Source: Mesorhizobium sp. SARCC-RB16n (GTDB lineage Bacteria > Pseudomonadota > Alphaproteobacteria > Rhizobiales > Rhizobiaceae). From it: a stretch of DNA of 64,000 bases. Where the stretch lies: positions 1-64,000 of the forward strand of contig NZ_ML703297.1 in assembly GCF_008520305.1 (NCBI RefSeq), in the 5' to 3' direction. Position 1 is the stretch's first letter; every line of letters starts with the position of its first letter. Of the stretch, positions 1 through 64,000 are shown piece by piece. The notes under the pieces were generated by a model that was given only the letters and a program-made list of their open reading frames with translations, was not told the DNA's origin and ran no database searches. The translations under genes and the position numbers were made by a program.

Positions 1-466
1 TCAATGAACCGTCCAACTTTACGGGGTCAGTTCAGACCTGGGGTGCAATGCACCGTGAAATACAAGCTTCGCGCTTCCTGGAAAGACGAAGGTGATGGCG
101 TGGTCGCTTTCTCCAAGGGACCTGATGGCTGGCAAGTGGTGCAGGTTCAATGATCGTCGGACTGTGAACGTCTTCTGTGGATGGCTCCCGTATTGCAAGA
201 GGTAATTCGTTGTTCTGGCGCGTTGGTCGGGTGCAGTCTTCTGTCCGGCCTGTTGATGCAGCCATTCGAGACTGCTGGCCCTGATGGGGTCGGCGAACTG
301 GGTCCCAATCTGCTTATCAGGCTATGATGCCTCGGACATTCGACGGGTTGTCCCTGTTCCCGGCCTGACCGGTCTCGCCATCACATCGCGTCGCTCTCAC
401 AATCTCATGGAGCCGATCGATCGGCTCGATCTGATTTCTGCTTCAGAGTCTCGTCTTCTGCGCAAC
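1..466. other. Left-edge intergenic region with IS remnants
   Basis: No gene can be supported here. Read on the minus strand, bases 12-35 (TGAACTGACCCCGTAAAG followed by TTGGAC) resemble an IS3-type terminal repeat, so the window may start at the edge of another insertion sequence; this is inference from pattern only. A perfect 18-bp palindrome (GAGCCGATCGATCGGCTC, 410-427) lies just past the 3' end of the IS110 transposase half and could be a terminator or end structure of that element. Confidence 0.3.
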
Positions 467-1258
467 TTACGCTGCAAGGTTCGGAGCATGACGCGCTTGA
501 TAGGTTTCGCCGCGCGTCATGATAGCCCAGACCACGCGGGCCATCTTGTTTGCCATGGCTACGCTCGCCACGCGAGCTGGCTTCCTGGCGAGCAACGCGA
601 GGAGGCGCGGATCCGCAGCCTCGGGCTTATGCCTTGCCCGTCGGATCAGAGAGGTCGCGCCGACCACAAGGAGCTTTCTCAGATACCGGTCGCCCATCTT
701 GGTGATGCGGCCGAGCCGATCCTTGCCGCCGCTCGAGTTCTGGGAAGGTGTTAGCCCGAGCCAGGCGGCGAACTCTCGACCCGAGCGGAACTGTCCCGGA
801 TCGGCAACGGAGGCCGCCAACGCTGTAGCCCCTACCGGACCGATACCGGGGATCGTCGACAAGCGTCGTGCGACGTCGTCGGTTCGTTGGAGGGCACTGA
901 TCGAACGGTCGATCGCCTGGAGACGAACATGGGTGTCGAGCACCTGCCCGCACAGGAGACTGAGAACTTGCGTTGCCATTGCCGGCACTTCCGGCGTCGC
1001 TTCCTTCGCGGCGATCTGGCGCGCCAGCCTGAGCGCCCGCTCCAAACCTTGGGGAATGTCGATGCCGAACTCAGCCAACAAGCCGCGGATCATGTTCACG
1101 AGTTGCGTGCGCTGCTTGACCAGAAGATTGCGGGTGCGGTGAAGCGACAGGGCGGCCTGTTGCTCGGCCGACTTCATCGCCACGAAGCGCATGGTCGGGC
1201 GTGTCACCGCTTCGCAGATCGCTTCCGCGTCCACCGCATCATTCTTGCCGCGCTTCAC
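467..1258 (-). pseudogene. IS110-family transposase, C-terminal part (interrupted gene)
   Basis: This is the 3' three quarters of an IS110-family transposase. It starts abruptly in the KRGKNDAVDAEA block, where the third catalytic Asp region of the RuvC-like DEDD domain lies, and runs through the C-terminal transposase domain (PGIGPVGA, then FAAWLGLTPSQNSSGGKDRL, with the conserved serine region). The missing first 83 codons are found intact on the same strand at 7709-7957, and the two halves join in frame at PYV/KRGKND to give about 345 residues, the normal family length. The gene is therefore an intact IS110 transposase split by about 6.45 kb of later insertions. The half itself lacks its own start. 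Confidence 0.9.
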
Positions 1259-1401
1259 TAATCGTCAGGTGCTCAAAATGCGAAGGAACGCGGGATGGAG
1301 ACAGAAAATCCGCGTGTTTTTGGTGCCGACTGACGGCTTTGCTCCGCATTATTTTTTTCCGACGAACCTCTGTGGTCGTTTGACCAACAGAGGAATGATT
1401 G

Positions 1402-2634
1402 ATGTTGAAATCCGAACACGAACTGCTCACTGAGCTGAAAGCAGCGCTGACCAACCGCCAATACAGTCCGGTGGCGATCAGAAATTACTGCGCCTATGCG
1501 CAGGAGTTCCTCGATTATCTCGTGCGCCGAGGAATTCCAGTCGCAGACGTGACCGAAGACCTGGTAGAGCGATATCTGCACCATGCGACCGCACTATTCC
1601 GGAAGCGTCGTGGACGAAAGCCCAGCAAGCGCTGGCACGAAGTCCCGCAGTCTGGGATTCACGCGCTACTAAGGCTTGGGCAGGGTCAGTGGCCGCCTGC
1701 TCCCAAAGTAGTCTGCGCCGCTGACGCGTTACGGTTTACGATCTGCAGCGAATACGAAACCTGGCTTCGCGAGGAGCGTGGCCTTGCCCAGGCCAGCATC
1801 GAAGCGTTCTTGTGGGAAGCCCGCTACTTCCTTGCTTGGCAACTCGACCGGAGCGGAGTCGAGGGTCTCAGCGGAGTAACCGTCGGCGACATCGACAGCT
1901 ATATGGACCTGCGGGGCTCGAAGATGACGCGCAGTTCGCTGAAATCCACAGCGGAGCGGCTTCGTTCGCTGCTGCGCTACCTTCACAGGACTGCCCGCGT
2001 CGCGGCAGATCTGTCGCCACATATCATCTCGCCGCGGCTCTATGCTTATGAAGGGGTGCCGTCGATTCTGGAGCGCGACCAGATCACCGCGGTTCTGGCA
2101 AGCACGGGCATTGACACGACGGTCGCCGGTTTGCGGGACCATGCGATATTACAACTCCTCGCCACCTATGGGCTACGAGCCGGCGAAGTCCGTAATATGC
2201 GGATCGAAGACATAGACTGGCGGGCCGAAGTCGTTCGTGTCCGTCACAGCAAAACGCAAGCCTACACGCTCCTTCCCTTATTGGAGCCGGTTGGCGAAGC
2301 GATCCTTGCTTACTTGCGGTCTGGACGACCCGGGACCGATGCCAGGGAAATCTTCATCCGTACGCGCGCGCCCTATCGCAAGCTCGACAAGCTATATAGC
2401 CTCGTTCGGCGGAGGCTCCGGGATGCCGGCGTCAAACCCTTGGGCAAGTGCGGGCCCTACACCTTCCGTCACGCTCGTGCGACCGAGTTGCTGCGCGCGG
2501 CAGTTCCGAAAAAGGTAATTGGCGATCTGTTAGGACATCGCTCGACCGGGTCGACAGACCCCTACCTCAAGCTTGCCACCGAGGATCTGAGGGCCGTCGC
2601 TCTTGATGTGCCGGGAACGGAGGTGCTGGCATGA
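1402..2634 (+). CDS. RIT element tyrosine recombinase A
   Basis: Site-specific tyrosine recombinase of about 410 residues, first gene of the RIT trio. The N-terminal SAM-like core-binding region is followed by a catalytic domain with Arg in ATYGLRAGEVRNM, Lys in RHSKTQ, the HxxR box as TFRHARATELL, the second His in LLGHRS and the nucleophile Tyr in TDPYLKL. The ATG at 1402 follows AGAGGAATG, a good ribosome binding site. Its TGA overlaps the next ATG, indicating translational coupling. It presumably acts jointly with the other two recombinases on the element ends; the individual roles of the trio members are not known to me. Confidence 0.9.
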   Translation: MLKSEHELLTELKAALTNRQYSPVAIRNYCAYAQEFLDYLVRRGIPVADVTEDLVERYLHHATALFRKRRGRKPSKRWHEVPQSGIHALLRLGQGQWPPAPKVVCAADALRFTICSEYETWLREERGLAQASIEAFLWEARYFLAWQLDRSGVEGLSGVTVGDIDSYMDLRGSKMTRSSLKSTAERLRSLLRYLHRTARVAADLSPHIISPRLYAYEGVPSILERDQITAVLASTGIDTTVAGLRDHAILQLLATYGLRAGEVRNMRIEDIDWRAEVVRVRHSKTQAYTLLPLLEPVGEAILAYLRSGRPGTDAREIFIRTRAPYRKLDKLYSLVRRRLRDAGVKPLGKCGPYTFRHARATELLRAAVPKKVIGDLLGHRSTGSTDPYLKLATEDLRAVALDVPGTEVLA

Positions 2635-3998
2635 TCTCCCGTTGGCCTGATCCCGATCGCATGCGCATTGGCAGCTATGTCGCGAGCCTCGATCTGCGGA
2701 ATCTCAAAAGCCGCACCTGCTATCAACAGGTCCTGCACAGCTTCCAGGATATCGTTGAACGGCATGGGATGCTCGACCAACAAGCGCTGCAGGCTTGGCT
2801 ACGAGAATTAGCGTCTCGCTGGGCGACATCCACGCTCCTGCATCGCACCCGCATCATCGACCGGTTCCTCGACCACCTCCGGGCAACCGGTGCAATCGAT
2901 CACAACCCTGTCGAAGCTCTGCGTGAGGCATGTCATATAAAGCAGAGCATGCCGATCTGGCGCGCGTTGATATCGTGTAATCCAGAAGAGGCTCTTACCA
3001 GACTGCGCCAGCCCAAACCGTTCGGCAGCGTGCTGGGCGAGGTTATGGCTGAGCATGTCGCCATGATGCGCCGCAGGGGATACAAATATACGTCGCAACC
3101 AGTGCGGCTCCTGGAGTTCGACCGGTTCCTGCAACTGAACCCGCAACTGGAAACCGAGCCGCTGAGCGTCATGATCGATCAATGGGCGGCGACGAAAGGC
3201 GCGCGCAACCATGCCTATGAGCGCGAAAACCTTGAGCGCCTCTTCGCAAAAATCCATCGGCGTCGCGATCCGTCAGCTCCTCGGCGCCGGCCGGATCCGA
3301 GACCCCAAAGGGAGATCCGCAAGCAGTGGCGAAAGCCTCATATCTACTCTCCCGCCGACGTGCAGCGAATGCTCGACATTGCCCGTTCGTATCCCTCGCC
3401 GCGGGCAACACTTCGTCCCTTGACCATCTACACCATGCTGTTGCTGGCCTACTGCGCGGGTCTGCGGCGGGGAGAGTTGGCCAGGCTCGATCTCGGTGAC
3501 GTTGATGGCGGTCACGGCACCATCACGGTTCGGCAGACCAAGTTCTCCAAGACCCGAATTCTGCCGCTTCCTGACAGTGTAGTGACCGAACTTCAGGCCT
3601 ACATCGCAGCACGGCGTGAGGCCGGCGCGTCGCAGGATCCGCACTCCGCCCTGTTCTGGCACGTCCAGCGCAGGTCCCGCTATACGCCGGAAATGATCAC
3701 CTGGTTACTCACGGACGTCGTACGCCGTGCCGGGTTGAAGCCACTGCAAGGGCAGTTCGGGCCTCGCGTTCATGATCTTCGGCACTCGATGGTCGTGAAC
3801 CGTATCCTTGAATGGTACCGTCTGGGGATCAACCCGCAGGATCGATTGCCGTTCCTTGCAACCTACCTTGGCCATCGGGATATCAACTCGACCCTGATCT
3901 ACATCACCGTCACCCAGGACTTGCTGCATCTCGCGAATGAGCGGTTCAGGGGCGTGGGCGCGCCATGCCTCAATCTCGAACGGGAGGTGCGGTCATGA
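2631..3998 (+). CDS. RIT element tyrosine recombinase B
   Basis: Second recombinase of the trio, 455 residues, coupled to the first by an ATGA overlap and to the third in the same way. Catalytic residues are visible: Arg in AYCAGLRRGELARL, Lys in KFSKTRI, HDLRHSMVVNRI for HxxR, YLGHRDI for the second His, and Tyr in STLIYITVT. It is longer than a typical XerC/D protein because of an extended N-terminal half and an Arg/Pro-rich linker before the catalytic domain (around residues 205-235). Substrate DNA is presumably the terminal repeats of the element. Confidence 0.9.
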   Translation: MISRWPDPDRMRIGSYVASLDLRNLKSRTCYQQVLHSFQDIVERHGMLDQQALQAWLRELASRWATSTLLHRTRIIDRFLDHLRATGAIDHNPVEALREACHIKQSMPIWRALISCNPEEALTRLRQPKPFGSVLGEVMAEHVAMMRRRGYKYTSQPVRLLEFDRFLQLNPQLETEPLSVMIDQWAATKGARNHAYERENLERLFAKIHRRRDPSAPRRRPDPRPQREIRKQWRKPHIYSPADVQRMLDIARSYPSPRATLRPLTIYTMLLLAYCAGLRRGELARLDLGDVDGGHGTITVRQTKFSKTRILPLPDSVVTELQAYIAARREAGASQDPHSALFWHVQRRSRYTPEMITWLLTDVVRRAGLKPLQGQFGPRVHDLRHSMVVNRILEWYRLGINPQDRLPFLATYLGHRDINSTLIYITVTQDLLHLANERFRGVGAPCLNLEREVRS

Positions 3999-4999
3999 GC
4001 AAGACCAATACGTTCCCGGAACTGATGCGCGCGTTCTTCTACGAATGGCTTGTTGAGCAGCGCAATGCGTCGGTCAACACGGTCCGTTCCTATCGCGACA
4101 CCTGGCGGCTCCTCCTCCGGTTCGTCGCTGATGGCGCGAAAAAGAAAGTCGCGATGATCTCGCTGGCCGATCTGACTGCGGCGCAGGTCACGGCATTCCT
4201 GAGGCACGCCGAACACGACCGCGGCGGTACGATCGGTACCCGTAACTGCCGGCTTGCCGCAATCCGCAGCTTCTTCAACTTCGTGGCGACCAGGGATCCC
4301 GCATTGATCGCGCAATGTGTCGAAATCCTCAACATCCCGATCAAGCGGGCGCCGGTATCGGAACCCTGCTATCTGGATCCACCGGAAGTGGCGGCAATCC
4401 TTGACCAGCCAGACCGATCGACTCTCGAAGGCATGCGTGACCATGCGCTGCTCTCGTTCCTCTACAACAGCGGCGCGCGAATCCAGGAAGCGCTCGATAT
4501 GTGCTCCGGGGCAATCCGGTTCGAAAGTCCCAGTTGCGTCCGACTTACGGGCAAGGGCCGAAAAGAGCGTATCTGCCCGCTTTGGCCGGAAACCGTGATA
4601 CTGCTGGAAAAGCTGCTTGCCCGGCAGCCTCGGGCACCGGACCAGCGGTTGTTCGTCAAGCGCTATGGTGAGCCGCTCAGCGCTTCGGGCGTCCGGTTCA
4701 AGCTTTCTGCTTATGTGAAGGCGGCGGCTGAGACCATGCCATCGTTGCAAACAAAGCACGTAACACCGCACAGCTTCCGCCACGCCACCGCCGTTCACCT
4801 CGTGTCGGCCGGCGTAGACATCACGGTCATCCGCAGTTGGCTTGGGCATGTGAGCCTCGACACCACCAACCACTACGCTAAGGCTAATCTGGAGACGAAG
4901 CGAAAGGCACTGGAACAGGTCGCCGTGCCAGCGGCGACGGTTCGTTCATCATCCTGGAAACGAGATCCGAGCATACTCGCCTGGCTCGATACGCTGTGA
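3995..4999 (+). CDS. RIT element tyrosine recombinase C
   Basis: Third recombinase of the trio, 334 residues from the ATG at 3995, which overlaps the TGA of the preceding gene; a longer upstream start is possible but unlikely given the ATGA overlap. The catalytic set is complete: Arg in LYNSGARIQEAL, Lys in GKGRKER, PHSFRHATAVHL, SWLGHVSL and Tyr in TTNHYAKAN. It is the most XerD-like of the three and ends with the usual post-tyrosine helix (LETKRKALEQV). The stop lies about 54 bp from the inner edge of the right terminal repeat. Confidence 0.9.
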   Translation: MSKTNTFPELMRAFFYEWLVEQRNASVNTVRSYRDTWRLLLRFVADGAKKKVAMISLADLTAAQVTAFLRHAEHDRGGTIGTRNCRLAAIRSFFNFVATRDPALIAQCVEILNIPIKRAPVSEPCYLDPPEVAAILDQPDRSTLEGMRDHALLSFLYNSGARIQEALDMCSGAIRFESPSCVRLTGKGRKERICPLWPETVILLEKLLARQPRAPDQRLFVKRYGEPLSASGVRFKLSAYVKAAAETMPSLQTKHVTPHSFRHATAVHLVSAGVDITVIRSWLGHVSLDTTNHYAKANLETKRKALEQVAVPAATVRSSSWKRDPSILAWLDTL

Positions 5000-5445
5000 A
5001 ATAATGCGAAGGAATGTTGGGCGATAGCGCTGACAAACAGCCGATCTGCGTACGTTCCTTCGCATTTTGAAATCCTGATGATTATGCAGAGCGTTTTTAG
5101 CTTGGCGTCGCGCAGAAAGACGGGTGGCGAGAGCGCGCTGTGGCGGATCGCGACGGTGAGCTAAAAACGTGTTGGACTAAGCCGCCGGCACGAGTGGCCG
5201 CTATGGGCGTTCAATTGAGCCGCGCCCGCTAACAGGTACCGCGTGGCGGTGCGGACGCGGCGATTGCAGGGGTCGCATGCGTTGAAAGCCGCCACGGACA
5301 TGGGTCCCGGCAAAGTAAGGACCGGCGCCGCGCCTCGCGGGGAGAGGCTGCCCAGGGCGACGGCGCGCATCTCCGCGGGACCGGTCCGGTTTTTCCAGCC
5401 GAACGGCCCGTGCAAATACGGTGATGATGAAGCTGAGGGCTCCTT

Positions 5446-6645
5446 TCATGACGTATCCCAGTATGGCGGGAGCCCGGTGACGCCATCGAAGACTTCGATG
5501 ACAATCATCTGCCCTTGATGACAGGCCGGGCATCGCCGGAGGGAATGCCCGGTAAGGTCCTCGTAGCGGTCGCGGTAGTCCTTCGCGGAGCCGCTGTTCG
5601 ACGCCTCGGGAACCGGCATGCCGAGCAGGTCGCGGCAGCGGGCGAGCTTTTGCGCGCGATGGCGATTGCCGAGGAAGCCGTAATAGCGGATGCGATGGAA
5701 GCCTTCCGGCAGGACGTGTAGCAGGAAGCGACGCATGAACTCGTCGGCCGAGACGGTCATGACCTTCTGCCGATCACCATGCCGGCAGTCCTTCCAGCGG
5801 AAACGAACGGCGCCATCCTCGATGTCGATGAGCCGGTTGTTGGAGATGGCGACGCGGTGCGTGTAGCGGCCGACGTAATCGAGGACCTGTTCGGCTCCGG
5901 CAACGGGCGGCTTGGCGTAGATCACCCACTCGGCCTTTCGAAGGGGCGCCAGGTAGCGCCGGAAGGCGTTACGGTCGCTCAAGGCCTGCAAGACAGAGAA
6001 GAACTGCAGTTGGTCGGCCGCGAAGGCTTTCTCCAGATGCTCCAGAAACAATCGTCGGAACAGGCGTGAGAGCACGCGGACCGGCAGGAAGAACCCGGGC
6101 TTGCAGGCGATCCATCGTGTGCCGTCCGGCGAGAACCCGCCACCCGGGACGACGCAGTGCAGATGGGGATGGTGCAGCAGGTTCTGGCCCCAGGTGTGCA
6201 GCACCGCGAAGAAGCCGATCTCGGCGCCGAGATGCCTGGGATCGGCGGCGATGGCACGCAGGGTCTCGGCCGTGGCGCGGAAGAGAAGACCGTAGACGAG
6301 CGCCTTGTTCTGATAGGCGATGGCGGCAATGGGTTCCGGCAGCGTGAAGACGACGTGAAAGTACTGCGTGTCGAGCAGTTCGGCGCGACGATCCTCGAGC
6401 CACTGCGCGCGGGCCAGCGATTGGCAGCGGGGACAATGCCTGTCGCGGCAGCTGTTGAACGCAATGCGCCGGTGGCCGCATTGACCGCACGCTTCGACGT
6501 GCCCGCCGAGCGCGGCGGTCCGGCACAGTTCGATCGCCGTCATGACGCGGCGCTGGGCGGCCGACAGCGACGCGTCATGCTGCGCACGATAGGCTTTGCC
6601 GTAGCGGCGGAAGATGTCCGCCACTTCCGGCCCCGAGCGGGCCAT
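5446..6645 (-). CDS. IS91-family transposase (IS801/IS1294-like)
   Basis: Rolling-circle type transposase of 399 residues. The N-terminal zinc-binding domain shows CGQCGHRRIAFNSCRDRHCPRCQ, followed by the FTLPEPIAAIAYQN motif and the metal-binding HUH motif HHPHLHCVVPGGG. The DYVGRYTHRVAISNNR motif near residue 285 supplies the tyrosine region, and a CxxC-type tail (RRCPACHQGQM) ends the protein. These are hallmarks of the transposase_20 family. The chosen ATG (6645) begins MARSGPEVADIFRRYG; further open frame upstream overlaps the integrase gene and is not coding. It is likely translated together with the integrase gene 11 bp upstream. Confidence 0.9.
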   Translation of the reverse strand: MARSGPEVADIFRRYGKAYRAQHDASLSAAQRRVMTAIELCRTAALGGHVEACGQCGHRRIAFNSCRDRHCPRCQSLARAQWLEDRRAELLDTQYFHVVFTLPEPIAAIAYQNKALVYGLLFRATAETLRAIAADPRHLGAEIGFFAVLHTWGQNLLHHPHLHCVVPGGGFSPDGTRWIACKPGFFLPVRVLSRLFRRLFLEHLEKAFAADQLQFFSVLQALSDRNAFRRYLAPLRKAEWVIYAKPPVAGAEQVLDYVGRYTHRVAISNNRLIDIEDGAVRFRWKDCRHGDRQKVMTVSADEFMRRFLLHVLPEGFHRIRYYGFLGNRHRAQKLARCRDLLGMPVPEASNSGSAKDYRDRYEDLTGHSLRRCPACHQGQMIVIEVFDGVTGLPPYWDTS

Positions 6646-6656
6646 CGTCGCGCCGC

Positions 6657-7538
6657 TCAGAAGTATTGCGGCTCGGCCGGCGGCGGCGGGGTGGGAACTG
6701 GACGCGGCAAGAGCTCGAAGGGGCTCGACGTGGCGCAGACCTTGTTGGTGGCGATGCGCAGGTAATGGGCGGTGGTCGCGAGGCTCTTGTGACCGAGCAG
6801 CAGTTGAATGGTGCGCACGTCGGCGCCGGCCTCGAGGAGATGGACGGCGAAGGCGTGTCGCAAGCTGTGCGGCGTGACCGGCTTGGTCAAGCCGGAGCGG
6901 TTGTGCGCTTTCGCGCAGGCTTGTCCCACCGCCTCCCTGGTGATCGGCTGGCCGGCACGATCGCCGGGGAAGAGCCACACCTCCGGCCGGCGCATCTTCC
7001 AATAGTTGCGCAGGATCTCCAGGTGCTTCGGCGACAGCATCACATAGCGGTCCTTCTGGCCTTTGCCCTGCTCGACGCGGACGACCATCCTCTGGCTGTC
7101 GATGTCGGTGGGCTTGAGCTGAACCGCCTCCGAAATGCGCAAGCCGGCGGCATAGCACGTGGTCAGGATGGCGTGGTGTTTGACGTCGAGCACGCAGCCG
7201 AGGAACCTTAGAACTTCCTCGGGACCGAGGACGATCGGCAGCTTTTGCGGTTTCTTCGGAAGCGGGAGAACCTCTTCAGGTGCCCAGTCCCTTTCGAGCG
7301 TCACTCTGTAGAGGAAGCGCAGCGCCGCGATGGCGGTGTGGATCGAACCGGGCGACAGCTTCTTCTCGTTGGTCAGATAGACTTGGTAGGTCCGGATGTC
7401 CTCGCGCCCGAGCAGGTCCGGCGACTTGCCGAAATGGCGGGCAAACAGCGACACCTGTTGCAGATACGAGAGTTGGGTGTTGAGCGCGAGGTTGCGTACC
7501 TGCATGTCCTCGCTCATGCGCTGGCGAAGTTGGGTCAT
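6657..7538 (-). CDS. Tyrosine recombinase/integrase of the IS91-like unit
   Basis: XerD-like integrase of 293 residues. The start MTQLRQRMSEDMQ is preceded by AAAGGAGCTTGTC, a strong ribosome binding site. The core-binding domain (residues about 1-95) is followed by a catalytic domain with Arg in CYAAGLRISEAVQL, Lys in GKGQKDRYV, PHSLRHAFAVHLLEAG, LLLGHKS and Tyr in TTAHYLRIA. Pairing of such a phage-type integrase with an IS91 transposase is a recurrent arrangement in proteobacteria. Here it precedes the transposase by 11 bp on the same strand, so the two probably form one operon; whether it helps transposition or resolves intermediates is unknown. Confidence 0.88.
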   Translation of the reverse strand: MTQLRQRMSEDMQVRNLALNTQLSYLQQVSLFARHFGKSPDLLGREDIRTYQVYLTNEKKLSPGSIHTAIAALRFLYRVTLERDWAPEEVLPLPKKPQKLPIVLGPEEVLRFLGCVLDVKHHAILTTCYAAGLRISEAVQLKPTDIDSQRMVVRVEQGKGQKDRYVMLSPKHLEILRNYWKMRRPEVWLFPGDRAGQPITREAVGQACAKAHNRSGLTKPVTPHSLRHAFAVHLLEAGADVRTIQLLLGHKSLATTAHYLRIATNKVCATSSPFELLPRPVPTPPPPAEPQYF

Positions 7539-7708
7539 GACAAGCTCCTTTGTCCGATGGAATGGGCTGCAAGCAGCCATCCCATGCTCGCCCAATTGGA
7601 GCTCCTTTTGCACCCATGGCCGGTGCCACGGACGACGTCATCAAGATCGCGCCGTCGCCCAGCGCCTCATTGCCGCTCCGCGGTTCGCGGAGCGGGTTAG
7701 TCCAAACG

Positions 7709-7957
7709 CACATAAGGCTTCACGTAGCTCGGCGGCATCAAGCGGACCTCATGGCCGAGCTCCGTCAGTTCTCGAGCCCAGTGATGTGACGTCCCGCAGG
7801 CCTCGATCCCGATCAGGCAGCGCGGTAGCTTGGCGAAGAACGGCAGGACCTGCGACCGCCGCAGGGCCTTGCGCACGACAACGCCCCCAGACGCGTCGAC
7901 GGCATGAACCTGAAAAATGCGCTTGGCCAGATCAAGGCCCACGGTGGTAATCTGCAT
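7709..7957 (-). pseudogene. IS110-family transposase, N-terminal part (interrupted gene)
   Basis: The first 83 codons of the IS110 transposase whose remainder lies at 467-1258. The frame starts at ATG 7957 after AAAGGAGCCATCCGCC and shows the first acidic residue in VGLDLAK and the second in GIEACGTSHHWA, then RLMPPSYVKPYV, where homology stops. The inserted DNA adds only CGTTTGGACTAA and a stop. On the + strand, CAC stands at both junctions (1256-1258 and 7709-7711), consistent with a tiny duplicated or reconstituted target. Expression would give a truncated, inactive protein. Confidence 0.9.
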
Positions 7958-8270
7958 GGCGGATGGCTCCTTTGCTCGGGTTGCCTGACAGCAACCCACT
8001 GTGGCACTCAGATGCCGGGAGCGGGAGCCATCCACCTCATCTGCTTTCCGGGGTCGATCAGCAAACCGCGAAATCCTTCCTGCAGTGATCGCCCGCTGGT
8101 GGCACCTGGCTTCTTCCACCCGCAGTCCGGTCCCGTCGAAGGAGCTTCTTCTGTGTCGCCGCAATTCCCATGGCCAAAGAGCCGGAGCCGGAGCGCGCCC
8201 CCAATAGCGCCGTAGGGACGGCGGAGGCCGGAGATGATGGCCCGCTAGCAGTTCCGGCGCTATACAAACC
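7958..8270 (-). other. IS110 5' non-coding end, candidate bridge-RNA region
   Basis: About 300 bp upstream of the transposase start have no credible gene. They contain a perfect hairpin, GGGTTGC/GCAACCC, around 7978-7997. IS110 elements carry a long non-coding end that encodes the structured bridge RNA guiding target choice, in many members upstream of the transposase. Position and structure fit, but I cannot fold the sequence or place the outer end of the element, so this is inference. If the IS110 copy were reassembled, this would be its regulatory and guide region. Confidence 0.3.
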
Positions 8271-8300
8271 ATGTACGGTGCATGGCCCGGGGAGGGACGC

Positions 8301-8747
8301 TCACTTGTGCGGGGTACAGTACACGCCTTGGGATTCCAAAAGGACGGCGCCGCCTTTCAATTCCGTCAGAGCGCCAACCCAGGCGTCGGAATAGGTGCGG
8401 CTGGCATCTACCGCCGTCAGCCAGATGACCCGATTGTCGGCAAGTTCCACCTTGACCTCGCTTTGCAGAGGACTGGCTTGCACTGTTTGCTGATAATGCC
8501 GCTTGATGCGGACATTCCCGTTCGCAAACTCGATGTTGTTGTTGTCGTAATTGAGCAGGAATGGAGCATCTCCTTTGGCCAGCTTGCAGGAGCCGTCGCG
8601 TTCACACACAATTTTCGCCGCCGTCTCGCAATCCCATCGTAGTCCGGCGGGCCACATCGGATTGCCGCCGCTCTTGGACTGATCGCCTTGAGCGGCGGCG
8701 CCGACGCTCGCAGCCGCCGCTGCGGCCACCAATATCTCCCTAACCAT
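8301..8747 (-). CDS. Small secreted hypothetical protein
   Basis: 148 residues with an N-terminal hydrophobic Ala-rich stretch ([19 protein letters not shown]) that looks like a Sec signal peptide with cleavage after residue 19 or so. The mature part has three Cys (WDCETA, CERDGSC, YC near the end) and a conserved-looking core around [15 protein letters not shown] do not recognise the family. It overlaps the small upstream gene by 8 bp and shares its promoter, which carries the same 18-bp motif as the virB promoter. A role linked to the conjugation system (periplasmic accessory) is therefore possible but is inference. Confidence 0.6.
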
Positions 8748-8940
8748 CCGCTCTGCACGCCTCGCTGTTAGGCACGATCAAAATCAGATCGCGCTGGCGC
8801 ATCATGCCGACGGAGGCGAGAGCGCTGTAATGCGCCAATGTCGCGGCTGCCGCATCAAGAGCGGCGTCGCAGCCGTCTCGCACCGAAATCTCAGCTAAAG
8901 CTGCCCTGAAAATGGTTGCCTTGTCCGGTTGATCGCTCAT
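8740..8940 (-). CDS. Small hypothetical protein of the conjugation region
   Basis: 66 residues, acidic and Ala-rich, with no recognised domain and no clear membrane segment. The ATG at 8940 lies only two bases from the 18-bp motif shared with the virB1 promoter, leaving no room for a ribosome binding site, so the message may be leaderless or the true start may be internal (for example the Met-Met pair near residue 45, although that would give a very short product). Its end overlaps the start of the following secreted protein, which suggests a two-gene operon. Confidence 0.45.
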
Positions 8941-8942
8941 AA

Positions 8943-8960
8943 ATTGACACTACACTTTGG
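8943..8960 (-). promoter_or_regulatory. 18-bp motif shared with the virB1 promoter
   Basis: Plus strand ATTGACACTACACTTTGG. It matches 16 of 18 bases of the motif found twice, inverted, at 27863-27880 and 27891-27908. In gene direction it reads CCAAAGT..AGTGTCAAT immediately upstream of the start at 8940, the same orientation relative to the gene as at the virB1 divergent promoter. It is probably an operator or unusual promoter element of a shared regulon. Confidence 0.55.
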
Positions 8961-9027
8961 GTGCGGCTATGACAATTGCTTGGGAGGCGATTGACATAAA
9001 AGCGGTTCATCAGAGGTCCCCTGAACT

Positions 9028-9708
9028 ATGATCATATCTGCCGCTATCGCCAAAGGTGGCACTGGCAAATCGACCCTGCTGCGCGCGCTCGCATCGGTTG
9101 CTCTCGAGCGCGGCTACGCGGTGACCCTCATAGACGGCGACGTTCGCCAGAACATGAGCCGTTGGGCACAGATGCTCAAGGAGGCCGGCAATCGTCCCGA
9201 GACACTGCAGCTCGTCAGCGCCACGACGCCGCGCGAGATCCTCGAGGCAGCAGAGCTGCACAATGGCGATCGCTGCGTGGTGCTGATCGACACCGAAGGC
9301 ACCACGAATGACAATCTCATGGCCGGGCTATTCGCCGCCGACATCGTCGTGGTGCCGATCTTTTTCGCGCTCGACGACGTCACCGCCGCAATCCAGATCA
9401 CTGACCACTACATTCCGCTCGCGGTCGAAACGCGTGGGCGGCCGCTGCCAGCCGTGTTTGTCCTTACAAAACAGACCATCATCGATGCGAAGGCGAGAGC
9501 ATTGACAGAACTGCGCGCAATCATTCAGGCGAACGGCACGCCGATCGCCGAACATGCGCTGCAAAACCGTGTTGCCTATCGGGACCTGCAAAGCGGACAG
9601 ACACTCTATAGCCCCGATCAGCCTGATGCGAAGGCAATTGCCGAAAGTGAAGGGGTCTTTGATGACGTTCTCAAGACCTTCATCGAAGCAATGAGGAAGG
9701 CCGCATGA
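9028..9708 (+). CDS. ParA/VirC1-like ATPase
   Basis: 226-residue P-loop ATPase of the ParA/MinD class. The deviant Walker A motif KGGTGKST is at residues 9-16, switch regions follow at VTLIDGD and VVLIDTEG, and the C-terminal helices are short, as in the small ParA group. The size, the lack of an N-terminal DNA-binding domain and the neighbour (RHH protein, 4-bp overlap) match the VirC1/VirC2 pair of Agrobacterium. There VirC1 gathers relaxosomes at the border and at the cell pole. With an oriT, relaxase and VirB/D4 system following, a relaxosome-positioning role is more likely than plasmid partition, but a partition role cannot be excluded. AGAGG precedes the ATG. Confidence 0.8.
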   Translation: MIISAAIAKGGTGKSTLLRALASVALERGYAVTLIDGDVRQNMSRWAQMLKEAGNRPETLQLVSATTPREILEAAELHNGDRCVVLIDTEGTTNDNLMAGLFAADIVVVPIFFALDDVTAAIQITDHYIPLAVETRGRPLPAVFVLTKQTIIDAKARALTELRAIIQANGTPIAEHALQNRVAYRDLQSGQTLYSPDQPDAKAIAESEGVFDDVLKTFIEAMRKAA

Positions 9709-10115
9709 CCGAGAAAAGCACACCCGCGACACAAGTCGACAAGAAGGCTCGCATGATGCGAGCGATCTCCACACAGCCGCCGACGCTGCCGAGCATGTTC
9801 ATCGCTCCGAAATCCGATCCCGCCCCCCAGAGACTTACCGCCGCATCATCGGCGGCACCGGAGCTTGAAACTGCATCGGTGCCGCCTAGCCCGGACTTCC
9901 GCAAGATGCTGCGACAGGGCCAGAAGAAGGATCCGGTTGCTGGCAAAAGGATTCGCGAAGAGGAAATGGTACGCTGCGGCTATTACCTTACGGCCGGGGA
10001 GCAGCGCCAATTCAAGCTGCTCGCGATCAGCAACGGTCACAGCATGACCGAGTTGCTGCGCAAGGCGGTGCAGGACTACATCAAGACCCACAAGCACAAA
10101 CTGCCGAACGATTAG
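9705..10115 (+). CDS. VirC2-like ribbon-helix-helix protein
   Basis: 136 residues, translationally coupled to the ATPase by an ATGA overlap. The N-terminal 85 residues are Pro/Ala/Ser-rich and probably disordered. The C-terminal part (about 85-130: GYYLTAGEQRQFKLLAISNGHSMTELLRKAVQDYI) has the pattern of a ribbon-helix-helix DNA-binding fold. VirC2 of Ti plasmids has the same layout and binds overdrive next to the T-border. Here the predicted target would be the oriT region about 1.2 kb downstream. Assignment rests on architecture and gene order rather than on clear sequence identity. Confidence 0.7.
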   Translation: MTEKSTPATQVDKKARMMRAISTQPPTLPSMFIAPKSDPAPQRLTAASSAAPELETASVPPSPDFRKMLRQGQKKDPVAGKRIREEEMVRCGYYLTAGEQRQFKLLAISNGHSMTELLRKAVQDYIKTHKHKLPND

Positions 10116-10135
10116 CAGCGCGTCTGGCTGCTAAT
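10111..10135 (+). terminator. Hairpin after the VirC-like pair
   Basis: Perfect 8-bp stem ATTAGCAG/CTGCTAAT with a 9-base loop, containing the stop codon of the VirC2-like gene. A second GC-rich hairpin (GGCCGC/GCGGCC) follows at about 10141-10160. There is no clear U-run, so it may be a weak or bidirectional terminator between two convergent genes. Confidence 0.4.
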
Positions 10136-10178
10136 GAGGGCCGCCTGTCTGTGCGGCCTCGGTGACGGAATTCAATCG

Positions 10179-10919
10179 CTAGAGTTTGGAAATCTGCCGT
10201 CTCCCGAATGCACGCACTCCGCCTGCTTGTGGTCGGTCGGGGAGTTCAAGCTTTGGCGCTTCTGGAGAAGGAATTGCCTTGTAGGCTTCGATCTTGCGTT
10301 GCCAGTCATCGGCAGCTGCACTTGCCGTCGGCTCGTCAACATAGCGTTCGCCTTCGACAATCGCGCCCGCATCTGATTGCGGTGATGTCCCAGGAAGCGC
10401 GGGGGCCATCTTGTCCCACGCGAAGCCCGCAGCAATGATGGGAGCCAGTTCTTCACTGGAGCCGCTGAGAATCACCTTACGCCCGTCTTTGAAGACAACA
10501 GCCGCCAAAGTTTTCTGACCGTTTTTTGCTGCCTGAGCGCCCATAAGCGCACCGAGTGGACCTAAAATTGCCGCGCCAGCAAGCCCGTACGCCACGGCGC
10601 TGCCCGTTGTGTTGTCTGTCGAGATAAGTTCGGCGCGCGCTATATCTCGCAACGCGACTTTTTCCTCCCGCGTAAACCCCACACGAAACTCCATGTGGCT
10701 CGGCCGCGGGTTAAACACGCCACCGCATTTAACCAACATTCCGGTGGGCCAATCACCACTTATGACTTTGAGCATTTCCCGCTTCTCGTTCTGCGTGCGG
10801 ATCAGTGTGCGCCCATCTCGGCGACAAAAAATTAAAAAGCCAACGGAGATCAAATCCTCATAGCATTCGCAGTTAATAGAGGGAAAACTAGGTTGGTCAT
10901 TCTGTACTATGATCAACAA
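10179..10919 (-). CDS. Hypothetical protein with glycine-rich central segment
   Basis: Up to 246 residues from a TTG at 10919; an internal ATG at 10775 (MLKVISGDWPTG) would give about 198 residues and may be the real start. A central hydrophobic glycine-rich stretch (AVAYGLAGAAILGPLGALMGAQ, residues about 107-128) could be a membrane hairpin. It is followed by AAVVFKDGRKVILSGSSEELAPIIAAGF and a Pro/Ala-rich tail. This resembles small cell-envelope or toxin-like proteins with a glycine zipper, but I do not recognise a family. It is convergent with the VirC-like operon and divergent from the oriT region. Confidence 0.55.
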   Translation of the reverse strand: MLIIVQNDQPSFPSINCECYEDLISVGFLIFCRRDGRTLIRTQNEKREMLKVISGDWPTGMLVKCGGVFNPRPSHMEFRVGFTREEKVALRDIARAELISTDNTTGSAVAYGLAGAAILGPLGALMGAQAAKNGQKTLAAVVFKDGRKVILSGSSEELAPIIAAGFAWDKMAPALPGTSPQSDAGAIVEGERYVDEPTASAAADDWQRKIEAYKAIPSPEAPKLELPDRPQAGGVRAFGRRQISKL

Positions 10920-11199
10920 TGGAGCACACTGCTCATCGGACAGGTATCTGAGGCAGTCCTGAATTTGATCTGACAGGGCGAATTGCCTCTTTGAAGCGAC
11001 ATTCCGAACAGTCGGTCACCCCTATCTGCGATGACCACCCCGAAGCCGCGATCTTGCAACCGACGCATCTAGCTCACGCGAGAGCCCCGGCATATTTCCC
11101 GCTCGTTGCGATTTGTCTCCATGTTAGCATAATGATAGCGCAGCAAGGAAACATGTTACGGCAGAAAAATATCAACGATGGGACTTGTCGATAAGTTAA

Positions 11200-11397
11200 A
11201 ACAATGTCTTCAAGGACAGATGTTTCTATGACCCGGACGTCCAGCTTAACGGCGAGTTGGTGCTAAGGATGCCGCTATATCAGTGTAGGTATTGCTATGA
11301 AGGTTCGATTTTGTATTTGGCAGGATAGCCTTTTTTGTGTTACACACGAAAAAGGCGGCGCGGCCCAGGGCCTTAGCGCCCGCAAGCGGGCTTGAAG
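11200..11397 (+). other. Putative oriT with T-border-like nic site
   Basis: Intergenic DNA immediately upstream of the MobC-like and relaxase genes. TGGCAGGATA at 11318-11327 is identical to the start of the Ti-plasmid T-DNA border repeat; its complement TATCCTGCCA contains the ATCCTG core of MOBP nic sites. A GTGTTACAC follows, as GTGTAAAC does in the border. An imperfect inverted repeat (CCTTTTTTGTGT...ACACACGAAAAAGG, 11329-11354), a palindrome GGCCCAGGGCC (11362-11372) and a hairpin GCCCGC-AA-GCGGGC (11378-11391) lie beside it, as expected for relaxase and accessory-protein binding. Nicking has to be shown by experiment. The rest of the 10920-11397 gap is AT-richer and shows no gene. Confidence 0.6.
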
Positions 11398-11805
11398 ATG
11401 CGACCCAAAAACCACGAAACAGAAACCCAGAATGCATCCCGTCGCTATGGCGAGGTCCTGCACGTGCGGTTCTCAGGCGTCGAAATGGAGCGGCTGCGCG
11501 CCATTGCTGATCGGGAGTCGGTGACGGTCAGCGAAGTCGTTCGCCGCCTTGTGAGGACCGAGGCTGGCTTTCTTCCGGCTGCGACGGGCGAACTGCGACC
11601 CTCTATTGAGGAGGCCACCGACCAGCTTCGCCGTGTGGGTGTGAATTTCAATCAGGCGGTCCGCGCCATGAATGAGGGCCGGGTGCCGTATGACGAAGAC
11701 CTCGAGCGTGCCTTGATCGCCGTTGGCGAACTCGTGCGACGGTTCCGGGAAGAATTAAAGGCGATGATTGCGAGGCCGCGCAAACGAAGGGAGGTCAAGG
11801 CATGA
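11398..11805 (+). CDS. MobC-like relaxosome accessory protein
   Basis: 135 residues from the ATG at 11398. The N-terminal half (YGEVLHVRFSGVEMERLRAIADRESVTVSEVVRRLVRTEAG) is a typical ribbon-helix-helix DNA-binding segment. The C-terminal half (EATDQLRRVGVNFNQAVRAMNEGRVP) carries the bacterial mobilisation protein (MobC family) pattern LNQxxRxxN. Such proteins bind oriT and assist the relaxase in strand opening. The gene abuts the putative oriT and is coupled to the relaxase by an ATGA overlap. No strong ribosome binding site is visible, although the hairpin at 11378-11391 sits where one would be expected. Confidence 0.85.
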   Translation: MRPKNHETETQNASRRYGEVLHVRFSGVEMERLRAIADRESVTVSEVVRRLVRTEAGFLPAATGELRPSIEEATDQLRRVGVNFNQAVRAMNEGRVPYDEDLERALIAVGELVRRFREELKAMIARPRKRREVKA

Positions 11806-14045
11806 GCGGCCGCCTTGCCGGATATGCTGCCGAGATCGAACGCTATTTGCGCATACCGGGCGCTGGCGACCTCGAGGAGGACCTTTATGATGACAAGCTT
11901 TTGAAATCCAGCCGTCGAGAGACGGCCGATCTTAAAGCGACGAACTTGCATGCGAGTGGCGTCGCCGCAGGGCGCGGGCCTCTGCCCCAGGTTGGCGGGA
12001 AATGGTCGACGACGAGCGCGAACCACTCAGGAGCGAGCCCCGGCATCACAAGGGCCCCTGTTTCGGCTACAGGCCGGGGAGGGGTCGTCCGCGCGATACC
12101 GCTGTCTGCTAGAGCGCAAGGCACCGGCGAAAGTTTGCGTTCCATGGACGCCAAAGCGGCGATAGCGATCTTTCGCCTCGCACTCGGAGCTCTCGTCAAG
12201 GAAGAGGAAGAAGAATGGCGGCGCCGAAGCGGTGGCGGCGGAAGGTCGGACGCGCTCCCGTCCGCTCGACACCTCGCGCGGCCGACGCGTCAGGCGAGGG
12301 CCGGTGCCGGACGCGCGGCCTACGCCGCCGGCGCGCAGCCGGCGGTGTTCAAGGTCTTGTCGAGCGCGGCCAATGGCAAGCAGGCCGCCGCCCTGCTCGC
12401 CTATATCGGCACGCGCGAAACTGAACTCGGCGGGAAGCGTGACATCGAGATCTTCACCGATAGCGGACAGGGGCTCGCCAATGCGGAGGATCGTCGTGGC
12501 TTTCTGCGTCAATTCAAGCAGACATTCGAGCCGCAGCTTGAGAATACGAATTTCATCGAAGTGCGGTTCGAGCTCGGCGGCGACGTCACGGACGAAGCGC
12601 TTTCCGCTGCCTTAAATGCGGCCTTCGGATCGAAACCGTCCGTCTATGCACGCAAGGGCAACACCGTCAATGTCTATGGCCACACCGAGGAACGCGCCGG
12701 ACCGCTTGCCAAGGTTCTTGCGGCCGGGCGTGCAAATTCGCGCAGCAAAGCGCTCGACAAGATCGAAGCCGGCTTGCGCGAAGCCATGAGCAAGGCCGGC
12801 ATTCGCGCGGCGCCCGAAGTGACGGCGGCCGTCGGCAACGAGCGTAAGGCGCAATATTTTCTCCAAAAGTTCATTCGGTCGCACAAGCAGGTTCGCCAGC
12901 CGAATGGGCAGGAGGTTGCCACCAACCAGCCGAGGAAGGCAGCCGCAGCAATCTATGAGCAATGGCGGCCGCAACTGTCCGGCCGGGAGCGCCGCAACGT
13001 CTATCACCTGCTCTTCTCTGCTCGAGCCGGCACGGACCCGCATGCCATCATGGCGGCCGCGCGTGCCGTGCTCGAGGAGCGCGCGCCAGGGCACAAGTTT
13101 GTGCTCGCACACCATGCCGAGACGAAGCACGTCCATATCCACGCCATGGTGCAGGCCCGGTCGGCCGACGGCGAGCGGCTGACATTCTACAAGGCGGATC
13201 TCCATGCCTGGCGGGAAGCCTACGCGGAGCAGGCGCGCCAACACGGTATAGCGATGGTGGCAACCCGCCGATATGATTACGCGACGAGCCGACCGTACAC
13301 GAAGGAACATGCAGGCGCCTACAAACGCGCGCAGAACGATCCGCGCTACCAAGTCAGTGACAAGACGGTCGCGCGCGTGGAGGATAAGCGGCAGCGTCGA
13401 ATTGACCGCGGATTGCTCGTCGCCAGTGGCGCGGCAATCGCCGGCATGTGGCAGCAGACCGCCGCCGTGATGCGGGCGGCTGGCGTGACCGGCCAAGCCC
13501 TGGCTGCAGCCGAGGCGATCGGCAACCATGCGCTCCAGATTCATAGGAAAGGCGAGAAGCCGGCCGCTGCTGCCGCGGGACCGCGGCGATCGTCGTTCTT
13601 GTCCCATCCCGGCATGAAAGAATTGACCAGGCTGATAGGAGCTAGCGAAATGGCACAGACACCTTTGGAAATGCGGCAGAAGATGGCGCGTGTGAACCAG
13701 GCGTTGGATCAGATGCGAGACACGCTCCCCAACGCCGAGCAAACCCGTTTCGAGCAATACCGCGATGGCGTGAACGACAAGATGCACGATCGTCTCGCCC
13801 GCCTCCAGTACGAGCAGCAAAAGGGCACAGGCGGAGCCGGGGACGCCGCGCCGGAAAGAGCAGCCCGCGGCCGCGATTTGCCGACCCGAGAAGATACGCG
13901 TCAGCCCGAGACGTCGGGGCGGCAGGCCGAGAAGGTACGACAACGCGTTCAGCAGCAGAAAGACTCAGCCAAGCAAAAGGGACGGCAGGCCGACGAGCAG
14001 GACCGCAAGACGCAACGTAGCCAGGGCGACGAATACGAGCGCTAG
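11802..14045 (+). CDS. MOBP-type relaxase (VirD2/TraI-like)
   Basis: 747-residue conjugative relaxase. The likely motif I tyrosine is Y201 (KQAAALLAYIGTRE). The metal-binding motif III, HAETKHVHIHAMV, is at about residues 438-450 and follows SARAGTDPHAIMAAARAVLEE and HKFVLAHH, the order seen in VirD2-type enzymes. Unusual points are a 190-residue low-complexity N-terminal extension before the catalytic core and a roughly 235-residue spacer between motifs I and III. The C-terminal tail (680-747) is highly charged (Gln/Arg/Lys-rich) and probably carries the secretion signal for the VirD4 coupling protein. The gene lies next to oriT and opposite virD4. Confidence 0.85.
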   Translation: MSGRLAGYAAEIERYLRIPGAGDLEEDLYDDKLLKSSRRETADLKATNLHASGVAAGRGPLPQVGGKWSTTSANHSGASPGITRAPVSATGRGGVVRAIPLSARAQGTGESLRSMDAKAAIAIFRLALGALVKEEEEEWRRRSGGGGRSDALPSARHLARPTRQARAGAGRAAYAAGAQPAVFKVLSSAANGKQAAALLAYIGTRETELGGKRDIEIFTDSGQGLANAEDRRGFLRQFKQTFEPQLENTNFIEVRFELGGDVTDEALSAALNAAFGSKPSVYARKGNTVNVYGHTEERAGPLAKVLAAGRANSRSKALDKIEAGLREAMSKAGIRAAPEVTAAVGNERKAQYFLQKFIRSHKQVRQPNGQEVATNQPRKAAAAIYEQWRPQLSGRERRNVYHLLFSARAGTDPHAIMAAARAVLEERAPGHKFVLAHHAETKHVHIHAMVQARSADGERLTFYKADLHAWREAYAEQARQHGIAMVATRRYDYATSRPYTKEHAGAYKRAQNDPRYQVSDKTVARVEDKRQRRIDRGLLVASGAAIAGMWQQTAAVMRAAGVTGQALAAAEAIGNHALQIHRKGEKPAAAAAGPRRSSFLSHPGMKELTRLIGASEMAQTPLEMRQKMARVNQALDQMRDTLPNAEQTRFEQYRDGVNDKMHDRLARLQYEQQKGTGGAGDAAPERAARGRDLPTREDTRQPETSGRQAEKVRQRVQQQKDSAKQKGRQADEQDRKTQRSQGDEYER

Positions 14046-14559
14046 CACGGCTGCCGAAGGGGCCCTTTTGGAGCAAAGACATGCAATTCGGTAATTTGCA
14101 TATCAGGCTGCCCCGGCATGAGTCCGAAGTCGCTGTAGCATTTGAGGTTGTTTCCGAGGCGGCTGATCTTCCGGGGCGCTGGAGCGTTCCGACTGGGAGC
14201 CGTCCGGGAGGCGAACTCCACCGCTATGGCACTCAGCACATCGGCCGGCGCAATCCTCGCAGCCGCCGTCCCGCCATCGGGCAGGTCTCGTCATCCCGGC
14301 ACGGGTATATGCGGCGCTTGCCGCCGCAGAGTTGACAGGTCATGACGGTAGCCCCCCAGAGAACAGAGCGGGGGGCAGCGCACTGGTTCCGTCGTTCCGC
14401 GAAGTCTGCTCACCTTGCCGGTCGCCGAAGTTGGCCGACGTAAAGAGGAGACACCTGCCCAGTGCATGGGCGCGTAACGTAATGATCCAATTTGCCCAAA
14501 GGCGCGCGGAGGCGCGGAGTCTCACTCCGAAGACCTCGGAACTGAGGAGTTAAGAAAAA
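14046..14559. other. Intergenic region between relaxase and virD4 terminator
   Basis: About 500 bp between two convergent transcription units. Short frames exist on both strands (for example 14081-14335 on plus and 14042-14239 on minus), but none has a ribosome binding site, recognisable domain or clear codon bias, so I call no gene here. Confidence 0.4.
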
Positions 14560-14582
14560 GGCCGGGCTCAAACGGCCCGGCC
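14560..14582 (-). terminator. Rho-independent terminator of the virB-virD4 operon
   Basis: Strong GC-rich hairpin GGCCGGGC/GCCCGGCC with a short loop, followed on the minus strand by TTTTTCTTAAC. It lies about 200 bp past the virD4 stop codon and is oriented to end the long leftward T4SS transcript. Confidence 0.75.
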
Positions 14583-14783
14583 AAAAGAAGGATCGAACCT
14601 TCAGAGGAGCGGTCCAGAGGCTTGGGAGCGAACACTGAACATTCTCCTTGTGACTTGGTTTTGAGTGATTTTCGACCAAGATAATTCCAAAGGTTGGGCG
14701 CTAGGCGGAAATATTTTCGCAATGGAGCATGGTTACATTCCGGCGAGGGCCGTTTCGCCTTGCCGACGGGGCGCTGGTAGAAA

Positions 14784-16940
14784 TTACTCGTCCACGACGT
14801 CCGGCAGTGCTTCTGCAACGATGCTTAAATTGCGGTCGAATGTCTCGGCGTCCGCCGACTGCGGACGGAAAGATTTGGCCTGACCGAGAATGGCCGCAAG
14901 CATAGCCTCTTTTTGCGGCGAGATCCTGGTCGACGCCGCGCGGGCCGCCAAAGCCGAAAAATCGACGGCGTTTGGCGCTGCGGGCGCCACCGTTGCCGGC
15001 GGGACGAGGGACCCTTCAGCGCCCGCCTTTTGCGGCCGACGGCGAGGGGCTGGGTGGTCGGCACGTCCGACTTTTGCAGCGAAAGTCGCACCGCGCTGCA
15101 GCCGCGAGTGTGTGATGCCGGAACGATAGCGTGGCCCAACCGGCACAATCGACTGGACAAATGGGGAGGGGAGGGGAGCGGTGGCAGCGACGGGTTTGGC
15201 GGGAATTGCGTTCGCACTTTCTGGCAGCTCCATGAAAGCGCGCTTGGAGAGTTCACGATCTGCGAAATAGAAATTGCGGGTTGCAAGGATTGCGTTTTCG
15301 CCACGCGGCAGAATGACGAGCTTGCTCTTGTCCATGGTGCGGATTTCGTCGGGGCGCATGAGCGGCCGACGCACTTGCCTGTTGTGAACGGAGCGCGTGT
15401 AATAGGTGTCGAAAAGGCTGGCCTGGGTTCTGGTGACGTCCTTCTGAGATTCGGAGGTTTCGCCTATCTGCTCGGAGACGTAGCGCAGATCATCGGTCTC
15501 TTGGGCGCCGAAAAAGATCTGGACTCGGGCAGCGTTGATGAGCGTTTCGCGGCTTTCTTTCCGGTAGATCTCATCGACAGATTTTAGGGACTGTACGAAA
15601 AACCATATCGGCACGCCGTGGCCGCCAAGGACCGTCGCCATGTCCGTTACTTTCTCAAGCTTGCCCAGGTTCTGAAATTCATCCAGCAGGACAAGCACCT
15701 GATGCTCGCCGGGGCGTGGCATGGATTCGGACATGAAGTTCATCATCTGCGTGATGAGCACATTGAACAGCGGGCCGAGGGAAGCCATCTGCTCGCGCCG
15801 AAAATCGAGATAGAGCGAGACCCGCGCGCTCTTGAGATTGCGGATGTCGAAGGAGCTGCGCGAGGTTGCCCGCATCAGCCGCTCGTTCAAGAAGGGCGCC
15901 ATTCCGGTTCGAACGCCGGCATAGAGACCGGAAAACTGCTTCTCCGCCATATCTGCGTAGGGCAGAAGCGTCTGCAGCGTAAAATCGGACACTTCATGCC
16001 GGCGGTTGTCGCGCAAGCTCGCCAGGAACTCCAAAATGGGCTCGTCGGTGCCGTTCATGATCTTGAGGATGGTGGCAAAGCTGCGGTTCTCGTCGGCGAT
16101 CTGCGGGGACTCCATCACGTAAGAGGCAATGCCGGTGAAGAGGAGGCGCGCATCGTTGACCCAATAAGGATCGGCGTTCGCAGGTGGCCGCGGAAAGAGT
16201 GCGGCCGCCATGTTGCGTAGGTCGATGTCCCGCTGAGCCGAATCGAGGGAAATGAAGTCCATCGGATTATAGAAAGCGGTGTTGCCGTCGCGGTCGGCCG
16301 GCGCGAAGCGAACGACCTGGCTGAACGTGGCCCGGTGGCCGGCTGTCGCTTCGTAAGTCTCGCCGCGAAGATCGAGCACGACAAGCGAATGTGGCCACAT
16401 CAGCGCGTTGGGAATGATCAGCGCCGCGCCTTTGCCCGACCTTGGCGGTCCAATGACGAAGCCGCCCACGTCGTCGCCGTCGATCCAAAGTTTCTTGCCG
16501 CCACGAAGTCTCGGCCGCGTCAGGCTCAATTTGCCCGTGCGCCGGTCGCGGTGCGGTGCAAACAGATTGACCAGTCTGCCGCCGGCCCGTCCGATGAAGA
16601 TTCCCCTCGGCTTCAGCAGGCCAGCCCGGCTAACGTCCGCCATTGACATGAATTTCGCGTCGTTGCGCTTGGGCGGCCGCATAAGAAATGCGATGACGAG
16701 CGGCAGGACCAAGCCGAATACGGCTGCGGCGCTGGCGTATTCGACCTTTGCGAAACTTCCAGCTTTCAGGTCCGTCCAGGCGTAGCCGAAGACTGGCCGT
16801 GGGTCCGCATTCAGGCTCTCAAAGAGAAAATGCGAACCGGTCCTGTACCAGTCCGTAGCCGCGTATGCGACCAAAAACAGCAAGGCGCCTAGGGCCACAG
16901 CCATCAGCGTCAAGAAGATCCTGCCAGCGATCTTTTCCAT
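14784..16940 (-). CDS. virD4: Type IV coupling protein VirD4/TraG
   Basis: 718-residue inner-membrane ATPase that delivers the relaxase-DNA complex to the T4SS channel. Two N-terminal membrane segments (about residues 9-31 and 67-87) precede the cytosolic domain. Walker A is GPPRSGKGAALIIPNAL, Walker B is QVLVLLDEFQNLG, and the T4CP signature FFVQSLKSVDEIYRKE follows. The C-terminal 130 residues are Pro/Ala-rich and variable, as usual for cargo-recognition tails. It is the last gene of the virB operon, 12 bp after virB11, and is followed by a strong terminator. Length is within the family range. Confidence 0.93.
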   Translation of the reverse strand: MEKIAGRIFLTLMAVALGALLFLVAYAATDWYRTGSHFLFESLNADPRPVFGYAWTDLKAGSFAKVEYASAAAVFGLVLPLVIAFLMRPPKRNDAKFMSMADVSRAGLLKPRGIFIGRAGGRLVNLFAPHRDRRTGKLSLTRPRLRGGKKLWIDGDDVGGFVIGPPRSGKGAALIIPNALMWPHSLVVLDLRGETYEATAGHRATFSQVVRFAPADRDGNTAFYNPMDFISLDSAQRDIDLRNMAAALFPRPPANADPYWVNDARLLFTGIASYVMESPQIADENRSFATILKIMNGTDEPILEFLASLRDNRRHEVSDFTLQTLLPYADMAEKQFSGLYAGVRTGMAPFLNERLMRATSRSSFDIRNLKSARVSLYLDFRREQMASLGPLFNVLITQMMNFMSESMPRPGEHQVLVLLDEFQNLGKLEKVTDMATVLGGHGVPIWFFVQSLKSVDEIYRKESRETLINAARVQIFFGAQETDDLRYVSEQIGETSESQKDVTRTQASLFDTYYTRSVHNRQVRRPLMRPDEIRTMDKSKLVILPRGENAILATRNFYFADRELSKRAFMELPESANAIPAKPVAATAPLPSPFVQSIVPVGPRYRSGITHSRLQRGATFAAKVGRADHPAPRRRPQKAGAEGSLVPPATVAPAAPNAVDFSALAARAASTRISPQKEAMLAAILGQAKSFRPQSADAETFDRNLSIVAEALPDVVDE

Positions 16941-16952
16941 AATGCGACCTCG

Positions 16953-17978
16953 TCAAATCGTCTCCGCCTTCGTGAACTTGATTTCGCTTATCGATCGGCG
17001 TCCGCCGTCGCCGCGCACCATCTGCACCACGACTGGGATCACGTCGCGCAGGTAGTCGAGAATCTCGTCACGCGAGAGCCCGACATTGCTTTGCATGACC
17101 ATGAGCGCCAAGCGCTCATAGGCCGAACGGGCGGAATTGGCGTGAACGGTCGTCAGCGAACCCGGATGGCCGGTATTGATGGCTTGCAAGAACGAAAATG
17201 TCTCGACACCGCGCAGTTCGCCCAGCAGCAGCCGGTCGGGCCGCATTCGCAGCGATGCCTCGAGAAGCTGTTGCGGCGTGACCTTGGCAAGGCCTTGGTC
17301 ACCTTTCGAGGCAAGCAGGGTCACAGTGTTCAACGTCGCCGGCTTGAGTTCGCGCGTGTCCTCGATGGTTATGATGCGCTCATGAGAGGGGATGACCTTC
17401 AACAACGCGTTGAGGAAGGTCGTCTTGCCGGTGGACGTGCCGCCGGAGACGATGAGCGAAATCCGATTGCGAACCGCGTATTGCAGAAAGTCCAACGGCG
17501 AGGTGTCATGCAGCATCTCGACGAGCTGCCTTTCTTCGGCCGAGAGCGCCAGGCCACTTCCCATCTCGGTATGTTCGAAGGCGCCCATCCTTGCGTAGTC
17601 CCCAAGGGTCATGTCCATGATGACCTGCTTGCGGATGGAGATCACGCCGCCATCCGGTGCGGCCGGCGGCAGCACGCATTGAAAGCGCTCGCCTGATGGC
17701 AGCGCGGCTGACAGGACTGGCGTGACTTCGTTGACGACTTGGTTGGTGGCCGAGGCGACGCCGACCGAGACCGAGCGAATCCAGTTTTTGGTGAGCTCGC
17801 GTTTGACGACGTGCTCCATGTCCTTTGTGCCAAGGCACTCAATGAAAACTTCGCCGGGTCGGTTGATGGCGATTTCCGAAACCGTTTCTTCCTCCATATA
17901 GGGCCAGATCGGTTCCAGTTCGGCGCGCAGGACCGGCGCCCGCGCCCAGGGGTCCGGCACAGGCTGCATGACATTCAT
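16953..17978 (-). CDS. virB11: T4SS ATPase VirB11
   Basis: 341-residue hexameric traffic ATPase that powers pilus assembly and substrate transfer on the cytoplasmic side. Visible motifs are Walker A SGGTSTGKTTFLNALL, the Asp box TIEDTRELK, Walker B region RLLLGELRGVETF and the His box TGHPGSLTTVHANS. The N-terminal domain (residues about 1-150) shows the usual SEIAINRPGEVFIE segment. The start overlaps the virB10 stop (ATGA), indicating coupling. No odd features. Confidence 0.95.
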   Translation of the reverse strand: MNVMQPVPDPWARAPVLRAELEPIWPYMEEETVSEIAINRPGEVFIECLGTKDMEHVVKRELTKNWIRSVSVGVASATNQVVNEVTPVLSAALPSGERFQCVLPPAAPDGGVISIRKQVIMDMTLGDYARMGAFEHTEMGSGLALSAEERQLVEMLHDTSPLDFLQYAVRNRISLIVSGGTSTGKTTFLNALLKVIPSHERIITIEDTRELKPATLNTVTLLASKGDQGLAKVTPQQLLEASLRMRPDRLLLGELRGVETFSFLQAINTGHPGSLTTVHANSARSAYERLALMVMQSNVGLSRDEILDYLRDVIPVVVQMVRGDGGRRSISEIKFTKAETI

Positions 17979-19447
17979 TTGGCCGGATTCCCGTAGCCTG
18001 GATAATAGGGACCAGCCTCAGCCTTCGGCGTCATAAACAGCGGCGTCGGATCGAGCGCCTTTGCCGGCTTTCCGCCGCGCTTCAGTCGAGCCAGCTCCTC
18101 CTGCACCGGATCCGCATAAAGCTCGGAAAAATCCAGATCACGGCGAACGAAGACGACGATCGGCGTGCCCTGGTCCACGTAGATCGTCGGCGGAATGTTC
18201 TGTGTGTCGCGGAATGCCTCTTGTGCCAGCTGTTGCAGGGCCGTCGAGGATTTGTCGAAGGCGATGCTGCGGGCATCGCGTTGCGAACCGGAGCCGCCAT
18301 AGGTGGTGGTGACTGTCTGCCCCGTGACGGGGTCGACGGTTGTCACCTGACGTTGCTGGCTGTCGTTGCCATTGTCGGCGAGCGAGGACAGATATTCCGA
18401 AACGCCGCCCACCACGGAAAGCATGATCGCATTGCCATAGCGTTCAAGCCAGTGCGTATCGACGCGGCCACCGAGACCGCCCCGTCCGAGACGGTCGGCT
18501 CCGGGCGAGGCAATGTCGACCGAAACGCCGTCAGAACGGATGACCCGATTCCAGACGATGAAAACACGCTTTTGCCCGCGCGCGATCCCCGAACGATACT
18601 CACCGGTCAGCCGGGAGCCCTTCGGGATCAGAATGCGGCGGCCGTCGAGCGAATAGACGTCTTCGCGCGCGACCGCGCGAACCATGCCGGGTAGATCGGT
18701 GTTGATGGCGGTTTCCAGAAATCCGCGGATCATCGTACCTTCCGGGATCAACGCATCGGTGCGGCGGAAAACCCGTGCCTTGGCCATCGCATTCGAATGT
18801 GTTTCCGATTGCGCGAGGAAAGCCTTGTTGGGATCGGTATCGGCCCCTGGCACCGGAACAAGCTGACCGTCAGCGGCGATTTGTGCCTGGGCCGGCTGAT
18901 CGTGCGCGGCGGCCGCGCTCTCTTGCTCGCTGGTAATCATCTGGTTTGACCGCAGGCGCTCCCACATTGCCTTTTGGCGCTCAGCCTCCTCGGCCTTCCG
19001 GCGGGCCTCCTCGTCGGCCGCGGACTTGCGACGGGCCTCTTCCTCTTCAGCTTTGCGGCGAGCCTGTTCGGCTGCCATCTGGGCCTCGACTGCACGCCGC
19101 TGCGCGTCGAGATCTTCGCCTTGCTGGACCGTCTGATCCACATTGTCGGCCTGCTGCTTGTTGGCTTCCCCTTCCGCAGGCGGGGGAACAACGATTTGAT
19201 CGATTGTCTTGTCGGCCGCTTGTGGCGTCTCGGCCAGCGCCGGCGGACGAAATTCGGGCGGGTTGAAATTCTCGCCAGAGTTCGAGGCGACAGCATGAGA
19301 CCGCGGCTCGCGAGGCCAATTGACCCAGATCAGCGCGATCGCAACAGTCAGCCCTGCGACGACCATGGCGACTTTTGCGCCCATTCCGGCATAGCGTCGA
19401 GCGACGGTCGGGCCGCCATCGAGCTCATTATAGTCGATGTTGCTCAC
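17975..19447 (-). CDS. virB10: T4SS core protein VirB10
   Basis: 490 residues. A short cytoplasmic N-terminus is followed by one membrane segment (about 26-44), a long periplasmic Pro/Gln-rich and Ala/Arg/Glu-rich coiled-coil region (about 60-165, EEEARRKSAADEEARRKAEE-like) and the C-terminal beta-barrel domain with DALIPEGTMIRGFLETAINTDLPG and SRLTGEYRSGIARGQKRVF. The VirB10/TrbI domain spans inner and outer membranes and senses ATP energy from VirD4 and VirB11. It lies between virB9 (adjacent, no gap) and virB11 (4-bp overlap). Confidence 0.95.
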   Translation of the reverse strand: MSNIDYNELDGGPTVARRYAGMGAKVAMVVAGLTVAIALIWVNWPREPRSHAVASNSGENFNPPEFRPPALAETPQAADKTIDQIVVPPPAEGEANKQQADNVDQTVQQGEDLDAQRRAVEAQMAAEQARRKAEEEEARRKSAADEEARRKAEEAERQKAMWERLRSNQMITSEQESAAAAHDQPAQAQIAADGQLVPVPGADTDPNKAFLAQSETHSNAMAKARVFRRTDALIPEGTMIRGFLETAINTDLPGMVRAVAREDVYSLDGRRILIPKGSRLTGEYRSGIARGQKRVFIVWNRVIRSDGVSVDIASPGADRLGRGGLGGRVDTHWLERYGNAIMLSVVGGVSEYLSSLADNGNDSQQRQVTTVDPVTGQTVTTTYGGSGSQRDARSIAFDKSSTALQQLAQEAFRDTQNIPPTIYVDQGTPIVVFVRRDLDFSELYADPVQEELARLKRGGKPAKALDPTPLFMTPKAEAGPYYPGYGNPAK

Positions 19448-20251
19448 CTATCTCCCCCTTGCGATCGGGGAAGAGAAGGGGCCGGACCCGCGCACCAGCT
19501 TCTTCGGCCCGTAGACGTCGGAGACAGGATCGGCCTTCGATGGCTGCGCTCGATTGTAGAGACAGAGCGTTTTCCCGTCGGCCCTCAGCGTGAATTGCCG
19601 GCCAATCTTGTCAATGATCGTGTATTTTCCCTGGGTCCGCTGATTGACGAGTGATTCATGGCCTTTTTCGTCGACGACGAAGATGGCCGGGATATCCCCT
19701 GTGAACTCCAGGAACATCTTGGTGCCATCATCAAAGGCGACGCGGGGTTTCAGGCTATCGTCCCCGCCATAGACGTAATTGTAGTTGAGATCGGCATAGT
19801 TGAGGTTCTTGAGATCGGGATCGGCAGCGCTTTTCTGGGCCTGGGAAAGCAAGCGCGCGTTTTGATCCTCATCCGGATATTTGAACCGGACTTGGAAGGA
19901 CGCACGGTCGCGATCGCTGTTGGTGGCTTTGAGCAGCAGCGAATAGACGCGCCGGTCGGTAATGACGTTGACATTCGTCCAGGCGTCCCGTTCGAGCGGC
20001 TTGATGAAGAGAAAGCGCGAGCCGCGTTTCGGCACGATCGACCAGCCTTTCGTGTCGCCGGCCGAGACGGTTTCAATGACCTCGGACGGGCTGAGCTCAA
20101 TCATCGTGGAGACGCCGAGCGCGGCATTGACCGCCGTCACGTTGTCATTGTCGAAAGGCACGTAGCGGATACGATAGTCGCGCGCGGCAGCGCAGCTGGC
20201 CGAGCCAAGCAGGATCAGCAGGGAAAGAGCAGCCCCGATGTGGGTCTTCAT
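19448..20251 (-). CDS. virB9: T4SS outer-membrane core protein VirB9
   Basis: 267 residues with a signal peptide ([25 protein letters not shown]). The N-terminal domain ([33 protein letters not shown]) is the VirB9/CagX pattern. The C-terminal domain ([29 protein letters not shown]) forms, with VirB7 and VirB10, the outer-membrane ring. The ATG at 20251 overlaps the virB8 stop (ATGA); longer open frame upstream lies inside virB8 and is not used. Two Cys (in the signal region and in LCLYNR) are present, one perhaps for a disulphide to the VirB7-like lipoprotein. Confidence 0.94.
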
Positions 20252-21006
20252 TGCGAGCTCCCTGCCGTCGGCGCGGACTCCTGATCGCGACGGTATTCCA
20301 TCACCTGGAAGCCAAGCGGATTGTCGAAGCGCCACTCGTTTTTCATGGGCGTCGTCGTGTAACGGAACTTGACCACGGCCACCCAATTGTCGGTCGTCGA
20401 GGAGTTCTCGCGACGCGTCATGGTCGAAAACCGCACGGACGCCGTCGTGTTGTTGAGCAGCGACACCGACTTGACGTCGACGGAGATGGTGACGTTGCGA
20501 CCGTAGATCTTGTCTAGCGACTGCGCGTTGGACGGTGTGTAAGCCCAAGTCAAATCCTTGGCCGCCGTTGCTGTCGAATAGAGCTGCGCAAGATCGTAGT
20601 TCTGCTTGATCTCGCGCGCGTCATAGGTTTCGCGCGCGCGGATATAGCGAACGAGATTGGCGGCCGTGACCGCCTCATTTTGCGACAGATCGCCCGGTTT
20701 GAGCGCGCGCGCAATTTCGAGATAGCCGGTCGCCTTGTCGACCTCGATCACATAGGGCTCGAATTGCTTGAGCGGAAGGATCAGGACGAGCGTCAGCAAC
20801 GACAGGCCTGCAACCACACTTGCGACGCCGCTGACAAGCCAGGCCAGCGTGCGCGAGCGTCTGAGAGACCGGTGTGTGTCGTCCTCCCACGTCGCACCTG
20901 CTTCATAGTAGCGGTTGTCGACCGGTCTGCCGGTCTCGGCGGCTATGCTTGCTGGCATTTCTGTCACTTTACTTTCGCCCCATTTCCAAATTCCCGCGGC
21001 AGCCAC
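20248..21006 (-). CDS. virB8: T4SS inner-membrane assembly factor VirB8
   Basis: Up to 252 residues; a second Met ([10 protein letters not shown], residue 17) may be the real start. One membrane segment (about residues 56-78, [23 protein letters not shown]) is followed by the periplasmic NTF2-like domain with [25 protein letters not shown] and the C-terminal [15 protein letters not shown] motif conserved in VirB8. The protein nucleates the T4SS complex and contacts VirB9 and VirB10. It couples to virB9 by an ATGA overlap and lies 32 bp after virB6. Confidence 0.94.
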
Positions 21007-21038
21007 AAAGCCGCGCTGATCAGGTCGATGCCTGCGAT

Positions 21039-22046
21039 CTAGGCCAATGGTCTCGCGTTATCGCGCGCCGCTTGCTGAATGGATGATCGAGCCGCCTCGT
21101 TACTGCGGGACGGCCTGAGCCGCTGCCAACGATTTGCAGCGAACCGCGCTCCGGAATAGCGGGCAACATTGCCCAGGACATTTCCATAGGAACGGTATGC
21201 TCCGACTGTGCTGAGATAGCCGCCGCCGTTCAGTATCGAGGCGATTGCCGGGATTTGCATGAGCACATAGATGCCGATGATCGTGACTAGGACGAGTGGC
21301 AGGACCATCGACATCTTATTGTCGACGCTGGCACCTCCCGACGTGGCAGTGTTCAAGGCAAGATTTACGAGAGAAAAATAGAATCCCAGGAAGCCATATA
21401 TGAGGATCTGCTGGATGATCAGGTACGTGGTCAGCGAAATGAACCCCTCGCTCATCCGGGTTGACCACCTGTAGAGCCAAAGGACAATCCAGACCGGTGC
21501 CAGCGCCAAAGTGATGAACAGCATGATCTTGGCCGCGATGATTGCCGCTATTGCAAGCGCCGAAAAGATGATGGCGGCCAGAAGCACGATGGTAGAAAGC
21601 AGCGCGCCGAATATGTCGTAAAAGGTGCCGCTGTAGACCTGATTGGCAACATCCTGGGCACCTCGGTAGAGATTGTCGATCAGTGCCGGGATCGCATCTT
21701 GATCCGAGAGCTGGTTGCCCGTCGCGCGCGATACGGCCCCGACGATGACCTTGCCGATTTCGCTCGGCACCGCCTGCACGAGCTTGTAGATCGTTTCGGA
21801 GAACGTGCCCCATCCATTCAGCAACAGATAAATGACCACCGCACGACCGAGGCGATACGCCGCGTCAATCGGAGAAATCGTCTCGCGGCCGCTGAGGATC
21901 GAGTATCCCCACCAAACGATATAGACGGTGAGCATGAGCGCGTAGACATTCCCCAGCGCGTAGCCGAGCTGCATGTAGACGGTGGAAACAAAGCCCTTTC
22001 CGACGTCATCGATGCCTCCCAGAATGCTTGTCGCCAGCCCGTTCAT
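21039..22046 (-). CDS. virB6: T4SS polytopic membrane protein VirB6
   Basis: 335 residues with five to seven hydrophobic segments, including YALMLTVYIVWWGYSIL, ALLSTIVLLAAIIFSALAIAAIIAAKI and VLPLVLVTIIGIYVLMQIPA, typical of the TrbL/VirB6 family that forms the inner-membrane part of the DNA path. A large periplasmic loop lies around residues 115-150. The start codon overlaps the stop of the upstream lipoprotein gene (TAATG). The C-terminus is basic and Arg-rich. Confidence 0.92.
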   Translation of the reverse strand: MNGLATSILGGIDDVGKGFVSTVYMQLGYALGNVYALMLTVYIVWWGYSILSGRETISPIDAAYRLGRAVVIYLLLNGWGTFSETIYKLVQAVPSEIGKVIVGAVSRATGNQLSDQDAIPALIDNLYRGAQDVANQVYSGTFYDIFGALLSTIVLLAAIIFSALAIAAIIAAKIMLFITLALAPVWIVLWLYRWSTRMSEGFISLTTYLIIQQILIYGFLGFYFSLVNLALNTATSGGASVDNKMSMVLPLVLVTIIGIYVLMQIPAIASILNGGGYLSTVGAYRSYGNVLGNVARYSGARFAANRWQRLRPSRSNEAARSSIQQAARDNARPLA

Positions 22047-22255
22047 TAATCCTCGACAACACCATCGAACGGCGTGGCGTTGACCGGCTTCAAGGGTCCG
22101 CAGCTTGCGTCACCCACATAAGCCAGCGGCGCGCACGGCGCTTTAAGCTCGCGACCTGGCCTGGCGCACCCGCCCACCGTGACGCTCGTCACCGCGACGG
22201 CGACCACGGCGACCCACCGCCACAAAGCTGCCATCGATTTCGCTCGCGCCGTCAA
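22046..22255 (-). CDS. virB7: VirB7-like outer-membrane lipoprotein
   Basis: 69 residues. A hydrophobic leader ends in the lipobox TVGGC, so the mature lipoprotein would start at about Cys30, with further Cys at CAPLAYVGDASCGPLKPVN. Small size, lipobox and location between virB5 and virB6 match VirB7, which pairs with VirB9 in the outer-membrane ring. An entry-exclusion lipoprotein is the main alternative, because such proteins sit at the same place in related operons. Stop codon overlaps the virB6 start. Confidence 0.7.
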   Translation of the reverse strand: MTARAKSMAALWRWVAVVAVAVTSVTVGGCARPGRELKAPCAPLAYVGDASCGPLKPVNATPFDGVVED

Positions 22256-22258
22256 CGA

Positions 22259-22993
22259 TCAGTTCCCGCTTGTGCCGAAGTTTTGGAATGGATTGACTTG
22301 CGCCGGCGTCATCAGCCTTTGCACCTGGCTCTGGCGCAACAGCCGTGTTTTCATTTCCTCGTTGAGCGCGGCGACTGCACCATTCTGCACGCCAATGAGC
22401 TCGTTGACCGCACGAGCATTCTCGAGCTGCATGCGCGTGTTTTGATCGACCGAGCCTTTGACGTCCTCGGACTGTCCGACCTGGCCGCTGGCCGACTGTA
22501 ACGACTGTTCGCGTTGCGCGACCCCTTGCGAAGCCTGGGATGTCAGAGCGCTCAACAGCGACGCGACGTTGACGCTGCCGCCATAGGCTGTATTGACGGC
22601 ACTGCTGCCATTGCCGGTAATTTGCTGGAGCTGTTTGACCAGCTGCAGGCCGTTGATGACAGCTCCGGCGATTTTCTGGATTTGCGGCGACAGTCCGCCG
22701 AAAGAGAGGGCGCCGCCATTGAGGATCGCTCCGAAGCTCGGCGCTTGCGCAATCGACATATTGCCGCCCAGGCCCATCTGGCCAATGCCGAGAGAGCCGT
22801 TGCGGCTGCCCGTCAGCGCTTGCAGGATCTGGTTGCTCTTCTCGAGGATGTCCTTGTTGGAGCCCATGATCGAATTGGTGTTGTCCGCATTCTGGCGGGC
22901 AACGTCCAAGTTCGCATTGTCGATGACGGCGATTTGCGCGTGAGCCGCGCTGGACAGAAGTGTTACACATGCTGCGAAAGCGATTTTTCTCAC
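22259..22993 (-). CDS. virB5: T4SS minor pilin VirB5/TraC-like
   Basis: 244 residues with signal peptide MRKIAFAACVTLLSSAAHA. The mature N-terminus AQIAVIDNANLDVARQNADNT is followed by mostly helical, Gln/Ser/Asn-rich sequence, and the C-terminus EEMKTRLLRQSQVQRLMTPAQVNPF is typical of VirB5. VirB5 proteins sit at the pilus tip and contact recipient cells. The first dozen mature residues are nearly identical to those of the adjacent upstream transglycosylase protein, which suggests recent duplication or a shared sorting signal. Located 3 bp before the VirB7-like gene. Confidence 0.85.
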   Translation of the reverse strand: MRKIAFAACVTLLSSAAHAQIAVIDNANLDVARQNADNTNSIMGSNKDILEKSNQILQALTGSRNGSLGIGQMGLGGNMSIAQAPSFGAILNGGALSFGGLSPQIQKIAGAVINGLQLVKQLQQITGNGSSAVNTAYGGSVNVASLLSALTSQASQGVAQREQSLQSASGQVGQSEDVKGSVDQNTRMQLENARAVNELIGVQNGAVAALNEEMKTRLLRQSQVQRLMTPAQVNPFQNFGTSGN

Positions 22994-23002
22994 GTCAGCC
23001 TC

Positions 23003-24163
23003 CTATTCCTGAATTGCTTCAATTGCGCGAGCCGCGCCGGTTGGATCAGCATTGATTTGCACTGACTGCGCGTTCCCGGAACTGCTGTGCGCTCGCTGGC
23101 TGGCACAGGGTAGCCATTGGCTTCGATCGATCCGCAGGCGTTGAAGCTCGGCCGGGTCGCATGAAAATGGATTTGGGCCCCCATCCGGCGGCGGCGCAAT
23201 GATCCGCGCAGTCTGCGAGGCTCCGACGTTGCTCAACGAAAGATACTGGCCGAGGAGGGCGGTGAAGTCCGAGGCCTGATTGATATATTGGCCGGTCACG
23301 TCCGTATTGAGACTGCGAGCGGACGAGTTGAGCTCCCAGGCCTCCTTGTATTCGCCAACTTGTCCGACGCCACCGACGAGCGCGTCGATCTGCGCGGAAT
23401 TGGCCGTCATCTGTGCGGAGCCTCCGTCAAGGTCGGCCGCGGCTTTGGAGACAGAATCGAGGGCGCCGGTTTGGGCAGCGCCGCCCGGTCCGCTCGACGT
23501 CACGATGCTGATCGCTGGTGGGGCCGCCGCCGGCGCCTGTCCGCTGGAGACGTAGTTGTCGAAGTAGCCGTGCCATCGGCCGACGCCTGAGGCCCACTGC
23601 GCCTGTTCGGCGGCATTGGAGCCGTTGTAAAAGCTCGCCAGGCAGCTGTAGTTGCTGGCGCCGCATTGTGCGACGCCTTTGCCGAGATACTTGACCCCGC
23701 CCTCGACGTTTTGCTCGTTGATATCGCGATCGAAGCCGAGCTGCCTGCCCGTTCCCTGTGTCAGTTGCATCACGCCCTTGACGCCGGTGTGAGAGCCGGC
23801 ACAGCTGTCAAGGCGGGATTCCTGGTACGCGACCGACAGGGCCAGACCCTCCGGAACGCCATATTTTTGAGCATAGTAGCGGATGAGCTTTGCGTTTTCG
23901 GCGTCGTGGTTCAGCGCCTCACCAGGGGAGCGACTGAACATTTGCGACCTGTACTTATTCGTATAGGTGCAAACGACACTCTTTTTCTTCCCCTTCTCGT
24001 CGGATTTGGTTTCTTGCGACTTCTCGCTGTGCTGCTCGTCTTGCGCGCGCTCATCCAGATTGGAATTGTCGATGACGGCGATCTGGGCCAGCGCCGGGGC
24101 AGGCGCCATCTGCCCCGGCAAGATCGCGGCCGCGGCGATCACGCTGCTAAGCCGCTTCTTCAT
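23003..24163 (-). CDS. Fusion of VirB5-like leader and lytic transglycosylase
   Basis: 386 residues from the ATG at 24163, inside the end of virB4. A signal peptide is followed by AQIAVIDNSNLDERAQDEQ, which matches the mature start of the neighbouring VirB5, and then by a Lys/Glu/Ser-rich linker. An SLT-type transglycosylase domain spans about residues 90-195 (YGVPEGLALSVAYQESRLDS with the catalytic Glu, GVKGVMQLTQGTGRQLG, YLGKGVAQC, CLASFYNG). The C-terminal 170 residues are Ala/Ser/Gln-rich and VirB5-like in texture (GEYKEAWELNSSARSLNTDV). A separate VirB1 is also encoded, so this operon has two murein hydrolases. Peptidoglycan cleavage coupled to the pilus tip is an inference. Confidence 0.8.
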   Translation of the reverse strand: MKKRLSSVIAAAAILPGQMAPAPALAQIAVIDNSNLDERAQDEQHSEKSQETKSDEKGKKKSVVCTYTNKYRSQMFSRSPGEALNHDAENAKLIRYYAQKYGVPEGLALSVAYQESRLDSCAGSHTGVKGVMQLTQGTGRQLGFDRDINEQNVEGGVKYLGKGVAQCGASNYSCLASFYNGSNAAEQAQWASGVGRWHGYFDNYVSSGQAPAAAPPAISIVTSSGPGGAAQTGALDSVSKAAADLDGGSAQMTANSAQIDALVGGVGQVGEYKEAWELNSSARSLNTDVTGQYINQASDFTALLGQYLSLSNVGASQTARIIAPPPDGGPNPFSCDPAELQRLRIDRSQWLPCASQRAHSSSGNAQSVQINADPTGAARAIEAIQE

Positions 24164-26549
24164 GCTCGCTCTCCCATCCGCAAAGGTATGGTAGCCACGC
24201 CTCCGGCTCTTGCCCGTAGATCTCCCGTAGCCGTTCGCACTCCTTGATGTTGGTTTCGTTGGTCGACAGCACCTTGATGAGATCGGGCATGCCGGACAGA
24301 TCGAGCTTCGCCACGATGGAATCGCTGTCGTGCTTGACCAGGAACGTTCGCGTCTCCTTGGCTGTGCGGCGCACAAACTCGAACTCCTTCGCCGTCAGCG
24401 AGAAGCGCGCCATGTAGGAATCCTTGCTCGCCTTCGGATTGGGGAAAAAGATGTTGGTTTTCGTCTGCTCGATCAGCGACGACGAGATCGACGAATTCAC
24501 CACATCCTCGGCCGTCTGGGTGCCGAAGCCGACGACACCGTTGCGCCGGCGGATTGTTTTCAGCGTCTCGTTGATGAAGGCGGCAAACACATCGTCGTCG
24601 AGCAGCTTCCAGCCTTCATCGAGGAACATGAGAAGCGGCGTTCCGTCGATTATCTCTTCGAGCCGGTGGAAGATGTATAGCAGAGCGGCCGAGCGCAATT
24701 TCTTGTCGGCCAGGATCTTCGTCATGTCGAACCCTACCACCGGCTTCGAGAAGTCGACGAGATCGACGGGGTTATTGAAGAGCCAGCCCTTGTCGCCAGG
24801 GTCCAGCCACGGTTCAATTCGCGCTGCGAGATCGTTCATCCCGGGCGTCAGCGAACCGCGCAGCACTTCCGGCAGCAACTCAAACGTGCGTTGTTGGCGC
24901 GGGATCTTGTAGACCTTGTCGATGGCCGTGTTGATCACGCGCATTTCGGCCACATCGAGCGAACCGTCGTCAGGGGTCAGGATGTAGCGCAGAAGCCCTT
25001 CAAGAAACGTGCGGTTTTCTGCAGTGTCTTCCAGCTGGAGCGGCGCGAAGCCGGTGGCCTGCATCGGCTGCATGACCTCATAGCGGCCGCCGAGCGCGCG
25101 AATGAAGAGCTCGGCGCCCCGCATGTAGTCAAAGTACACGCACCGGGGTCGCGGCGAAATCCGCATCGCCTGCGCCATCAGGAATGACAGCACGACCGTC
25201 TTGCCCGAACCGGTCGGACCGAAAACCGTGAAGTGACCGACATCGTGAACGTGAAAGTTGAAATAGTAGGCTGTCTGGCTGGTCGTCTCGAGAAGCGCGA
25301 TTGGTCTCTTCCAGTGCAGTCCTTCACGCTGGCCTGAGGGGAAATTGTGGCCTGAAAACAGCCCGGCAAAATTCAGCGACGAGATCAGGGCGCGGCGCGC
25401 AATGTAGCTGAAATTGCCGGGCAGTTGTGCCCAAAACGCAAGCTCCATGTTAAGGGTTTCCCGCACCGGAACGATCGACATGCGCGAAAGTTCGGCGGTT
25501 ATGTCGGACAAGGCGCGGTTGAGCCCTTGGACGTCGGCGGCGAGCGCCATCACCGTCATGTGGTGCTGCCCGAAAACCACCTCACCGCCGGCAAGCTTGT
25601 CCGCACCGGCGTGCACTGAATCCTCGACGGAGGTTCCGGCCTCATCCGAACCGCCGACCTGGTTTGAGATGGTGTTGATGCGTCGCATGGCCGTCACGCG
25701 ATCCTTGATCGCGAACGACTGCGTCAGGATGAATTCATGCGGGAGCCGCAACAGACCATCAAGCGACCCGGGTGCCGTGAAGGGCGGGTATTCCTTGATG
25801 GACACCATGGCGCCAATCTTGCTTGCCTGCGCCCCTCTGATCTCCACAGCGGATTTGCCGAAGAAGATTTGCCGCGTCGCACACGCAGTAGCCAAATTCA
25901 TGCGCGGGAGCGGCATTTCCACATCTGCGCCGCCGGCGAGAATCTTGGCGATGAATTCGGTAGGTTCGGAAAACACGCTGTCGCGCCGTGTCACCACCCC
26001 CAGAAGCCGCGCGCCATAGGCCGAAAAGTCCTTTACGACGCCATTGAGGACATCGTGCAATTCGGCCATGGCCTCTTCACGTGTTTCTTCGCCGGCCGTA
26101 CTGATGCGGAACGCGTTGAACGCCTTGTCGACCCATCCGACACGCCCAACCATCGGGCGGCGGATGAGGGTCAGGAAAGCCTCGTTGACGAACAGATTCT
26201 TTGACCCCAACTCGTCCATATAGCGGGCATCGAGCTCAGCCACGAAAGGGTTGTCGAAATCCCCTTCGATCTCTGGCGCTACGTGACGTCGAATGATGGT
26301 CGAATAGGCCGCAAAACGGGACGTGGAGAGATTGCGGAATGTCGTGTTGCGATTGAACATGCGGCTGTTGAGTTCTGCCTGATCCATTGTCTGGAATGGC
26401 AGGCCGCTAAGCTGAATGACCCCGACGAGAAACCCGCTTTTCGTGACGATCAGGTTGTCGTCGACATGCCGCAGATAAGGGACATGCGCCTCGACAGGCT
26501 TTTCCCGTCTGCGCGCTTTGGCGAACTTCAGATCGGCGTTTACGGTCAC
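24147..26549 (-). CDS. virB4: T4SS ATPase VirB4
   Basis: About 800 residues from the GTG at 26549, which overlaps the virB3 stop as GTGA; a longer frame upstream runs inside virB3 and is unlikely to be used. The N-terminal CagE/VirB4 domain is followed by the ATPase domain with Walker A FGPTGSGKTVVLSFLMAQAM and Walker B LLMFLDEGWKLL, then RRRNGVVGFGTQTAEDVVNS. VirB4 energises pilus subunit extraction and substrate transfer. Length and order are canonical. The 3' end overlaps the transglycosylase fusion gene by 17 bp. Confidence 0.94.
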   Translation of the reverse strand: MTVNADLKFAKARRREKPVEAHVPYLRHVDDNLIVTKSGFLVGVIQLSGLPFQTMDQAELNSRMFNRNTTFRNLSTSRFAAYSTIIRRHVAPEIEGDFDNPFVAELDARYMDELGSKNLFVNEAFLTLIRRPMVGRVGWVDKAFNAFRISTAGEETREEAMAELHDVLNGVVKDFSAYGARLLGVVTRRDSVFSEPTEFIAKILAGGADVEMPLPRMNLATACATRQIFFGKSAVEIRGAQASKIGAMVSIKEYPPFTAPGSLDGLLRLPHEFILTQSFAIKDRVTAMRRINTISNQVGGSDEAGTSVEDSVHAGADKLAGGEVVFGQHHMTVMALAADVQGLNRALSDITAELSRMSIVPVRETLNMELAFWAQLPGNFSYIARRALISSLNFAGLFSGHNFPSGQREGLHWKRPIALLETTSQTAYYFNFHVHDVGHFTVFGPTGSGKTVVLSFLMAQAMRISPRPRCVYFDYMRGAELFIRALGGRYEVMQPMQATGFAPLQLEDTAENRTFLEGLLRYILTPDDGSLDVAEMRVINTAIDKVYKIPRQQRTFELLPEVLRGSLTPGMNDLAARIEPWLDPGDKGWLFNNPVDLVDFSKPVVGFDMTKILADKKLRSAALLYIFHRLEEIIDGTPLLMFLDEGWKLLDDDVFAAFINETLKTIRRRNGVVGFGTQTAEDVVNSSISSSLIEQTKTNIFFPNPKASKDSYMARFSLTAKEFEFVRRTAKETRTFLVKHDSDSIVAKLDLSGMPDLIKVLSTNETNIKECERLREIYGQEPEAWLPYLCGWESEHEEAA

Positions 26550-26839
26550 GGCGAATAGCTCCTCGCGCCCCAAAAGCCTGAGTTTGCGACCGCGCCCCGC
26601 TTCGACAGCCGGCGTTCGACTATGTGGAAGATGTAAGGGTCGCGCTGGCACAGATAGGCGCTCACCAGATGCGTCACGCCGAAGAGGGACAGGCCGAGCG
26701 TGAAGCTGCTGGTCGCTATGAATCCGATGACGGCACCCATGCCGTTAATCGCGAACACCTCGTAACGAACGCCCCATTTCATTGGGGGGCGCGTCAAAGG
26801 AAGGCTTACGGGCTCGACATAGACCTCTTCGTCGTCCAT
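26546..26839 (-). CDS. virB3: T4SS membrane protein VirB3
   Basis: 97 residues from ATG 26839, preceded by GGAGG at good spacing; longer open frame upstream overlaps virB2 and is rejected. The sequence VEPVSLPLTRPPMKWGVRYEVFAINGMGAVIGF is the standard VirB3 start, followed by two membrane helices (about residues 33-65). The end FHIVERRLSKRG is also conserved. It lies 4 bp after virB2 and overlaps virB4 by 4 bp. Confidence 0.92.
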   Translation of the reverse strand: MDDEEVYVEPVSLPLTRPPMKWGVRYEVFAINGMGAVIGFIATSSFTLGLSLFGVTHLVSAYLCQRDPYIFHIVERRLSKRGAVANSGFWGARSYSP

Positions 26840-26843
26840 CCGC

Positions 26844-27158
26844 TCACGCGCCTCCAGCGGTAGACCTGATGGAATCGACCAGAGCTGCAGCGCCAAAGAC
26901 GAGAGCGATGCCGATGATGATGGAAAGGGCCATCATCCACACCAGTCTGCCGGTCATGGCAAGAAAGCCGAGAAAGCAAACTGCTATGATCCCAAAAGAT
27001 CGAGCAATGCTGCCCTGCAGCACACCGACGAACCATTCCAGCACGCCCTCGACCGGGGCTGCCGACTGCGCGTATGCGCTCGCCGGCGCCAGCGACACGC
27101 CGATCGCCGCAGCGGCAATAAACTGCAGGGCGAATTTGCCTGCCTTTTTATAATCCAT
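26844..27158 (-). CDS. virB2: T4SS major pilin VirB2
   Basis: 104 residues with a long signal peptide (cleavage probably after PASAYA, residue 30). The mature pilin has two hydrophobic helices separated by a short polar loop (WFVGVLQGSIARSFGIIAVCFLGFLAMTG / RLVWMMALSIIIGIALVFGAAALVD). This is the TrbC/VirB2 pattern. It forms the conjugative pilus shaft. It lies 17 bp after virB1 in the operon. Confidence 0.92.
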   Translation of the reverse strand: MDYKKAGKFALQFIAAAAIGVSLAPASAYAQSAAPVEGVLEWFVGVLQGSIARSFGIIAVCFLGFLAMTGRLVWMMALSIIIGIALVFGAAALVDSIRSTAGGA

Positions 27159-27175
27159 CGTCCTTTTACTCCTTT

Positions 27176-27850
27176 TCAGTTGCCAAAATCGATGACGTGA
27201 CCATCTTGCCAGGCGGCGCCACCGACCGTGGCGGTCGCGGCTGCGTGATCGTCAACATCGTTGGGAATGGCGCCCTTGATCAGCTTGCCGAGCTTCCAGC
27301 GATTGAGCACTTTCACCACGTATTTCGTGGTCTCGTCGTTCACGGGAATGCCGTTGGCTTTGTAGACGTTCTGCTCACCTGCGTTGTAGGCGGCCAACAT
27401 CAACAGCGGATCATGGAACTCGTCATAAAGCGCTTTCAGATACCGGACGCCCGCGCGGATGTTGGCTTTCTCGTCGCATCTGTCAGCCACACCAAGACGA
27501 GACGCTGTGGCCGGCATGAGCTGCATGATGCCGAGAGCGCCCGCGCGAGACGGCCTTTGATTGCCGCCCATATCGCTTTCTGCCCAGGCAACCGCCTCGG
27601 TTAGATCGGGATTGAAGCCTTCTTCTTCGGCGGTCTTTCGCACCAAGGCCGCGGCGCGCCGGCGGTCCGTCGGCGCACACCCGCCGCTGATCGCCGAACC
27701 GTGATCGTCGTCCGAAACGGTCGAAAGCGCCGTGCGGGCCGGCGGTGGAAATACCGCCGCAATGCGCTTCGAGGGCGTGTTCTGCGCGTGTGCGCCGAAT
27801 GATGCCATGACGCTACACAGCGAAACCGCAAGGGCGATCCGGTTTTTCAT
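27176..27850 (-). CDS. virB1: T4SS lytic transglycosylase VirB1
   Basis: 224 residues with signal peptide MKNRIALAVSLCSVMASFGAHA. The SLT domain (about 65-170) shows EEEGFNPDLTEAVAWAESDMGG with the catalytic Glu, RAGALGIMQLMPATASRLGV, NIRAGVRYLKALYDEF and MLAAYNAGEQNV. It opens the peptidoglycan for T4SS assembly. First gene of the leftward virB operon; its start is 12 bp from the 18-bp motif in the divergent promoter. Confidence 0.93.
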   Translation of the reverse strand: MKNRIALAVSLCSVMASFGAHAQNTPSKRIAAVFPPPARTALSTVSDDDHGSAISGGCAPTDRRRAAALVRKTAEEEGFNPDLTEAVAWAESDMGGNQRPSRAGALGIMQLMPATASRLGVADRCDEKANIRAGVRYLKALYDEFHDPLLMLAAYNAGEQNVYKANGIPVNDETTKYVVKVLNRWKLGKLIKGAIPNDVDDHAAATATVGGAAWQDGHVIDFGN

Positions 27851-27862
27851 TGCGTTACCGAA

Positions 27863-27908
27863 ATTGACACTTTACTATGGGTACAGGGTCCCAAAGTAAA
27901 GTGTCAAT
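27863..27908. promoter_or_regulatory. Inverted 18-bp operator in the virB1 divergent promoter
   Basis: ATTGACACTTTACTATGG (27863-27880) and the inverted copy CCAAAGTAAAGTGTCAAT (27891-27908) match at 17 of 18 positions with a 10-bp spacer. Each arm lies at the same orientation relative to its gene (virB1 leftwards, the 206-residue protein rightwards). A third copy (16 of 18) precedes the gene at 8940. It probably binds a dimeric or cooperative regulator controlling conjugation, and the arms may overlap the core promoters. Confidence 0.65.
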
Positions 27909-27938
27909 ACGAGAAGCGTTATCGAGGCTATTTTTCCG

Positions 27939-28559
27939 ATGAAACAGATGCCCTTCGTTGCGGCTTTGTTGCTGCAAAGCACCGTTTTATGCGCAGCCGA
28001 CCTGGGCACGAACGAGCCGCATCCGTTCGAGCAGCCCTCGACCGCGTACCTGCAGAAGTTCGCAAAGCCTGGCGAAAAGATTTTCGTGTACGAGCGCTAC
28101 GATGGCCACGGGGGCCTTTATCAGCGCGAGGTGACGCAGCTGACAGAGCCGGTGCAAATCAAGTCCGCGACGGAACGCGTCATCAACGGCGTCACCTACA
28201 GGCTGCGAGGCCTCGCGGCCTGCCCGAAGCCGAAGATTACCTATAAAACCGAGGAGTGGGATTGTACGAAGGCCGTGCAGGACTACGAGGACGCTGTTTA
28301 TAACACCCGCGCATCCGTCGTGTTGTGCAAGACGCTGGTCCTGAAAAGCCAATCTGGCGTACCGGACGCGGTTTCGTGCTTTGCGCTCGTCGGGGCTGGC
28401 AATGCCAACGACCCCTATTCGGTCGCATATGACGACGATTCCATTGTCTTCTTCGAGATGGCTGCGATCGGCCGCAACACGGAAGGCAAGTCTCTGCGAC
28501 CGGATCTCGAACATGCCTCCGATCTCGGCAAACAGTTCCAGACCGATGAAGCGAACTAG
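27939..28559 (+). CDS. Secreted hypothetical protein, virB-divergent
   Basis: 206 residues with a short signal peptide (MKQMPFVAALLLQSTVLCAAD). The mature part includes EKIFVYERYDGHGGLYQREVTQ and two Cys pairs (LAACPKPKITYKTEEWDC, VLCKTLV...SCFAL). I do not recognise a family. It is transcribed divergently from virB1 from the shared operator region and overlaps the next gene by 14 bp, so it probably belongs to the conjugation regulon as a periplasmic accessory protein (inference). Confidence 0.7.
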   Translation: MKQMPFVAALLLQSTVLCAADLGTNEPHPFEQPSTAYLQKFAKPGEKIFVYERYDGHGGLYQREVTQLTEPVQIKSATERVINGVTYRLRGLAACPKPKITYKTEEWDCTKAVQDYEDAVYNTRASVVLCKTLVLKSQSGVPDAVSCFALVGAGNANDPYSVAYDDDSIVFFEMAAIGRNTEGKSLRPDLEHASDLGKQFQTDEAN

Positions 28560-29097
28560 CCTCGCCGCGCTGTTCGCACTCGCGACCGCTCACGCTGTGA
28601 GCGCCCAAGGCACCACGCCACTGAGCGCGACAGCCACTCCCGTACTCGTGTCGAAAAGCGCCGAACTGTTGACCGGAGATACGTGGGGCGACCGTGGCAA
28701 GCTCTACCGGCTTTATGGCGTCCAATCGTGCTTGCGGGGCACGACCGCCCTGAATGCGAATGGTAGAGAACTCGATTGCGGCAACATCTCGCTCGCCCAC
28801 CTGGCCGCCTTGTTTTCGACAGCGGCCGTGACTTGCCAGCCTATCGCCATGGCGCTGGACAACGCGACGTTTGTCGTCTGTGGAGCGAAACTCGACGGCA
28901 ACACGATCGACGTGGGGACCGCCCTCATCGCGGCCGGCTACGCGTTCGCCGCAACCGACGCGAAAGGCAACGCCGTCAGTGCTAACTATCTGGTGGCCGA
29001 GCTTAACGCGAAAATGAAAGCAGATGGCCTTTGGGCGACCAAGTTTCAACATCCAATTGAACTTTTGCTGAAACGGCCGAGGGAGCGCAAGCAATGA
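28546..29097 (+). CDS. Secreted staphylococcal-nuclease-like protein (degenerate)
   Basis: 183 residues from ATG 28546, with signal peptide MKRTSLAALFALATAHAVSA. The mature part follows the SNase/thermonuclease-like pattern: GKLYRLYGVQ, a helix with HLAALFSTAAVTC, FVVCGAKLDGNTIDVGTALIAAGYAFA, and YLVAELNAKMKADGLWATKF. The usual acidic residues of the RLxGIDxPE motif are replaced (RLYGVQSCLR), so catalysis is doubtful. SNase-like secreted proteins are found in some conjugative modules. It overlaps both neighbours and was probably co-transcribed with them. Confidence 0.7.
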   Translation: MKRTSLAALFALATAHAVSAQGTTPLSATATPVLVSKSAELLTGDTWGDRGKLYRLYGVQSCLRGTTALNANGRELDCGNISLAHLAALFSTAAVTCQPIAMALDNATFVVCGAKLDGNTIDVGTALIAAGYAFAATDAKGNAVSANYLVAELNAKMKADGLWATKFQHPIELLLKRPRERKQ

Positions 29098-29258
29098 ATC
29101 ACGAAGAGGAATCGAACCGCTACTATTACCCAGTCGAGGGCCGCACGGACGGGGCTATACCGGGCGCGCTTGCATTCATTGCGATCATCGCGATGCCGAC
29201 GTTGGCCTATGCCGCATGGCACGCCTTGGCATCTTGGTTTTCTGCGGTCTTTTCTTAG
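29094..29258 (+). CDS. Small single-pass membrane protein
   Basis: 54 residues, begins MNHEEESNRYYYPVEG and overlaps the previous stop as ATGA. One hydrophobic helix (about 24-43, PGALAFIAIIAMPTLAYAAW). No family recognised. The tight overlap with the SNase-like gene, the tidy reading frame and the terminal stop support it as a real gene. It is likely an inner-membrane partner of the two secreted proteins upstream. Confidence 0.6.
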   Translation: MNHEEESNRYYYPVEGRTDGAIPGALAFIAIIAMPTLAYAAWHALASWFSAVFS

Positions 29259-29599
29259 ATGGGCAAATCGACGAAAGATCGCAGCAGCTCCTGCAGGTCA
29301 TCCCAATCCACGTCGCACCAACCGTTGTTCATGAGCCGCTCGAAATATTCGGCTTTCATTTTCAGCTCGCAAACATCGGCAACCGGCGCCATCGCTGCCT
29401 GCCGTCGCACAACCGCCTCGTCCGCCATCACGGCGTCAAGCTGCGGCCCGATCAGCGCCGCCTCGGCATCTTCGGCTTGCATTAACCGTTTTCCGAGACT
29501 CTCCACCTTTGCCATGGCATGACGATGCGCCGCGATCAGACTCACAACTCCGACTGCCTCTTGTGCCTCTCCGTTGCTGCACGCCAGTTCAATAGCCAT
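29255..29599 (-). CDS. Small hypothetical protein
   Basis: 114 residues from ATG 29599, which is preceded by GGAGCAGGACA; a longer frame to 29680 has no ribosome binding site. Mostly helical, Ala/Glu-rich (HRHAMAKVESLGKRLMQAEDAEAALIG), ending WDDLQELLRSFVDLPI. No domain recognised. It converges on the virB-divergent operon (4-bp overlap of stops) and is divergent from the membrane protein at 29732. Confidence 0.6.
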   Translation of the reverse strand: MAIELACSNGEAQEAVGVVSLIAAHRHAMAKVESLGKRLMQAEDAEAALIGPQLDAVMADEAVVRRQAAMAPVADVCELKMKAEYFERLMNNGWCDVDWDDLQELLRSFVDLPI

Positions 29600-29731
29600 T
29601 GTCCTGCTCCGAGTGATTCGCGGCCCGCCCCTCGCCCGTTGCACAAGGTCGAGAAATAAGTTGATTAGGGACGATGGCACGATAGGATACGAAGACTAGC
29701 GAAACGAAGCGAAACCAGAGCCTGCAAGTAC

Positions 29732-31321
29732 TTGTTTAGGAACGCCAAGTTATTTCTCCCGCCACCGAGAGACGGGAGTGATTTCAAAGAGCTATTCAAA
29801 CGACTAGCCGCGGCGGGTGCGGGTCGGCCATTGGACAAAGATGGATTTCCGGCAGGCCCATGGACGCCCGAGCTTCTCGCAGAGGCGATTTCACAGATTG
29901 ATTCCAACCGGACTGGGGTCGATCTGCGAACGGTCCAGCTTTGGTTTCAAGAGAACGACAAGGGAATTAGCGCTGCGAACATCCGTTGGCTGGCGAGGGT
30001 TTTTGGGTGCGATGATCCGGTGGCTACCAGCGAATGGCAGATGGAGCTAAGTGCGGCGCAATCGCGGTTAGCGGCCAAGAGACGAGAATGGAAGAGAGCC
30101 GGAAGCGACGTTGCGCTGGCGATTCCAGATTGGGCACGGAACACGACCTTCGATGACGAGTCAGAATCCCTGGCAAAGCTGGCACGGAATACTGACGCCA
30201 GGGGGCCGAGGCGGCGTTTTAGTTTGGCGAGGAGATCGGAAGCGCTTTTTAGCCGCGGATCTCCTTTGAATTTACCGGCGTCGGTGTTTGCGGGTGCCGC
30301 CGCTCTTGGGTTTTTATCGTATATCACGGGGATTCACGACGCTACTTACGTCCGGGCGGATGGCCTCGTGAAGCAGGTTGGGTTTCTTTGGGCGCCGAAT
30401 TGGACATTCCTGTTCATGGTGCTTTTGCCACTGTTTTTTGTGTTCGTGACAGAGCTAGTTGTCTTTTGGAAAACTCAGGGGCGCTTAAAGCTTGTAACGG
30501 AGGGCGACCGGATCGGAAACGACGATGCTTGGGCGCACAATGTAGAAGCTTCTTCGTATTCATATTGGTCCGTTTTTCTGATTTGCGTGGTGTTCGCCGG
30601 GCTCTTTCAGTGGATCGGCGTATGTTTGATTCCGTTGATGGAAGGCGCTGGCAATTATGCGACGGATTGGGGCAAGTTAGCGATTGTGCGCCCTGAGGTC
30701 ATATCCGTGCCGGAAGAGGTCGTATTCACGGGGCTCGCTTACCTCTATATGTGCCTGTGCTTCTATCTGTTCTTTGTGGGTCTCATTTTGCTTTACACGG
30801 TCATCCATGATCTTTGGATAATTCGTGAGGCATCGAAGAGCCGACCGGAGGTGAGTTATCAACATAAGGTCAATGAAGCCGGTCTCAGGGTGATGCGTGG
30901 CATTTTTCGATGTACTGTTTTGGGGGTTCTGATCGCCATATGCATGAAGGCTCAAAGCTCTTACCTGACGTCGCGTGGAGAAAATATTGCGGCTTGGTTA
31001 GTCGGCGACATGTATTCAGCCTTATATGGGGGCAATGATGTGAGAGACGGGATCGCCTATAGAATGCCGACGCAGTACAGCAGCCTTCTTATCGTTATTT
31101 CGACCTGTGTTGTTTTTGTGTATGGCTGGATCCGTTTGGGTGTCGGAACTCGGTTTCAGGTGGCTTTGTGGAAGATGTTGGCGGTCGTGGCGTTACTCGT
31201 TGCTGGCTACTTGCTAATCGATGCATTTGCTGGCTTTTCAATCCTTCTGGGCGTGGGAGTGCTGCTCGCGATATACGGCCTAATTGATCCCGGATTCGGG
31301 AAAGGCGAGCGAGAGAGTTAG
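29732..31321 (+). CDS. HTH-like domain fused to a multi-spanning membrane protein
   Basis: 529 residues from a TTG; no better start is visible and the start is uncertain. The N-terminal 100 residues are soluble and HTH-like (WTPELLAEAISQ, VDLRTVQLWFQEN, GISAANIRWLARVFGCDD). A basic linker (about 150-175, GPRRRFSLARRSEALF) leads to seven or eight membrane segments (about 181-200, 223-247, 278-302, 333-358, 391-406, 450-468, 480-518). Cytosolic DNA-binding-like head plus membrane body suggests a membrane-bound regulator or sensor. I do not recognise the family. The hydrolase gene follows 12 bp downstream, so the pair forms an operon. Confidence 0.7.
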   Translation: MFRNAKLFLPPPRDGSDFKELFKRLAAAGAGRPLDKDGFPAGPWTPELLAEAISQIDSNRTGVDLRTVQLWFQENDKGISAANIRWLARVFGCDDPVATSEWQMELSAAQSRLAAKRREWKRAGSDVALAIPDWARNTTFDDESESLAKLARNTDARGPRRRFSLARRSEALFSRGSPLNLPASVFAGAAALGFLSYITGIHDATYVRADGLVKQVGFLWAPNWTFLFMVLLPLFFVFVTELVVFWKTQGRLKLVTEGDRIGNDDAWAHNVEASSYSYWSVFLICVVFAGLFQWIGVCLIPLMEGAGNYATDWGKLAIVRPEVISVPEEVVFTGLAYLYMCLCFYLFFVGLILLYTVIHDLWIIREASKSRPEVSYQHKVNEAGLRVMRGIFRCTVLGVLIAICMKAQSSYLTSRGENIAAWLVGDMYSALYGGNDVRDGIAYRMPTQYSSLLIVISTCVVFVYGWIRLGVGTRFQVALWKMLAVVALLVAGYLLIDAFAGFSILLGVGVLLAIYGLIDPGFGKGERES

Positions 31322-31333
31322 GAAACAATCAGA

Positions 31334-32371
31334 ATGTATCATAGTTGGCTTGATCGTTGGGATGAGCGGCGGGCGCGGCGCGGCGAGGAAGGGAAAAAGA
31401 CAACGCATCTCATCCTTGACGCGGACCGCGCCTTTCCGGGAGCGAGGAAGATTGCGAGCATCGAGGAGTTTTGTGCGCTTGCGGACCAGGCCGTCGCTGA
31501 TCCAGCCTTTTTCGAGGAGCCGAGTGAGAGCGATCAGGGTTTTGAAAGGAGGGATGGGTGGCTAAAATTTCCATCGGACATTGCGACTGATATTGCAGCG
31601 AACAATGTCGTGTGGGCGAAAATCACGGAAAGCGGGTCCTTCGACCAGGCAATGGTGATCTTTCACCATTGGAATGCAGGCGCGCGGAACCGTCAGATTG
31701 CCAAATTTTTCTCGCGGCGTGGTATCACGGTAGTCGAGATCGCTATGCCTTATCACTTCGAGCGCAGCCGCCCCGGCTCCGTCCACGCCGATTATATGCT
31801 TAGCCCCAATCTCGGGCGAACGATCCAGTCTATAAGGCAGGGAGTACTGGATGGGCGAAAGCTCATACGTTGGTTGAGGAGCGAAGGCTATAGAGAGATT
31901 TCGGTTCTTGGTATGAGCTTGGGTTCCTGGGTCGCGGGGTTGATTGCCGCGCGCGACAATGCCGTCTCAAAAGCCTCGCTGTTCCTGACGGCGGGGAGTC
32001 TGGCGGACATGGTCTGGACGGGCCGCGCGACACGATCGATACGCGATAGCCTTGAGGCTGAGATTGAGCTGACCGATCTCAGAAGGGCCTGGGGTCCGCT
32101 TAACCTGGAGAATTATGCACATTGTCTGGCACGGCCTGATCTCGATCTTCACGTTGTGTTGGCCAAGAGAGACAAAGTGGTGCTGCCGGCACTGTCAGAG
32201 AGGTTCATGCAGAGGCTCAAGGACGCCGGAGCCAGACCGACTGTTTTGGAGTTGAACTGTGGTCACTATTCGCTGGCCGTGCCGCCTTACATCTTGTTGG
32301 CCGGTTTGAGCTTGAAACGGTTTCTGTCGTGTGCGGACAACTCTCCCTTGGATTGGCGGCGGAAGCGGTAG
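31334..32371 (+). CDS. Alpha/beta hydrolase (ABHD18-like)
   Basis: 345 residues; TTAGGAAACAATCAGA precedes the ATG. The core alpha/beta fold begins near residue 104 (DQAMVIFHHWNAG). The nucleophile is Ser195 in VLGMSLGSWVAG, the acid probably Asp280 (LAKRDKVVLP) and the His is H311 (ELNCGHYSL). The segment VEIAMPYHFERSRPG resembles the ABHD18 group. There is no signal peptide. The substrate is unknown. Operon with the HTH/membrane protein suggests joint function, perhaps in plasmid or envelope regulation or defence; this is inference. Confidence 0.8.
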   Translation: MYHSWLDRWDERRARRGEEGKKTTHLILDADRAFPGARKIASIEEFCALADQAVADPAFFEEPSESDQGFERRDGWLKFPSDIATDIAANNVVWAKITESGSFDQAMVIFHHWNAGARNRQIAKFFSRRGITVVEIAMPYHFERSRPGSVHADYMLSPNLGRTIQSIRQGVLDGRKLIRWLRSEGYREISVLGMSLGSWVAGLIAARDNAVSKASLFLTAGSLADMVWTGRATRSIRDSLEAEIELTDLRRAWGPLNLENYAHCLARPDLDLHVVLAKRDKVVLPALSERFMQRLKDAGARPTVLELNCGHYSLAVPPYILLAGLSLKRFLSCADNSPLDWRRKR

Positions 32372-33010
32372 TTTCCTCGTGCGGCGCGCACTGCCTTGGC
32401 GATCGCGTTGTTTATGGCGTCGAGGTCACAGTTCGGGATGAAATTTGCGGCCGGCCCACCGGCGCATGGCCTTATGCTCTTCGTGACCGCTGTCGCGCCA
32501 TGCTTCGAGGAACTCGGCATAGCCGTGCGGGCCGCCGACGTCCTCTGGCGGCCCTGACCGGCCAGCTGCAATGCAGCGAGGATAATTGACGCCTGCCTCG
32601 CCCGGAAGGCGTTCCAGACGGAGCAGATGGCGCCAGTTGTCGCCGAAGTCGTACTCATAGAGGATCGTGATGGGCTGCTCGTCGGGATCCTAGGAAAAAA
32701 CGAAATCGACCATCCGTAACTCGGTTGCCTCGGAGATGCGATTGGCGCTGAAGCCGTCCTCGTCGAACTCCGGCGCGCCATAGATGAGGCCGCCGATGTT
32801 GAACTGGCGCAAATGGCTGTCGGTCCAACCAAAGGAGGCCTGGAGCACCTTGTGGAATTGGGCAAGGTTGAGCGCCATCGCCAGCTCGAGGGCACCGCTA
32901 ATCCTCGGTTCAATTCCGATAATGTGGGCCTCTGCGCGCACGAGTTTAGCTGTCGGGAGCGAAAGGGTCGAGCATGTGGCAAGCATGCCGCGCGTGAATG
33001 GCGTGGGCAA
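32330..33010 (-). pseudogene. Decayed plasmid pRiA4b ORF-3-like gene
   Basis: The minus strand encodes pieces of a pRiA4b ORF-3 family protein: MALNLAQFHKVLQASFGWTDSHLRQFNIGG and TELRMVDFVFS, then an in-frame TAG at about 32690-32692. The same frame continues with DPDEQPITILYEYDFGDNWRH and RCIAAGRSGPPEDVGGPHG. A frameshift near 32420 is needed to reach CDLDAINNAIAKAVRAARG. One stop plus one frameshift make it a pseudogene. Its tail overlaps the 3' end of the hydrolase gene. The family is common on rhizobial plasmids and near insertion sequences. Confidence 0.8.
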
Positions 33011-33168
33011 GGGGGCGGCAATTTCGGCGCGACGAATGTGGCGATGGATGCGACGACATTTCGCCGGTAGGAACGCCGCCGCGAAAACAACTCCGATTGT
33101 TGATCGGCCGGCCGTCCCACCTTATTCATAAGGGCGCAACGCCTCCCTCCTACGTCAGCCGAGAGAAC

Positions 33169-33539
33169 ATGAGCAGGTACAAAGACCATCGCAAGCCGCG
33201 GCGGCATCGAGATGACGACGAGCCGTTTTCTTTCCGGAAAAGTCTATCGTGCCCAGCTTCTTTCAGCGGCCACCGCCGGCGGTCGCGGCACCAGTCGACG
33301 CCCAGGTGAAGTGGTTCAACGCAAGCAAGAGGTTTGGGTTCGTCAAAGCCTCAGACGGCACAGAGGCCTATTTGCCCTTGCGCGTGTTGGAGGCGATTAG
33401 AAGCCACGGTGGCGCCGAAGGACCGCATCTCAAGGTCACGTTAGAGGAAACGAAAAAGGGACATCAGGTAGCGCAAGTACTGGAAAGTCTGGGAATACAT
33501 TTCCGAAGAGGCTTTGCGCCAATCGCCAATGTCCGGTAA
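33169..33539 (+). pseudogene. Cold-shock domain protein gene with N-terminal frameshift
   Basis: The frame from ATG 33169 encodes MSRYKDHRKPRRHRDDDEPFS, a typical basic N-terminus of rhizobial cold-shock-domain proteins, then shifts frame near 33245. The cold-shock domain continues in the next frame (33249-33539): VKWFNASKRFGFVKASDGTEAYLPLRVLEAI, with the RNP1-like KRFGFV. A 96-residue product could still start at ATG 33249 and would keep the RNA-binding domain. The last 15 residues look foreign, so the 3' end may have been replaced by insertion-sequence-like DNA, in which CCGTACATT occurs twice (33549 and 33612). Confidence 0.65.
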
Positions 33540-33687
33540 ATGACTTTTCCGTACATTGGCCGGAAATCGGGCACGTTGGGCCATATCGGTCAAAAACACC
33601 GGCAAAATGATCCGTACATTTCAGCACTGATATCGAAATGGCGACCAACGGTATGCTCTATGACCGTATAGCTGGTAGTGTTCAAAG

Positions 33688-33856
33688 GCTGGACGGGAGA
33701 GATCGGCATCTGCCGACGCCGACGGAGCAACCCCCCAAGGAAACTCTCAGGCAAAAGTGACCGCACCGCCGAACGATCTGGAGAGAGACGCCTCGAGCGT
33801 CCACCGAAGGGGAAAGCCGGCAAGTCCGGTTAAGCTCTCAGGTACCCGAGACAGAT
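33688..33856 (+). promoter_or_regulatory. Tandem glycine riboswitch
   Basis: Two successive glycine aptamers. The first (about 33690-33757) begins GGACGGGAGAGATCGGC and ends CCAAGGAAACTCTCAGGCAAAA; the second (about 33771-33856) begins GAACGATCTGGAGAGAGACGCC and ends GGTTAAGCTCTCAGGTACCC. GGAGAG with the matching CTCTCAGG in each copy, and the short linker between them, are the defining features. It lies 56 bp upstream of the dadA-like gene. Glycine riboswitches usually turn genes on when glycine is high. No strong terminator follows, so control may be at translation initiation. Confidence 0.93.
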
Positions 33857-33911
33857 TTGGGGATTCGCCGCGGGCCAGTCTCGCACCCCATTGTAGTGTT
33901 CGGAGTTCAGA

Positions 33912-35150
33912 ATGCCCAAAATCATTGTAATTGGCGCCGGAATTGCCGGTGTGTCGACGGCCTATGCTTTGTTGGAGCAAGGCTACGACGTCACTGTGGT
34001 CGAGCGGCGCCGCTATGCCGCGATGGAAACGTCGTTCGCCAACGGCGGCCAGCTGTCCGCGAGCAATGCCGAAGTCTGGAATCACTGGTCAACCGTCCTC
34101 AAGGGCATCAAGTGGATGCTTCGGCGGGACGCACCGCTCCTCATGAACCCTACCCCGTCGTGGCACAAGTACAGCTGGCTGATGGAATTCGTATCCAATA
34201 TTTCGCGATATCGCGAGAACACGATTGAAACGACCCGCCTGGCTATCGCGGCCCGTAAGTACCTCTTCGAGATCGCTGACCGTGAAGGCATCGACTTTGA
34301 TCACGTCCGTCGCGGTATCCTGCATGTTTACTGGGATAAAACCGGCTTCGACCATGCGTTGAAAGTGAATGAGATGCTGAACGAGGGCGGCCTCGACCGG
34401 CGATCGGTGACGCCCGGCGAATTTGCCGGGATTGAACCCGCCTTGCATGGCAATTTTTATGGAGGGTTTTACACCCCGTCGGATTCGACCGGCGACATCC
34501 ACAAATATTGCGCGGGTTTGGCGAAGGCCTGCACAAAGCGCGGCGCCCAATTCATCTATGACGCTGCGGTGATCCGGATTGAACGCCGGGATCGCTTTAA
34601 CCTCGTTTGCACAACTGATGGCGCCGATCTGACGCTGGTGGCCGATGGCATTGTAGTATGTGCGGGAACAAATAGCCGCGATATCGCTGCGATGTTCGGG
34701 GATCGCATCAATATTTATCCGGTGAAAGGCTATTCAATTACGGTGGAGTTGGAGGGGTCTACGGCAGATTCCTCGGCGCCTTGGGTAAGCATTCTGGACG
34801 ACCGCGCGAAAATCGTGACCAGCCGCCTCGGCGCAGCGCGCCTGCGCGTGGCAGGTACCGCGGAGTTCAACGGCGTCAATTTCGACATCCGTGAAGATCG
34901 CATCAGACCTTTGATCGACTGGACCCGGATGATGTTCCCGAAAGTGGTAACTGAACACGTTGTGCCGTGGGCAGGGCTGCGACCCATGATGCCGAACATG
35001 ATGCCCCGGGTCGGCAAAGGCCGGGTTCCGGGTGTCTTCTACAATACGGGACACGGGCATCTAGGGTGGACGCTTTCTGCTGCAACATCGGCCATGCTGG
35101 CCACGGTTGTGGCTGCCGATCTTCCGGTCGATGCTCGTATCGCGGCATAG
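33912..35150 (+). CDS. dadA: FAD-dependent D-amino-acid dehydrogenase / glycine oxidase-like enzyme
   Basis: 412 residues of the DAO family. The dinucleotide-binding motif VIGAGIAGVSTAYALLEQGYDVTVVE is at residues 5-30, followed by ETSFANGGQLSASNAEVW, typical of DadA. The C-terminal FAD contact is GVFYNTGHGHLGWTLS. It should oxidise D-amino acids (or glycine/sarcosine) to the keto acid and ammonia at the inner membrane. The upstream tandem glycine riboswitch suggests that glycine or a glycine-yielding substrate is physiological. The gene name reflects family resemblance, not proven substrate. Confidence 0.85.
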   Translation: MPKIIVIGAGIAGVSTAYALLEQGYDVTVVERRRYAAMETSFANGGQLSASNAEVWNHWSTVLKGIKWMLRRDAPLLMNPTPSWHKYSWLMEFVSNISRYRENTIETTRLAIAARKYLFEIADREGIDFDHVRRGILHVYWDKTGFDHALKVNEMLNEGGLDRRSVTPGEFAGIEPALHGNFYGGFYTPSDSTGDIHKYCAGLAKACTKRGAQFIYDAAVIRIERRDRFNLVCTTDGADLTLVADGIVVCAGTNSRDIAAMFGDRINIYPVKGYSITVELEGSTADSSAPWVSILDDRAKIVTSRLGAARLRVAGTAEFNGVNFDIREDRIRPLIDWTRMMFPKVVTEHVVPWAGLRPMMPNMMPRVGKGRVPGVFYNTGHGHLGWTLSAATSAMLATVVAADLPVDARIAA

Positions 35151-35195
35151 AAGAATAGAAGACGCCCAGCTAACAAGCTCAAGGGAAAATCCAAT

Positions 35196-35627
35196 ATGAC
35201 CAAGCTGACATTGGAAGTTGCCAATTCCATCATTAATCGGGCTTGCTCTACAGCAAGCGGGAAGGGTCTTAAGGCATTGAGCGTTGCGGTCCTGGATGCT
35301 GGCGGCCACTTGGTCGCGTTTCAGAAGCAGGACGGGGCTTCAATGCTCCGCTTTGAAATTGCATTCGGCAAGGCTTACGGAGCTTTGGCCGTCGGTTTCG
35401 GTTCGCGCTGGCTCGACAAAGCATCAGCCGACCGACCTCACTTTGTAGCCGGCCTGACCACTATACCAGGCGGCAAGATTGTTCCCGTCCCCGGGGGCGT
35501 CCTAGTGCGAGACCAGGCCGGTCGGTTGCTTGGTGCGGTAGGGATTACCGGAGATACATCCGACAACGATGAAGCAGTGGCCGTGGAAGCAATCGAGATA
35601 GGCGGTTTGAATGCTCAGGCGGCCTGA
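35196..35627 (+). CDS. GlcG/HbpS family protein (DUF336)
   Basis: 143 residues matching the GlcG/HbpS/PduO-C family: LTLEVANSIINRACSTASGKGLKALSVAVLDAGGHLVAFQKQDGAS, FGKAYGAL, IPGGKIVPVPGGVLVRD and GAVGITGDTSDNDEAV. Members bind haem or cobalamin-like cofactors or accompany oxidative catabolic operons, but the exact role is not settled. It follows the DadA-like gene by 45 bp in the same direction and is likely in the riboswitch-controlled operon. Length is standard. Confidence 0.85.
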   Translation: MTKLTLEVANSIINRACSTASGKGLKALSVAVLDAGGHLVAFQKQDGASMLRFEIAFGKAYGALAVGFGSRWLDKASADRPHFVAGLTTIPGGKIVPVPGGVLVRDQAGRLLGAVGITGDTSDNDEAVAVEAIEIGGLNAQAA

Positions 35628-35820
35628 TTGAGGCCACCCACTCGAAGCGCCTCGTGCTCGTCGGGCGAGAGACGCAAATCTGGCGAGCGATCAGGCACAT
35701 TTGAAATAGCGTCTGCGCCGCCGGCGCGATTTTGGCATCTTTCGTGCGCTGAGCGCCGTTAGGATGGTGGGCAGATGCAGCCGCCAGGGTCCAGAACGTT
35801 TGGATAGACAGGATTATCGA

Positions 35821-36990
35821 ATGGATCAGCAAGCCTCCTACGGATTTGCGCCGTCTGAGTTCGAAGAGCGTGTCGCCAGGGCTCAGCGGTTGATGGGTCA
35901 ACATCGCCTGGACGGCTTGTTGCTCACTTCAATGGACAATATCCGGTACTTCATCGGTGTCGATTCCACATTCTGGGAGAGTTACACCCGACCTTGGTTT
36001 GTATTAGTGCCTGCTATCGGGGCGCCCCTTGCGATCATTCCCGAAATTGGAAGGGCTATTATCGAGAAGACGTGGATCACGGAAATCAGATCCTGGCCGT
36101 CGCCTCGGCCCGAAGACGAAGGCACCTCTCTTGTTGTCTCTGCGATATCCGACCTGCCCCAGCGACACGGACGGGTCGGAGCTGAGCTTGGTTTCGAACT
36201 GCGACTGGGAATGCCGGTAACGCAATTGAATGCGATCATCGGTGACCTGAAAAGCGTCGAGATTGTCGATGGCGCAAGCCTCATTTGGCAGCTCCGCATG
36301 ATCAAGAGCGCGGCCGAGGTCAGTAAAATCAAAAAGGCTGTCGACATCGCGGGCGCCGTATACGCCCAAGTGCCCGATTTCGTTATAATCGGCGATACTG
36401 AACGTACGATCCTTCGGGAATTCCGCGGTCGCCTCAATATGGGCGGCGCCGGCGCTATCCCGACCCTCATTTGCAGATCCGACGTCGGCGGGCCTTTCGA
36501 GATTACGGGCGGTCCAAGGGACCGGCCAATCGCTGATGGCGATCTGCTCTTCATTGACACGGGCACGACCTTCGACGGGTATTTCTGCGACTACGATCGC
36601 AACTACCAGGTTGGCAGGGCTACGGATGCCCTGCGGTATGCTCACGACAAGGTGTGGGAAGCGCACGAGGTTGGGCTTCAAACAGTAACAGCAGGGGTTA
36701 CGGCCGGATATGTGTTTGAACAGATGGCCAAGGCGCTTTCTTCCGGTGGGACGGATCTCAACAGCAACGGGCGCATGGGCCACGGGCTTGGGCTCCGGCT
36801 GACCGAACCGCCGTCCATTCGACTGGAGGACAATACGGTGTTGCAGCCAGGCATGGTGCTCTGCATTGAGCCTGCCTTGGAGTACGAGCCCGGTAAAATC
36901 GTCCTGCATGAGGAAACAGTCGTGGTCACTGAAGGAAAGGCCCAACTGCTTACCCTTCGGGCGCCGAAGCAGCTAGCCCAGATAGGCTGA
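35821..36990 (+). CDS. M24-family Xaa-Pro dipeptidase-like metallopeptidase
   Basis: 389 residues from ATG 35821; the frame is open a further 19 codons upstream, but MDQQASYG is the more likely start. The N-terminal creatinase-like domain is followed by the pita-bread domain. Metal ligands are visible: two Asp in FIDTGTTFDGYFCDYDRNY, His in MGHGLGLRLTEPPS, Glu in LCIEPALEYE and Glu in VTEGKAQ preceded by LHEETVVV. It may cleave dipeptides or creatine-like amides. Position in the amino-acid cluster fits release of amino acids from imported peptides. There is a 190-bp gap to the previous gene. Confidence 0.85.
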   Translation: MDQQASYGFAPSEFEERVARAQRLMGQHRLDGLLLTSMDNIRYFIGVDSTFWESYTRPWFVLVPAIGAPLAIIPEIGRAIIEKTWITEIRSWPSPRPEDEGTSLVVSAISDLPQRHGRVGAELGFELRLGMPVTQLNAIIGDLKSVEIVDGASLIWQLRMIKSAAEVSKIKKAVDIAGAVYAQVPDFVIIGDTERTILREFRGRLNMGGAGAIPTLICRSDVGGPFEITGGPRDRPIADGDLLFIDTGTTFDGYFCDYDRNYQVGRATDALRYAHDKVWEAHEVGLQTVTAGVTAGYVFEQMAKALSSGGTDLNSNGRMGHGLGLRLTEPPSIRLEDNTVLQPGMVLCIEPALEYEPGKIVLHEETVVVTEGKAQLLTLRAPKQLAQIG

Positions 36991-37048
36991 TGGGGTAGAA
37001 GGCTCTCGCCCGAACCTCCTATTTGCGGCCGGTATTAGAGACCGCGGG

Positions 37049-38245
37049 TCATATAATCGAAAGTTCCCTTGCTACCTCCGCAAACGCCTCGACCGCGCGG
37101 TCGATGTCGGTGCAGGAATGCGCCGCCGACATCTGCGTGCGGATGCGCGCCTGGCCTTTCGGTACGACAGGGAATGAAAAGCCGATGACATAGATGCCGC
37201 GCTTCAGCATGCGCGCCGCCATTTCTTGCGCCAGCGTGGCATCGCCCAGCATCACCGGGATGATCGGGTGATCGGCGCCGGCCAGCGTGAAACCCAACTT
37301 GCCCATCTGAGACCGAAAGCGTTCTGCGTTGGCATATAGGCGCTGGCGCAGCGCGTCGCCATGGCGGATCAGGTCGAACACTTTGATCGAGGCGCCGGCG
37401 ATTGCCGGCATCAGCGTGTTGGAGAAGAGATAGGGGCGCGAGCGCTGGCGCAGCCAGTCGACTACCTGGCTCTTGCCCGACGTGTAGCCGCCGGAAGCGC
37501 CGCCGAGCGCCTTGCCGAGGGTGCCGGTGATGATGTCCACCCTGCCCTCGACGCCGCAATGCTCGGCCGAGCCGCGGCCATTCTTACCGACGAAGCCGAC
37601 CGCATGGCTGTCGTCGACCATGACCAGGGCGTCGTATTTGTCGGCAAGGTCGCAGACGCCCTTGAGGTTGGCGATGATGCCGTCCATCGAGAACACGCCG
37701 TCCGTCGCGATCAGCCGGAAGCGGCAATCCTTCGCCTCCTTCAGCCGCGCCTCGAGATCGGCCATGTCGTTGTTGGCATAGCGGAAGCGCTTGGCCTTCG
37801 ACAGCCTGACCCCGTCGATGATCGAGGCATGGTTCAGCGCGTCCGAGATGATAGCGTCCTCCTCGCCGAGCAGCGTCTCGAACAGGCCGCCATTGGCGTC
37901 GAAGCAGGAGCCGTAGAGGATGGTGTCCTCCAGGCCGAGGAAGGATGAAATCGTCGCCTCGAGCTGCTTGTGCTCTTCCTGAGTGCCGCAGATGAAGCGC
38001 ACCGAGGCCATGCCGTAGCCATAACGGTCGAGCGCCTGGCTGGCCGCCGCGCGCAGGTCGGCGCTGTCGGCGAGGCCGAGATAGTTGTTGGCGCAGAAAT
38101 TGAGCACCTTCTGCCCGCCGACCTCGATCTCGGCTGACTGCATCGAGGATATGACCTGTTCGGATTTGTAGAGGCCGGCAGACTTCAGACCGGCGAGCTC
38201 ATTCGAGAGATGAGAAATGAAGGCGTCGGTCATCGGCAGACTCAC
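37049..38245 (-). CDS. kbl: Glycine C-acetyltransferase (2-amino-3-ketobutyrate CoA ligase)
   Basis: 398 residues, the normal length of Kbl. PLP-dependent alpha-oxoamine synthase family: [12 protein letters not shown] at the start, [25 protein letters not shown], and PLP Lys in [18 protein letters not shown]. It cleaves 2-amino-3-oxobutyrate to glycine and acetyl-CoA, so it links threonine breakdown to glycine, the ligand of the nearby riboswitch. No threonine dehydrogenase (tdh) is adjacent, which is unusual. It is transcribed towards the M24 gene (convergent). Confidence 0.93.
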
Positions 38246-38299
38246 GGCAGCACCGCCCTCCCCGCACTGGGGAGGACCTCTCGGTAATATATTGCGGTA

Positions 38300-39259
38300 C
38301 TATGCGTAATTTGCCGCGGTCGACCATGCGGGATCAGCATGCTTCTCCCAATACAAGGCCGTCAGCTGGCGCGTCAGAGCGCCAACCTTGCCGTCGCCTA
38401 TAATGGTCTCGTCAATCTTGGACACCGGCATGATCCCGCCTGCTGTAGACGTGATGAAAACCTCATCGGCGCCCTTCAGCTCGTTGCGATCAATGTCGCC
38501 GGCGCTGACGGATAGGCCCAGTTCGTCGCACAGATCAAATACGGTTTGCCTGGTAATGCCCGCAAGGACGCCATAAGCCGGTGTCTTCAAGTGGCCATCC
38601 TTCACGGTGAAAACGTTGAAGCCGGGCCCCTCGGCAATGTTGTCATTGACGTCGACGATCAACGCAGTTTCGGCACCGTAGTCGTACGCATCGAACAGGC
38701 CCTTCACCAAATCGAGCCAGTGATAGTTCTTGATAGTCGGATCGACCGACTTGGGCGGGATCCGAACGGTGTTGCTGATGGCGACATGCAGGCCGCGCTC
38801 GAGCTGCTCCTTGTTGGCAACCGACCCGAAAGGCACAGCGAACGCAATGAACCTATTCTCCGACTCGCGCGGGTCCCGGCTAAAGGTGGGCGAGCCACCG
38901 CGCGTGCAGATCATCTCGACATAGGCCGATTTGTGCCCGGACAGCGCCACACAAGTCGAAAGGATCTTTTCGATCTCACTGCGGTTGTAGGGAAGCTTCA
39001 TGCGCAGCTTTTCCATTCCGCGGAAGAACCGGTCCAGGTGCAAGTCCAGCCTGAAGAACCTCCCGTCCCAGACATGGACGGTATCGTAGGTGGCATCGGA
39101 ATGCAGAAAGCCCCAGTCCAGAACGGATACCTTGGCTTCGGACATCGGCAGGTACTGACCATCCATGAAGGCCACGCCGTGAGGATACTGCCGTTGATCC
39201 TGGTGCCGTTTTTCTATGGCTGGGAGCGTCGTTGCAGGTTCGGCTGCAGCAATTGTCAT
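38300..39259 (-). CDS. Class IV aminotransferase (D-amino-acid/branched-chain type)
   Basis: 319 residues from ATG 39259, preceded by TTGGAGGACTCAGGA; eight more codons upstream are open but lack a site. Fold-type IV PLP enzyme: AKVSVLDWGFLHSDATYDTVHVWDG, PLP Lys in DPTIKNYHWLDLV, LIVDVNDNIAEGPGFNVF and the phosphate-binding EVFITSTAGGIMPV. It should interconvert D- or branched-chain amino acids and keto acids. It precedes kbl by 54 bp in the same direction, probably one operon. Together with DadA-like and racemase genes it points to D-amino-acid metabolism. Confidence 0.85.
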   Translation of the reverse strand: MTIAAAEPATTLPAIEKRHQDQRQYPHGVAFMDGQYLPMSEAKVSVLDWGFLHSDATYDTVHVWDGRFFRLDLHLDRFFRGMEKLRMKLPYNRSEIEKILSTCVALSGHKSAYVEMICTRGGSPTFSRDPRESENRFIAFAVPFGSVANKEQLERGLHVAISNTVRIPPKSVDPTIKNYHWLDLVKGLFDAYDYGAETALIVDVNDNIAEGPGFNVFTVKDGHLKTPAYGVLAGITRQTVFDLCDELGLSVSAGDIDRNELKGADEVFITSTAGGIMPVSKIDETIIGDGKVGALTRQLTALYWEKHADPAWSTAANYA

Positions 39260-39467
39260 TCCTGAGTCCTCCAATTCTTGCAATCTCGCATAAGCGCATC
39301 GCCGCCGCTGCGGCTCCAGACCAGCAGCACACCGGGCGTGGCCGCCTTTGGTACGGCCGCCGGAACAATTAAATCGCAGACTTCGATGGATTGATTGCGA
39401 TCAAAGTAGCGGCTCCGCCGCAATGAACGCTTCAAAAAGTGGATGGAAGTGAGGGAAACGCTGGGGC

Positions 39468-39923
39468 TTACACTAGCACCCGTGGCTCAAACTTTACCCG
39501 GTCCAACGCAATCATGCTCTTGAATTTGCGGACATTGGGATTTGTATAGAGCTTGGTTTTCACAAAAACGTCAAAGTCCTCGACGTCTTCCACTCCTACA
39601 ATAAGAACGAAGTCAGCATCACCTGTCACCATATAGCATTGAGTAACTTCTTTCGCCGCCCTCATCGCTCGCTTGAAGTCGTCGACAAGATCCAGACGCT
39701 CACGATCGAGCTCCACCGTTACGACCACCGTCAGAGACTTCCCGAGCGCTTTGGGGTCCACCAGGGAGATATCAGCGGTGATAACACCGTCGGCCCGTAA
39801 CTTATTCACGCGGCGCATGCATGAGGCAGCTGAGGATCCCACCAGGTCAGCTAACTCGGCGAACGACAACCGGTTGTTCTTTTGCAGGGCTCCAAGTATG
39901 CGCCGGTCAAGGTCATCCATCAT
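39468..39923 (-). CDS. Lrp/AsnC-family transcriptional regulator
   Basis: 151 residues. The N-terminal winged HTH (DDLDRRILGALQKNNRLSFAELADLVGSSAASCMRRVNKL) and C-terminal RAM ligand-binding domain (VTQCYMVTGDADFVLIVGVEDVEDFDVF) are complete. Such regulators sense amino acids and control adjacent transport and catabolic genes. It lies between the leftward aminotransferase/kbl pair and the divergent M20 gene, so it is the natural local regulator of the cluster. The 39924-40170 intergenic region is its likely target. Confidence 0.92.
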   Translation of the reverse strand: MMDDLDRRILGALQKNNRLSFAELADLVGSSAASCMRRVNKLRADGVITADISLVDPKALGKSLTVVVTVELDRERLDLVDDFKRAMRAAKEVTQCYMVTGDADFVLIVGVEDVEDFDVFVKTKLYTNPNVRKFKSMIALDRVKFEPRVLV

Positions 39924-40170
39924 TTTAATACCCTAGAGGCGAATCCACGATTGCGCAAAGCGATCCGAAACGCTCGTTGCAGGATCTGACGCTCGATGAA
40001 ACGTTACCCCACTTAAAAGGTGTCACTATTGCAATCGTCGCGGAAATGCGACGGTTCATTTCACAGGGACGCAAATTTCGCCCAAACCATTTCAAACGCT
40101 TAGGGCATTCTGCACATGGTACAAACCAGCGCCATATGATGGGCGCCAGACTTTGCTGAAGGGAGCCAGC

Positions 40171-41382
40171 ATGCACTCAGTCGACGAGTTTTATCACCTG
40201 GCCGACGAGGTCACAGCCTGGCGCCGGCATCTTCATCAAAACCCCGAACTCGACTTTGCCGTGCACGAGACGGCACGGTTTGTTGCGGACAAGCTGGCGT
40301 CATTTGGGATCAACCACATTGAAACTGGCATAGCCGGCACCGGCATCGTCGCTTTGATCCAGGGTGAGGGTGGCGAAGGACCGACTATCGGCCTGCGTGC
40401 CGATATGGACGCATTGCCGATCCATGAAACGCCGGGAAAGGATTGGGCCTCGAAGACCCCCGGGAAGATGCACGCCTGCGGTCATGACGGCCACACGTCG
40501 ATGCTGCTTGGTGCTGCGAAGTACCTCGCTGGGAAACGGGATTTCAGGGGCACCGTCGCGCTTATCTTCCAGCCGGCCGAGGAGGTCGAATTGCCCTCGG
40601 GCGGGTTAAAGATGGTCGAGGACGGTTTTTTAGACCGTTTTCAAATCTCCCAGGTCTTCGGCATGCACAACTGGCCAGGGATCGATATCGGTAAGTTCGC
40701 CATTTGCGCAGGCCCTATGATGGCCTCCCAGGATGATTTTGACATCGTTGTACAGGGTCGCGGCGGGCACGCTGCAGCCCCGCACTTGACAGTTGATCCC
40801 GTCGTTATCGCCGCTCAGGTCATTATTGGCCTGCAGGCTCTAGTGTCGCGCAGCACCGATCCAATCGAGTCGCTGGTGATCTCCGTCACGAAACTCCGCG
40901 CTTCGAATGCTTATAATGTGATTGCCGACGAAGTCGAACTTGCAGGAACAGTCCGCGCGTTGGCCGCTGTCCTGCGCGACTTCGCTGAGACCCAGTTGGA
41001 GACGACGGCTCGGAAAATCGCACAAGCTTTCGGAGGCGACATTTCTTACCGCTACCGCCGATCGGTTCCAGCCACTGTGAACGACACCGCAGCCACCGCC
41101 CTTGCCATTCGTGCGGCGGGAGGCACCGGCGCGACCGCAGTAGACGCGAAGTTGAAGCCGGTCATGGGCGCCGAGGATTTCGCTTACATGTTGCAGGCGC
41201 GCCCAGGGGCCCTCATCTTCATCGGAAATGGTCCTTCGGCTGCGGTGCATAATGCCGGTTACGATTTTGACGACGCAGCAATCCCGTATGGGGTGGCCTA
41301 TTGGGCCAACGTCGTAGAGGCTACGCTTGGTGTTGGCGGGGTTAACCGGCCGGGGCCGACCAGACGCCCCAGCACCAGCTAG
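40171..41382 (+). CDS. M20-family amidohydrolase (hippurate hydrolase-like)
   Basis: 403 residues from ATG 40171 (GAAGGGAGCC upstream). Metal-binding motifs: LRADMDALPIHE, MHACGHDGHTSMLLGAAKYL, FQPAEEVE, MHNWPG and near the end VMGAEDFAYML. The dimerisation domain lies in the middle. It hydrolyses N-acyl amino acids or related amides, releasing the free amino acid. The product would feed the aminotransferase and dehydrogenases around it. It is divergent from the Lrp gene. Confidence 0.9.
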   Translation: MHSVDEFYHLADEVTAWRRHLHQNPELDFAVHETARFVADKLASFGINHIETGIAGTGIVALIQGEGGEGPTIGLRADMDALPIHETPGKDWASKTPGKMHACGHDGHTSMLLGAAKYLAGKRDFRGTVALIFQPAEEVELPSGGLKMVEDGFLDRFQISQVFGMHNWPGIDIGKFAICAGPMMASQDDFDIVVQGRGGHAAAPHLTVDPVVIAAQVIIGLQALVSRSTDPIESLVISVTKLRASNAYNVIADEVELAGTVRALAAVLRDFAETQLETTARKIAQAFGGDISYRYRRSVPATVNDTAATALAIRAAGGTGATAVDAKLKPVMGAEDFAYMLQARPGALIFIGNGPSAAVHNAGYDFDDAAIPYGVAYWANVVEATLGVGGVNRPGPTRRPSTS

Positions 41383-41530
41383 GCAACACGGCATTTTGGA
41401 GGGCCTCATTGCAAACCCCTGCCACTTGTGCACGATACGTTTCATGTCGTCTGAAGTTTTGGTCAATTGGACGCGGCCATTTACTCCATGATCCTGCAGT
41501 AATCAACTAACGACAAGCCGGGGCGTTGTA

Positions 41531-42547
41531 ATGAAGATACTTGTTGGATGGCACGCGACCGATGCCGAGCTGGCTCGGTTTCGAACGGCGGTTCCTGGAG
41601 CCACCGTTGTAGGCCCCCGTCCTGAACCTCACCTTTCTCGGTTCGATCTGACACTCGAGTCGATTTCAAATGACATCAGTGACGCAGATTGCTTCGTTGG
41701 ATGGGTCATGCCCGACGGTGCACTGGACATCGCCAAGAAGCTGAAATTGATATGTTGGATGCATACGGGTTGCGACGAGCTTGACCTCGCTCGCCTTAAA
41801 ACGCTCGGTGTCCAGGTCACCAATCTACGTGGAGCCAACAGTATTCCGGTGGCAGAGCAGGCCATGGCGATTTTGCTGGGTTTGGCCAAGCGATTGCTTT
41901 TTAAGCACCAAGCTGTCGTCAATGGCGACCCCCTGCGGGTTTTTGCCAACGAGACGCGGTCGGCCATGCTGAATGATCGAACTGTCGGAATAATCGGCCT
42001 GGGGCAGATCGGGTCGGCTATCGCCAAGCGTGCCAAAGCCTTCGATATGAAGATATTGGGAGTTCGTCTTCATCCGGAGCTTGGAGCCGGCGTAGCGGAT
42101 GAGGTGTTCGGAATCGACAAGTTGCATCATGTGCTGGCGCAGAGTGATTACGTAGTACTGTCGACGCCAATCACAAAAAAAACAGAGGCTTTCATTGGCG
42201 CCGCCGAGATTGCAGCGATGAAACATGGTGTTGTCTTAGTGAACGTCGCACGTGGCAATCTCATCCAGGAGAAACCTCTTTATGATGCGCTGCAGGCCGG
42301 CAAGATCTTTGGCTATGGTGCGGATGTCTGGTGGAACTATAAAAATGCGTATCCTGCGACGTACCATTTTCCAGCCCCGTCAAGAACCGGGATACAGCGG
42401 CTTCCAAACGTCATAGCCTCAGGCGATCAGGCCGTGAATGCGGACGGTGTTCTTGATGGAAACATCGATCGATGCGTGGAGAGTCTGGTTCAGTTTTCCA
42501 ACAACAAGCCACTTACTTGGAAGATAGATCTTGACCTTGGATACTAG
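41531..42547 (+). CDS. D-2-hydroxyacid dehydrogenase family protein
   Basis: 338 residues. NAD-binding motif VGIIGLGQIGSAIAKRAKAF, the substrate Arg region VNVARGNLIQEKPLYDAL, then GYGADVWWN and a C-terminal IASGDQA. The family reduces 2-keto acids to D-2-hydroxy acids (or the reverse). In this cluster it could act on keto acids made by the aminotransferase or DadA-like enzyme. The catalytic His region is atypical (GDQA rather than TPHxA), so activity may differ. It follows the M20 gene by 150 bp. Confidence 0.82.
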   Translation: MKILVGWHATDAELARFRTAVPGATVVGPRPEPHLSRFDLTLESISNDISDADCFVGWVMPDGALDIAKKLKLICWMHTGCDELDLARLKTLGVQVTNLRGANSIPVAEQAMAILLGLAKRLLFKHQAVVNGDPLRVFANETRSAMLNDRTVGIIGLGQIGSAIAKRAKAFDMKILGVRLHPELGAGVADEVFGIDKLHHVLAQSDYVVLSTPITKKTEAFIGAAEIAAMKHGVVLVNVARGNLIQEKPLYDALQAGKIFGYGADVWWNYKNAYPATYHFPAPSRTGIQRLPNVIASGDQAVNADGVLDGNIDRCVESLVQFSNNKPLTWKIDLDLGY

Positions 42548-43052
42548 GCCGCAGCCGGCTAGGCGTCAGCCTCTTTGCGGACCGGTGCTCACGTGGGCGT
42601 GGCGGAGCGTTCTGCGGCCCCTCGGCTGCTTCCCAACCGCGCGGGTTCGCTTCGGCCCACCCACCCAAGCTTCAAACGAAGAGCGCGGCAAGCTGCCAGT
42701 CTCTAGCTTGAGCATGCACTGCGGCCAGACTCTGGCTGCATCACTCATTCTCTCAGATAGGTCGCACCCGCTGGCAGGGCTGAGTGCTGCTGGGTAAGCC
42801 TTGACCCGGTATTGCTTCAACTGGCGCCCATGGAGCGCAAACGCGCGGCATCGGCTAGCGGTCGTCTAGCGCGGTATCCCCTCCGGGTCGTACTTGCAAC
42901 CGCTCCTGGTAGCGCCACCTGCGGAGAACACATTTCAAATGCATCTAACTTTGTGCGTCATTCATTTCATGCATCCGGCATCTTTGGCGCAAAGCGGGCT
43001 GAGCGTTGCGTCATAGTCTTAGCTGAGGCAGATCAATTTGTGAGGCTCTGAA
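42548..43052. other. Intergenic region, no gene supported
   Basis: About 500 bp between the hydroxyacid dehydrogenase and the racemase. Short frames on both strands lack domains, ribosome binding sites and stable codon use. The DNA carries stop codons in all rightward frames and could be a degraded gene, but nothing is recognisable. Confidence 0.4.
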
Positions 43053-43745
43053 TTGTCGCTCCCCCGTTCCCTTGGTATTCTCAATCTTGAAAGAGGAGCA
43101 CTCGCCGGCGAGTCTGCGTCGGACGAGGCCATCGAAGCTTTTAAGGAGAGGCTTCCTTTTCCAGTCATCGCAGAGACCGTTGAGGGAGCTTGGGCCGACA
43201 ACGTCATTCAGGGTGACCCAGCGCTGGAGCCAGCCTACATTGCTGCCGCTCGTCGCCTCGTTGCTCGAGGAGCTGTGGCGATCAGCGCCAACTGTGGTTA
43301 CTCGGTCCGTCACCAAGCCGCTGTCGCTGCGGCAGTTAAAGTCCCCGTGGCGGCCACAAGTCTCGTACTGCTTCCATTGCTCCTGAGGCAGTTTCCTGCT
43401 CCCGCACGAATTGCGGTGATTGCGGCTGATTCGAGCTGCCTCGATGACAAGATGCTCGCCGTTCAAGATTCGGCTGATCGGGAGCGCGTTGTGATCGGCG
43501 GTATCGAAGGTGGTGTTATGTGGCAAAACGAGATGCAGCGCCCGCCGCCGTATACCGATCCTTCCACTATTGAAGAGGAAGTCTCGGCTTGCCTGAAGGG
43601 CTTACGATCGAAACACGCTGACATCCAGGCGGTCCTGTTCGAATGTACATTGTTCCCCCTGGTCTCTCCGGCCATCCGACGAAGCACCGGATTGCCGGTC
43701 TACGACATCACAACCCTCTGTCAGCTCACTTATGCGGCCGCGTGA
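43053..43745 (+). CDS. Asp/Glu/hydantoin racemase-like protein
   Basis: 230 residues from a TTG at 43053 (a stop lies four codons upstream and no ATG is nearer). Two catalytic-type cysteines are present: ISANCGYS and LFECTLFPLVSP, in the positions expected for the cofactor-independent racemase superfamily. It may convert L- and D-forms of an amino acid or hydantoin. It is placed just upstream of the peptide ABC transporter and fits with the D-amino-acid enzymes. Confidence 0.8.
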   Translation: MSLPRSLGILNLERGALAGESASDEAIEAFKERLPFPVIAETVEGAWADNVIQGDPALEPAYIAAARRLVARGAVAISANCGYSVRHQAAVAAAVKVPVAATSLVLLPLLLRQFPAPARIAVIAADSSCLDDKMLAVQDSADRERVVIGGIEGGVMWQNEMQRPPPYTDPSTIEEEVSACLKGLRSKHADIQAVLFECTLFPLVSPAIRRSTGLPVYDITTLCQLTYAAA

Positions 43746-43856
43746 CAAATCTTACCGCAATGACATTCGGCGCGCCGATCCGCTCAGGCTCTCGAACCTT
43801 GCTCAGCTGCAATTCCACCGAACGGGATTTTAGATCAGCGCAGCACCAGAAGTATC

Positions 43857-43866
43857 ATACCGGTAT
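43857..43866. promoter_or_regulatory. Palindrome in the ABC-operon promoter region
   Basis: ATACCGGTAT, a perfect 10-bp palindrome about 75 bp upstream of the substrate-binding protein start, within 43746-43940. The position suits an operator for an amino-acid regulator, but no regulator can be assigned. Confidence 0.3.
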
Positions 43867-43940
43867 ATAGGCCGTCATACAGGTTGATGAAAAGCACACT
43901 AAGATAAATAGCCGCAATGGCGTAAAAAAGGGGAAGTACC

Positions 43941-45524
43941 ATGACAAATGAAATCCGTCATCTAGGCCAACAGGTTGTATCGGGAAGACTATCCCGTCGT
44001 GATTTTCTTGGGCGTGCCGCTGCGCTCGGTCTTAGCGCACCTTTCGCCAACTCGCTGCTTTCCAATGCAGCGCGCGCCGCGCAACCGGTCAAGGGCCGAA
44101 CACTTAAGGCTGGCCTGCAGGGCGGAGCGGCTACCGACACTCTCGACACGGCACACTTTTCGACCTCGGTAGATATTGCGTTCGGTCGTGCATGGGGTGA
44201 GCAGCTTGTGCAGATCGATCCCAAGGGTGGACTTCAGCCGGCGCTCGCCGAAGAGTGGGGCTCGTCGAAGGACGCCAAGGTCTGGACCTTCAAAATCCGC
44301 AAGGGTGTGCAGTTCCACGATGGCAAGGAAATGACCCCGGCCGACGTGCTTGCCACTATGGAGCGCCATTCCGACAAGAATTCAAAGTCGGGCGCGCTCG
44401 GCATTATGCAGGGCATCGATAAGATTGCTGTCGACGGCCAAAATGTGGTCTTTACGCTCAAGGACCCCAACGCCGACCTCCCCTACCTAATGGATGACTA
44501 CCACTTGATCATTCAGCCGAATGGCGGCAAGGACAACCCGGCCGCAGGGATTGGCACCGGCCCCTATAAGGTTACCGTGAACGAACCCGGCGTCCGTCTC
44601 GGCGGCGAAAAGTTTGCCGGCTACTGGCGCGACGACCGCGGCTTTGCCGACCAGGTCGAAGTCATTGTCATCAATGATCCGACAGCCCGAATGTCCGCCT
44701 TGCAGAGCGGCCAGGTGCACATCGTCAACTTTGTCCAGCCGAAACTCGTCGATCTCATCAAGCGGGTACCTGGCATGACCATCCGGAACGTGTCAGGGCG
44801 TGGCCACTACGTCTTTGTCGCTCGCTGTAAGACGGCGCCATTCGACAACAACGACCTGCGCTTGGCTCTGAAGTTTGCGATCGACCGCGACGAGATGCTG
44901 GACAAAGTGCTGCGCGGCTATGGCACGGTCGGCAACGACTTCCCGATCAACGCCGCCTACCCGCTGTTCACCGAGGTTGAGCAGCGCAAATACGATCCCG
45001 ACAAGGCCAAGTTCTATTACAAGAAGTCCGGCCATGACGGCCCCGTGCTGCTGAGGACGTCGGACGTCGCCTTCCCCGGTGCCGTCGATGCCGCACAGCT
45101 GTTCCAGCAAAGTGCTGCCAAGGCTGGCATCAAGCTGGAGATTAAGCGCGAACCGGGCGACGGATACTGGTCAGAAGTCTGGCAAAAGCAGCCCTTCTGC
45201 GCCTCCTACTGGGGTGGCCGCCCGACCCAGGATCAGATGTATTCCGTCGGCTACTACTCCAAAGCTGACTGGAACGAATCGCAATTCGCGAACGACAAGT
45301 TCGACAAAATGCTTTACCAGGCCCGCGCCGAGTTGGATCCCGAGAAGCGCAAGAAGATTTACGCGGACATGGGCACAATTGTGAATCAGGAAGGCGGTAC
45401 CATCGTCCCGATGTTCAATCAGTTCATCGATGCGACCGGCGCAAAGGTCGAGGGTTGGATCGACGATCCGAACTATGAGCTGTCAGGATACTATGCCCTG
45501 TCACGGTGCTGGATTGCCGGTTGA
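43941..45524 (+). CDS. Peptide ABC transporter substrate-binding protein
   Basis: 527 residues of the SBP_bac_5 (DppA/OppA) family. The N-terminus has a twin-arginine signal, SRRDFLGRAAALGLS at residues 18-32, so it is exported folded by Tat and then works in the periplasm. The family region AEEWGSSKDAKVWTFKIRKGVQFHDGKEMT and the later GRGHYVFVARCKTAPFDNNDLRLALKFAIDR are characteristic. AGGGGAAGTACC precedes the ATG. It leads a four-gene transporter operon. Ligand is probably a small peptide, opine or acyl-amino acid. Confidence 0.93.
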   Translation: MTNEIRHLGQQVVSGRLSRRDFLGRAAALGLSAPFANSLLSNAARAAQPVKGRTLKAGLQGGAATDTLDTAHFSTSVDIAFGRAWGEQLVQIDPKGGLQPALAEEWGSSKDAKVWTFKIRKGVQFHDGKEMTPADVLATMERHSDKNSKSGALGIMQGIDKIAVDGQNVVFTLKDPNADLPYLMDDYHLIIQPNGGKDNPAAGIGTGPYKVTVNEPGVRLGGEKFAGYWRDDRGFADQVEVIVINDPTARMSALQSGQVHIVNFVQPKLVDLIKRVPGMTIRNVSGRGHYVFVARCKTAPFDNNDLRLALKFAIDRDEMLDKVLRGYGTVGNDFPINAAYPLFTEVEQRKYDPDKAKFYYKKSGHDGPVLLRTSDVAFPGAVDAAQLFQQSAAKAGIKLEIKREPGDGYWSEVWQKQPFCASYWGGRPTQDQMYSVGYYSKADWNESQFANDKFDKMLYQARAELDPEKRKKIYADMGTIVNQEGGTIVPMFNQFIDATGAKVEGWIDDPNYELSGYYALSRCWIAG

Positions 45525-45535
45525 GGAACCAGTAG

Positions 45536-46495
45536 ATGTCTTCTTCTATCGTGAAACTTGGTGCCCAGCGGATTGCGCTGGGCATCATGCTGCTGTTGGC
45601 CGTCTCGGTCCTGATATTCGCCGGCACCCAGATCCTGCCCGGCGACGTCGCGCAAGCCATTCTCGGACAGTCAGCGACACCGGAGTCGCTCGCCAATCTG
45701 CGCGAGCAGCTCGGGCTCAACCAGCCTGCCTATGTCAGGTATTTCCACTGGCTAGGGGGTGTGCTCGCCGGTGATCTCGGCACGTCGATGACGAGTGGAC
45801 AGGGGATCAGCAGCGCTATCAAGGGCCGGCTGTGGAACACTCTGTTTCTGGCCTTCTGGGCCGCGATCGTGGCCATTCCGCTGGCCATCACGCTTGGGCT
45901 GATCGCGGTGCGCTACCGCAATGGCTGGGTCGACAAGCTGATCTCCGGCTTGGCGCTCGCCTCGACCTCGTTTCCCGAATTCTTCATTGGCTATGTGCTC
46001 GTCTATTTCTTTGCCGTGAAGTGGCAGATCTTCCCCGGCATCTCGACCGTCTATGACGGCATGCCGTTCCTCGAGCGCATGCAGGCGATCGCCATGCCTG
46101 TGACGGCCCTGACGCTGGTGGTGCTGGCGCACATGATGCGCATGACCCGCGCGGCGATCCTCAACGTCATGCAGTCGGCCTATGTCGAGACGGCCGAGCT
46201 GAAGGGCCTGTCGGCCTTCGCCGTCATCCGCAAGCATGCCTTTCCGAACGCGATCGCTCCGATCATCAACGTCGTCATGCTCAACCTTGCCTATCTCATC
46301 GTCGGCGTGGTGGTGGTTGAAGTGATCTTCGTCTATCCGGGCATGGGACAATATCTAGTCGACCACGTCACCAAGCGTGATGTGCCGGTGGTGCAGGCGG
46401 TCGGCCTGATCTTCGCCGCCGTCTATATCAGCCTCAACATCATCGCGGACATTGCGGCGATCGTCGCTAATCCGCGCCTCAGACATCCGAAATAG
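45536..46495 (+). CDS. Peptide ABC transporter permease (DppB-like)
   Basis: 319 residues with six predicted membrane segments; first is LGIMLLLAVSVLIFAGTQIL. The N-terminal GQSATPESLANLREQLGLNQPAYVRYFHWL is typical of the DppB group. The EAA loop appears as YVETAELKGLSAFAVIRKHAFPNAIAPI. It forms half of the inner-membrane channel. It starts 11 bp after the binding protein gene. Confidence 0.93.
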   Translation: MSSSIVKLGAQRIALGIMLLLAVSVLIFAGTQILPGDVAQAILGQSATPESLANLREQLGLNQPAYVRYFHWLGGVLAGDLGTSMTSGQGISSAIKGRLWNTLFLAFWAAIVAIPLAITLGLIAVRYRNGWVDKLISGLALASTSFPEFFIGYVLVYFFAVKWQIFPGISTVYDGMPFLERMQAIAMPVTALTLVVLAHMMRMTRAAILNVMQSAYVETAELKGLSAFAVIRKHAFPNAIAPIINVVMLNLAYLIVGVVVVEVIFVYPGMGQYLVDHVTKRDVPVVQAVGLIFAAVYISLNIIADIAAIVANPRLRHPK

Positions 46496-46504
46496 GCGCC
46501 GGGC

Positions 46505-47329
46505 ATGCTCGACATCAAACGCATACCGATCCCGGCGCTGATCGGGATCGTGCTGACGGCCATGTTTGTCCTGGCGGCGATCTTCGGCCCGTTGATCGCT
46601 CCGCACGGCAATGGCGAGATCATCGGCGATGTCTGGGAACCGATGACTGCGGCGCACTGGCTTGGCACCGACAATCTTGGCCGTGATCTGTTGTCCCGCA
46701 TGATTTACGGCGCCCGCATCACGCTGTTCATCGCCGTTCTTGCCACGGCGCTGTCGTTCTCGCTCGGCGCCATCCTCGGCTTCTCAGCCGCGGTGTTCGG
46801 CGGCTGGTTCGACACGCTCCTGTCGCGCCTCGTCGACCTGCTGATGTCGATCCCGACACTGATCATGGGCTTGGTCGTGCTCTCGGTGCTGCCCTCCAAC
46901 CTGGTGACGCTGATCCTGGTCATGGGCATTCTCGACTCAACCCGGGTCTACCGGCTGTCGCGGGCGGTCGCCGTGGACATCAACGTGATGGACTATGTCG
47001 AGGCCGCCAAGCTGCGCGGCGAAGGCAGCGGCTGGATCATTTTCCGCGAGATCCTGCCCAACGCGCTGTCGCCGCTGGTGTCCGAACTTGGACTGCGCTT
47101 CATCTATGCGGTGCTGTTTTTGTCGACGCTCTCCTTCCTCGGCCTTGGCGTGCAGCCGCCAGATGCCGACTGGGGCGCCATGGTCAAGGAGAACAAGGAC
47201 GGCATCGTGTTCGGCATCGGGGCGGCGCTGATCCCGGCGGCGGCGATCGCCATGCTGGCGATTTCAGTCAATCTCGTCGCCGACTGGGTGCTTAACCGTA
47301 CGACGAGCCTGAAGGGAGGACGCGGGTGA
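46505..47329 (+). CDS. Peptide ABC transporter permease (DppC-like)
   Basis: 274 residues. HWLGTDNLGRDLLSRMIYGARITL is the DppC/OppC hallmark; the EAA loop is DYVEAAKLRGEGSGWIIFREILPNALSPL. Five to six membrane helices. It overlaps the following ATPase gene by 4 bp. It pairs with the DppB-like permease. Confidence 0.93.
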   Translation: MLDIKRIPIPALIGIVLTAMFVLAAIFGPLIAPHGNGEIIGDVWEPMTAAHWLGTDNLGRDLLSRMIYGARITLFIAVLATALSFSLGAILGFSAAVFGGWFDTLLSRLVDLLMSIPTLIMGLVVLSVLPSNLVTLILVMGILDSTRVYRLSRAVAVDINVMDYVEAAKLRGEGSGWIIFREILPNALSPLVSELGLRFIYAVLFLSTLSFLGLGVQPPDADWGAMVKENKDGIVFGIGAALIPAAAIAMLAISVNLVADWVLNRTTSLKGGRG

Positions 47330-48984
47330 TGGCCGACAGCAAAGCGAAGCCTGGCCTGCTCCTCGACATCCGCAACTTGCGCATCGAGGCCACGGTCTAC
47401 CCGCCCGGCGAGCCGCCGAAGAACATCGTGCTGGTCCACGATGTTTCGCTGACGCTGGAAAAGGGCAAGGTGCTCGGCCTGATCGGCGAGTCCGGCGCCG
47501 GCAAGTCGACCATCGGCTTGTCGTCCATGGGCTATGGCCGCGGCGGCGTGCGCATCACCGGTGGCGAGGTCATCCTCAATGGCCGCGACATCATGAAAGG
47601 CGGCAAGGAAGGCTTCCGCAAGCTTCGCGGCCGCGAGGTCTGCTATGTCGCGCAATCGGCGGCTGCCGCCTTCAACCCGGCGCACCGCCTGATGGACCAG
47701 GTGGTGGAAGCCACACTTCTGCACGGGATGGCGACGCGGACGGAGGCCGAGAAGCGCGCCGTGGCACTATTCAAGAAGCTCAGCTTGCCGAACCCAGAAA
47801 CCATCGGCGAACGGTTTCCGCACCAGGTTTCCGGCGGCCAGTTGCAGCGCGTGATGACGGCCATGGCGCTGTGTTCGGAGCCCGACCTGATCGTCTTCGA
47901 CGAGCCGACCACCGCGCTCGACGTGACGACGCAGATCGACGTGCTGGCGGCGATCAAGGATGCCATACGCGACACCGGCGTGGCAGCACTCTATATCACC
48001 CATGACCTTGCCGTCGTCGCCCAGGTCTCCGACGAGATCATGGTATTGCGCCACGGCCGGCTGGTCGAATGTGGCGACACGCGACAGATCATCAAGGAAC
48101 CGCGCCAAGATTATACGCGCGCCCTGGTCTCCGTGCACGAGATCGAGCACGCTGAGGAGAAGCCTGGCGCAACGCCGTTTCTGTCGGTGAAGAATATCAC
48201 CGCCGCGTACGGGGGTGGCAACGTCAAGGTGCTGAGGGACATCTCGGTCGAAATCTATCCGGGCCAGACCTTGGCCGTCGTCGGCGAATCCGGCTCCGGA
48301 AAATCGACACTGGCGCGCGCGATCACCGGGCTTCTACCGCCCGTAGAAGGCACCGTCACCTTCGACGGCAGGCCACTTGCCAACCGGCTTGCCGACCGGC
48401 CGAAGGAAGATCTGCGCCAGCTGCAGATGATCTACCAGATGGCCGATGTGGCAATGAACCCCCGCCAGACCGTCGGCACCATCATCGGCCGGCCGCTGAC
48501 TTTCTATTTTGGTCTTAGGGGTGCCGAACGCGACAATCGTGTGAAAGAACTGCTCGAAGAGATCGAGATGGGTCAGGGCTTCATCAACCGCTATCCGGCC
48601 GAGCTTTCGGGCGGCCAGAAGCAGCGAGTGTGTATCGCCCGAGCGCTGGCCGGTAAGCCGAAACTCATTATCTGCGACGAGGTGACCTCGGCTCTCGATC
48701 CTCTGGTGGCAAATGGCATTCTGAAGCTTTTGCTTAATCTTCAGCAGATCGAACGGGTCGCCTACCTCTTCATCACACACGACATCGCGACGGTGAAGTC
48801 GATCGCCGACTCCATTGCGGTCATGTATCGCGGCGAGGTGGTGCGCTACGGTTCCAAAAGCAAGGTGCTAACGCCGCCGTTTGATGACTACACGGACCTG
48901 CTCCTGTCGTCGGTGCCGGCAATGGAGATCGGGTGGCTCGAGCAGGCCATTGGTGGCAGAAAAATGGCGAGCGCGGGGCATTAG
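47326..48984 (+). CDS. Peptide ABC transporter ATPase with two nucleotide-binding domains
   Basis: 552 residues, a DppD-DppF fusion. First NBD: Walker A GLIGESGAGKST, signature VSGGQLQRV, Walker B DLIVFDEPTTALD. Second NBD: Walker A AVVGESGSGKST, signature LSGGQKQRV, Walker B LIICDEVTSALD. Both domains look catalytically intact. The start overlaps the permease stop by 4 bp. It energises uptake through the two permeases. Confidence 0.93.
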   Translation: MMADSKAKPGLLLDIRNLRIEATVYPPGEPPKNIVLVHDVSLTLEKGKVLGLIGESGAGKSTIGLSSMGYGRGGVRITGGEVILNGRDIMKGGKEGFRKLRGREVCYVAQSAAAAFNPAHRLMDQVVEATLLHGMATRTEAEKRAVALFKKLSLPNPETIGERFPHQVSGGQLQRVMTAMALCSEPDLIVFDEPTTALDVTTQIDVLAAIKDAIRDTGVAALYITHDLAVVAQVSDEIMVLRHGRLVECGDTRQIIKEPRQDYTRALVSVHEIEHAEEKPGATPFLSVKNITAAYGGGNVKVLRDISVEIYPGQTLAVVGESGSGKSTLARAITGLLPPVEGTVTFDGRPLANRLADRPKEDLRQLQMIYQMADVAMNPRQTVGTIIGRPLTFYFGLRGAERDNRVKELLEEIEMGQGFINRYPAELSGGQKQRVCIARALAGKPKLIICDEVTSALDPLVANGILKLLLNLQQIERVAYLFITHDIATVKSIADSIAVMYRGEVVRYGSKSKVLTPPFDDYTDLLLSSVPAMEIGWLEQAIGGRKMASAGH

Positions 48985-49015
48985 GCCGAATTCTTAAAGC
49001 AAGGTGCCAGGGGTG

Positions 49016-49189
49016 TCATCGCCTCCCGCTCCCGATCACTCGATTAACCGTCGATTCCACGAACGCGGTCGAGACGACCTCGCCACAGCGATGGCGTTCG
49101 GCGTTTGGGCATGAGATCGGCATTGCTGTCGACATAGCGACATAGCGGCTGAACTCTTCCAGATATCGGCGCAGCTTGCGCACTTCATG
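49016..49189 (-). pseudogene. ISKra4-like transposase, C-terminal fragment split by IS66
   Basis: The minus strand reads HEVRKLRRYLEEFSRYVAM, then GEVVSTAFVESTVNRVIGSGRR and a stop. The block STAFVESTVN is the conserved C-terminus of ISKra4-type transposases. The frame continues exactly from the fragment at 52324-52558 when the IS66 element and one copy of the 7-bp duplication are removed, so both pieces were once one gene. It is a relic. Confidence 0.75.
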
Positions 49190-49267
49190 GTAAGCGTTGC
49201 ACCAAGGCGCCTTTCCTGAATCGTCTTGATGGTTGATTAGGTCGCTCGTTGGTTGGTGCGCCGGCGA

Positions 49268-49867
49268 TCACTCGGGGTCGTAGTGGGTGACGTAGTGGAG
49301 TTCGCGGAGGGCGGGAATGACGAGGGCGATATCTTTGTACGCCTCGTGCTCGATGAGGCGCGCGGTCTCGGGCCCCGGCCTGGGCTTGCCGAGGACAGGC
49401 CTTCCCTTTTTGTCGACGCAGTAGATCAGGATCGGCAGCAGCAGGCCGTGGTTGGGGTTGTTGAGGTCGAGGAGCGATTTCCATTTTTTGATGTTGAGAT
49501 TCATGGCCGCGTAGAACCCCTGGCACCACGGCCGTGGGTCGACGCCGCCGCTGGATTTGGTGGCGAACCGGGGCGCATAATCCTGCGGTCTGTCGAAGAG
49601 CGTCTCGTTGATCCGGTTGTGGATCCTGGCCATGCTGGCAGACACGGCGTGATCGGTTGCAGAGCCTTTGGCCAGGATGTCCCGCGGCAATCCCATGACC
49701 GGGCACATCCAGTCTTGCGGGTCCGCGAACCGCGGCCCGGTGACCGCCGCCGTTACGAACCCATCCAGCGCCGACATGGTCCGCACCAGCGGGCGGGGGT
49801 TGGTCTTGGCGGCCATCCAGGCCTCGAGCGCCTCATCCGACAGCGCCATGTCGTCGATCGCGCTCAT
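49268..49867 (-). CDS. IS66 accessory protein (UPF0149/YecA-like)
   Basis: 199 residues from ATG 49867, which overlaps the tnpC stop (ATGA). The segment SDEALEAWMAAKTNPRPLVRTMSALDGFVTAAVTGP, followed by DWMCPVMG and PWCQGFYAAMNLN, resembles the UPF0149/YecA family. Such passengers are found downstream of tnpC in some IS66 copies; their role in transposition is not known. The C-terminal 60 residues end in HYVTHYDPE. It is intact, unlike tnpC. Confidence 0.75.
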   Translation of the reverse strand: MSAIDDMALSDEALEAWMAAKTNPRPLVRTMSALDGFVTAAVTGPRFADPQDWMCPVMGLPRDILAKGSATDHAVSASMARIHNRINETLFDRPQDYAPRFATKSSGGVDPRPWCQGFYAAMNLNIKKWKSLLDLNNPNHGLLLPILIYCVDKKGRPVLGKPRPGPETARLIEHEAYKDIALVIPALRELHYVTHYDPE

Positions 49868-51424
49868 GCCGCCAAGGGGAGCGGCATCTCTTGGCGGCGC
49901 ACCCAGTTCCATGGCATCAGCTCATCCCAGCGCGAGGCTGGCCAGTCGTTCTGGATGCGCTCGATGACATCGGCCATGTAGGCTTCGGCATCGACGCTGC
50001 AGAGCTTGCAGGTCTCGATGATGCTGAGCACGACCGCGGATCGCTCGGCCGCGGTGAAGTTGCCCGAGAAAACCCAATTGCGCCCGCCGACCGTAAATCC
50101 ACGAATCGCCCGCTCCGCAATCAGGTTGTCTGGCTCGAGCTTGCCGTCGTAGAGGAAGCGATTGAACGCGCGCCATCGCTTGGTGCCATAAGCGAAGGCC
50201 TTCGCGATATCGGCATGGCGCGACAAACCGTTGGCCTGGCGCGTGAGCTGTCGTCGCAGCGCCCGAACCAGGGGTCGGGTCCGTCTTCGTCGTGCGGCCA
50301 ATCGCTCGGCGGGCGGGAGCCCCCGTATCTCTTCCTCGATCCGGTAGATCGCCTGGATACCGGCCATGGCCGTCGTGCTGAGCTCGGTCGGCTGACTGTC
50401 GTGAACGTCGAATATCTTGCGACGCAGATGGGCCAGGCAGGCAGCTTCCCGAATGGCGCCGCCTTTGTAGATCTGGTTGTAGCCACTGAATCCGTCGGCC
50501 TGGAGTGTGCCGGCAAATCCGGCGAGCTCGCTCATCACGCTCTCGCCGGCGCGGCCCATGGTGGCGCGATACCAGGCGATCGGCGGCTCCTGCGAACCCG
50601 AGTTGCGGTCGTCGGCGACGTAAACCCAGAGCGCGCCCTTGTGCGTCTTGCCGGTGCCGGGCGCCAGGATCGGAAGCCGCGTGTCGTCGGTATGCAACTT
50701 GGTGCGGGTACGACCGATCTCACGAATGCGGTTGTAGATCGGATCGAGCAAGGCGGCGGCATAGCCGGCGCTGCGCGCAAGCGTGGATCGCTCGATATCG
50801 ACGCCCTTGGCGGCCATCATCTGGGTCTGACGGTAGCACGGCAGGTGATAACCCCACTTCCATGGGCGAGCGCGGCATAGCTGAGCTTGCCGCGTGCAAT
50901 GGCCTTGGCCGGTGCCGGCGCCTGAACGATTTTATCGCAGGTCCGGCAGCTGTACTTGGGTCGAACGGTCTCGATCACCTGCCAGGCCTGGACGACCAGG
51001 TCGAGCATCTCGTCGCTATCTTCGCCCATGGCGCGCAGAGGGGGCAGCACGCGCAAGACGGCTCGCGAAGGATCCGCTTGCGCGGCAGGTTGGGGTTGAG
51101 CTTGCGCACTGGCAGCACCCGGACCTTGTCGGTGTCGGCGACGATGGGCAGCTCGATATTGGGCACGCCGGCGGCGAAATCGGTCTCGAGATCTTCGAGC
51201 TCGAGCAGCATCTGGCCCAGCTTCTCGGACGAGCGTCCGAAGGCCTTGCGGTTGAAGCGATCGATCCGCAGCTGCAGGCGCTGGATGCGAAGTGCGGCCT
51301 CCGCGCGCTCTCTGCGCAGCTGCTCATCGCGTTCGGCGATGGTGATGTCACGGGCAGAAACGGCCGCCTACAGAAGCGCGATCCGGGCGAGGAAATCAGC
51401 GGTTGAGGGAGCTTGTTCCGACAC
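49864..51424 (-). pseudogene. tnpC: IS66 transposase TnpC, degenerate
   Basis: The IS66 DDE transposase is recognisable but broken. From GTG 51424 the frame MSEQAPSTADFLARIALL ends at a TAG (51368-51370). It resumes with AVSARDITIAERDEQLRRE, shifts frame near 51060 (KRILREPS to RVLPPLRAMG), where the zinc-finger segment PKYSCRTCDKIVQ follows, and shifts again near 50820. The catalytic part (MMAAKGVDIERSTLA...TDDTRLPILAPG...ADGFSGYN...ERAIRGFTVGGRNW) is otherwise open to the stop. With one stop and two frameshifts it should be inactive. Confidence 0.85.
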
Positions 51425-51496
51425 CCAAATTACATACCCCAAAGACTTCCGTTACGGAAGCAAAATCGACACAAAATCAATAAGAAACGAGCAAAA

Positions 51497-51847
51497 TTAG
51501 CCAGCCAGACGCGGCCGATAAGTCTTGCTCGGTCGGCGCCAGTCGATCCCTTCTAGAAGCAGCGAAAGCTCCGCCTTGGTAAGCGAAACGGCGACCTGAT
51601 CCTTTGTGGCTGGCCAGGCAAAACAGCCATCGGTCAGTCGCTTTGTGAACATGCAGAACCCCTGGTCGTCATGCGCCAAAATTTTTATGATATGACCCTT
51701 GCGTCCCCGGAAGCAGAAGATCGCGCCAGTGTGCGGATTGAGCGCGAGCACCTGCTGCACCATCCGCGCGAGGCTATTGATCCCGCGGCGCATATCGGTC
51801 GCGCCGCAGCACAAGTAAATCTGGTCGGTCGGCACCACCGTGATCAC
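51497..51847 (-). CDS. tnpB: IS66 protein TnpB
   Basis: 116 residues from the GTG at 51847, which overlaps the tnpA stop (GTGA). IYLCCGATDMRRGINSLARMVQQ and GAIFCFRGRKGHIIKILAHDDQGFCMFTKRL are the conserved IS66 Orf2 blocks. TnpB is required for IS66 transposition but is not itself the transposase. It is intact here. Confidence 0.9.
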   Translation of the reverse strand: MITVVPTDQIYLCCGATDMRRGINSLARMVQQVLALNPHTGAIFCFRGRKGHIIKILAHDDQGFCMFTKRLTDGCFAWPATKDQVAVSLTKAELSLLLEGIDWRRPSKTYRPRLAG

Positions 51848-52266
51848 CTGGTCAACTCCGCCAGGACGATGCTCAGCGCTGTCGGATCGACGGTCCCGTC
51901 GATCCGCAATCGCGCACCGCTCGGCTTGCCGGCCGGGTCCGGGCAATAGGCGGCGGGCCGGTCGACCTCAGGCAGATCGTTGACCTCGATCCGTGCGAAG
52001 GTCGCCATCGCCTGGTCGGCATCGAGCTCGCCGCCGGCCATCTGCTTGCGCCACGCATAGAGCTGCGAAGGAGCTACGCCGAACGCTTGCGCGACCTCGG
52101 TCACCGAAGACCCCGCCGCGTTCGCAAGGTCGACCAGCGCGCGCTTCTCCGCGCAACTCCACAGCCTCCGTCGCCGCGCGCGCCCGGGCATCGTTGCACA
52201 ATCTTCAGCCGCCGCGGCGCCGCTGATCTCGGCGACTACATCGCCTTCTGCATGTTCCAATGTCAT
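51844..52266 (-). CDS. tnpA: IS66 protein TnpA
   Basis: 140 residues. The N-terminal HTH of the IS3/IS911 type is RRRLWSCAEKRALVDLANAAGSSVTEVAQAFGVAPSQLYAWRKQM, followed by a conserved tail ending VLAELTR. It is the first gene of the element, translationally coupled to tnpB and 57 bp from the right inverted repeat. Probably a DNA-binding accessory of the transposition complex. Intact. Confidence 0.9.
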   Translation of the reverse strand: MTLEHAEGDVVAEISGAAAAEDCATMPGRARRRRLWSCAEKRALVDLANAAGSSVTEVAQAFGVAPSQLYAWRKQMAGGELDADQAMATFARIEVNDLPEVDRPAAYCPDPAGKPSGARLRIDGTVDPTALSIVLAELTR

Positions 52267-52323
52267 GGCGCGAAAGCTCCATGTTCATCGGCCTATTGCA
52301 AGGTGCCTTGATGCATCGCTTAC

Positions 52324-52558
52324 CTTCATGTGGCGGATCGCTGATGAGATCAAGCCATCGCCAAAATCCTCCAAAAGCGCCAGGGCCCGATCCGACGTAG
52401 GCATGCCAGAGATGACACCTCACGCTTTCAAGCACGGCGACTGCCGCAGGTGCTGCCGCATTGAACTGCGCAGGCAGGCCTCGCGCCATCTGTTGCAGGA
52501 CGGTGATGCGCATTGTGATCTGAAAGTAGTCGAGGACGTGCTCGGCATTAGGACGCAT
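52324..52558 (-). pseudogene. ISKra4-like transposase, middle fragment split by IS66
   Basis: The minus strand reads AEHVLDYFQITMRITVLQQMARGL, then LESVRCHLWHAYVG and FWRWLDLISDPPHE, where the IS66 element begins. These blocks match the central part of ISKra4-type transposases. Upstream of 52558 the frame meets stop codons, so the N-terminal half is missing. It joins the C-terminal fragment at 49016-49189 through the 7-bp duplication. Confidence 0.75.
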
Positions 52559-52604
52559 GTACCGTTAGAGGTCACTCAGGTAGCAGGCGCCATCTGAGCG
52601 CCGA

Positions 52605-52620
52605 TGTCCTGAACCCGACA
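52605..52620 (+). promoter_or_regulatory. NifA upstream activator site (CmcI-like gene)
   Basis: TGTCCTGAACCCGACA fits TGT-N10-ACA; on the opposite strand it reads TGTCGGGTTCAGGACA and fits the fuller TGT-N4-T-N5-ACA form. It lies 86 bp upstream of the -24 element, a typical distance. Confidence 0.75.
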
Positions 52621-52705
52621 AAGCACGCCGACACCTGACAGCGGGCACGCCGGCATTCATGGGTTGATCACCCTCGTTAAAGCATGTGCGACCTCGTTCC
52701 GCGAG

Positions 52706-52720
52706 TGGCACGCCGATTGC
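52706..52720 (+). promoter_or_regulatory. Sigma-54 promoter of the CmcI-like gene
   Basis: TGGCACGCCGATTGC is a perfect TGGCAC-N5-TTGC match. The start codon follows 38 bp downstream of the -12 element. With the activator site upstream it predicts NifA-dependent expression in symbiosis. Confidence 0.8.
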
Positions 52721-52757
52721 GCGGATAATGAGGCAGACGCAATATGGAGATAGACCT

Positions 52758-53558
52758 ATGAAACTCACTTCCGGCTATCAGGCCTTTTGGGATGCCGCCC
52801 ACGAGAACTATCCCGATCATATAAAACCAGGCGGACTTCTTGATCAGGGGTGGCAAGATTTCCTTCCTGACTGGCCAGGAATGTGTGACACCATCAGCAA
52901 CGTCCTGAATGCTGATCATTCTGACCGCTTTGCGAAGCCGTCCGATCGGGTATGGATGCAGACTCTCTTCCCATGGAGTGCTGACAAGCGCGCCACAAAA
53001 GCTGGCGCCTTAGCAAAGACTTATAAAGGGCTGATACTTCTCAAGCTTCCTTTTGACCTAGCTTTATATCCACGGCTCATTTGGGAACTTCAGCCAAGAA
53101 CAATTCTAGAACTCGGGTCATATCAGGGTGGCAGTGGGCTATGGTTTGCTGATAACATGTCGGTGCTCTGTGATATACCCGGTGAAGTTCACTCCTTTGA
53201 TTTGTATACGAAATGCGTTCATGAAAACGCAAAAAAGCATCCATTGCTGACCTTTCATCAAGTAGACATATCTGACGTCGCTAACTTCGATGAAAATTTG
53301 CTGGCGAGGCTGCCGCATCCCTGGCTTGTGGTTGACGATGCGCACGTGAAGATATTCTCAATATTTAGTTACTTGAACAGGTTTATGTCGTCTGGCGATT
53401 ACTATGTAATAGAGGATAATAGTGCGGTAGTAAATCACGAGGTTATAGATGGATTTAGATTGATAGAAGAATCAGGTTTCCTGATAGATACCTATTACAC
53501 CGACGCGTTCGGGATTAATGTTACTTGTGCGCCAAATGCGTGGCTTCGAAAGTCGTAG
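52758..53558 (+). CDS. CmcI/rhamnosyl O-methyltransferase-family protein, NifA-type promoter
   Basis: 266 residues; TATGGAGATAGACCT precedes the ATG. The central Rossmann-like core reads PRTILELGSYQGGSGLWFADN, GEVHSFDLYTKC, LTFHQVDISD and WLVVDDAHVKIFSIFSYLNRFMSSGDYYVIEDN, the pattern of the cephalosporin hydroxylase (CmcI)/rhamnosyl O-methyltransferase family. Members are SAM-dependent methyltransferases acting on sugars or small molecules. The gene is more AT-rich than its neighbours, suggesting separate acquisition. A perfect sigma-54 promoter and an activator site lie upstream, so expression in nitrogen-fixing cells is expected. The substrate is unknown; a glycan or secreted metabolite is possible. 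Confidence 0.8.
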   Translation: MKLTSGYQAFWDAAHENYPDHIKPGGLLDQGWQDFLPDWPGMCDTISNVLNADHSDRFAKPSDRVWMQTLFPWSADKRATKAGALAKTYKGLILLKLPFDLALYPRLIWELQPRTILELGSYQGGSGLWFADNMSVLCDIPGEVHSFDLYTKCVHENAKKHPLLTFHQVDISDVANFDENLLARLPHPWLVVDDAHVKIFSIFSYLNRFMSSGDYYVIEDNSAVVNHEVIDGFRLIEESGFLIDTYYTDAFGINVTCAPNAWLRKS

Positions 53559-53756
53559 CTTGGCTCTGAGAGAGAGCTTCGCTCGTAACCCAGGCAGGAC
53601 GTAGCTCGACCGGAGTTGCTGTCGACGGGGCGATCCATAGGGATAGCGCCGTCGGTGATCGCGGCCGGTTAGACGCCATGACCGAGGCGTGAGCGGCGTA
53701 GCCGCGCCAGTGAGTTTTGAGGACTCGCCCTTACTCACGAGTTCGACCCACGCGGG

Positions 53757-53771
53757 TGGCAAGAAATTTGC
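53757..53771 (+). promoter_or_regulatory. Sigma-54-like promoter upstream of the Ldh gene
   Basis: TGGCAAGAAATTTGC differs from TGGCAC-N5-TTGC only at the sixth base. The start codon lies 55 bp downstream. No TGT-N10-ACA site is found between 53559 and 53750, so NifA control is less certain here; read-through from the upstream gene is also possible. Confidence 0.5.
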
Positions 53772-53825
53772 TAGGGGTGTTACGCCGCCTGATGGTCGTG
53801 ATGGGCCTGAATCGAGGAAACGTTC

Positions 53826-54926
53826 ATGAGTTCAACCGAAGACCTACGGCTGGGTGAACCGCACGAAGGGCGCTTTTTGGTGGTGGAGCCCGACCGTCTC
53901 ACCCGCATATGCGCGGCGCTGTTGAAAGCAGCCGGCGCTTCAGAGGACGAAGCGCAAGCAGTCGCCACCGGCTGCGTCAACGCCAACCTGGCTGGCCATG
54001 ATTCTCATGGAGTGATCGCCATTCCAGGCTACATCGACAGCCTGAAGGCAGGGGATATCGTGCCGGGTGCAGAGTGGACAATTGTGCGAGAATCCCCCAC
54101 CACGGCTGTTATCGATGGCAATTGGGGTTTTGGTTTTCATGTCAACACTAAGGCGATGGCGCTCTTGATCGAAAAAGCAAAGACCGCGAACGTCGCGGCG
54201 TGCACAGTCTTCAGGCAGAGCCATGTTGGACGGCTAGCCGCGTATCCTTTGATGGCGGTAAGCGCCGGCATGATCGGGTTTGCGGTCGCTGGTTCCGGTA
54301 GCTTTCCCGATTGTGTCGCGCCCTTCGGTGGACGTGAGGCGCGGCTTGGAACCAACCCCATCTCGATCGGGGTGCCCTCCAATCTCCAAGCCCCATTTCT
54401 GCTCGACATGGCAACCTCAGCCGCTGCCGCCGGCAAGCTTGAACTGGCGATCGCGCGCCGTGAGAAAATTCCCGAGGGCTGGTTGATCGATGCCGAGGGT
54501 CGCCCCACGACCAACCCCCACGACTATCGCAAGGGCGGGGTGCTACTGCCGCTCGGCGGACCCGAGGGTTACAAGGGCAGCGGCCTCGCTGCAATCGTGG
54601 AACTGTTATGCGGACTGCTGCCAGATCCTGGTTTCGGGCCCCAGTCGAGCGGCCGGGAGAATTTAGGCTGTTTTATGGCTGTCTTCAACGTGGCTGCGTT
54701 CTGCCCGCTTAACAAATTCAAACATGAGGTCGCCGAGTTCGCGCGGTACCTTAAATCGGCGACGCCGTCGGAAGGCTCGCCCGGCGTGTTCTACCCCGGC
54801 GAGATCGGATATTTGCGCGCACAGAAGCGCATGGCAAACGGCATTGAGATAGAGAAAGCGACCTGGGACAAGCTGCGCACGCTGGCGCGTAATTACAGGC
54901 TTGCCGGAGAACTTGATCTCGCCTGA
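53826..54926 (+). CDS. Ldh-family malate/L-lactate/ureidoglycolate-type dehydrogenase
   Basis: 366 residues, the usual length of the NAD(P)-dependent Ldh_2 family. Recognisable segments: AAGASEDEAQAVATGCVNANLAGHDSHGVIAIPGYIDSL, VIDGNWGFGFHVNTKAM, catalytic-type His in VFRQSHVGRLAAYPLMA, GTNPISIGVPSNLQAPFLLDMATSA and GYKGSGLAAIVELLCGLL. It should oxidise a 2-hydroxy acid or reduce a keto acid or imine. It lies 267 bp after the CmcI-like gene and has its own sigma-54-like site. Confidence 0.88.
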   Translation: MSSTEDLRLGEPHEGRFLVVEPDRLTRICAALLKAAGASEDEAQAVATGCVNANLAGHDSHGVIAIPGYIDSLKAGDIVPGAEWTIVRESPTTAVIDGNWGFGFHVNTKAMALLIEKAKTANVAACTVFRQSHVGRLAAYPLMAVSAGMIGFAVAGSGSFPDCVAPFGGREARLGTNPISIGVPSNLQAPFLLDMATSAAAAGKLELAIARREKIPEGWLIDAEGRPTTNPHDYRKGGVLLPLGGPEGYKGSGLAAIVELLCGLLPDPGFGPQSSGRENLGCFMAVFNVAAFCPLNKFKHEVAEFARYLKSATPSEGSPGVFYPGEIGYLRAQKRMANGIEIEKATWDKLRTLARNYRLAGELDLA

Positions 54927-55362
54927 AATGTATGACGTGGCGAAGGATGAAGGTCGGGTTTGACGCACATTGGCGTAATACCAGCGCCGTGCGCGTGTGC
55001 GGTAAGAGCCGGCGGAGCGTTCGTCTGCCGCTGCCCAGGAGGTCGGCGACGCGGCGTTTGACACATAAATCAAGAACGGGCGGCCGATGGTGGTGGAAGA
55101 TCGGCTGTTCTGCGATCGAAGACGCTCTATCGCCCGTTCACGACGTCCTCTTCGATCTCGCATATCGTCGACCGCGCCTTGCGACGGGCCGGCGTCGAGG
55201 ATCCCCCGCAACAATCCGCTTTCATTGGTTCGTCCCCAGTCTGACTATGAACAAGACTGCGTATTCCAATGAAACCGGACGGTGATTCCGGGACGAAACC
55301 GGACGCGTCCGGCTTTTGATCGGAATGCCGTCCGATAAATCGTCGGAATCTGCACAAGACCT
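54927..55362 (+). other. Degraded DNA: integrase remnant and IS21-type end
   Basis: No intact gene. A plus-strand frame around 55115-55215 encodes SKTLYRPFTTSSSISHIVDRALRRAGVE, which resembles the region before the HxxR box of XerD-like integrases; the rest is missing. Bases about 55255-55320 contain GAAACCGGAC twice with GATTCCGGGACG between, as in the ends of IS21-family elements. Both assignments are by pattern only. Confidence 0.4.
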
Positions 55363-55378
55363 TGTTCTGAATCTAACA
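55363..55378 (+). promoter_or_regulatory. NifA upstream activator site (LLM gene)
   Basis: TGTTCTGAATCTAACA fits TGT-N10-ACA; the complement TGTTAGATTCAGAACA fits TGT-N4-T-N5-ACA and shares TTCAG-N-ACA with the site at 52605. It is 106 bp upstream of the -24 element. Confidence 0.72.
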
Positions 55379-55483
55379 TTAGCCCCACATTCCTAGTGCT
55401 TTGCGGGAAAGTTTTCGCACCATCCTTGGATGGCTTGAGGAAAGCGATTGTAAATCAGTTACCTAGCTGGACGTTTTCTCCGT

Positions 55484-55498
55484 CGGCACATCCCTTGC
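55484..55498 (+). promoter_or_regulatory. Sigma-54 promoter of the LLM monooxygenase gene
   Basis: CGGCACATCCCTTGC differs from TGGCAC-N5-TTGC only at the first base and is followed by A. The start codon is 47 bp downstream. Together with the activator site it predicts NifA control. Confidence 0.7.
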
Positions 55499-55544
55499 AA
55501 TGAGAACAGCATATATATCAAAAGCCAAATTGTAGGAGTCCAGA

Positions 55545-56837
55545 ATGTCTCGCCAGATGAAGTTTGTAGCGTTTCTCTTGGCGGGGCCAACTTGCCATCA
55601 TCATGCCATGTGGCGCCATCCGCAAACAGAGAATCGGTTTCTCGACCCCGCGTTCTGGGAAACGCTGGGGAGAACGCTCGAGGCCGGCAGATTTGACGGA
55701 CTATTCTTCGCGGATGTTCTCTCTTTCCATAACGAAACCACTATGGCGCGAGGCGGGCAGATGTCGCTGCTTGATCCTGTCCCGCTAGTGGCGATGATGG
55801 CGCGGGCGACGTCGCGCATTGGACTCGGTGTGACATTATCGACGACTTTCCAAGACCCCTATGCGATAGCCCGAGTGCTTTCCTCGCTTGATGTGCTAAG
55901 TGGCGGCCGCATCGCCTGGAACATTGTGACTTCCTTTAGCGACCTGGATGCGCAGATCTTTGGCGAGGAGGCGCTCCTGCCGCGCAGTGAACGTTACGAC
56001 CGCGCCGAGGAGGTCCTGAAAGTGTGCCTCGACTTGTGGACGGGGTGGGCGGACGGCGCGCTCGTCCTTGACAAGGAGAGCGGCGACTTCATTGATGAGG
56101 CGAAGGTGCGCCGCACCGAGATCGCCGGGAAATACGTCGGAGCAAGGGGCGTATTCACCGTCCCACCGAGCCCTCAGGGACACCCGGTCATTATGCAAGC
56201 CGGATCGTCACCGCGCGGCCGCGATTTTGCCGCCAGCCACGCCGAGCTTGTCTTTACGCTTCAGCACTCGTTGCCGGACATGCAGGAATTTTATGCCGAG
56301 ATGAAGGATCGCGTCGGCAGGGCGGGGCGAAATCCGGACGATTGCGCCATCCTTGTCTCAGTAGACCCGATCGTCGGCGAAACGAACTCTCTTGCCCGCG
56401 AAAAGCAGGCTTACATCAATGACTTGGTCGACCCTCACGTCGGAATCCCCTTCATGTCTGACCACACCGGGCTCGATTTGTCGCAGTATCCGGTCGACAA
56501 GCCAATCATCGACATCCCGGCAGAAACCGGCTCTCGTGGTTCCTTCGATATCATCCTTCAAGGCACCAAGGCCAACAATCTCACGCTCGGCGAAGCGGCC
56601 AAGCATTTCGCCATAAGCGAACTCTGCCCTCAAGTCGTGGGCACGCCCGAGACCGTGGCCGACCAGCTTCAGGATTTCTTCGAAAATAAGGGCTGTGATG
56701 GCTTCATAGTGACGCCCACCGTAATGCCAGGCTCCTTCGAGGCCTTCACGCGATCGGTCGTCCCGATCCTCCAGAAGCGCGGTCTATTCCGCAAGGAGTA
56801 TCCGGGCTCCACTCTGAGGGAAACGATCAAAGCGTAA
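55545..56837 (+). CDS. LLM-class flavin monooxygenase (NtaA/SnaA/DszA family)
   Basis: 430 residues; GTAGGAGTCCAGA precedes the ATG. The family pattern is clear: FDGLFFADVLSFHN, LDPVPLVAMMARATSRIGLGVTLSTTFQDPYAIARVLSSLDVLSGGRIAWNIVTS, then ERYDRAEEVLKVCLDLW and GHPVIMQAGSSPRGRDFAASHAELVF. Such enzymes use FMNH2 and oxygen to hydroxylate or cleave their substrate and need a separate flavin reductase. The NifA site and sigma-54 promoter upstream imply expression under microoxic nitrogen-fixing conditions. The substrate is unknown. It is convergent with the Rieske/reductase pair. Confidence 0.88.
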   Translation: MSRQMKFVAFLLAGPTCHHHAMWRHPQTENRFLDPAFWETLGRTLEAGRFDGLFFADVLSFHNETTMARGGQMSLLDPVPLVAMMARATSRIGLGVTLSTTFQDPYAIARVLSSLDVLSGGRIAWNIVTSFSDLDAQIFGEEALLPRSERYDRAEEVLKVCLDLWTGWADGALVLDKESGDFIDEAKVRRTEIAGKYVGARGVFTVPPSPQGHPVIMQAGSSPRGRDFAASHAELVFTLQHSLPDMQEFYAEMKDRVGRAGRNPDDCAILVSVDPIVGETNSLAREKQAYINDLVDPHVGIPFMSDHTGLDLSQYPVDKPIIDIPAETGSRGSFDIILQGTKANNLTLGEAAKHFAISELCPQVVGTPETVADQLQDFFENKGCDGFIVTPTVMPGSFEAFTRSVVPILQKRGLFRKEYPGSTLRETIKA

Positions 56838-56902
56838 GCGATCCGATGACGTGACAATTGGAACTACCGAAGCGGCGTTCCGGGTACCGAACTGACCACA
56901 GC

Positions 56903-57226
56903 TTAGACGGTCCCTTCGATGAGGACTTCGACGACATTTTCGCGGATCCTCGTCTCAAAAACGGCAATTGGACAATCGGCAGGTCCTCTGACCACCTGGC
57001 CAGTCCTTATGTCGAATTGTGCGCCGTGCAAAGGACACTCGACCAGTCCATCCTCGAGCCAGCCATCCGTCAATAGAGTATAAGCGTGGCTGCATATGTT
57101 ATCCGTTGCGTAGACAGCGCCGCTTATTAAATATATCGCAATTTTCTTTTCCCCAATAACGAATGGATACATCCCATCGGCGTCCAAGTCATCCAGATGG
57201 CACAGGCTTACCCAATTCATCGTCAT
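56903..57226 (-). CDS. Rieske-type [2Fe-2S] ferredoxin
   Basis: 107 residues, the size of free Rieske ferredoxins (BphA3/NirD type). The cluster ligands are CSH in TDNICSHAYTLLTDG and CPLH in GLVECPLHGAQFDIRTGQVV. It should carry electrons from the reductase encoded just upstream (4-bp overlap) to a terminal oxygenase. No Rieske oxygenase alpha subunit is seen in this window, so the acceptor is unknown. Confidence 0.9.
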   Translation of the reverse strand: MTMNWVSLCHLDDLDADGMYPFVIGEKKIAIYLISGAVYATDNICSHAYTLLTDGWLEDGLVECPLHGAQFDIRTGQVVRGPADCPIAVFETRIRENVVEVLIEGTV

Positions 57227-58482
57227 TGCATCCTCACATTTAGATTGAGGATCGCGGATCCAGCTCCCAAATCACCAACCGTTGAGCAACTCTGTACCAG
57301 TATTGAGTCCTTGATGAGCGCCGTTGGAATTGGCTCGCCCCTTCGATCGGCGCGCCGAAGTGCCGACATCTCCCGCCCTTTATTAACGCTTTCAGCCCCT
57401 ACCAAGGATCCGGCATCGTCAACTCCAATGCGCAGCCAACTCTCGGAGTTCAGGTCGCCGATCTGGTGGAAACGCGATGCCCTCTTCGGCAATCCGAGGC
57501 ATTGGATGTTGGAGTCATACTGGTCAGACCAGAACCATGGAAGCTCGTTGAACATGCCATCTCTTCCCAACATGCTGGTCGCTGCCACGGTGCCTTGAGC
57601 TGAAGCAGAGCTCCATGACTCTGTGCGTATATGCACCCCTAGGTGATCGACAGGATAGCTCGTCACCTCGCCAGCAGCAAAAATCCGTTCGTCGGAGGTA
57701 CGGCATTGCTGATCGACCACGATTCCATCAGCGGTGGCTAGTCCGCATTGGAGGGCAAGCTCGATGTTGGGAATAATGCCGACGCCTACCACTAGGATGT
57801 CAGATCTGACCTCGCCTTCAGGCCACCTCAGAACAATATCGTTCCCGTCCTGGAAGGCTTCGCAGATGTTGATGTCAAGGAAAATCCTGACGTCTTGTCG
57901 GGAATGCATCTTGCGGGCAAACTCTGCGAGTGTAGGCGTGGCGCCACGCGACAAGAGTTCCGGCGCGCGTTCCAGCAAGGTGACGGTGCATCCATTGCGC
58001 TTTGCTGCCGCGGCTATTTCCAGACCAACGAATCCACCTCCAATGATAGCGATACGCAGATGGTTATGCAGGGCCGTCCTTAGTCGTTGGGCATCTAAAA
58101 TCGTGCGCAGATAGAAGACGCGCGCAGGGTCGATATTCGGTAGATCCAGACGGCGTAGCCGCGATCCTGTGGCCAACAAGAGCCTATCATATTGAATAGA
58201 AGAGCCATCCGATAGCGCTATCGTTTGATTGGGGCGATCGATGCTGGTCGCAGTGAGGCCATCCCGCAGTGTCACGTTCGACTTATAGATCTCGGCAGGG
58301 CCAAGGTCCGGACGAACTGGCTCTGTTGTCTTCAGGTATTCTTTTGAGAGGGGAGGCCTGTCATATGGCACCCCTGGTTCTGTCCCGAAAACGTACACAG
58401 ACTGACTTGGCTCGAGCCGGTGAAGTTCCGCAGCAGCACGGTGGCCGGCCACACCACTTCCGATAATAACAAAGTCGCCCAT
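57223..58482 (-). CDS. FAD-dependent ferredoxin reductase
   Basis: 419 residues from ATG 58482; a longer frame to 58626 is open but MGDFVIIGSGVAGHRAAAEL is the natural start. FAD-binding GxGxxG near residue 8, SVYVFGTEPGVPYDRPPLSKEYL, second dinucleotide motif IAIIGGGFVGLEIAAAAKR for NADH, and IFAAGEVTSYP near the FAD ribityl site. This is the BphA4/ThcD rubredoxin/ferredoxin reductase group. It transfers electrons from NAD(P)H to the Rieske ferredoxin downstream. Confidence 0.9.
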   Translation of the reverse strand: MGDFVIIGSGVAGHRAAAELHRLEPSQSVYVFGTEPGVPYDRPPLSKEYLKTTEPVRPDLGPAEIYKSNVTLRDGLTATSIDRPNQTIALSDGSSIQYDRLLLATGSRLRRLDLPNIDPARVFYLRTILDAQRLRTALHNHLRIAIIGGGFVGLEIAAAAKRNGCTVTLLERAPELLSRGATPTLAEFARKMHSRQDVRIFLDINICEAFQDGNDIVLRWPEGEVRSDILVVGVGIIPNIELALQCGLATADGIVVDQQCRTSDERIFAAGEVTSYPVDHLGVHIRTESWSSASAQGTVAATSMLGRDGMFNELPWFWSDQYDSNIQCLGLPKRASRFHQIGDLNSESWLRIGVDDAGSLVGAESVNKGREMSALRRADRRGEPIPTALIKDSILVQSCSTVGDLGAGSAILNLNVRMQ

Positions 58483-58506
58483 CAGGTCCGTTCCCGTGTC
58501 CGTCTC

Positions 58507-58551
58507 TAAGCGGTATCTTAGAACGCTTAACATCAACGGCTGGAACGTTCC
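58507..58551. promoter_or_regulatory. Inverted repeats between the reductase and MocR-like genes
   Basis: TAAGCG (58507-58512) and CGCTTA (58524-58529) form a 6-11-6 inverted repeat, followed by a perfect palindrome GGAACGTTCC (58542-58551). The site lies in the divergent promoter region and could be the operator of the MocR-like regulator. Confidence 0.35.
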
Positions 58552-58643
58552 TAGATACAGCTGCGCTCGATTTTGATCATCACAATCCGTTCGAGACCGG
58601 CTGTCGGTGCGCCGCTCACGGGTCAACGCGCTGAAAAACTGTC

Positions 58644-60113
58644 ATGGCTCTACGTCCATTAGACAGCGAAGATCAGCACTGTTACGCTGGCATAATGTCC
58701 TATCGCTATAATTCTGTTGTCGACCTCATTCACAAACAAATAAGCGCTGGCACTCTAAAGGTTGGCGACCGTCTGCCGTCGATCAGGCAGCTCAGCCTCC
58801 TGACCGGTTTCAGCACTGTCACGATCCACCACGCCTACGAACTGCTTGAAAGCCAGGGGTATTGCAGTGCGCGCCCCCGATCAGGGTTTTACCTGGTGCG
58901 TACGCCGCTACAACAAATGGGAGATTTTCCACATGACGGCGAGAACTCGATCGAACCGGTCTCGATCGTGGACTTCCCACATGCCCTGCTGCTGTCATGG
59001 CAAAAGCGGACACTGGATGCCTTCGGCGCACCTCATCCCAGCGCCGACCTGTTCGATTGCGCTGACGTCGACAGGGTGATGTGTCGCCTTCTAAGGCGGA
59101 GAAAGGCGATTGCCGCCAACTCCGTAGGAGGCGACCCTGAACTCCGCCTCCAAATTGCGAAGCGCGCAGCGCAGCGCGGCGTCGTCACCCGTCCTCAAGA
59201 CATTGTCATTACCGGTTCAGCGATACAGGCGTTCAACCTCTGTCTCGATGCCCTTACTGATCCCGGCGATGTCGTCTTGGTCGAAAGTCCGTCGTATTTT
59301 CCTGCCTTATCGAGTATTAAGCGGCGAAATTTACGTGTGATCGAAATCTATTCACATCCAGTAAATGGCATTGACCCTGACCAGCTGGAGCATTTGGTCA
59401 GGCACAATGAAATCCGGGTGGCCGTTTTAATGGTGAGCAACCACTTTCCGACCGGTATCACCTATAGCGAAGATCGAATGAAAAGGATCGTCTTGGTAGC
59501 AAAAAAGAATGACGTTACGATTATAGCAAATAGTATGCTCGATGATATAACGTATGATAGTGGAACTGATAACTGTTTGCGAAAATTCGACTCTGGTGAA
59601 ACGGTATTACAATTTAGCAGCTTTGAGTGCGGTCTATCCCCACAATATGGGCTTGGATGGATTGTCGCCGGAAAACATTCGCAGAGAATATTGGCCGCGT
59701 CTTACTTGGGCGACTACGCGCCGAATGATCAGCGCATACAGCAGGCCGTAGCGGAGTATCTTTCCAGCCGAAGCCACGACAGGCAGTTGCGACGCATTCG
59801 GGAGACTCTTGCATCGCGCATGGAGCGAGGGCTTCAACTGCTCGCCGACAGCTTGCCGACGGGATGTTCCGTAAGCCGACCAACGGGCGGTTACATGTGT
59901 TGGGTTCGTGGTCCACAAAAATTTACGTCCATGACCGCGGTGCTCCAACTGCACAAGCAGAACGTCAGCATTTTGCCCGGTTCGGTATTTTCCGCCGCAG
60001 CCCGGTCATTCGAAAATTTCTTAGCCTTGAACTTGTCGTTTCCATGGTCAGCAGAAAACGAAGCGAAGATTGGCAGGATCGGCGATTTGATCGCACAAAC
60101 TGTCGGACGCTGA
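58644..60113 (+). CDS. MocR-type GntR regulator with degenerate aminotransferase domain
   Basis: Up to 489 residues; MSYRYNSVVDLIHKQI at 58695 is the probable start. The N-terminal GntR winged HTH (ISAGTLKVGDRLPSIRQLSLLTGFSTVTIHHAYELLESQGY) is complete. The C-terminal fold-type I aminotransferase domain is recognisable (GDPELRLQIAKRAAQRG, ITGSAIQAFNLCLDAL, LVESPSYFPALSSIKRRNLRV). However, the PLP-binding Lys position of the SFSK motif is Cys in FSSFECGLSP, and the usual EDD is altered (ANSMLDD). It probably does not bind PLP covalently. It is divergent from the reductase gene. Confidence 0.85.
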   Translation: MALRPLDSEDQHCYAGIMSYRYNSVVDLIHKQISAGTLKVGDRLPSIRQLSLLTGFSTVTIHHAYELLESQGYCSARPRSGFYLVRTPLQQMGDFPHDGENSIEPVSIVDFPHALLLSWQKRTLDAFGAPHPSADLFDCADVDRVMCRLLRRRKAIAANSVGGDPELRLQIAKRAAQRGVVTRPQDIVITGSAIQAFNLCLDALTDPGDVVLVESPSYFPALSSIKRRNLRVIEIYSHPVNGIDPDQLEHLVRHNEIRVAVLMVSNHFPTGITYSEDRMKRIVLVAKKNDVTIIANSMLDDITYDSGTDNCLRKFDSGETVLQFSSFECGLSPQYGLGWIVAGKHSQRILAASYLGDYAPNDQRIQQAVAEYLSSRSHDRQLRRIRETLASRMERGLQLLADSLPTGCSVSRPTGGYMCWVRGPQKFTSMTAVLQLHKQNVSILPGSVFSAAARSFENFLALNLSFPWSAENEAKIGRIGDLIAQTVGR

Positions 60114-60394
60114 CTTCTGTGACCTTTGGGAGACCGCGAGGCATTCCATTTCGAGACGCCGTTCAGGGCCTGGGTCGAGGGCTTCAACTCCCGCGTCCGA
60201 CTTGCCATAGCCGGCTTGCCGGTGGACTGCGCGACAAACTGTACTGATGCGCTTTTCAGAAATCTGTACATTGCGTGGCGCCGCAGATTGCGCGAAAACT
60301 CCGACATGGGCCTGGTATCAAGACCCCCAAACCACGCAACACGGCTGCAGTAGTAATGCATTGGTAAGTTACTCCTGCCAAGTCGCCAGACAAA

Positions 60395-61468
60395 GTGCTG
60401 ACAATGGTTTCTTCCCCGGCCCGCCCTATCGACTGCGACGTCCACGTGGCACTCCCAGACACTCGCGCGCTGCTGCCATATCTTGACGACTACTGGCGGG
60501 AGCACGTCATCCGCCGTGGTCTTGATCGCGAAGACTTCGAGCTCAGTTCGTATCCGCCAAGCCTCCCTCTATCGTGTCGCCCGGACTGGCGTCCCCAACA
60601 AGGGCTTCCCGGTTCACAATTCGAGCAATTGCGGGATCAGGTACTTGACCCATTTCAGTCACGATTCGCCATTTGCAACGTGCTACATGGCTCGCAGATC
60701 ATGTTCAGCGAGGACCTATCCGCAGCACTTTGTCGCGCCATAAACAACTGGATTAGCGCGGAATGGCTTGATCGCGACCCTCGACTTCGGGCGTCAATTG
60801 TCGTGCCTGTGCACAGCCCTGAACTGGCAGTCGCAGAGATCGAACGTCGCGCTGCCGATCTACGGTTCGTGCAGGTGCTCATGTTGGCTATGGGTGAGAT
60901 GCCACTTGGCAGGCGACAGAATTGGCCGATCTATGCTGCGGCCGAGCGCCACGATTTGCCAATTGGCGTCCATGCGGGAAGTAGTCTTCGCAATCCGCCC
61001 AGTCCCTTGGGCTGGTCGTCGCACTATATCGATGACTACGTATCACAGGCACCGGGATTCTCTGGGGCTCTCAATAGCTTAGTAGTTGAAGGTGTTTTCA
61101 ACAAATTTCCGCACCTCAAGGTCGTATTACTGGAGTCCGGTGTGACTTGGTTGCCGGCGCATCTATGGCGCGCGAATAAACAATGGCGCGGCGTACGATC
61201 TGAAACTCCCTGGCTTACGCGCCCGCCGTCGGAGATTATTCGCGAGCATGTGCGGCTGACGGTCCAACCTTTCGATGCCCCCCCAACAGACGGCCAGGTC
61301 CAGACGATCATCGATCAAATTGGCTCCGACGAAATGTTATTGTTCTCCACCGACTATCCGCATTGGCATTTCGACGGAACCGACGCGGTTCCTCAGGGGC
61401 TATCACACGAATCACTATCGAAGATGCTCGTGGACAACGCTTTGGCGACCTATCCCCGCCTGAACTGA
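60395..61468 (+). CDS. Amidohydrolase 2-family protein (ACMSD-like), first paralogue
   Basis: 357 residues from GTG 60395, or about 354 from ATG 60404. The metal-binding start is PIDCDVHVALPD; later motifs are LPIGVHAGSS, VVLLESGVTWLPAHLWR and the C-terminal LLFSTDYPHWHFDGTD. This is the COG2159 family that includes decarboxylases such as ACMSD and related hydrolases. The 281 bp before it hold no gene. It is followed by a paralogue with 24 bp between them, so they form an operon. The substrate is unknown. Confidence 0.88.
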   Translation: MLTMVSSPARPIDCDVHVALPDTRALLPYLDDYWREHVIRRGLDREDFELSSYPPSLPLSCRPDWRPQQGLPGSQFEQLRDQVLDPFQSRFAICNVLHGSQIMFSEDLSAALCRAINNWISAEWLDRDPRLRASIVVPVHSPELAVAEIERRAADLRFVQVLMLAMGEMPLGRRQNWPIYAAAERHDLPIGVHAGSSLRNPPSPLGWSSHYIDDYVSQAPGFSGALNSLVVEGVFNKFPHLKVVLLESGVTWLPAHLWRANKQWRGVRSETPWLTRPPSEIIREHVRLTVQPFDAPPTDGQVQTIIDQIGSDEMLLFSTDYPHWHFDGTDAVPQGLSHESLSKMLVDNALATYPRLN

Positions 61469-61492
61469 CCAAAGAACAGCGAAGATACCAAC

Positions 61493-62608
61493 ATGGACAC
61501 AAACGTTCTCAGCCAGAAGCCGAAGGTCGCCGCTTCGAGCCATACGGGTTTTATTGACTGCGACATCCACGCGACCTGGAACTCGTTGGCCGATTTGGAT
61601 GAGTTCCTGCCTCAATACTGGCGCGAGCATCGCGAAACCATTGGCTCGCGCTGGCGCCAGGGACTGGCGAAGACAATGAACTACCCTCGGATGAGCAAGG
61701 GCGGCGGAGTACGGCAGGATGCTTGGCCATCGAACGGCTCCGTTCCCGGGGCGGACCTTCCGATGATGCAAAAGCAGCTGCTTGATCTGTTCAATGTCGA
61801 ATACGGCATCATGGTGCAGCCCATGGAGCTTAGCAGCGAGCGCAATGTCGAATTCGGCGCGGCCTTGGCGACCGCAGCCAACGAATGGCAACTCGCACGT
61901 TGGTGTGATCCGGAACCGCGGTTGAAGGGCGCGGTGCAAATCAACGTGGAGGATGAAAAGGCGGCCATTGCGGAGATTGAAAGGCGGGCGGGAGATCGGC
62001 GTTTTGTGCAGGTGCAGTTTCCGCAGCGTGGCGTGGAGCCGATCGGGCGTAGGCGGTACTGGCCCATTATGGAGGCCTGCGCGGCTAACGGCTTTCCGAT
62101 CGCGATCCATATCGGGGGAATAGGGGGGTACCCGTCCACTGCCGGCGGCTGGCCTTCCTACTATCATGAGGAACATCCCGCCTATGTGCAGGCCATGCAG
62201 AATACGGTGATTAGTTTGGTTTGCGAGGGCGTATTGTCGCACATTCCCAATCTGAAGGTGAACCTGCTGGAATCCGGATTCGGATGGCTGCCCTCTTTAT
62301 GTTGGCGATTGGATACGGCGTGGAAGCGTTTGCGCGCAGAGGTGCCACTCTTGCGTCAAAAGCCATCCGAGTATGTCCGCGAGCGCATTTGGCTTACCAC
62401 CCAACCGGTTGACGAGCCGGAGCGACCTCAGGATCTGCTGTCCACGATCGAATGGATCGGGGAAGATCGGTTGATGTTTTCGACAGATTACCCCCACTGG
62501 GACCAGGACGATCCGCGCTATGCATTCAAGGCCGCCTTGCCTGAAGCGTGGAAGCGCAAGATTTTCCATGATAATGCACGCACGTTGTATGGGCTGAGCC
62601 AATCATGA
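61493..62608 (+). CDS. Amidohydrolase 2-family protein, second paralogue
   Basis: 371 residues. It keeps the same landmarks as its neighbour: GFIDCDIHATWNSLADLDEFLPQYWREH, FPIAIHIGGIGG, VNLLESGFGWLPSLCWRLD and RLMFSTDYPHWDQDDP. The pair arose by duplication and then diverged, which suggests a heteromeric enzyme or two sequential steps. The stop overlaps the next start (ATGA), coupling it to a Rieske protein. Confidence 0.88.
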   Translation: MDTNVLSQKPKVAASSHTGFIDCDIHATWNSLADLDEFLPQYWREHRETIGSRWRQGLAKTMNYPRMSKGGGVRQDAWPSNGSVPGADLPMMQKQLLDLFNVEYGIMVQPMELSSERNVEFGAALATAANEWQLARWCDPEPRLKGAVQINVEDEKAAIAEIERRAGDRRFVQVQFPQRGVEPIGRRRYWPIMEACAANGFPIAIHIGGIGGYPSTAGGWPSYYHEEHPAYVQAMQNTVISLVCEGVLSHIPNLKVNLLESGFGWLPSLCWRLDTAWKRLRAEVPLLRQKPSEYVRERIWLTTQPVDEPERPQDLLSTIEWIGEDRLMFSTDYPHWDQDDPRYAFKAALPEAWKRKIFHDNARTLYGLSQS

Positions 62609-63018
62609 GCCGCCATGTGGTCGCCACGGTAGACGAAATTGCATCTGGCACGTGCAAGGTCGTGACGGTCAAAGGACGGGAAATTGGCGTGTTCCGCCTT
62701 AAGGACGAGTTCTTTGCTCTAATTAATCGCTGTCCTCACCAAGGCGCACCGCTTTGCCAAGGCGACTTAGTAAGCAGAGCTGAGTCGCCTTGTCCTGGGG
62801 AATATCGCCTCACCCGTCGCGGAGAGATCGTGCGTTGCCCTTGGCACGGTTGGGAATTCGACATTCGCACAGGTCAATCCTGGTGCGATCCCGATAGCGT
62901 GCAGGCGCGTACTTTTGCCGTCGAAGTCGAGCCCGGCGAGATTCTGGCCAAAGGTCCTTTGCAGGCAGAAACCGTCGCGGTCAATGTTGACGGAAATTAT
63001 GTCGTGATCACAGTTTGA
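62605..63018 (+). CDS. Rieske-type [2Fe-2S] protein, second copy
   Basis: 137 residues. Cluster ligands: CPH in LINRCPHQGAPLCQGD and CPWH in EIVRCPWHGWEFDIRTG. It is longer than the ferredoxin at 56903 because of an insertion between the two ligand pairs (SRAESPCPGEYRLTRRG), a feature seen in Rieske proteins encoded beside amidohydrolases. It is the third gene of the amidohydrolase operon. Confidence 0.9.
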   Translation: MSRHVVATVDEIASGTCKVVTVKGREIGVFRLKDEFFALINRCPHQGAPLCQGDLVSRAESPCPGEYRLTRRGEIVRCPWHGWEFDIRTGQSWCDPDSVQARTFAVEVEPGEILAKGPLQAETVAVNVDGNYVVITV

Positions 63019-63337
63019 GCCGCACTGGCGCGACCGAACCGAGCCCTCTCTTCCAACAACGGCTTCGAAGACCAGCGATCCTATTGGCGACTCAGAGTGC
63101 CGACGTCCCCGGTGTCCCGGCCGATCTTCCGGAACCGGAGCGCGCTCTATTCTCGGTCCGCTCGTTGCACGCCGGCTATGCCTCCTCCGCCGACATCGAG
63201 AGCGCTCCGCGCAGTAGCAGCTCGGCCATACCTCGGTCAAAATGACCGGAAAATAACACCGCCCGCGTGATCGGTTCCTGACCAATCCCACCAATGCGCA
63301 AGACGTCGGGCACATGAACGAGGGAAGGCCTGACGTT

Positions 63338-63353
63338 TGTCGCGTCCGCGACA
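63338..63353 (+). promoter_or_regulatory. NifA upstream activator site (GNAT gene)
   Basis: TGTCGCGTCCGCGACA matches TGT-N4-T-N5-ACA, and its outer seven bases on each side form a perfect inverted repeat. It is 88 bp upstream of the -24 element. Confidence 0.75.
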
Positions 63354-63440
63354 CGGTGTTCGATGTCCGTCCCCCCCACCTCACTCTCATGCTCTTGAAT
63401 TATAGCCCATAAACATCGCACGAAGTCATTTCTGCTCAGG

Positions 63441-63455
63441 TGGCACGGCTGTTGC
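63441..63455 (+). promoter_or_regulatory. Sigma-54 promoter of the GNAT gene
   Basis: TGGCACGGCTGTTGC is a perfect TGGCAC-N5-TTGC match followed by T. It precedes the acetyltransferase start by about 117 bp (or 45 bp if a GTG at 63500 is used). Confidence 0.78.
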
Positions 63456-63571
63456 TCCCGTCCCTTTGGAGTCGGGAGGAGCTGCCAACCGACATTCGGG
63501 TGGAGGTTGAGTTAATCCATTCGTGCTTCATCAGAGGCTACAACTTCCACCGAAAGGGAGATCTAGCTTGC

Positions 63572-64000
63572 ATGCACGCGACGCTGAAGACTTTATCTCA
63601 TTTTGATCGAGCTCGCGTCGCCCACTTAGAACTCGAGCTCGAGCAAGAACGGTTTGTCGACCCGTTGGATTTTGTGTTCTCCGAGCTTCAAGGTAACGCA
63701 CGCCCCGATCTGGAGCACCCATTTGCAGTCGATGTCCGCCATCAGATCGTTGGCTTCTTTGTCCTGCGTGAACAAGCGGCCTTGCCTGAATGGGCCCCGC
63801 CAGGCGTGATTACCTTGCACAGCTTTCGCGTGGGTCGAGGATACCAAGGTAACGGATATGGAAAAGCGGCCACCGAACTTGTCTCTCAATGGATTTCCAC
63901 AAACCGCCCATCTGCCAGCCGCCTCATGCTTGCCGTTGAAGAAGATAACGTATGGGCTAGACATTTTTATCTGGCGTCCGGGTTTTCTGACACCGGCGCT
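63572..64000 (+). CDS. GNAT-family N-acetyltransferase, truncated by window end
   Basis: An open frame runs from ATG 63572 (AAAGGGAGATCTAGCTTGC upstream) to the window edge without a stop, 143 codons so far. The acetyl-CoA-binding motif A is FRVGRGYQGNGYGKAATELV, and motif B is VEEDNVWARHFYLASGFSDTG, so most of the GNAT fold is already present. A GTG at 63500 in the same frame is an alternative start. The gene has its own NifA site and sigma-54 promoter, hence probable expression in nitrogen-fixing cells. The substrate is unknown. Confidence 0.8.
   Translation, partial: MHATLKTLSHFDRARVAHLELELEQERFVDPLDFVFSELQGNARPDLEHPFAVDVRHQIVGFFVLREQAALPEWAPPGVITLHSFRVGRGYQGNGYGKAATELVSQWISTNRPSASRLMLAVEEDNVWARHFYLASGFSDTGA

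Follow-up and report, generated by a model that had tools for sequence, protein, structure and literature searches.

The methyltransferase gene and its upstream sites

The window, that is the full 64,000-nt stretch of Mesorhizobium sp. SARCC-RB16n (contig NZ_ML703297.1, positions 1 to 64,000), contains at 52758..53558 on the plus strand a reading frame of 266 codons, which begins with an ATG at 52758, ends at 53558 and is predicted to encode a CmcI-family Mg/SAM-dependent O-methyltransferase of 266 aa. The ribosome binding site that a preliminary description had placed before the gene is read directly as GGAG at 52746..52749 (plus strand), 8 bases from the ATG, and is present in 11 orthologs with short leaders. 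The same description had called the gene more AT-rich than its surroundings, and its GC content is indeed 46.3% against 59.1% for the window. Eight of the nine orthologs measured are AT-rich too (44-49% GC, in loci of 55-61%), the exception on composition being the ortholog L023, with 67% GC in a 70% locus. Elsewhere in the window, at 14777-32490, lies a type IV secretion (vir) region that is ~89% identical to a plasmid of M. mediterraneum and suggests a conjugative plasmid context.

Membership of the CmcI/rhamnosyl O-methyltransferase family, proposed at first from the letters of the gene, is borne out by Pfam family RMNT_CmcI (PF04989), which covers residues 88-222 with 41.9 bits, above the gathering cut-off of 23.2, and by the identity of the nearest solved structure, CmcI. 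The only NCBIfam match is the rhamnosyl O-methyltransferase family NF045824 (E 1e-14), with which the protein shares an alignment over residues 87-233, yet with a score of 54.4 bits that lies well below the cut-off of 400. CmcI of Streptomyces clavuligerus, in which residues 160, 186 and 187 presumably form the metal site, allows the active site to be compared: D194, E219 and D220 of the rhizobial protein align with CmcI active-site acids and E118, G120, G124 and G125 with its SAM-binding motif, and all are invariant in 28/28 aligned sequences. Among solved structures, CmcI is the closest relative both in sequence and in fold (PDB 2br3, 2br4 and 2bm8, named cephalosporin hydroxylase), and the titles of its structure entries mention D160 and Mg only. 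The sequence match to CmcI leaves out the N-terminal 87 residues of the rhizobial protein, and residues 29-99 are poorly modelled. Judged by sequence and by the structural model, the family, fold and active-site residues of the enzyme are established, and it would be expected to bind SAM and Mg2+ and to methylate an oxygen of its substrate.

Upstream of the gene, an exact NifA site, TGTCCTGAACCCGACA (52605..52620, plus strand), is followed by an exact match to the sigma-54 -24/-12 promoter, TGGCACGCCGATTGC (52706..52720, plus strand), from which a transcription start at ~52732 is predicted. Both elements had been reported in the preliminary description, with 86 bases between them; the gap is 85 bases, a nif-like spacing. 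The base following TTGC is G here and W in the published consensus, as given in PMC3538637. Taken individually, the motifs are near chance frequency in the window, where TGT-N10-ACA is seen 8 times against 7.15 expected and the sigma-54 box with at most one mismatch 7 times (2 exact) against 5.36 expected, and this would favour a chance pair of motifs ahead of an ordinary gene. However, such a coincidence is most improbable, given that two exact pairs of sites 60-120 bases apart occur in the window, along with a third with one mismatch, whereas 300 dinucleotide shuffles gave no exact pair and one looser pair in 5 shuffles, and that an exact box also precedes 20 of the 38 other orthologs. The pairing at nif-like spacing is not due to chance.

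Orthologs, their promoters and the link to symbiosis

A single contig scan with exact peptide patterns, by which relatives may have been missed, identified 23 loci: 18 in Bradyrhizobium, 3 in Mesorhizobium, 1 in Ensifer and 1 in a deltaproteobacterial MAG. Nine plasmid records match as well, of which five are full-length at 64-97% identity (pMLa of M. japonicum MAFF303099, at 97%, and plasmids of M. amorphae, Bradyrhizobium sp. 62B, R. etli IE4771 and Rhizobium sp. NXC24), one, from S. chiapasense, is a 37-residue fragment and three are distant matches at 31-35% (Rhodobacter, Scytonema and Allorhizobium). Of the 40-64 kb part of the window, 86% is covered by pMLa, at 96.5% identity. The fetched loci were searched locally at E 1e-40, and the merging of identical copies left an ortholog set of 39 distinct proteins including that of the window.

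An exact sigma-54 box lies within 450 bp upstream of 21 of the 39 orthologs, window included, and L069 has a box with one mismatch; as a control, an exact box was found in the 450 bp before 6 of 244 other ORFs (at least 150 aa, 38 loci, antisense ORFs included). A one-mismatch box at L060 was judged to be a chance occurrence. Within these 22 promoters, an exact NifA site is found 40-140 bases upstream in 13, separated from the box by 61-103 bases, a one-mismatch site only in seven and none in two (L078 and L026). Given that, by a rough estimate, chance alone would put an exact NifA site in ~2% of stretches of this kind and a site with a single mismatch in about 40% of them, only the exact sites carry weight. 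Alignment of the 11 orthologs with short leaders shows invariance in 10/10 columns of the box core, 2/5 of the spacer, 5/6 of the NifA core and 23/122 of the other columns; for the box core this is partly circular because the 11 rows were picked among box-bearing ones. Furthermore, the orthologs are kin, so that the shared promoter is partly inheritance.

The 17 of 39 orthologs without the promoter comprise one clade of 13 rows, with a support of 100/97 in the tree, together with L051, L082, L028 and L023, and NifA control therefore seems to be a property of part of the family. Promoter-bearing rows cluster in the tree, with 4 changes against a mean of 13 with shuffled labels, a clustering that kinship alone favours. 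Another conserved block, CCCTATTTGATTTGGTAGCTGCCCAAGC, lies ~110 bp before the start in most of the box-less clade and in L082 and L028 (for example at 1379-1406 of L060); it also occurs at L006:19 and L020:7752 (minus), at neither of which was a remnant of the methyltransferase gene found. As for the control of the box-less clade, visual inspection of 15 aligned upstream regions revealed neither a nod nor a tts box. No nifH-type promoter (TTGA) was present in up to 2.5 kb upstream of the 11 of 17 promoter-less orthologs tested, in a search that also covered L012 and L029.

The association with nif and nod genes was computed in Bradyrhizobium alone, where 24 of 265 genomes carry the gene, the carriers being matched by hand to the nodC and nifH tables. 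nifH is over the cut-off in 158 of the 265 genomes and in all 24 carriers (Fisher p 3e-6, without kinship correction), and nodC in 135 of the 265 and in 23 of the 24 carriers, G010 being the one without it (Fisher p 1e-6, again without kinship correction). Given that only 23 of the 135 genomes with NodC over the cut-off carry the gene, it is dispensable. The methyltransferase gene is located between nodC and nifH in G070, G173, G263 and G267, four carriers that have the three genes on a common contig; G173, G263 and G267, not G070, belong to the promoter-less clade. The gene is also found in 6/146 Mesorhizobium genomes (the genus of G002) and 2/33 Ensifer genomes (the genus of G014), and in R. 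etli IE4771 it lies 863 bp past a NifX-associated gene of the nif run, in a gene table that is incomplete. The NifA/sigma-54 promoter claimed in the preliminary description is thus, as a prediction from sequence, well supported by its conservation in Bradyrhizobium and Mesorhizobium and by the nif/nod association. Since this switch resembles that of the nitrogen-fixation genes, the gene probably works inside root nodules, and a bacteroid role of the methyltransferase would be a reasonable inference.

Neighbouring genes

Oxidoreductases are recurrent among the neighbours of the methyltransferase gene. ORF clusters around the 39 genes identified two recurrent enzyme partners, an Ldh_2 dehydrogenase (6 loci) and LLM flavin monooxygenases (8 loci), both of which are present in the window; the remaining clusters resembled transposases, recombinases or antisense ORFs or were left unidentified. 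The Ldh_2-family dehydrogenase of the window (PF02615; 53826..54926, plus strand), a possible module partner, has ahead of it a sigma-54-like box with one mismatch, TGGCAAGAAATTTGC (53757..53771, plus strand). Among nine Ldh rows, with those left out whose match started past residue 2, six (the window, L075, L028, L031, L032 and L026) have such a box between -66 and -74, with 0-2 mismatches, and L030, L036 and L045 do not; an exact NifA site is found in 0/9. At E 1e-60 an Ldh match occurs in 14 of 22 carrier genomes, mostly on other contigs and in one of them in two pieces.

Further along, an NtaA/DmoA-type FMN-dependent monooxygenase of the LLM kind (55545..56837, plus strand; TIGR03860, 513.5 bits against a cut-off of 279.7), likewise a possible module partner, is preceded by an exact NifA site, TGTTCTGAATCTAACA (55363..55378, plus strand), and a one-mismatch sigma-54 box, CGGCACATCCCTTGC (55484..55498, plus strand). 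The NifA/sigma-54 pair is present in five of the eight LLM orthologs with at least 70% identity, a count that leaves out a 62-residue fragment in L083: it is found in L024, L080, L074, L093 and L094, in the last of which the exact NifA site lies elsewhere and the corresponding site has a mismatch, and is absent from L072, L095 and L096. At E 1e-100 an LLM match occurs in 2 of 22 carrier genomes, one of them at 40% identity. Towards the end of the window, an exact NifA site, TGTCGCGTCCGCGACA (63338..63353, plus strand), and an exact sigma-54 box, TGGCACGGCTGTTGC (63441..63455, plus strand), lie ahead of a putative GNAT N-acetyltransferase (63575..64000, plus strand; PF00583), which runs past the window end and whose start codon is uncertain; pMLa (L084) has the same NifA site and also an exact box, and the ortholog there is annotated as GNAT. 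Some plasmid records (H54-H56, H59 and H60) annotate this stretch as part of a PLP-dependent enzyme. With their sites, the Ldh, LLM and GNAT neighbours suggest a small metabolic module, the constancy of which is low.

The stretch of the window at 56903-63018 encodes a Rieske ferredoxin, a ferredoxin reductase, a MocR-like regulator, two Amidohydro_2 enzymes and a second Rieske protein; it looks like part of a catabolic set, and no NifA/sigma-54 pair was found inside it. At M. loti DSM 2626 (L018, 2151-3295), an exact NifA/sigma-54 pair precedes a 2OG-Fe(II) oxygenase gene whose end lies 2.7 kb before the methyltransferase gene, and the sole other match to this oxygenase is one of 31% in L025. 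A peptidase-M24 ORF overlapping the gene end at this locus was rejected as a partner: it recurs only in the same genome (L079), with a 26% match in L094. On an R. gallicum plasmid (L095, 11326-11422), an IucA/IucC (siderophore-type synthetase) gene is preceded by NifA sites that are exact and by a sigma-54 box with one mismatch, in a stretch that also contains ectB and an LLM gene.

Role of the gene and its substrate

It is suggested that in root-nodule bacteria the gene probably belongs to the NifA/RpoN regulon as an accessory member, encoding an Mg/SAM-dependent O-methyltransferase that would act in bacteroids on a small metabolite rather than on a surface glycan. NifA responds to oxygen and its known targets are chiefly the nitrogenase genes, among the assembly genes of which no such methyltransferase is known. 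Going by the conserved sites, NifA would occupy 52605 in the oxygen-poor nodule and switch on the sigma-54 polymerase at 52706. The transcript would have a leader of ~26 bases and be translated into the 266-aa enzyme, the expected action of which is the SAM- and Mg2+-dependent methylation of an oxygen on the substrate.

Given that two of the 22 promoters (L078 and L026) have no NifA-like site in range, that seven have a one-mismatch site only and that the Ldh box stands without an exact NifA site, the sigma-54 promoter might be driven by an enhancer-binding protein other than NifA. However, there is little probability of this, in view of the exact TGT-N10-ACA in 13/22 promoters at gaps of 61-103 bases and of nifH in all 24 Bradyrhizobium carriers. 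It is equally improbable that the gene is a horizontally moved passenger, an AT-rich gene of a symbiosis island that hitchhikes near mobile elements and has little function: the GC content (46% against 59%), the IS66 genes immediately upstream and the patchy distribution (24/265) would fit such an origin, but a comparison with the pMLa copy gives a dN of 0.013 and a dS of 0.125 (dN/dS ~0.10), the residues aligned with the CmcI site are invariant and the promoter cores are more conserved than their surroundings.

For the accessory NifA-regulon methyltransferase so proposed, a small metabolite of the nodule is the most likely substrate, and it might be handled jointly with the NifA-linked flavin monooxygenase and the adjacent dehydrogenase. 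The alternative, in which a sugar of LPS or of another polysaccharide is O-methylated in bacteroids and the cell surface thereby modified, draws on the inclusion in PF04989 of rhamnosyl O-methyltransferases, which act on glycolipids, and on that family being the sole NCBIfam match. In addition, an NTP-transferase-like ORF (PF12804, also PF00483), of a kind that includes sugar-nucleotide enzymes, adjoins the distant MAG relative L023, in whose surroundings two of ten scanned ORFs have a family, this one and an MFS transporter. Nevertheless, a glycan substrate is unlikely, given that the rhamnosyl O-methyltransferase family, with its cut-off of 400 bits, is matched at 54 bits only and that none of five plasmid records, the gene tables of which are incomplete, names a glycosyltransferase among the annotated neighbours. 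No glycan cluster was obvious by eye in the ORF clusters at the 39 genes, 12 of the 39 loci being shorter than 4 kb, an absence that is weak evidence because the clusters are not all annotated.

Auxiliary operons under NifA and the CmcI family, the two kinds to which the gene belongs, are both known, and no description of the two combined was found in the literature searched; unlike CmcI, the gene stands behind a nif-type promoter. The auxiliary NifA-RpoN operons of M. loti R7A likewise have a NifA/sigma-54 promoter ahead of a metabolic gene and, according to PMC3538637, include msi321, a 'methyltransferase' gene whose expression is nifA2-dependent and the disruption of which left symbiosis effective. 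By the same account, the promoter of msi321 is of the nifH type, with a fragment of nifH, and MAFF303099 is stated to lack this gene (PMC3538637), whereas the gene described here is present on pMLa of that strain at 97% identity. Literature searches, largely without full texts, returned no description of a NifA-promoter CmcI-type gene of rhizobia, and PMC4999443, to the extent available, makes no use of the word 'methyltransferase' in its main text. A conserved NifA promoter on a methyltransferase gene in nodulating Bradyrhizobium and Mesorhizobium points to a nodule chemistry undescribed in the literature found, and it gives a defined gene for deletion and a kind of metabolite to seek.

NifA promoters precede the methyltransferase gene in Bradyrhizobium and Mesorhizobium and the FMN monooxygenase gene in Mesorhizobium and Ensifer. 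This raises the tentative and rather doubtful possibility that a pathway under the control of NifA is common to several rhizobial genera and leads to a methylated, nodule-specific metabolite. The pathway would consist of the O-methyltransferase, the FMN monooxygenase and an Ldh-type dehydrogenase, joined on pMLa-type plasmids by the GNAT acetyltransferase. If true, the shared pathway would provide nodules with a second chemical currency in addition to rhizopine. Rhizopine, the product of the mos genes, is described in PMC6668481 as a nodule metabolite under NifA control, which is also what is proposed here. Around the methyltransferase gene, the annotated neighbours include no gene named mos, a comparison made by annotation names only. 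The methyl group of rhizopine is hypothesised in PMC6668481 to derive from ononitol.
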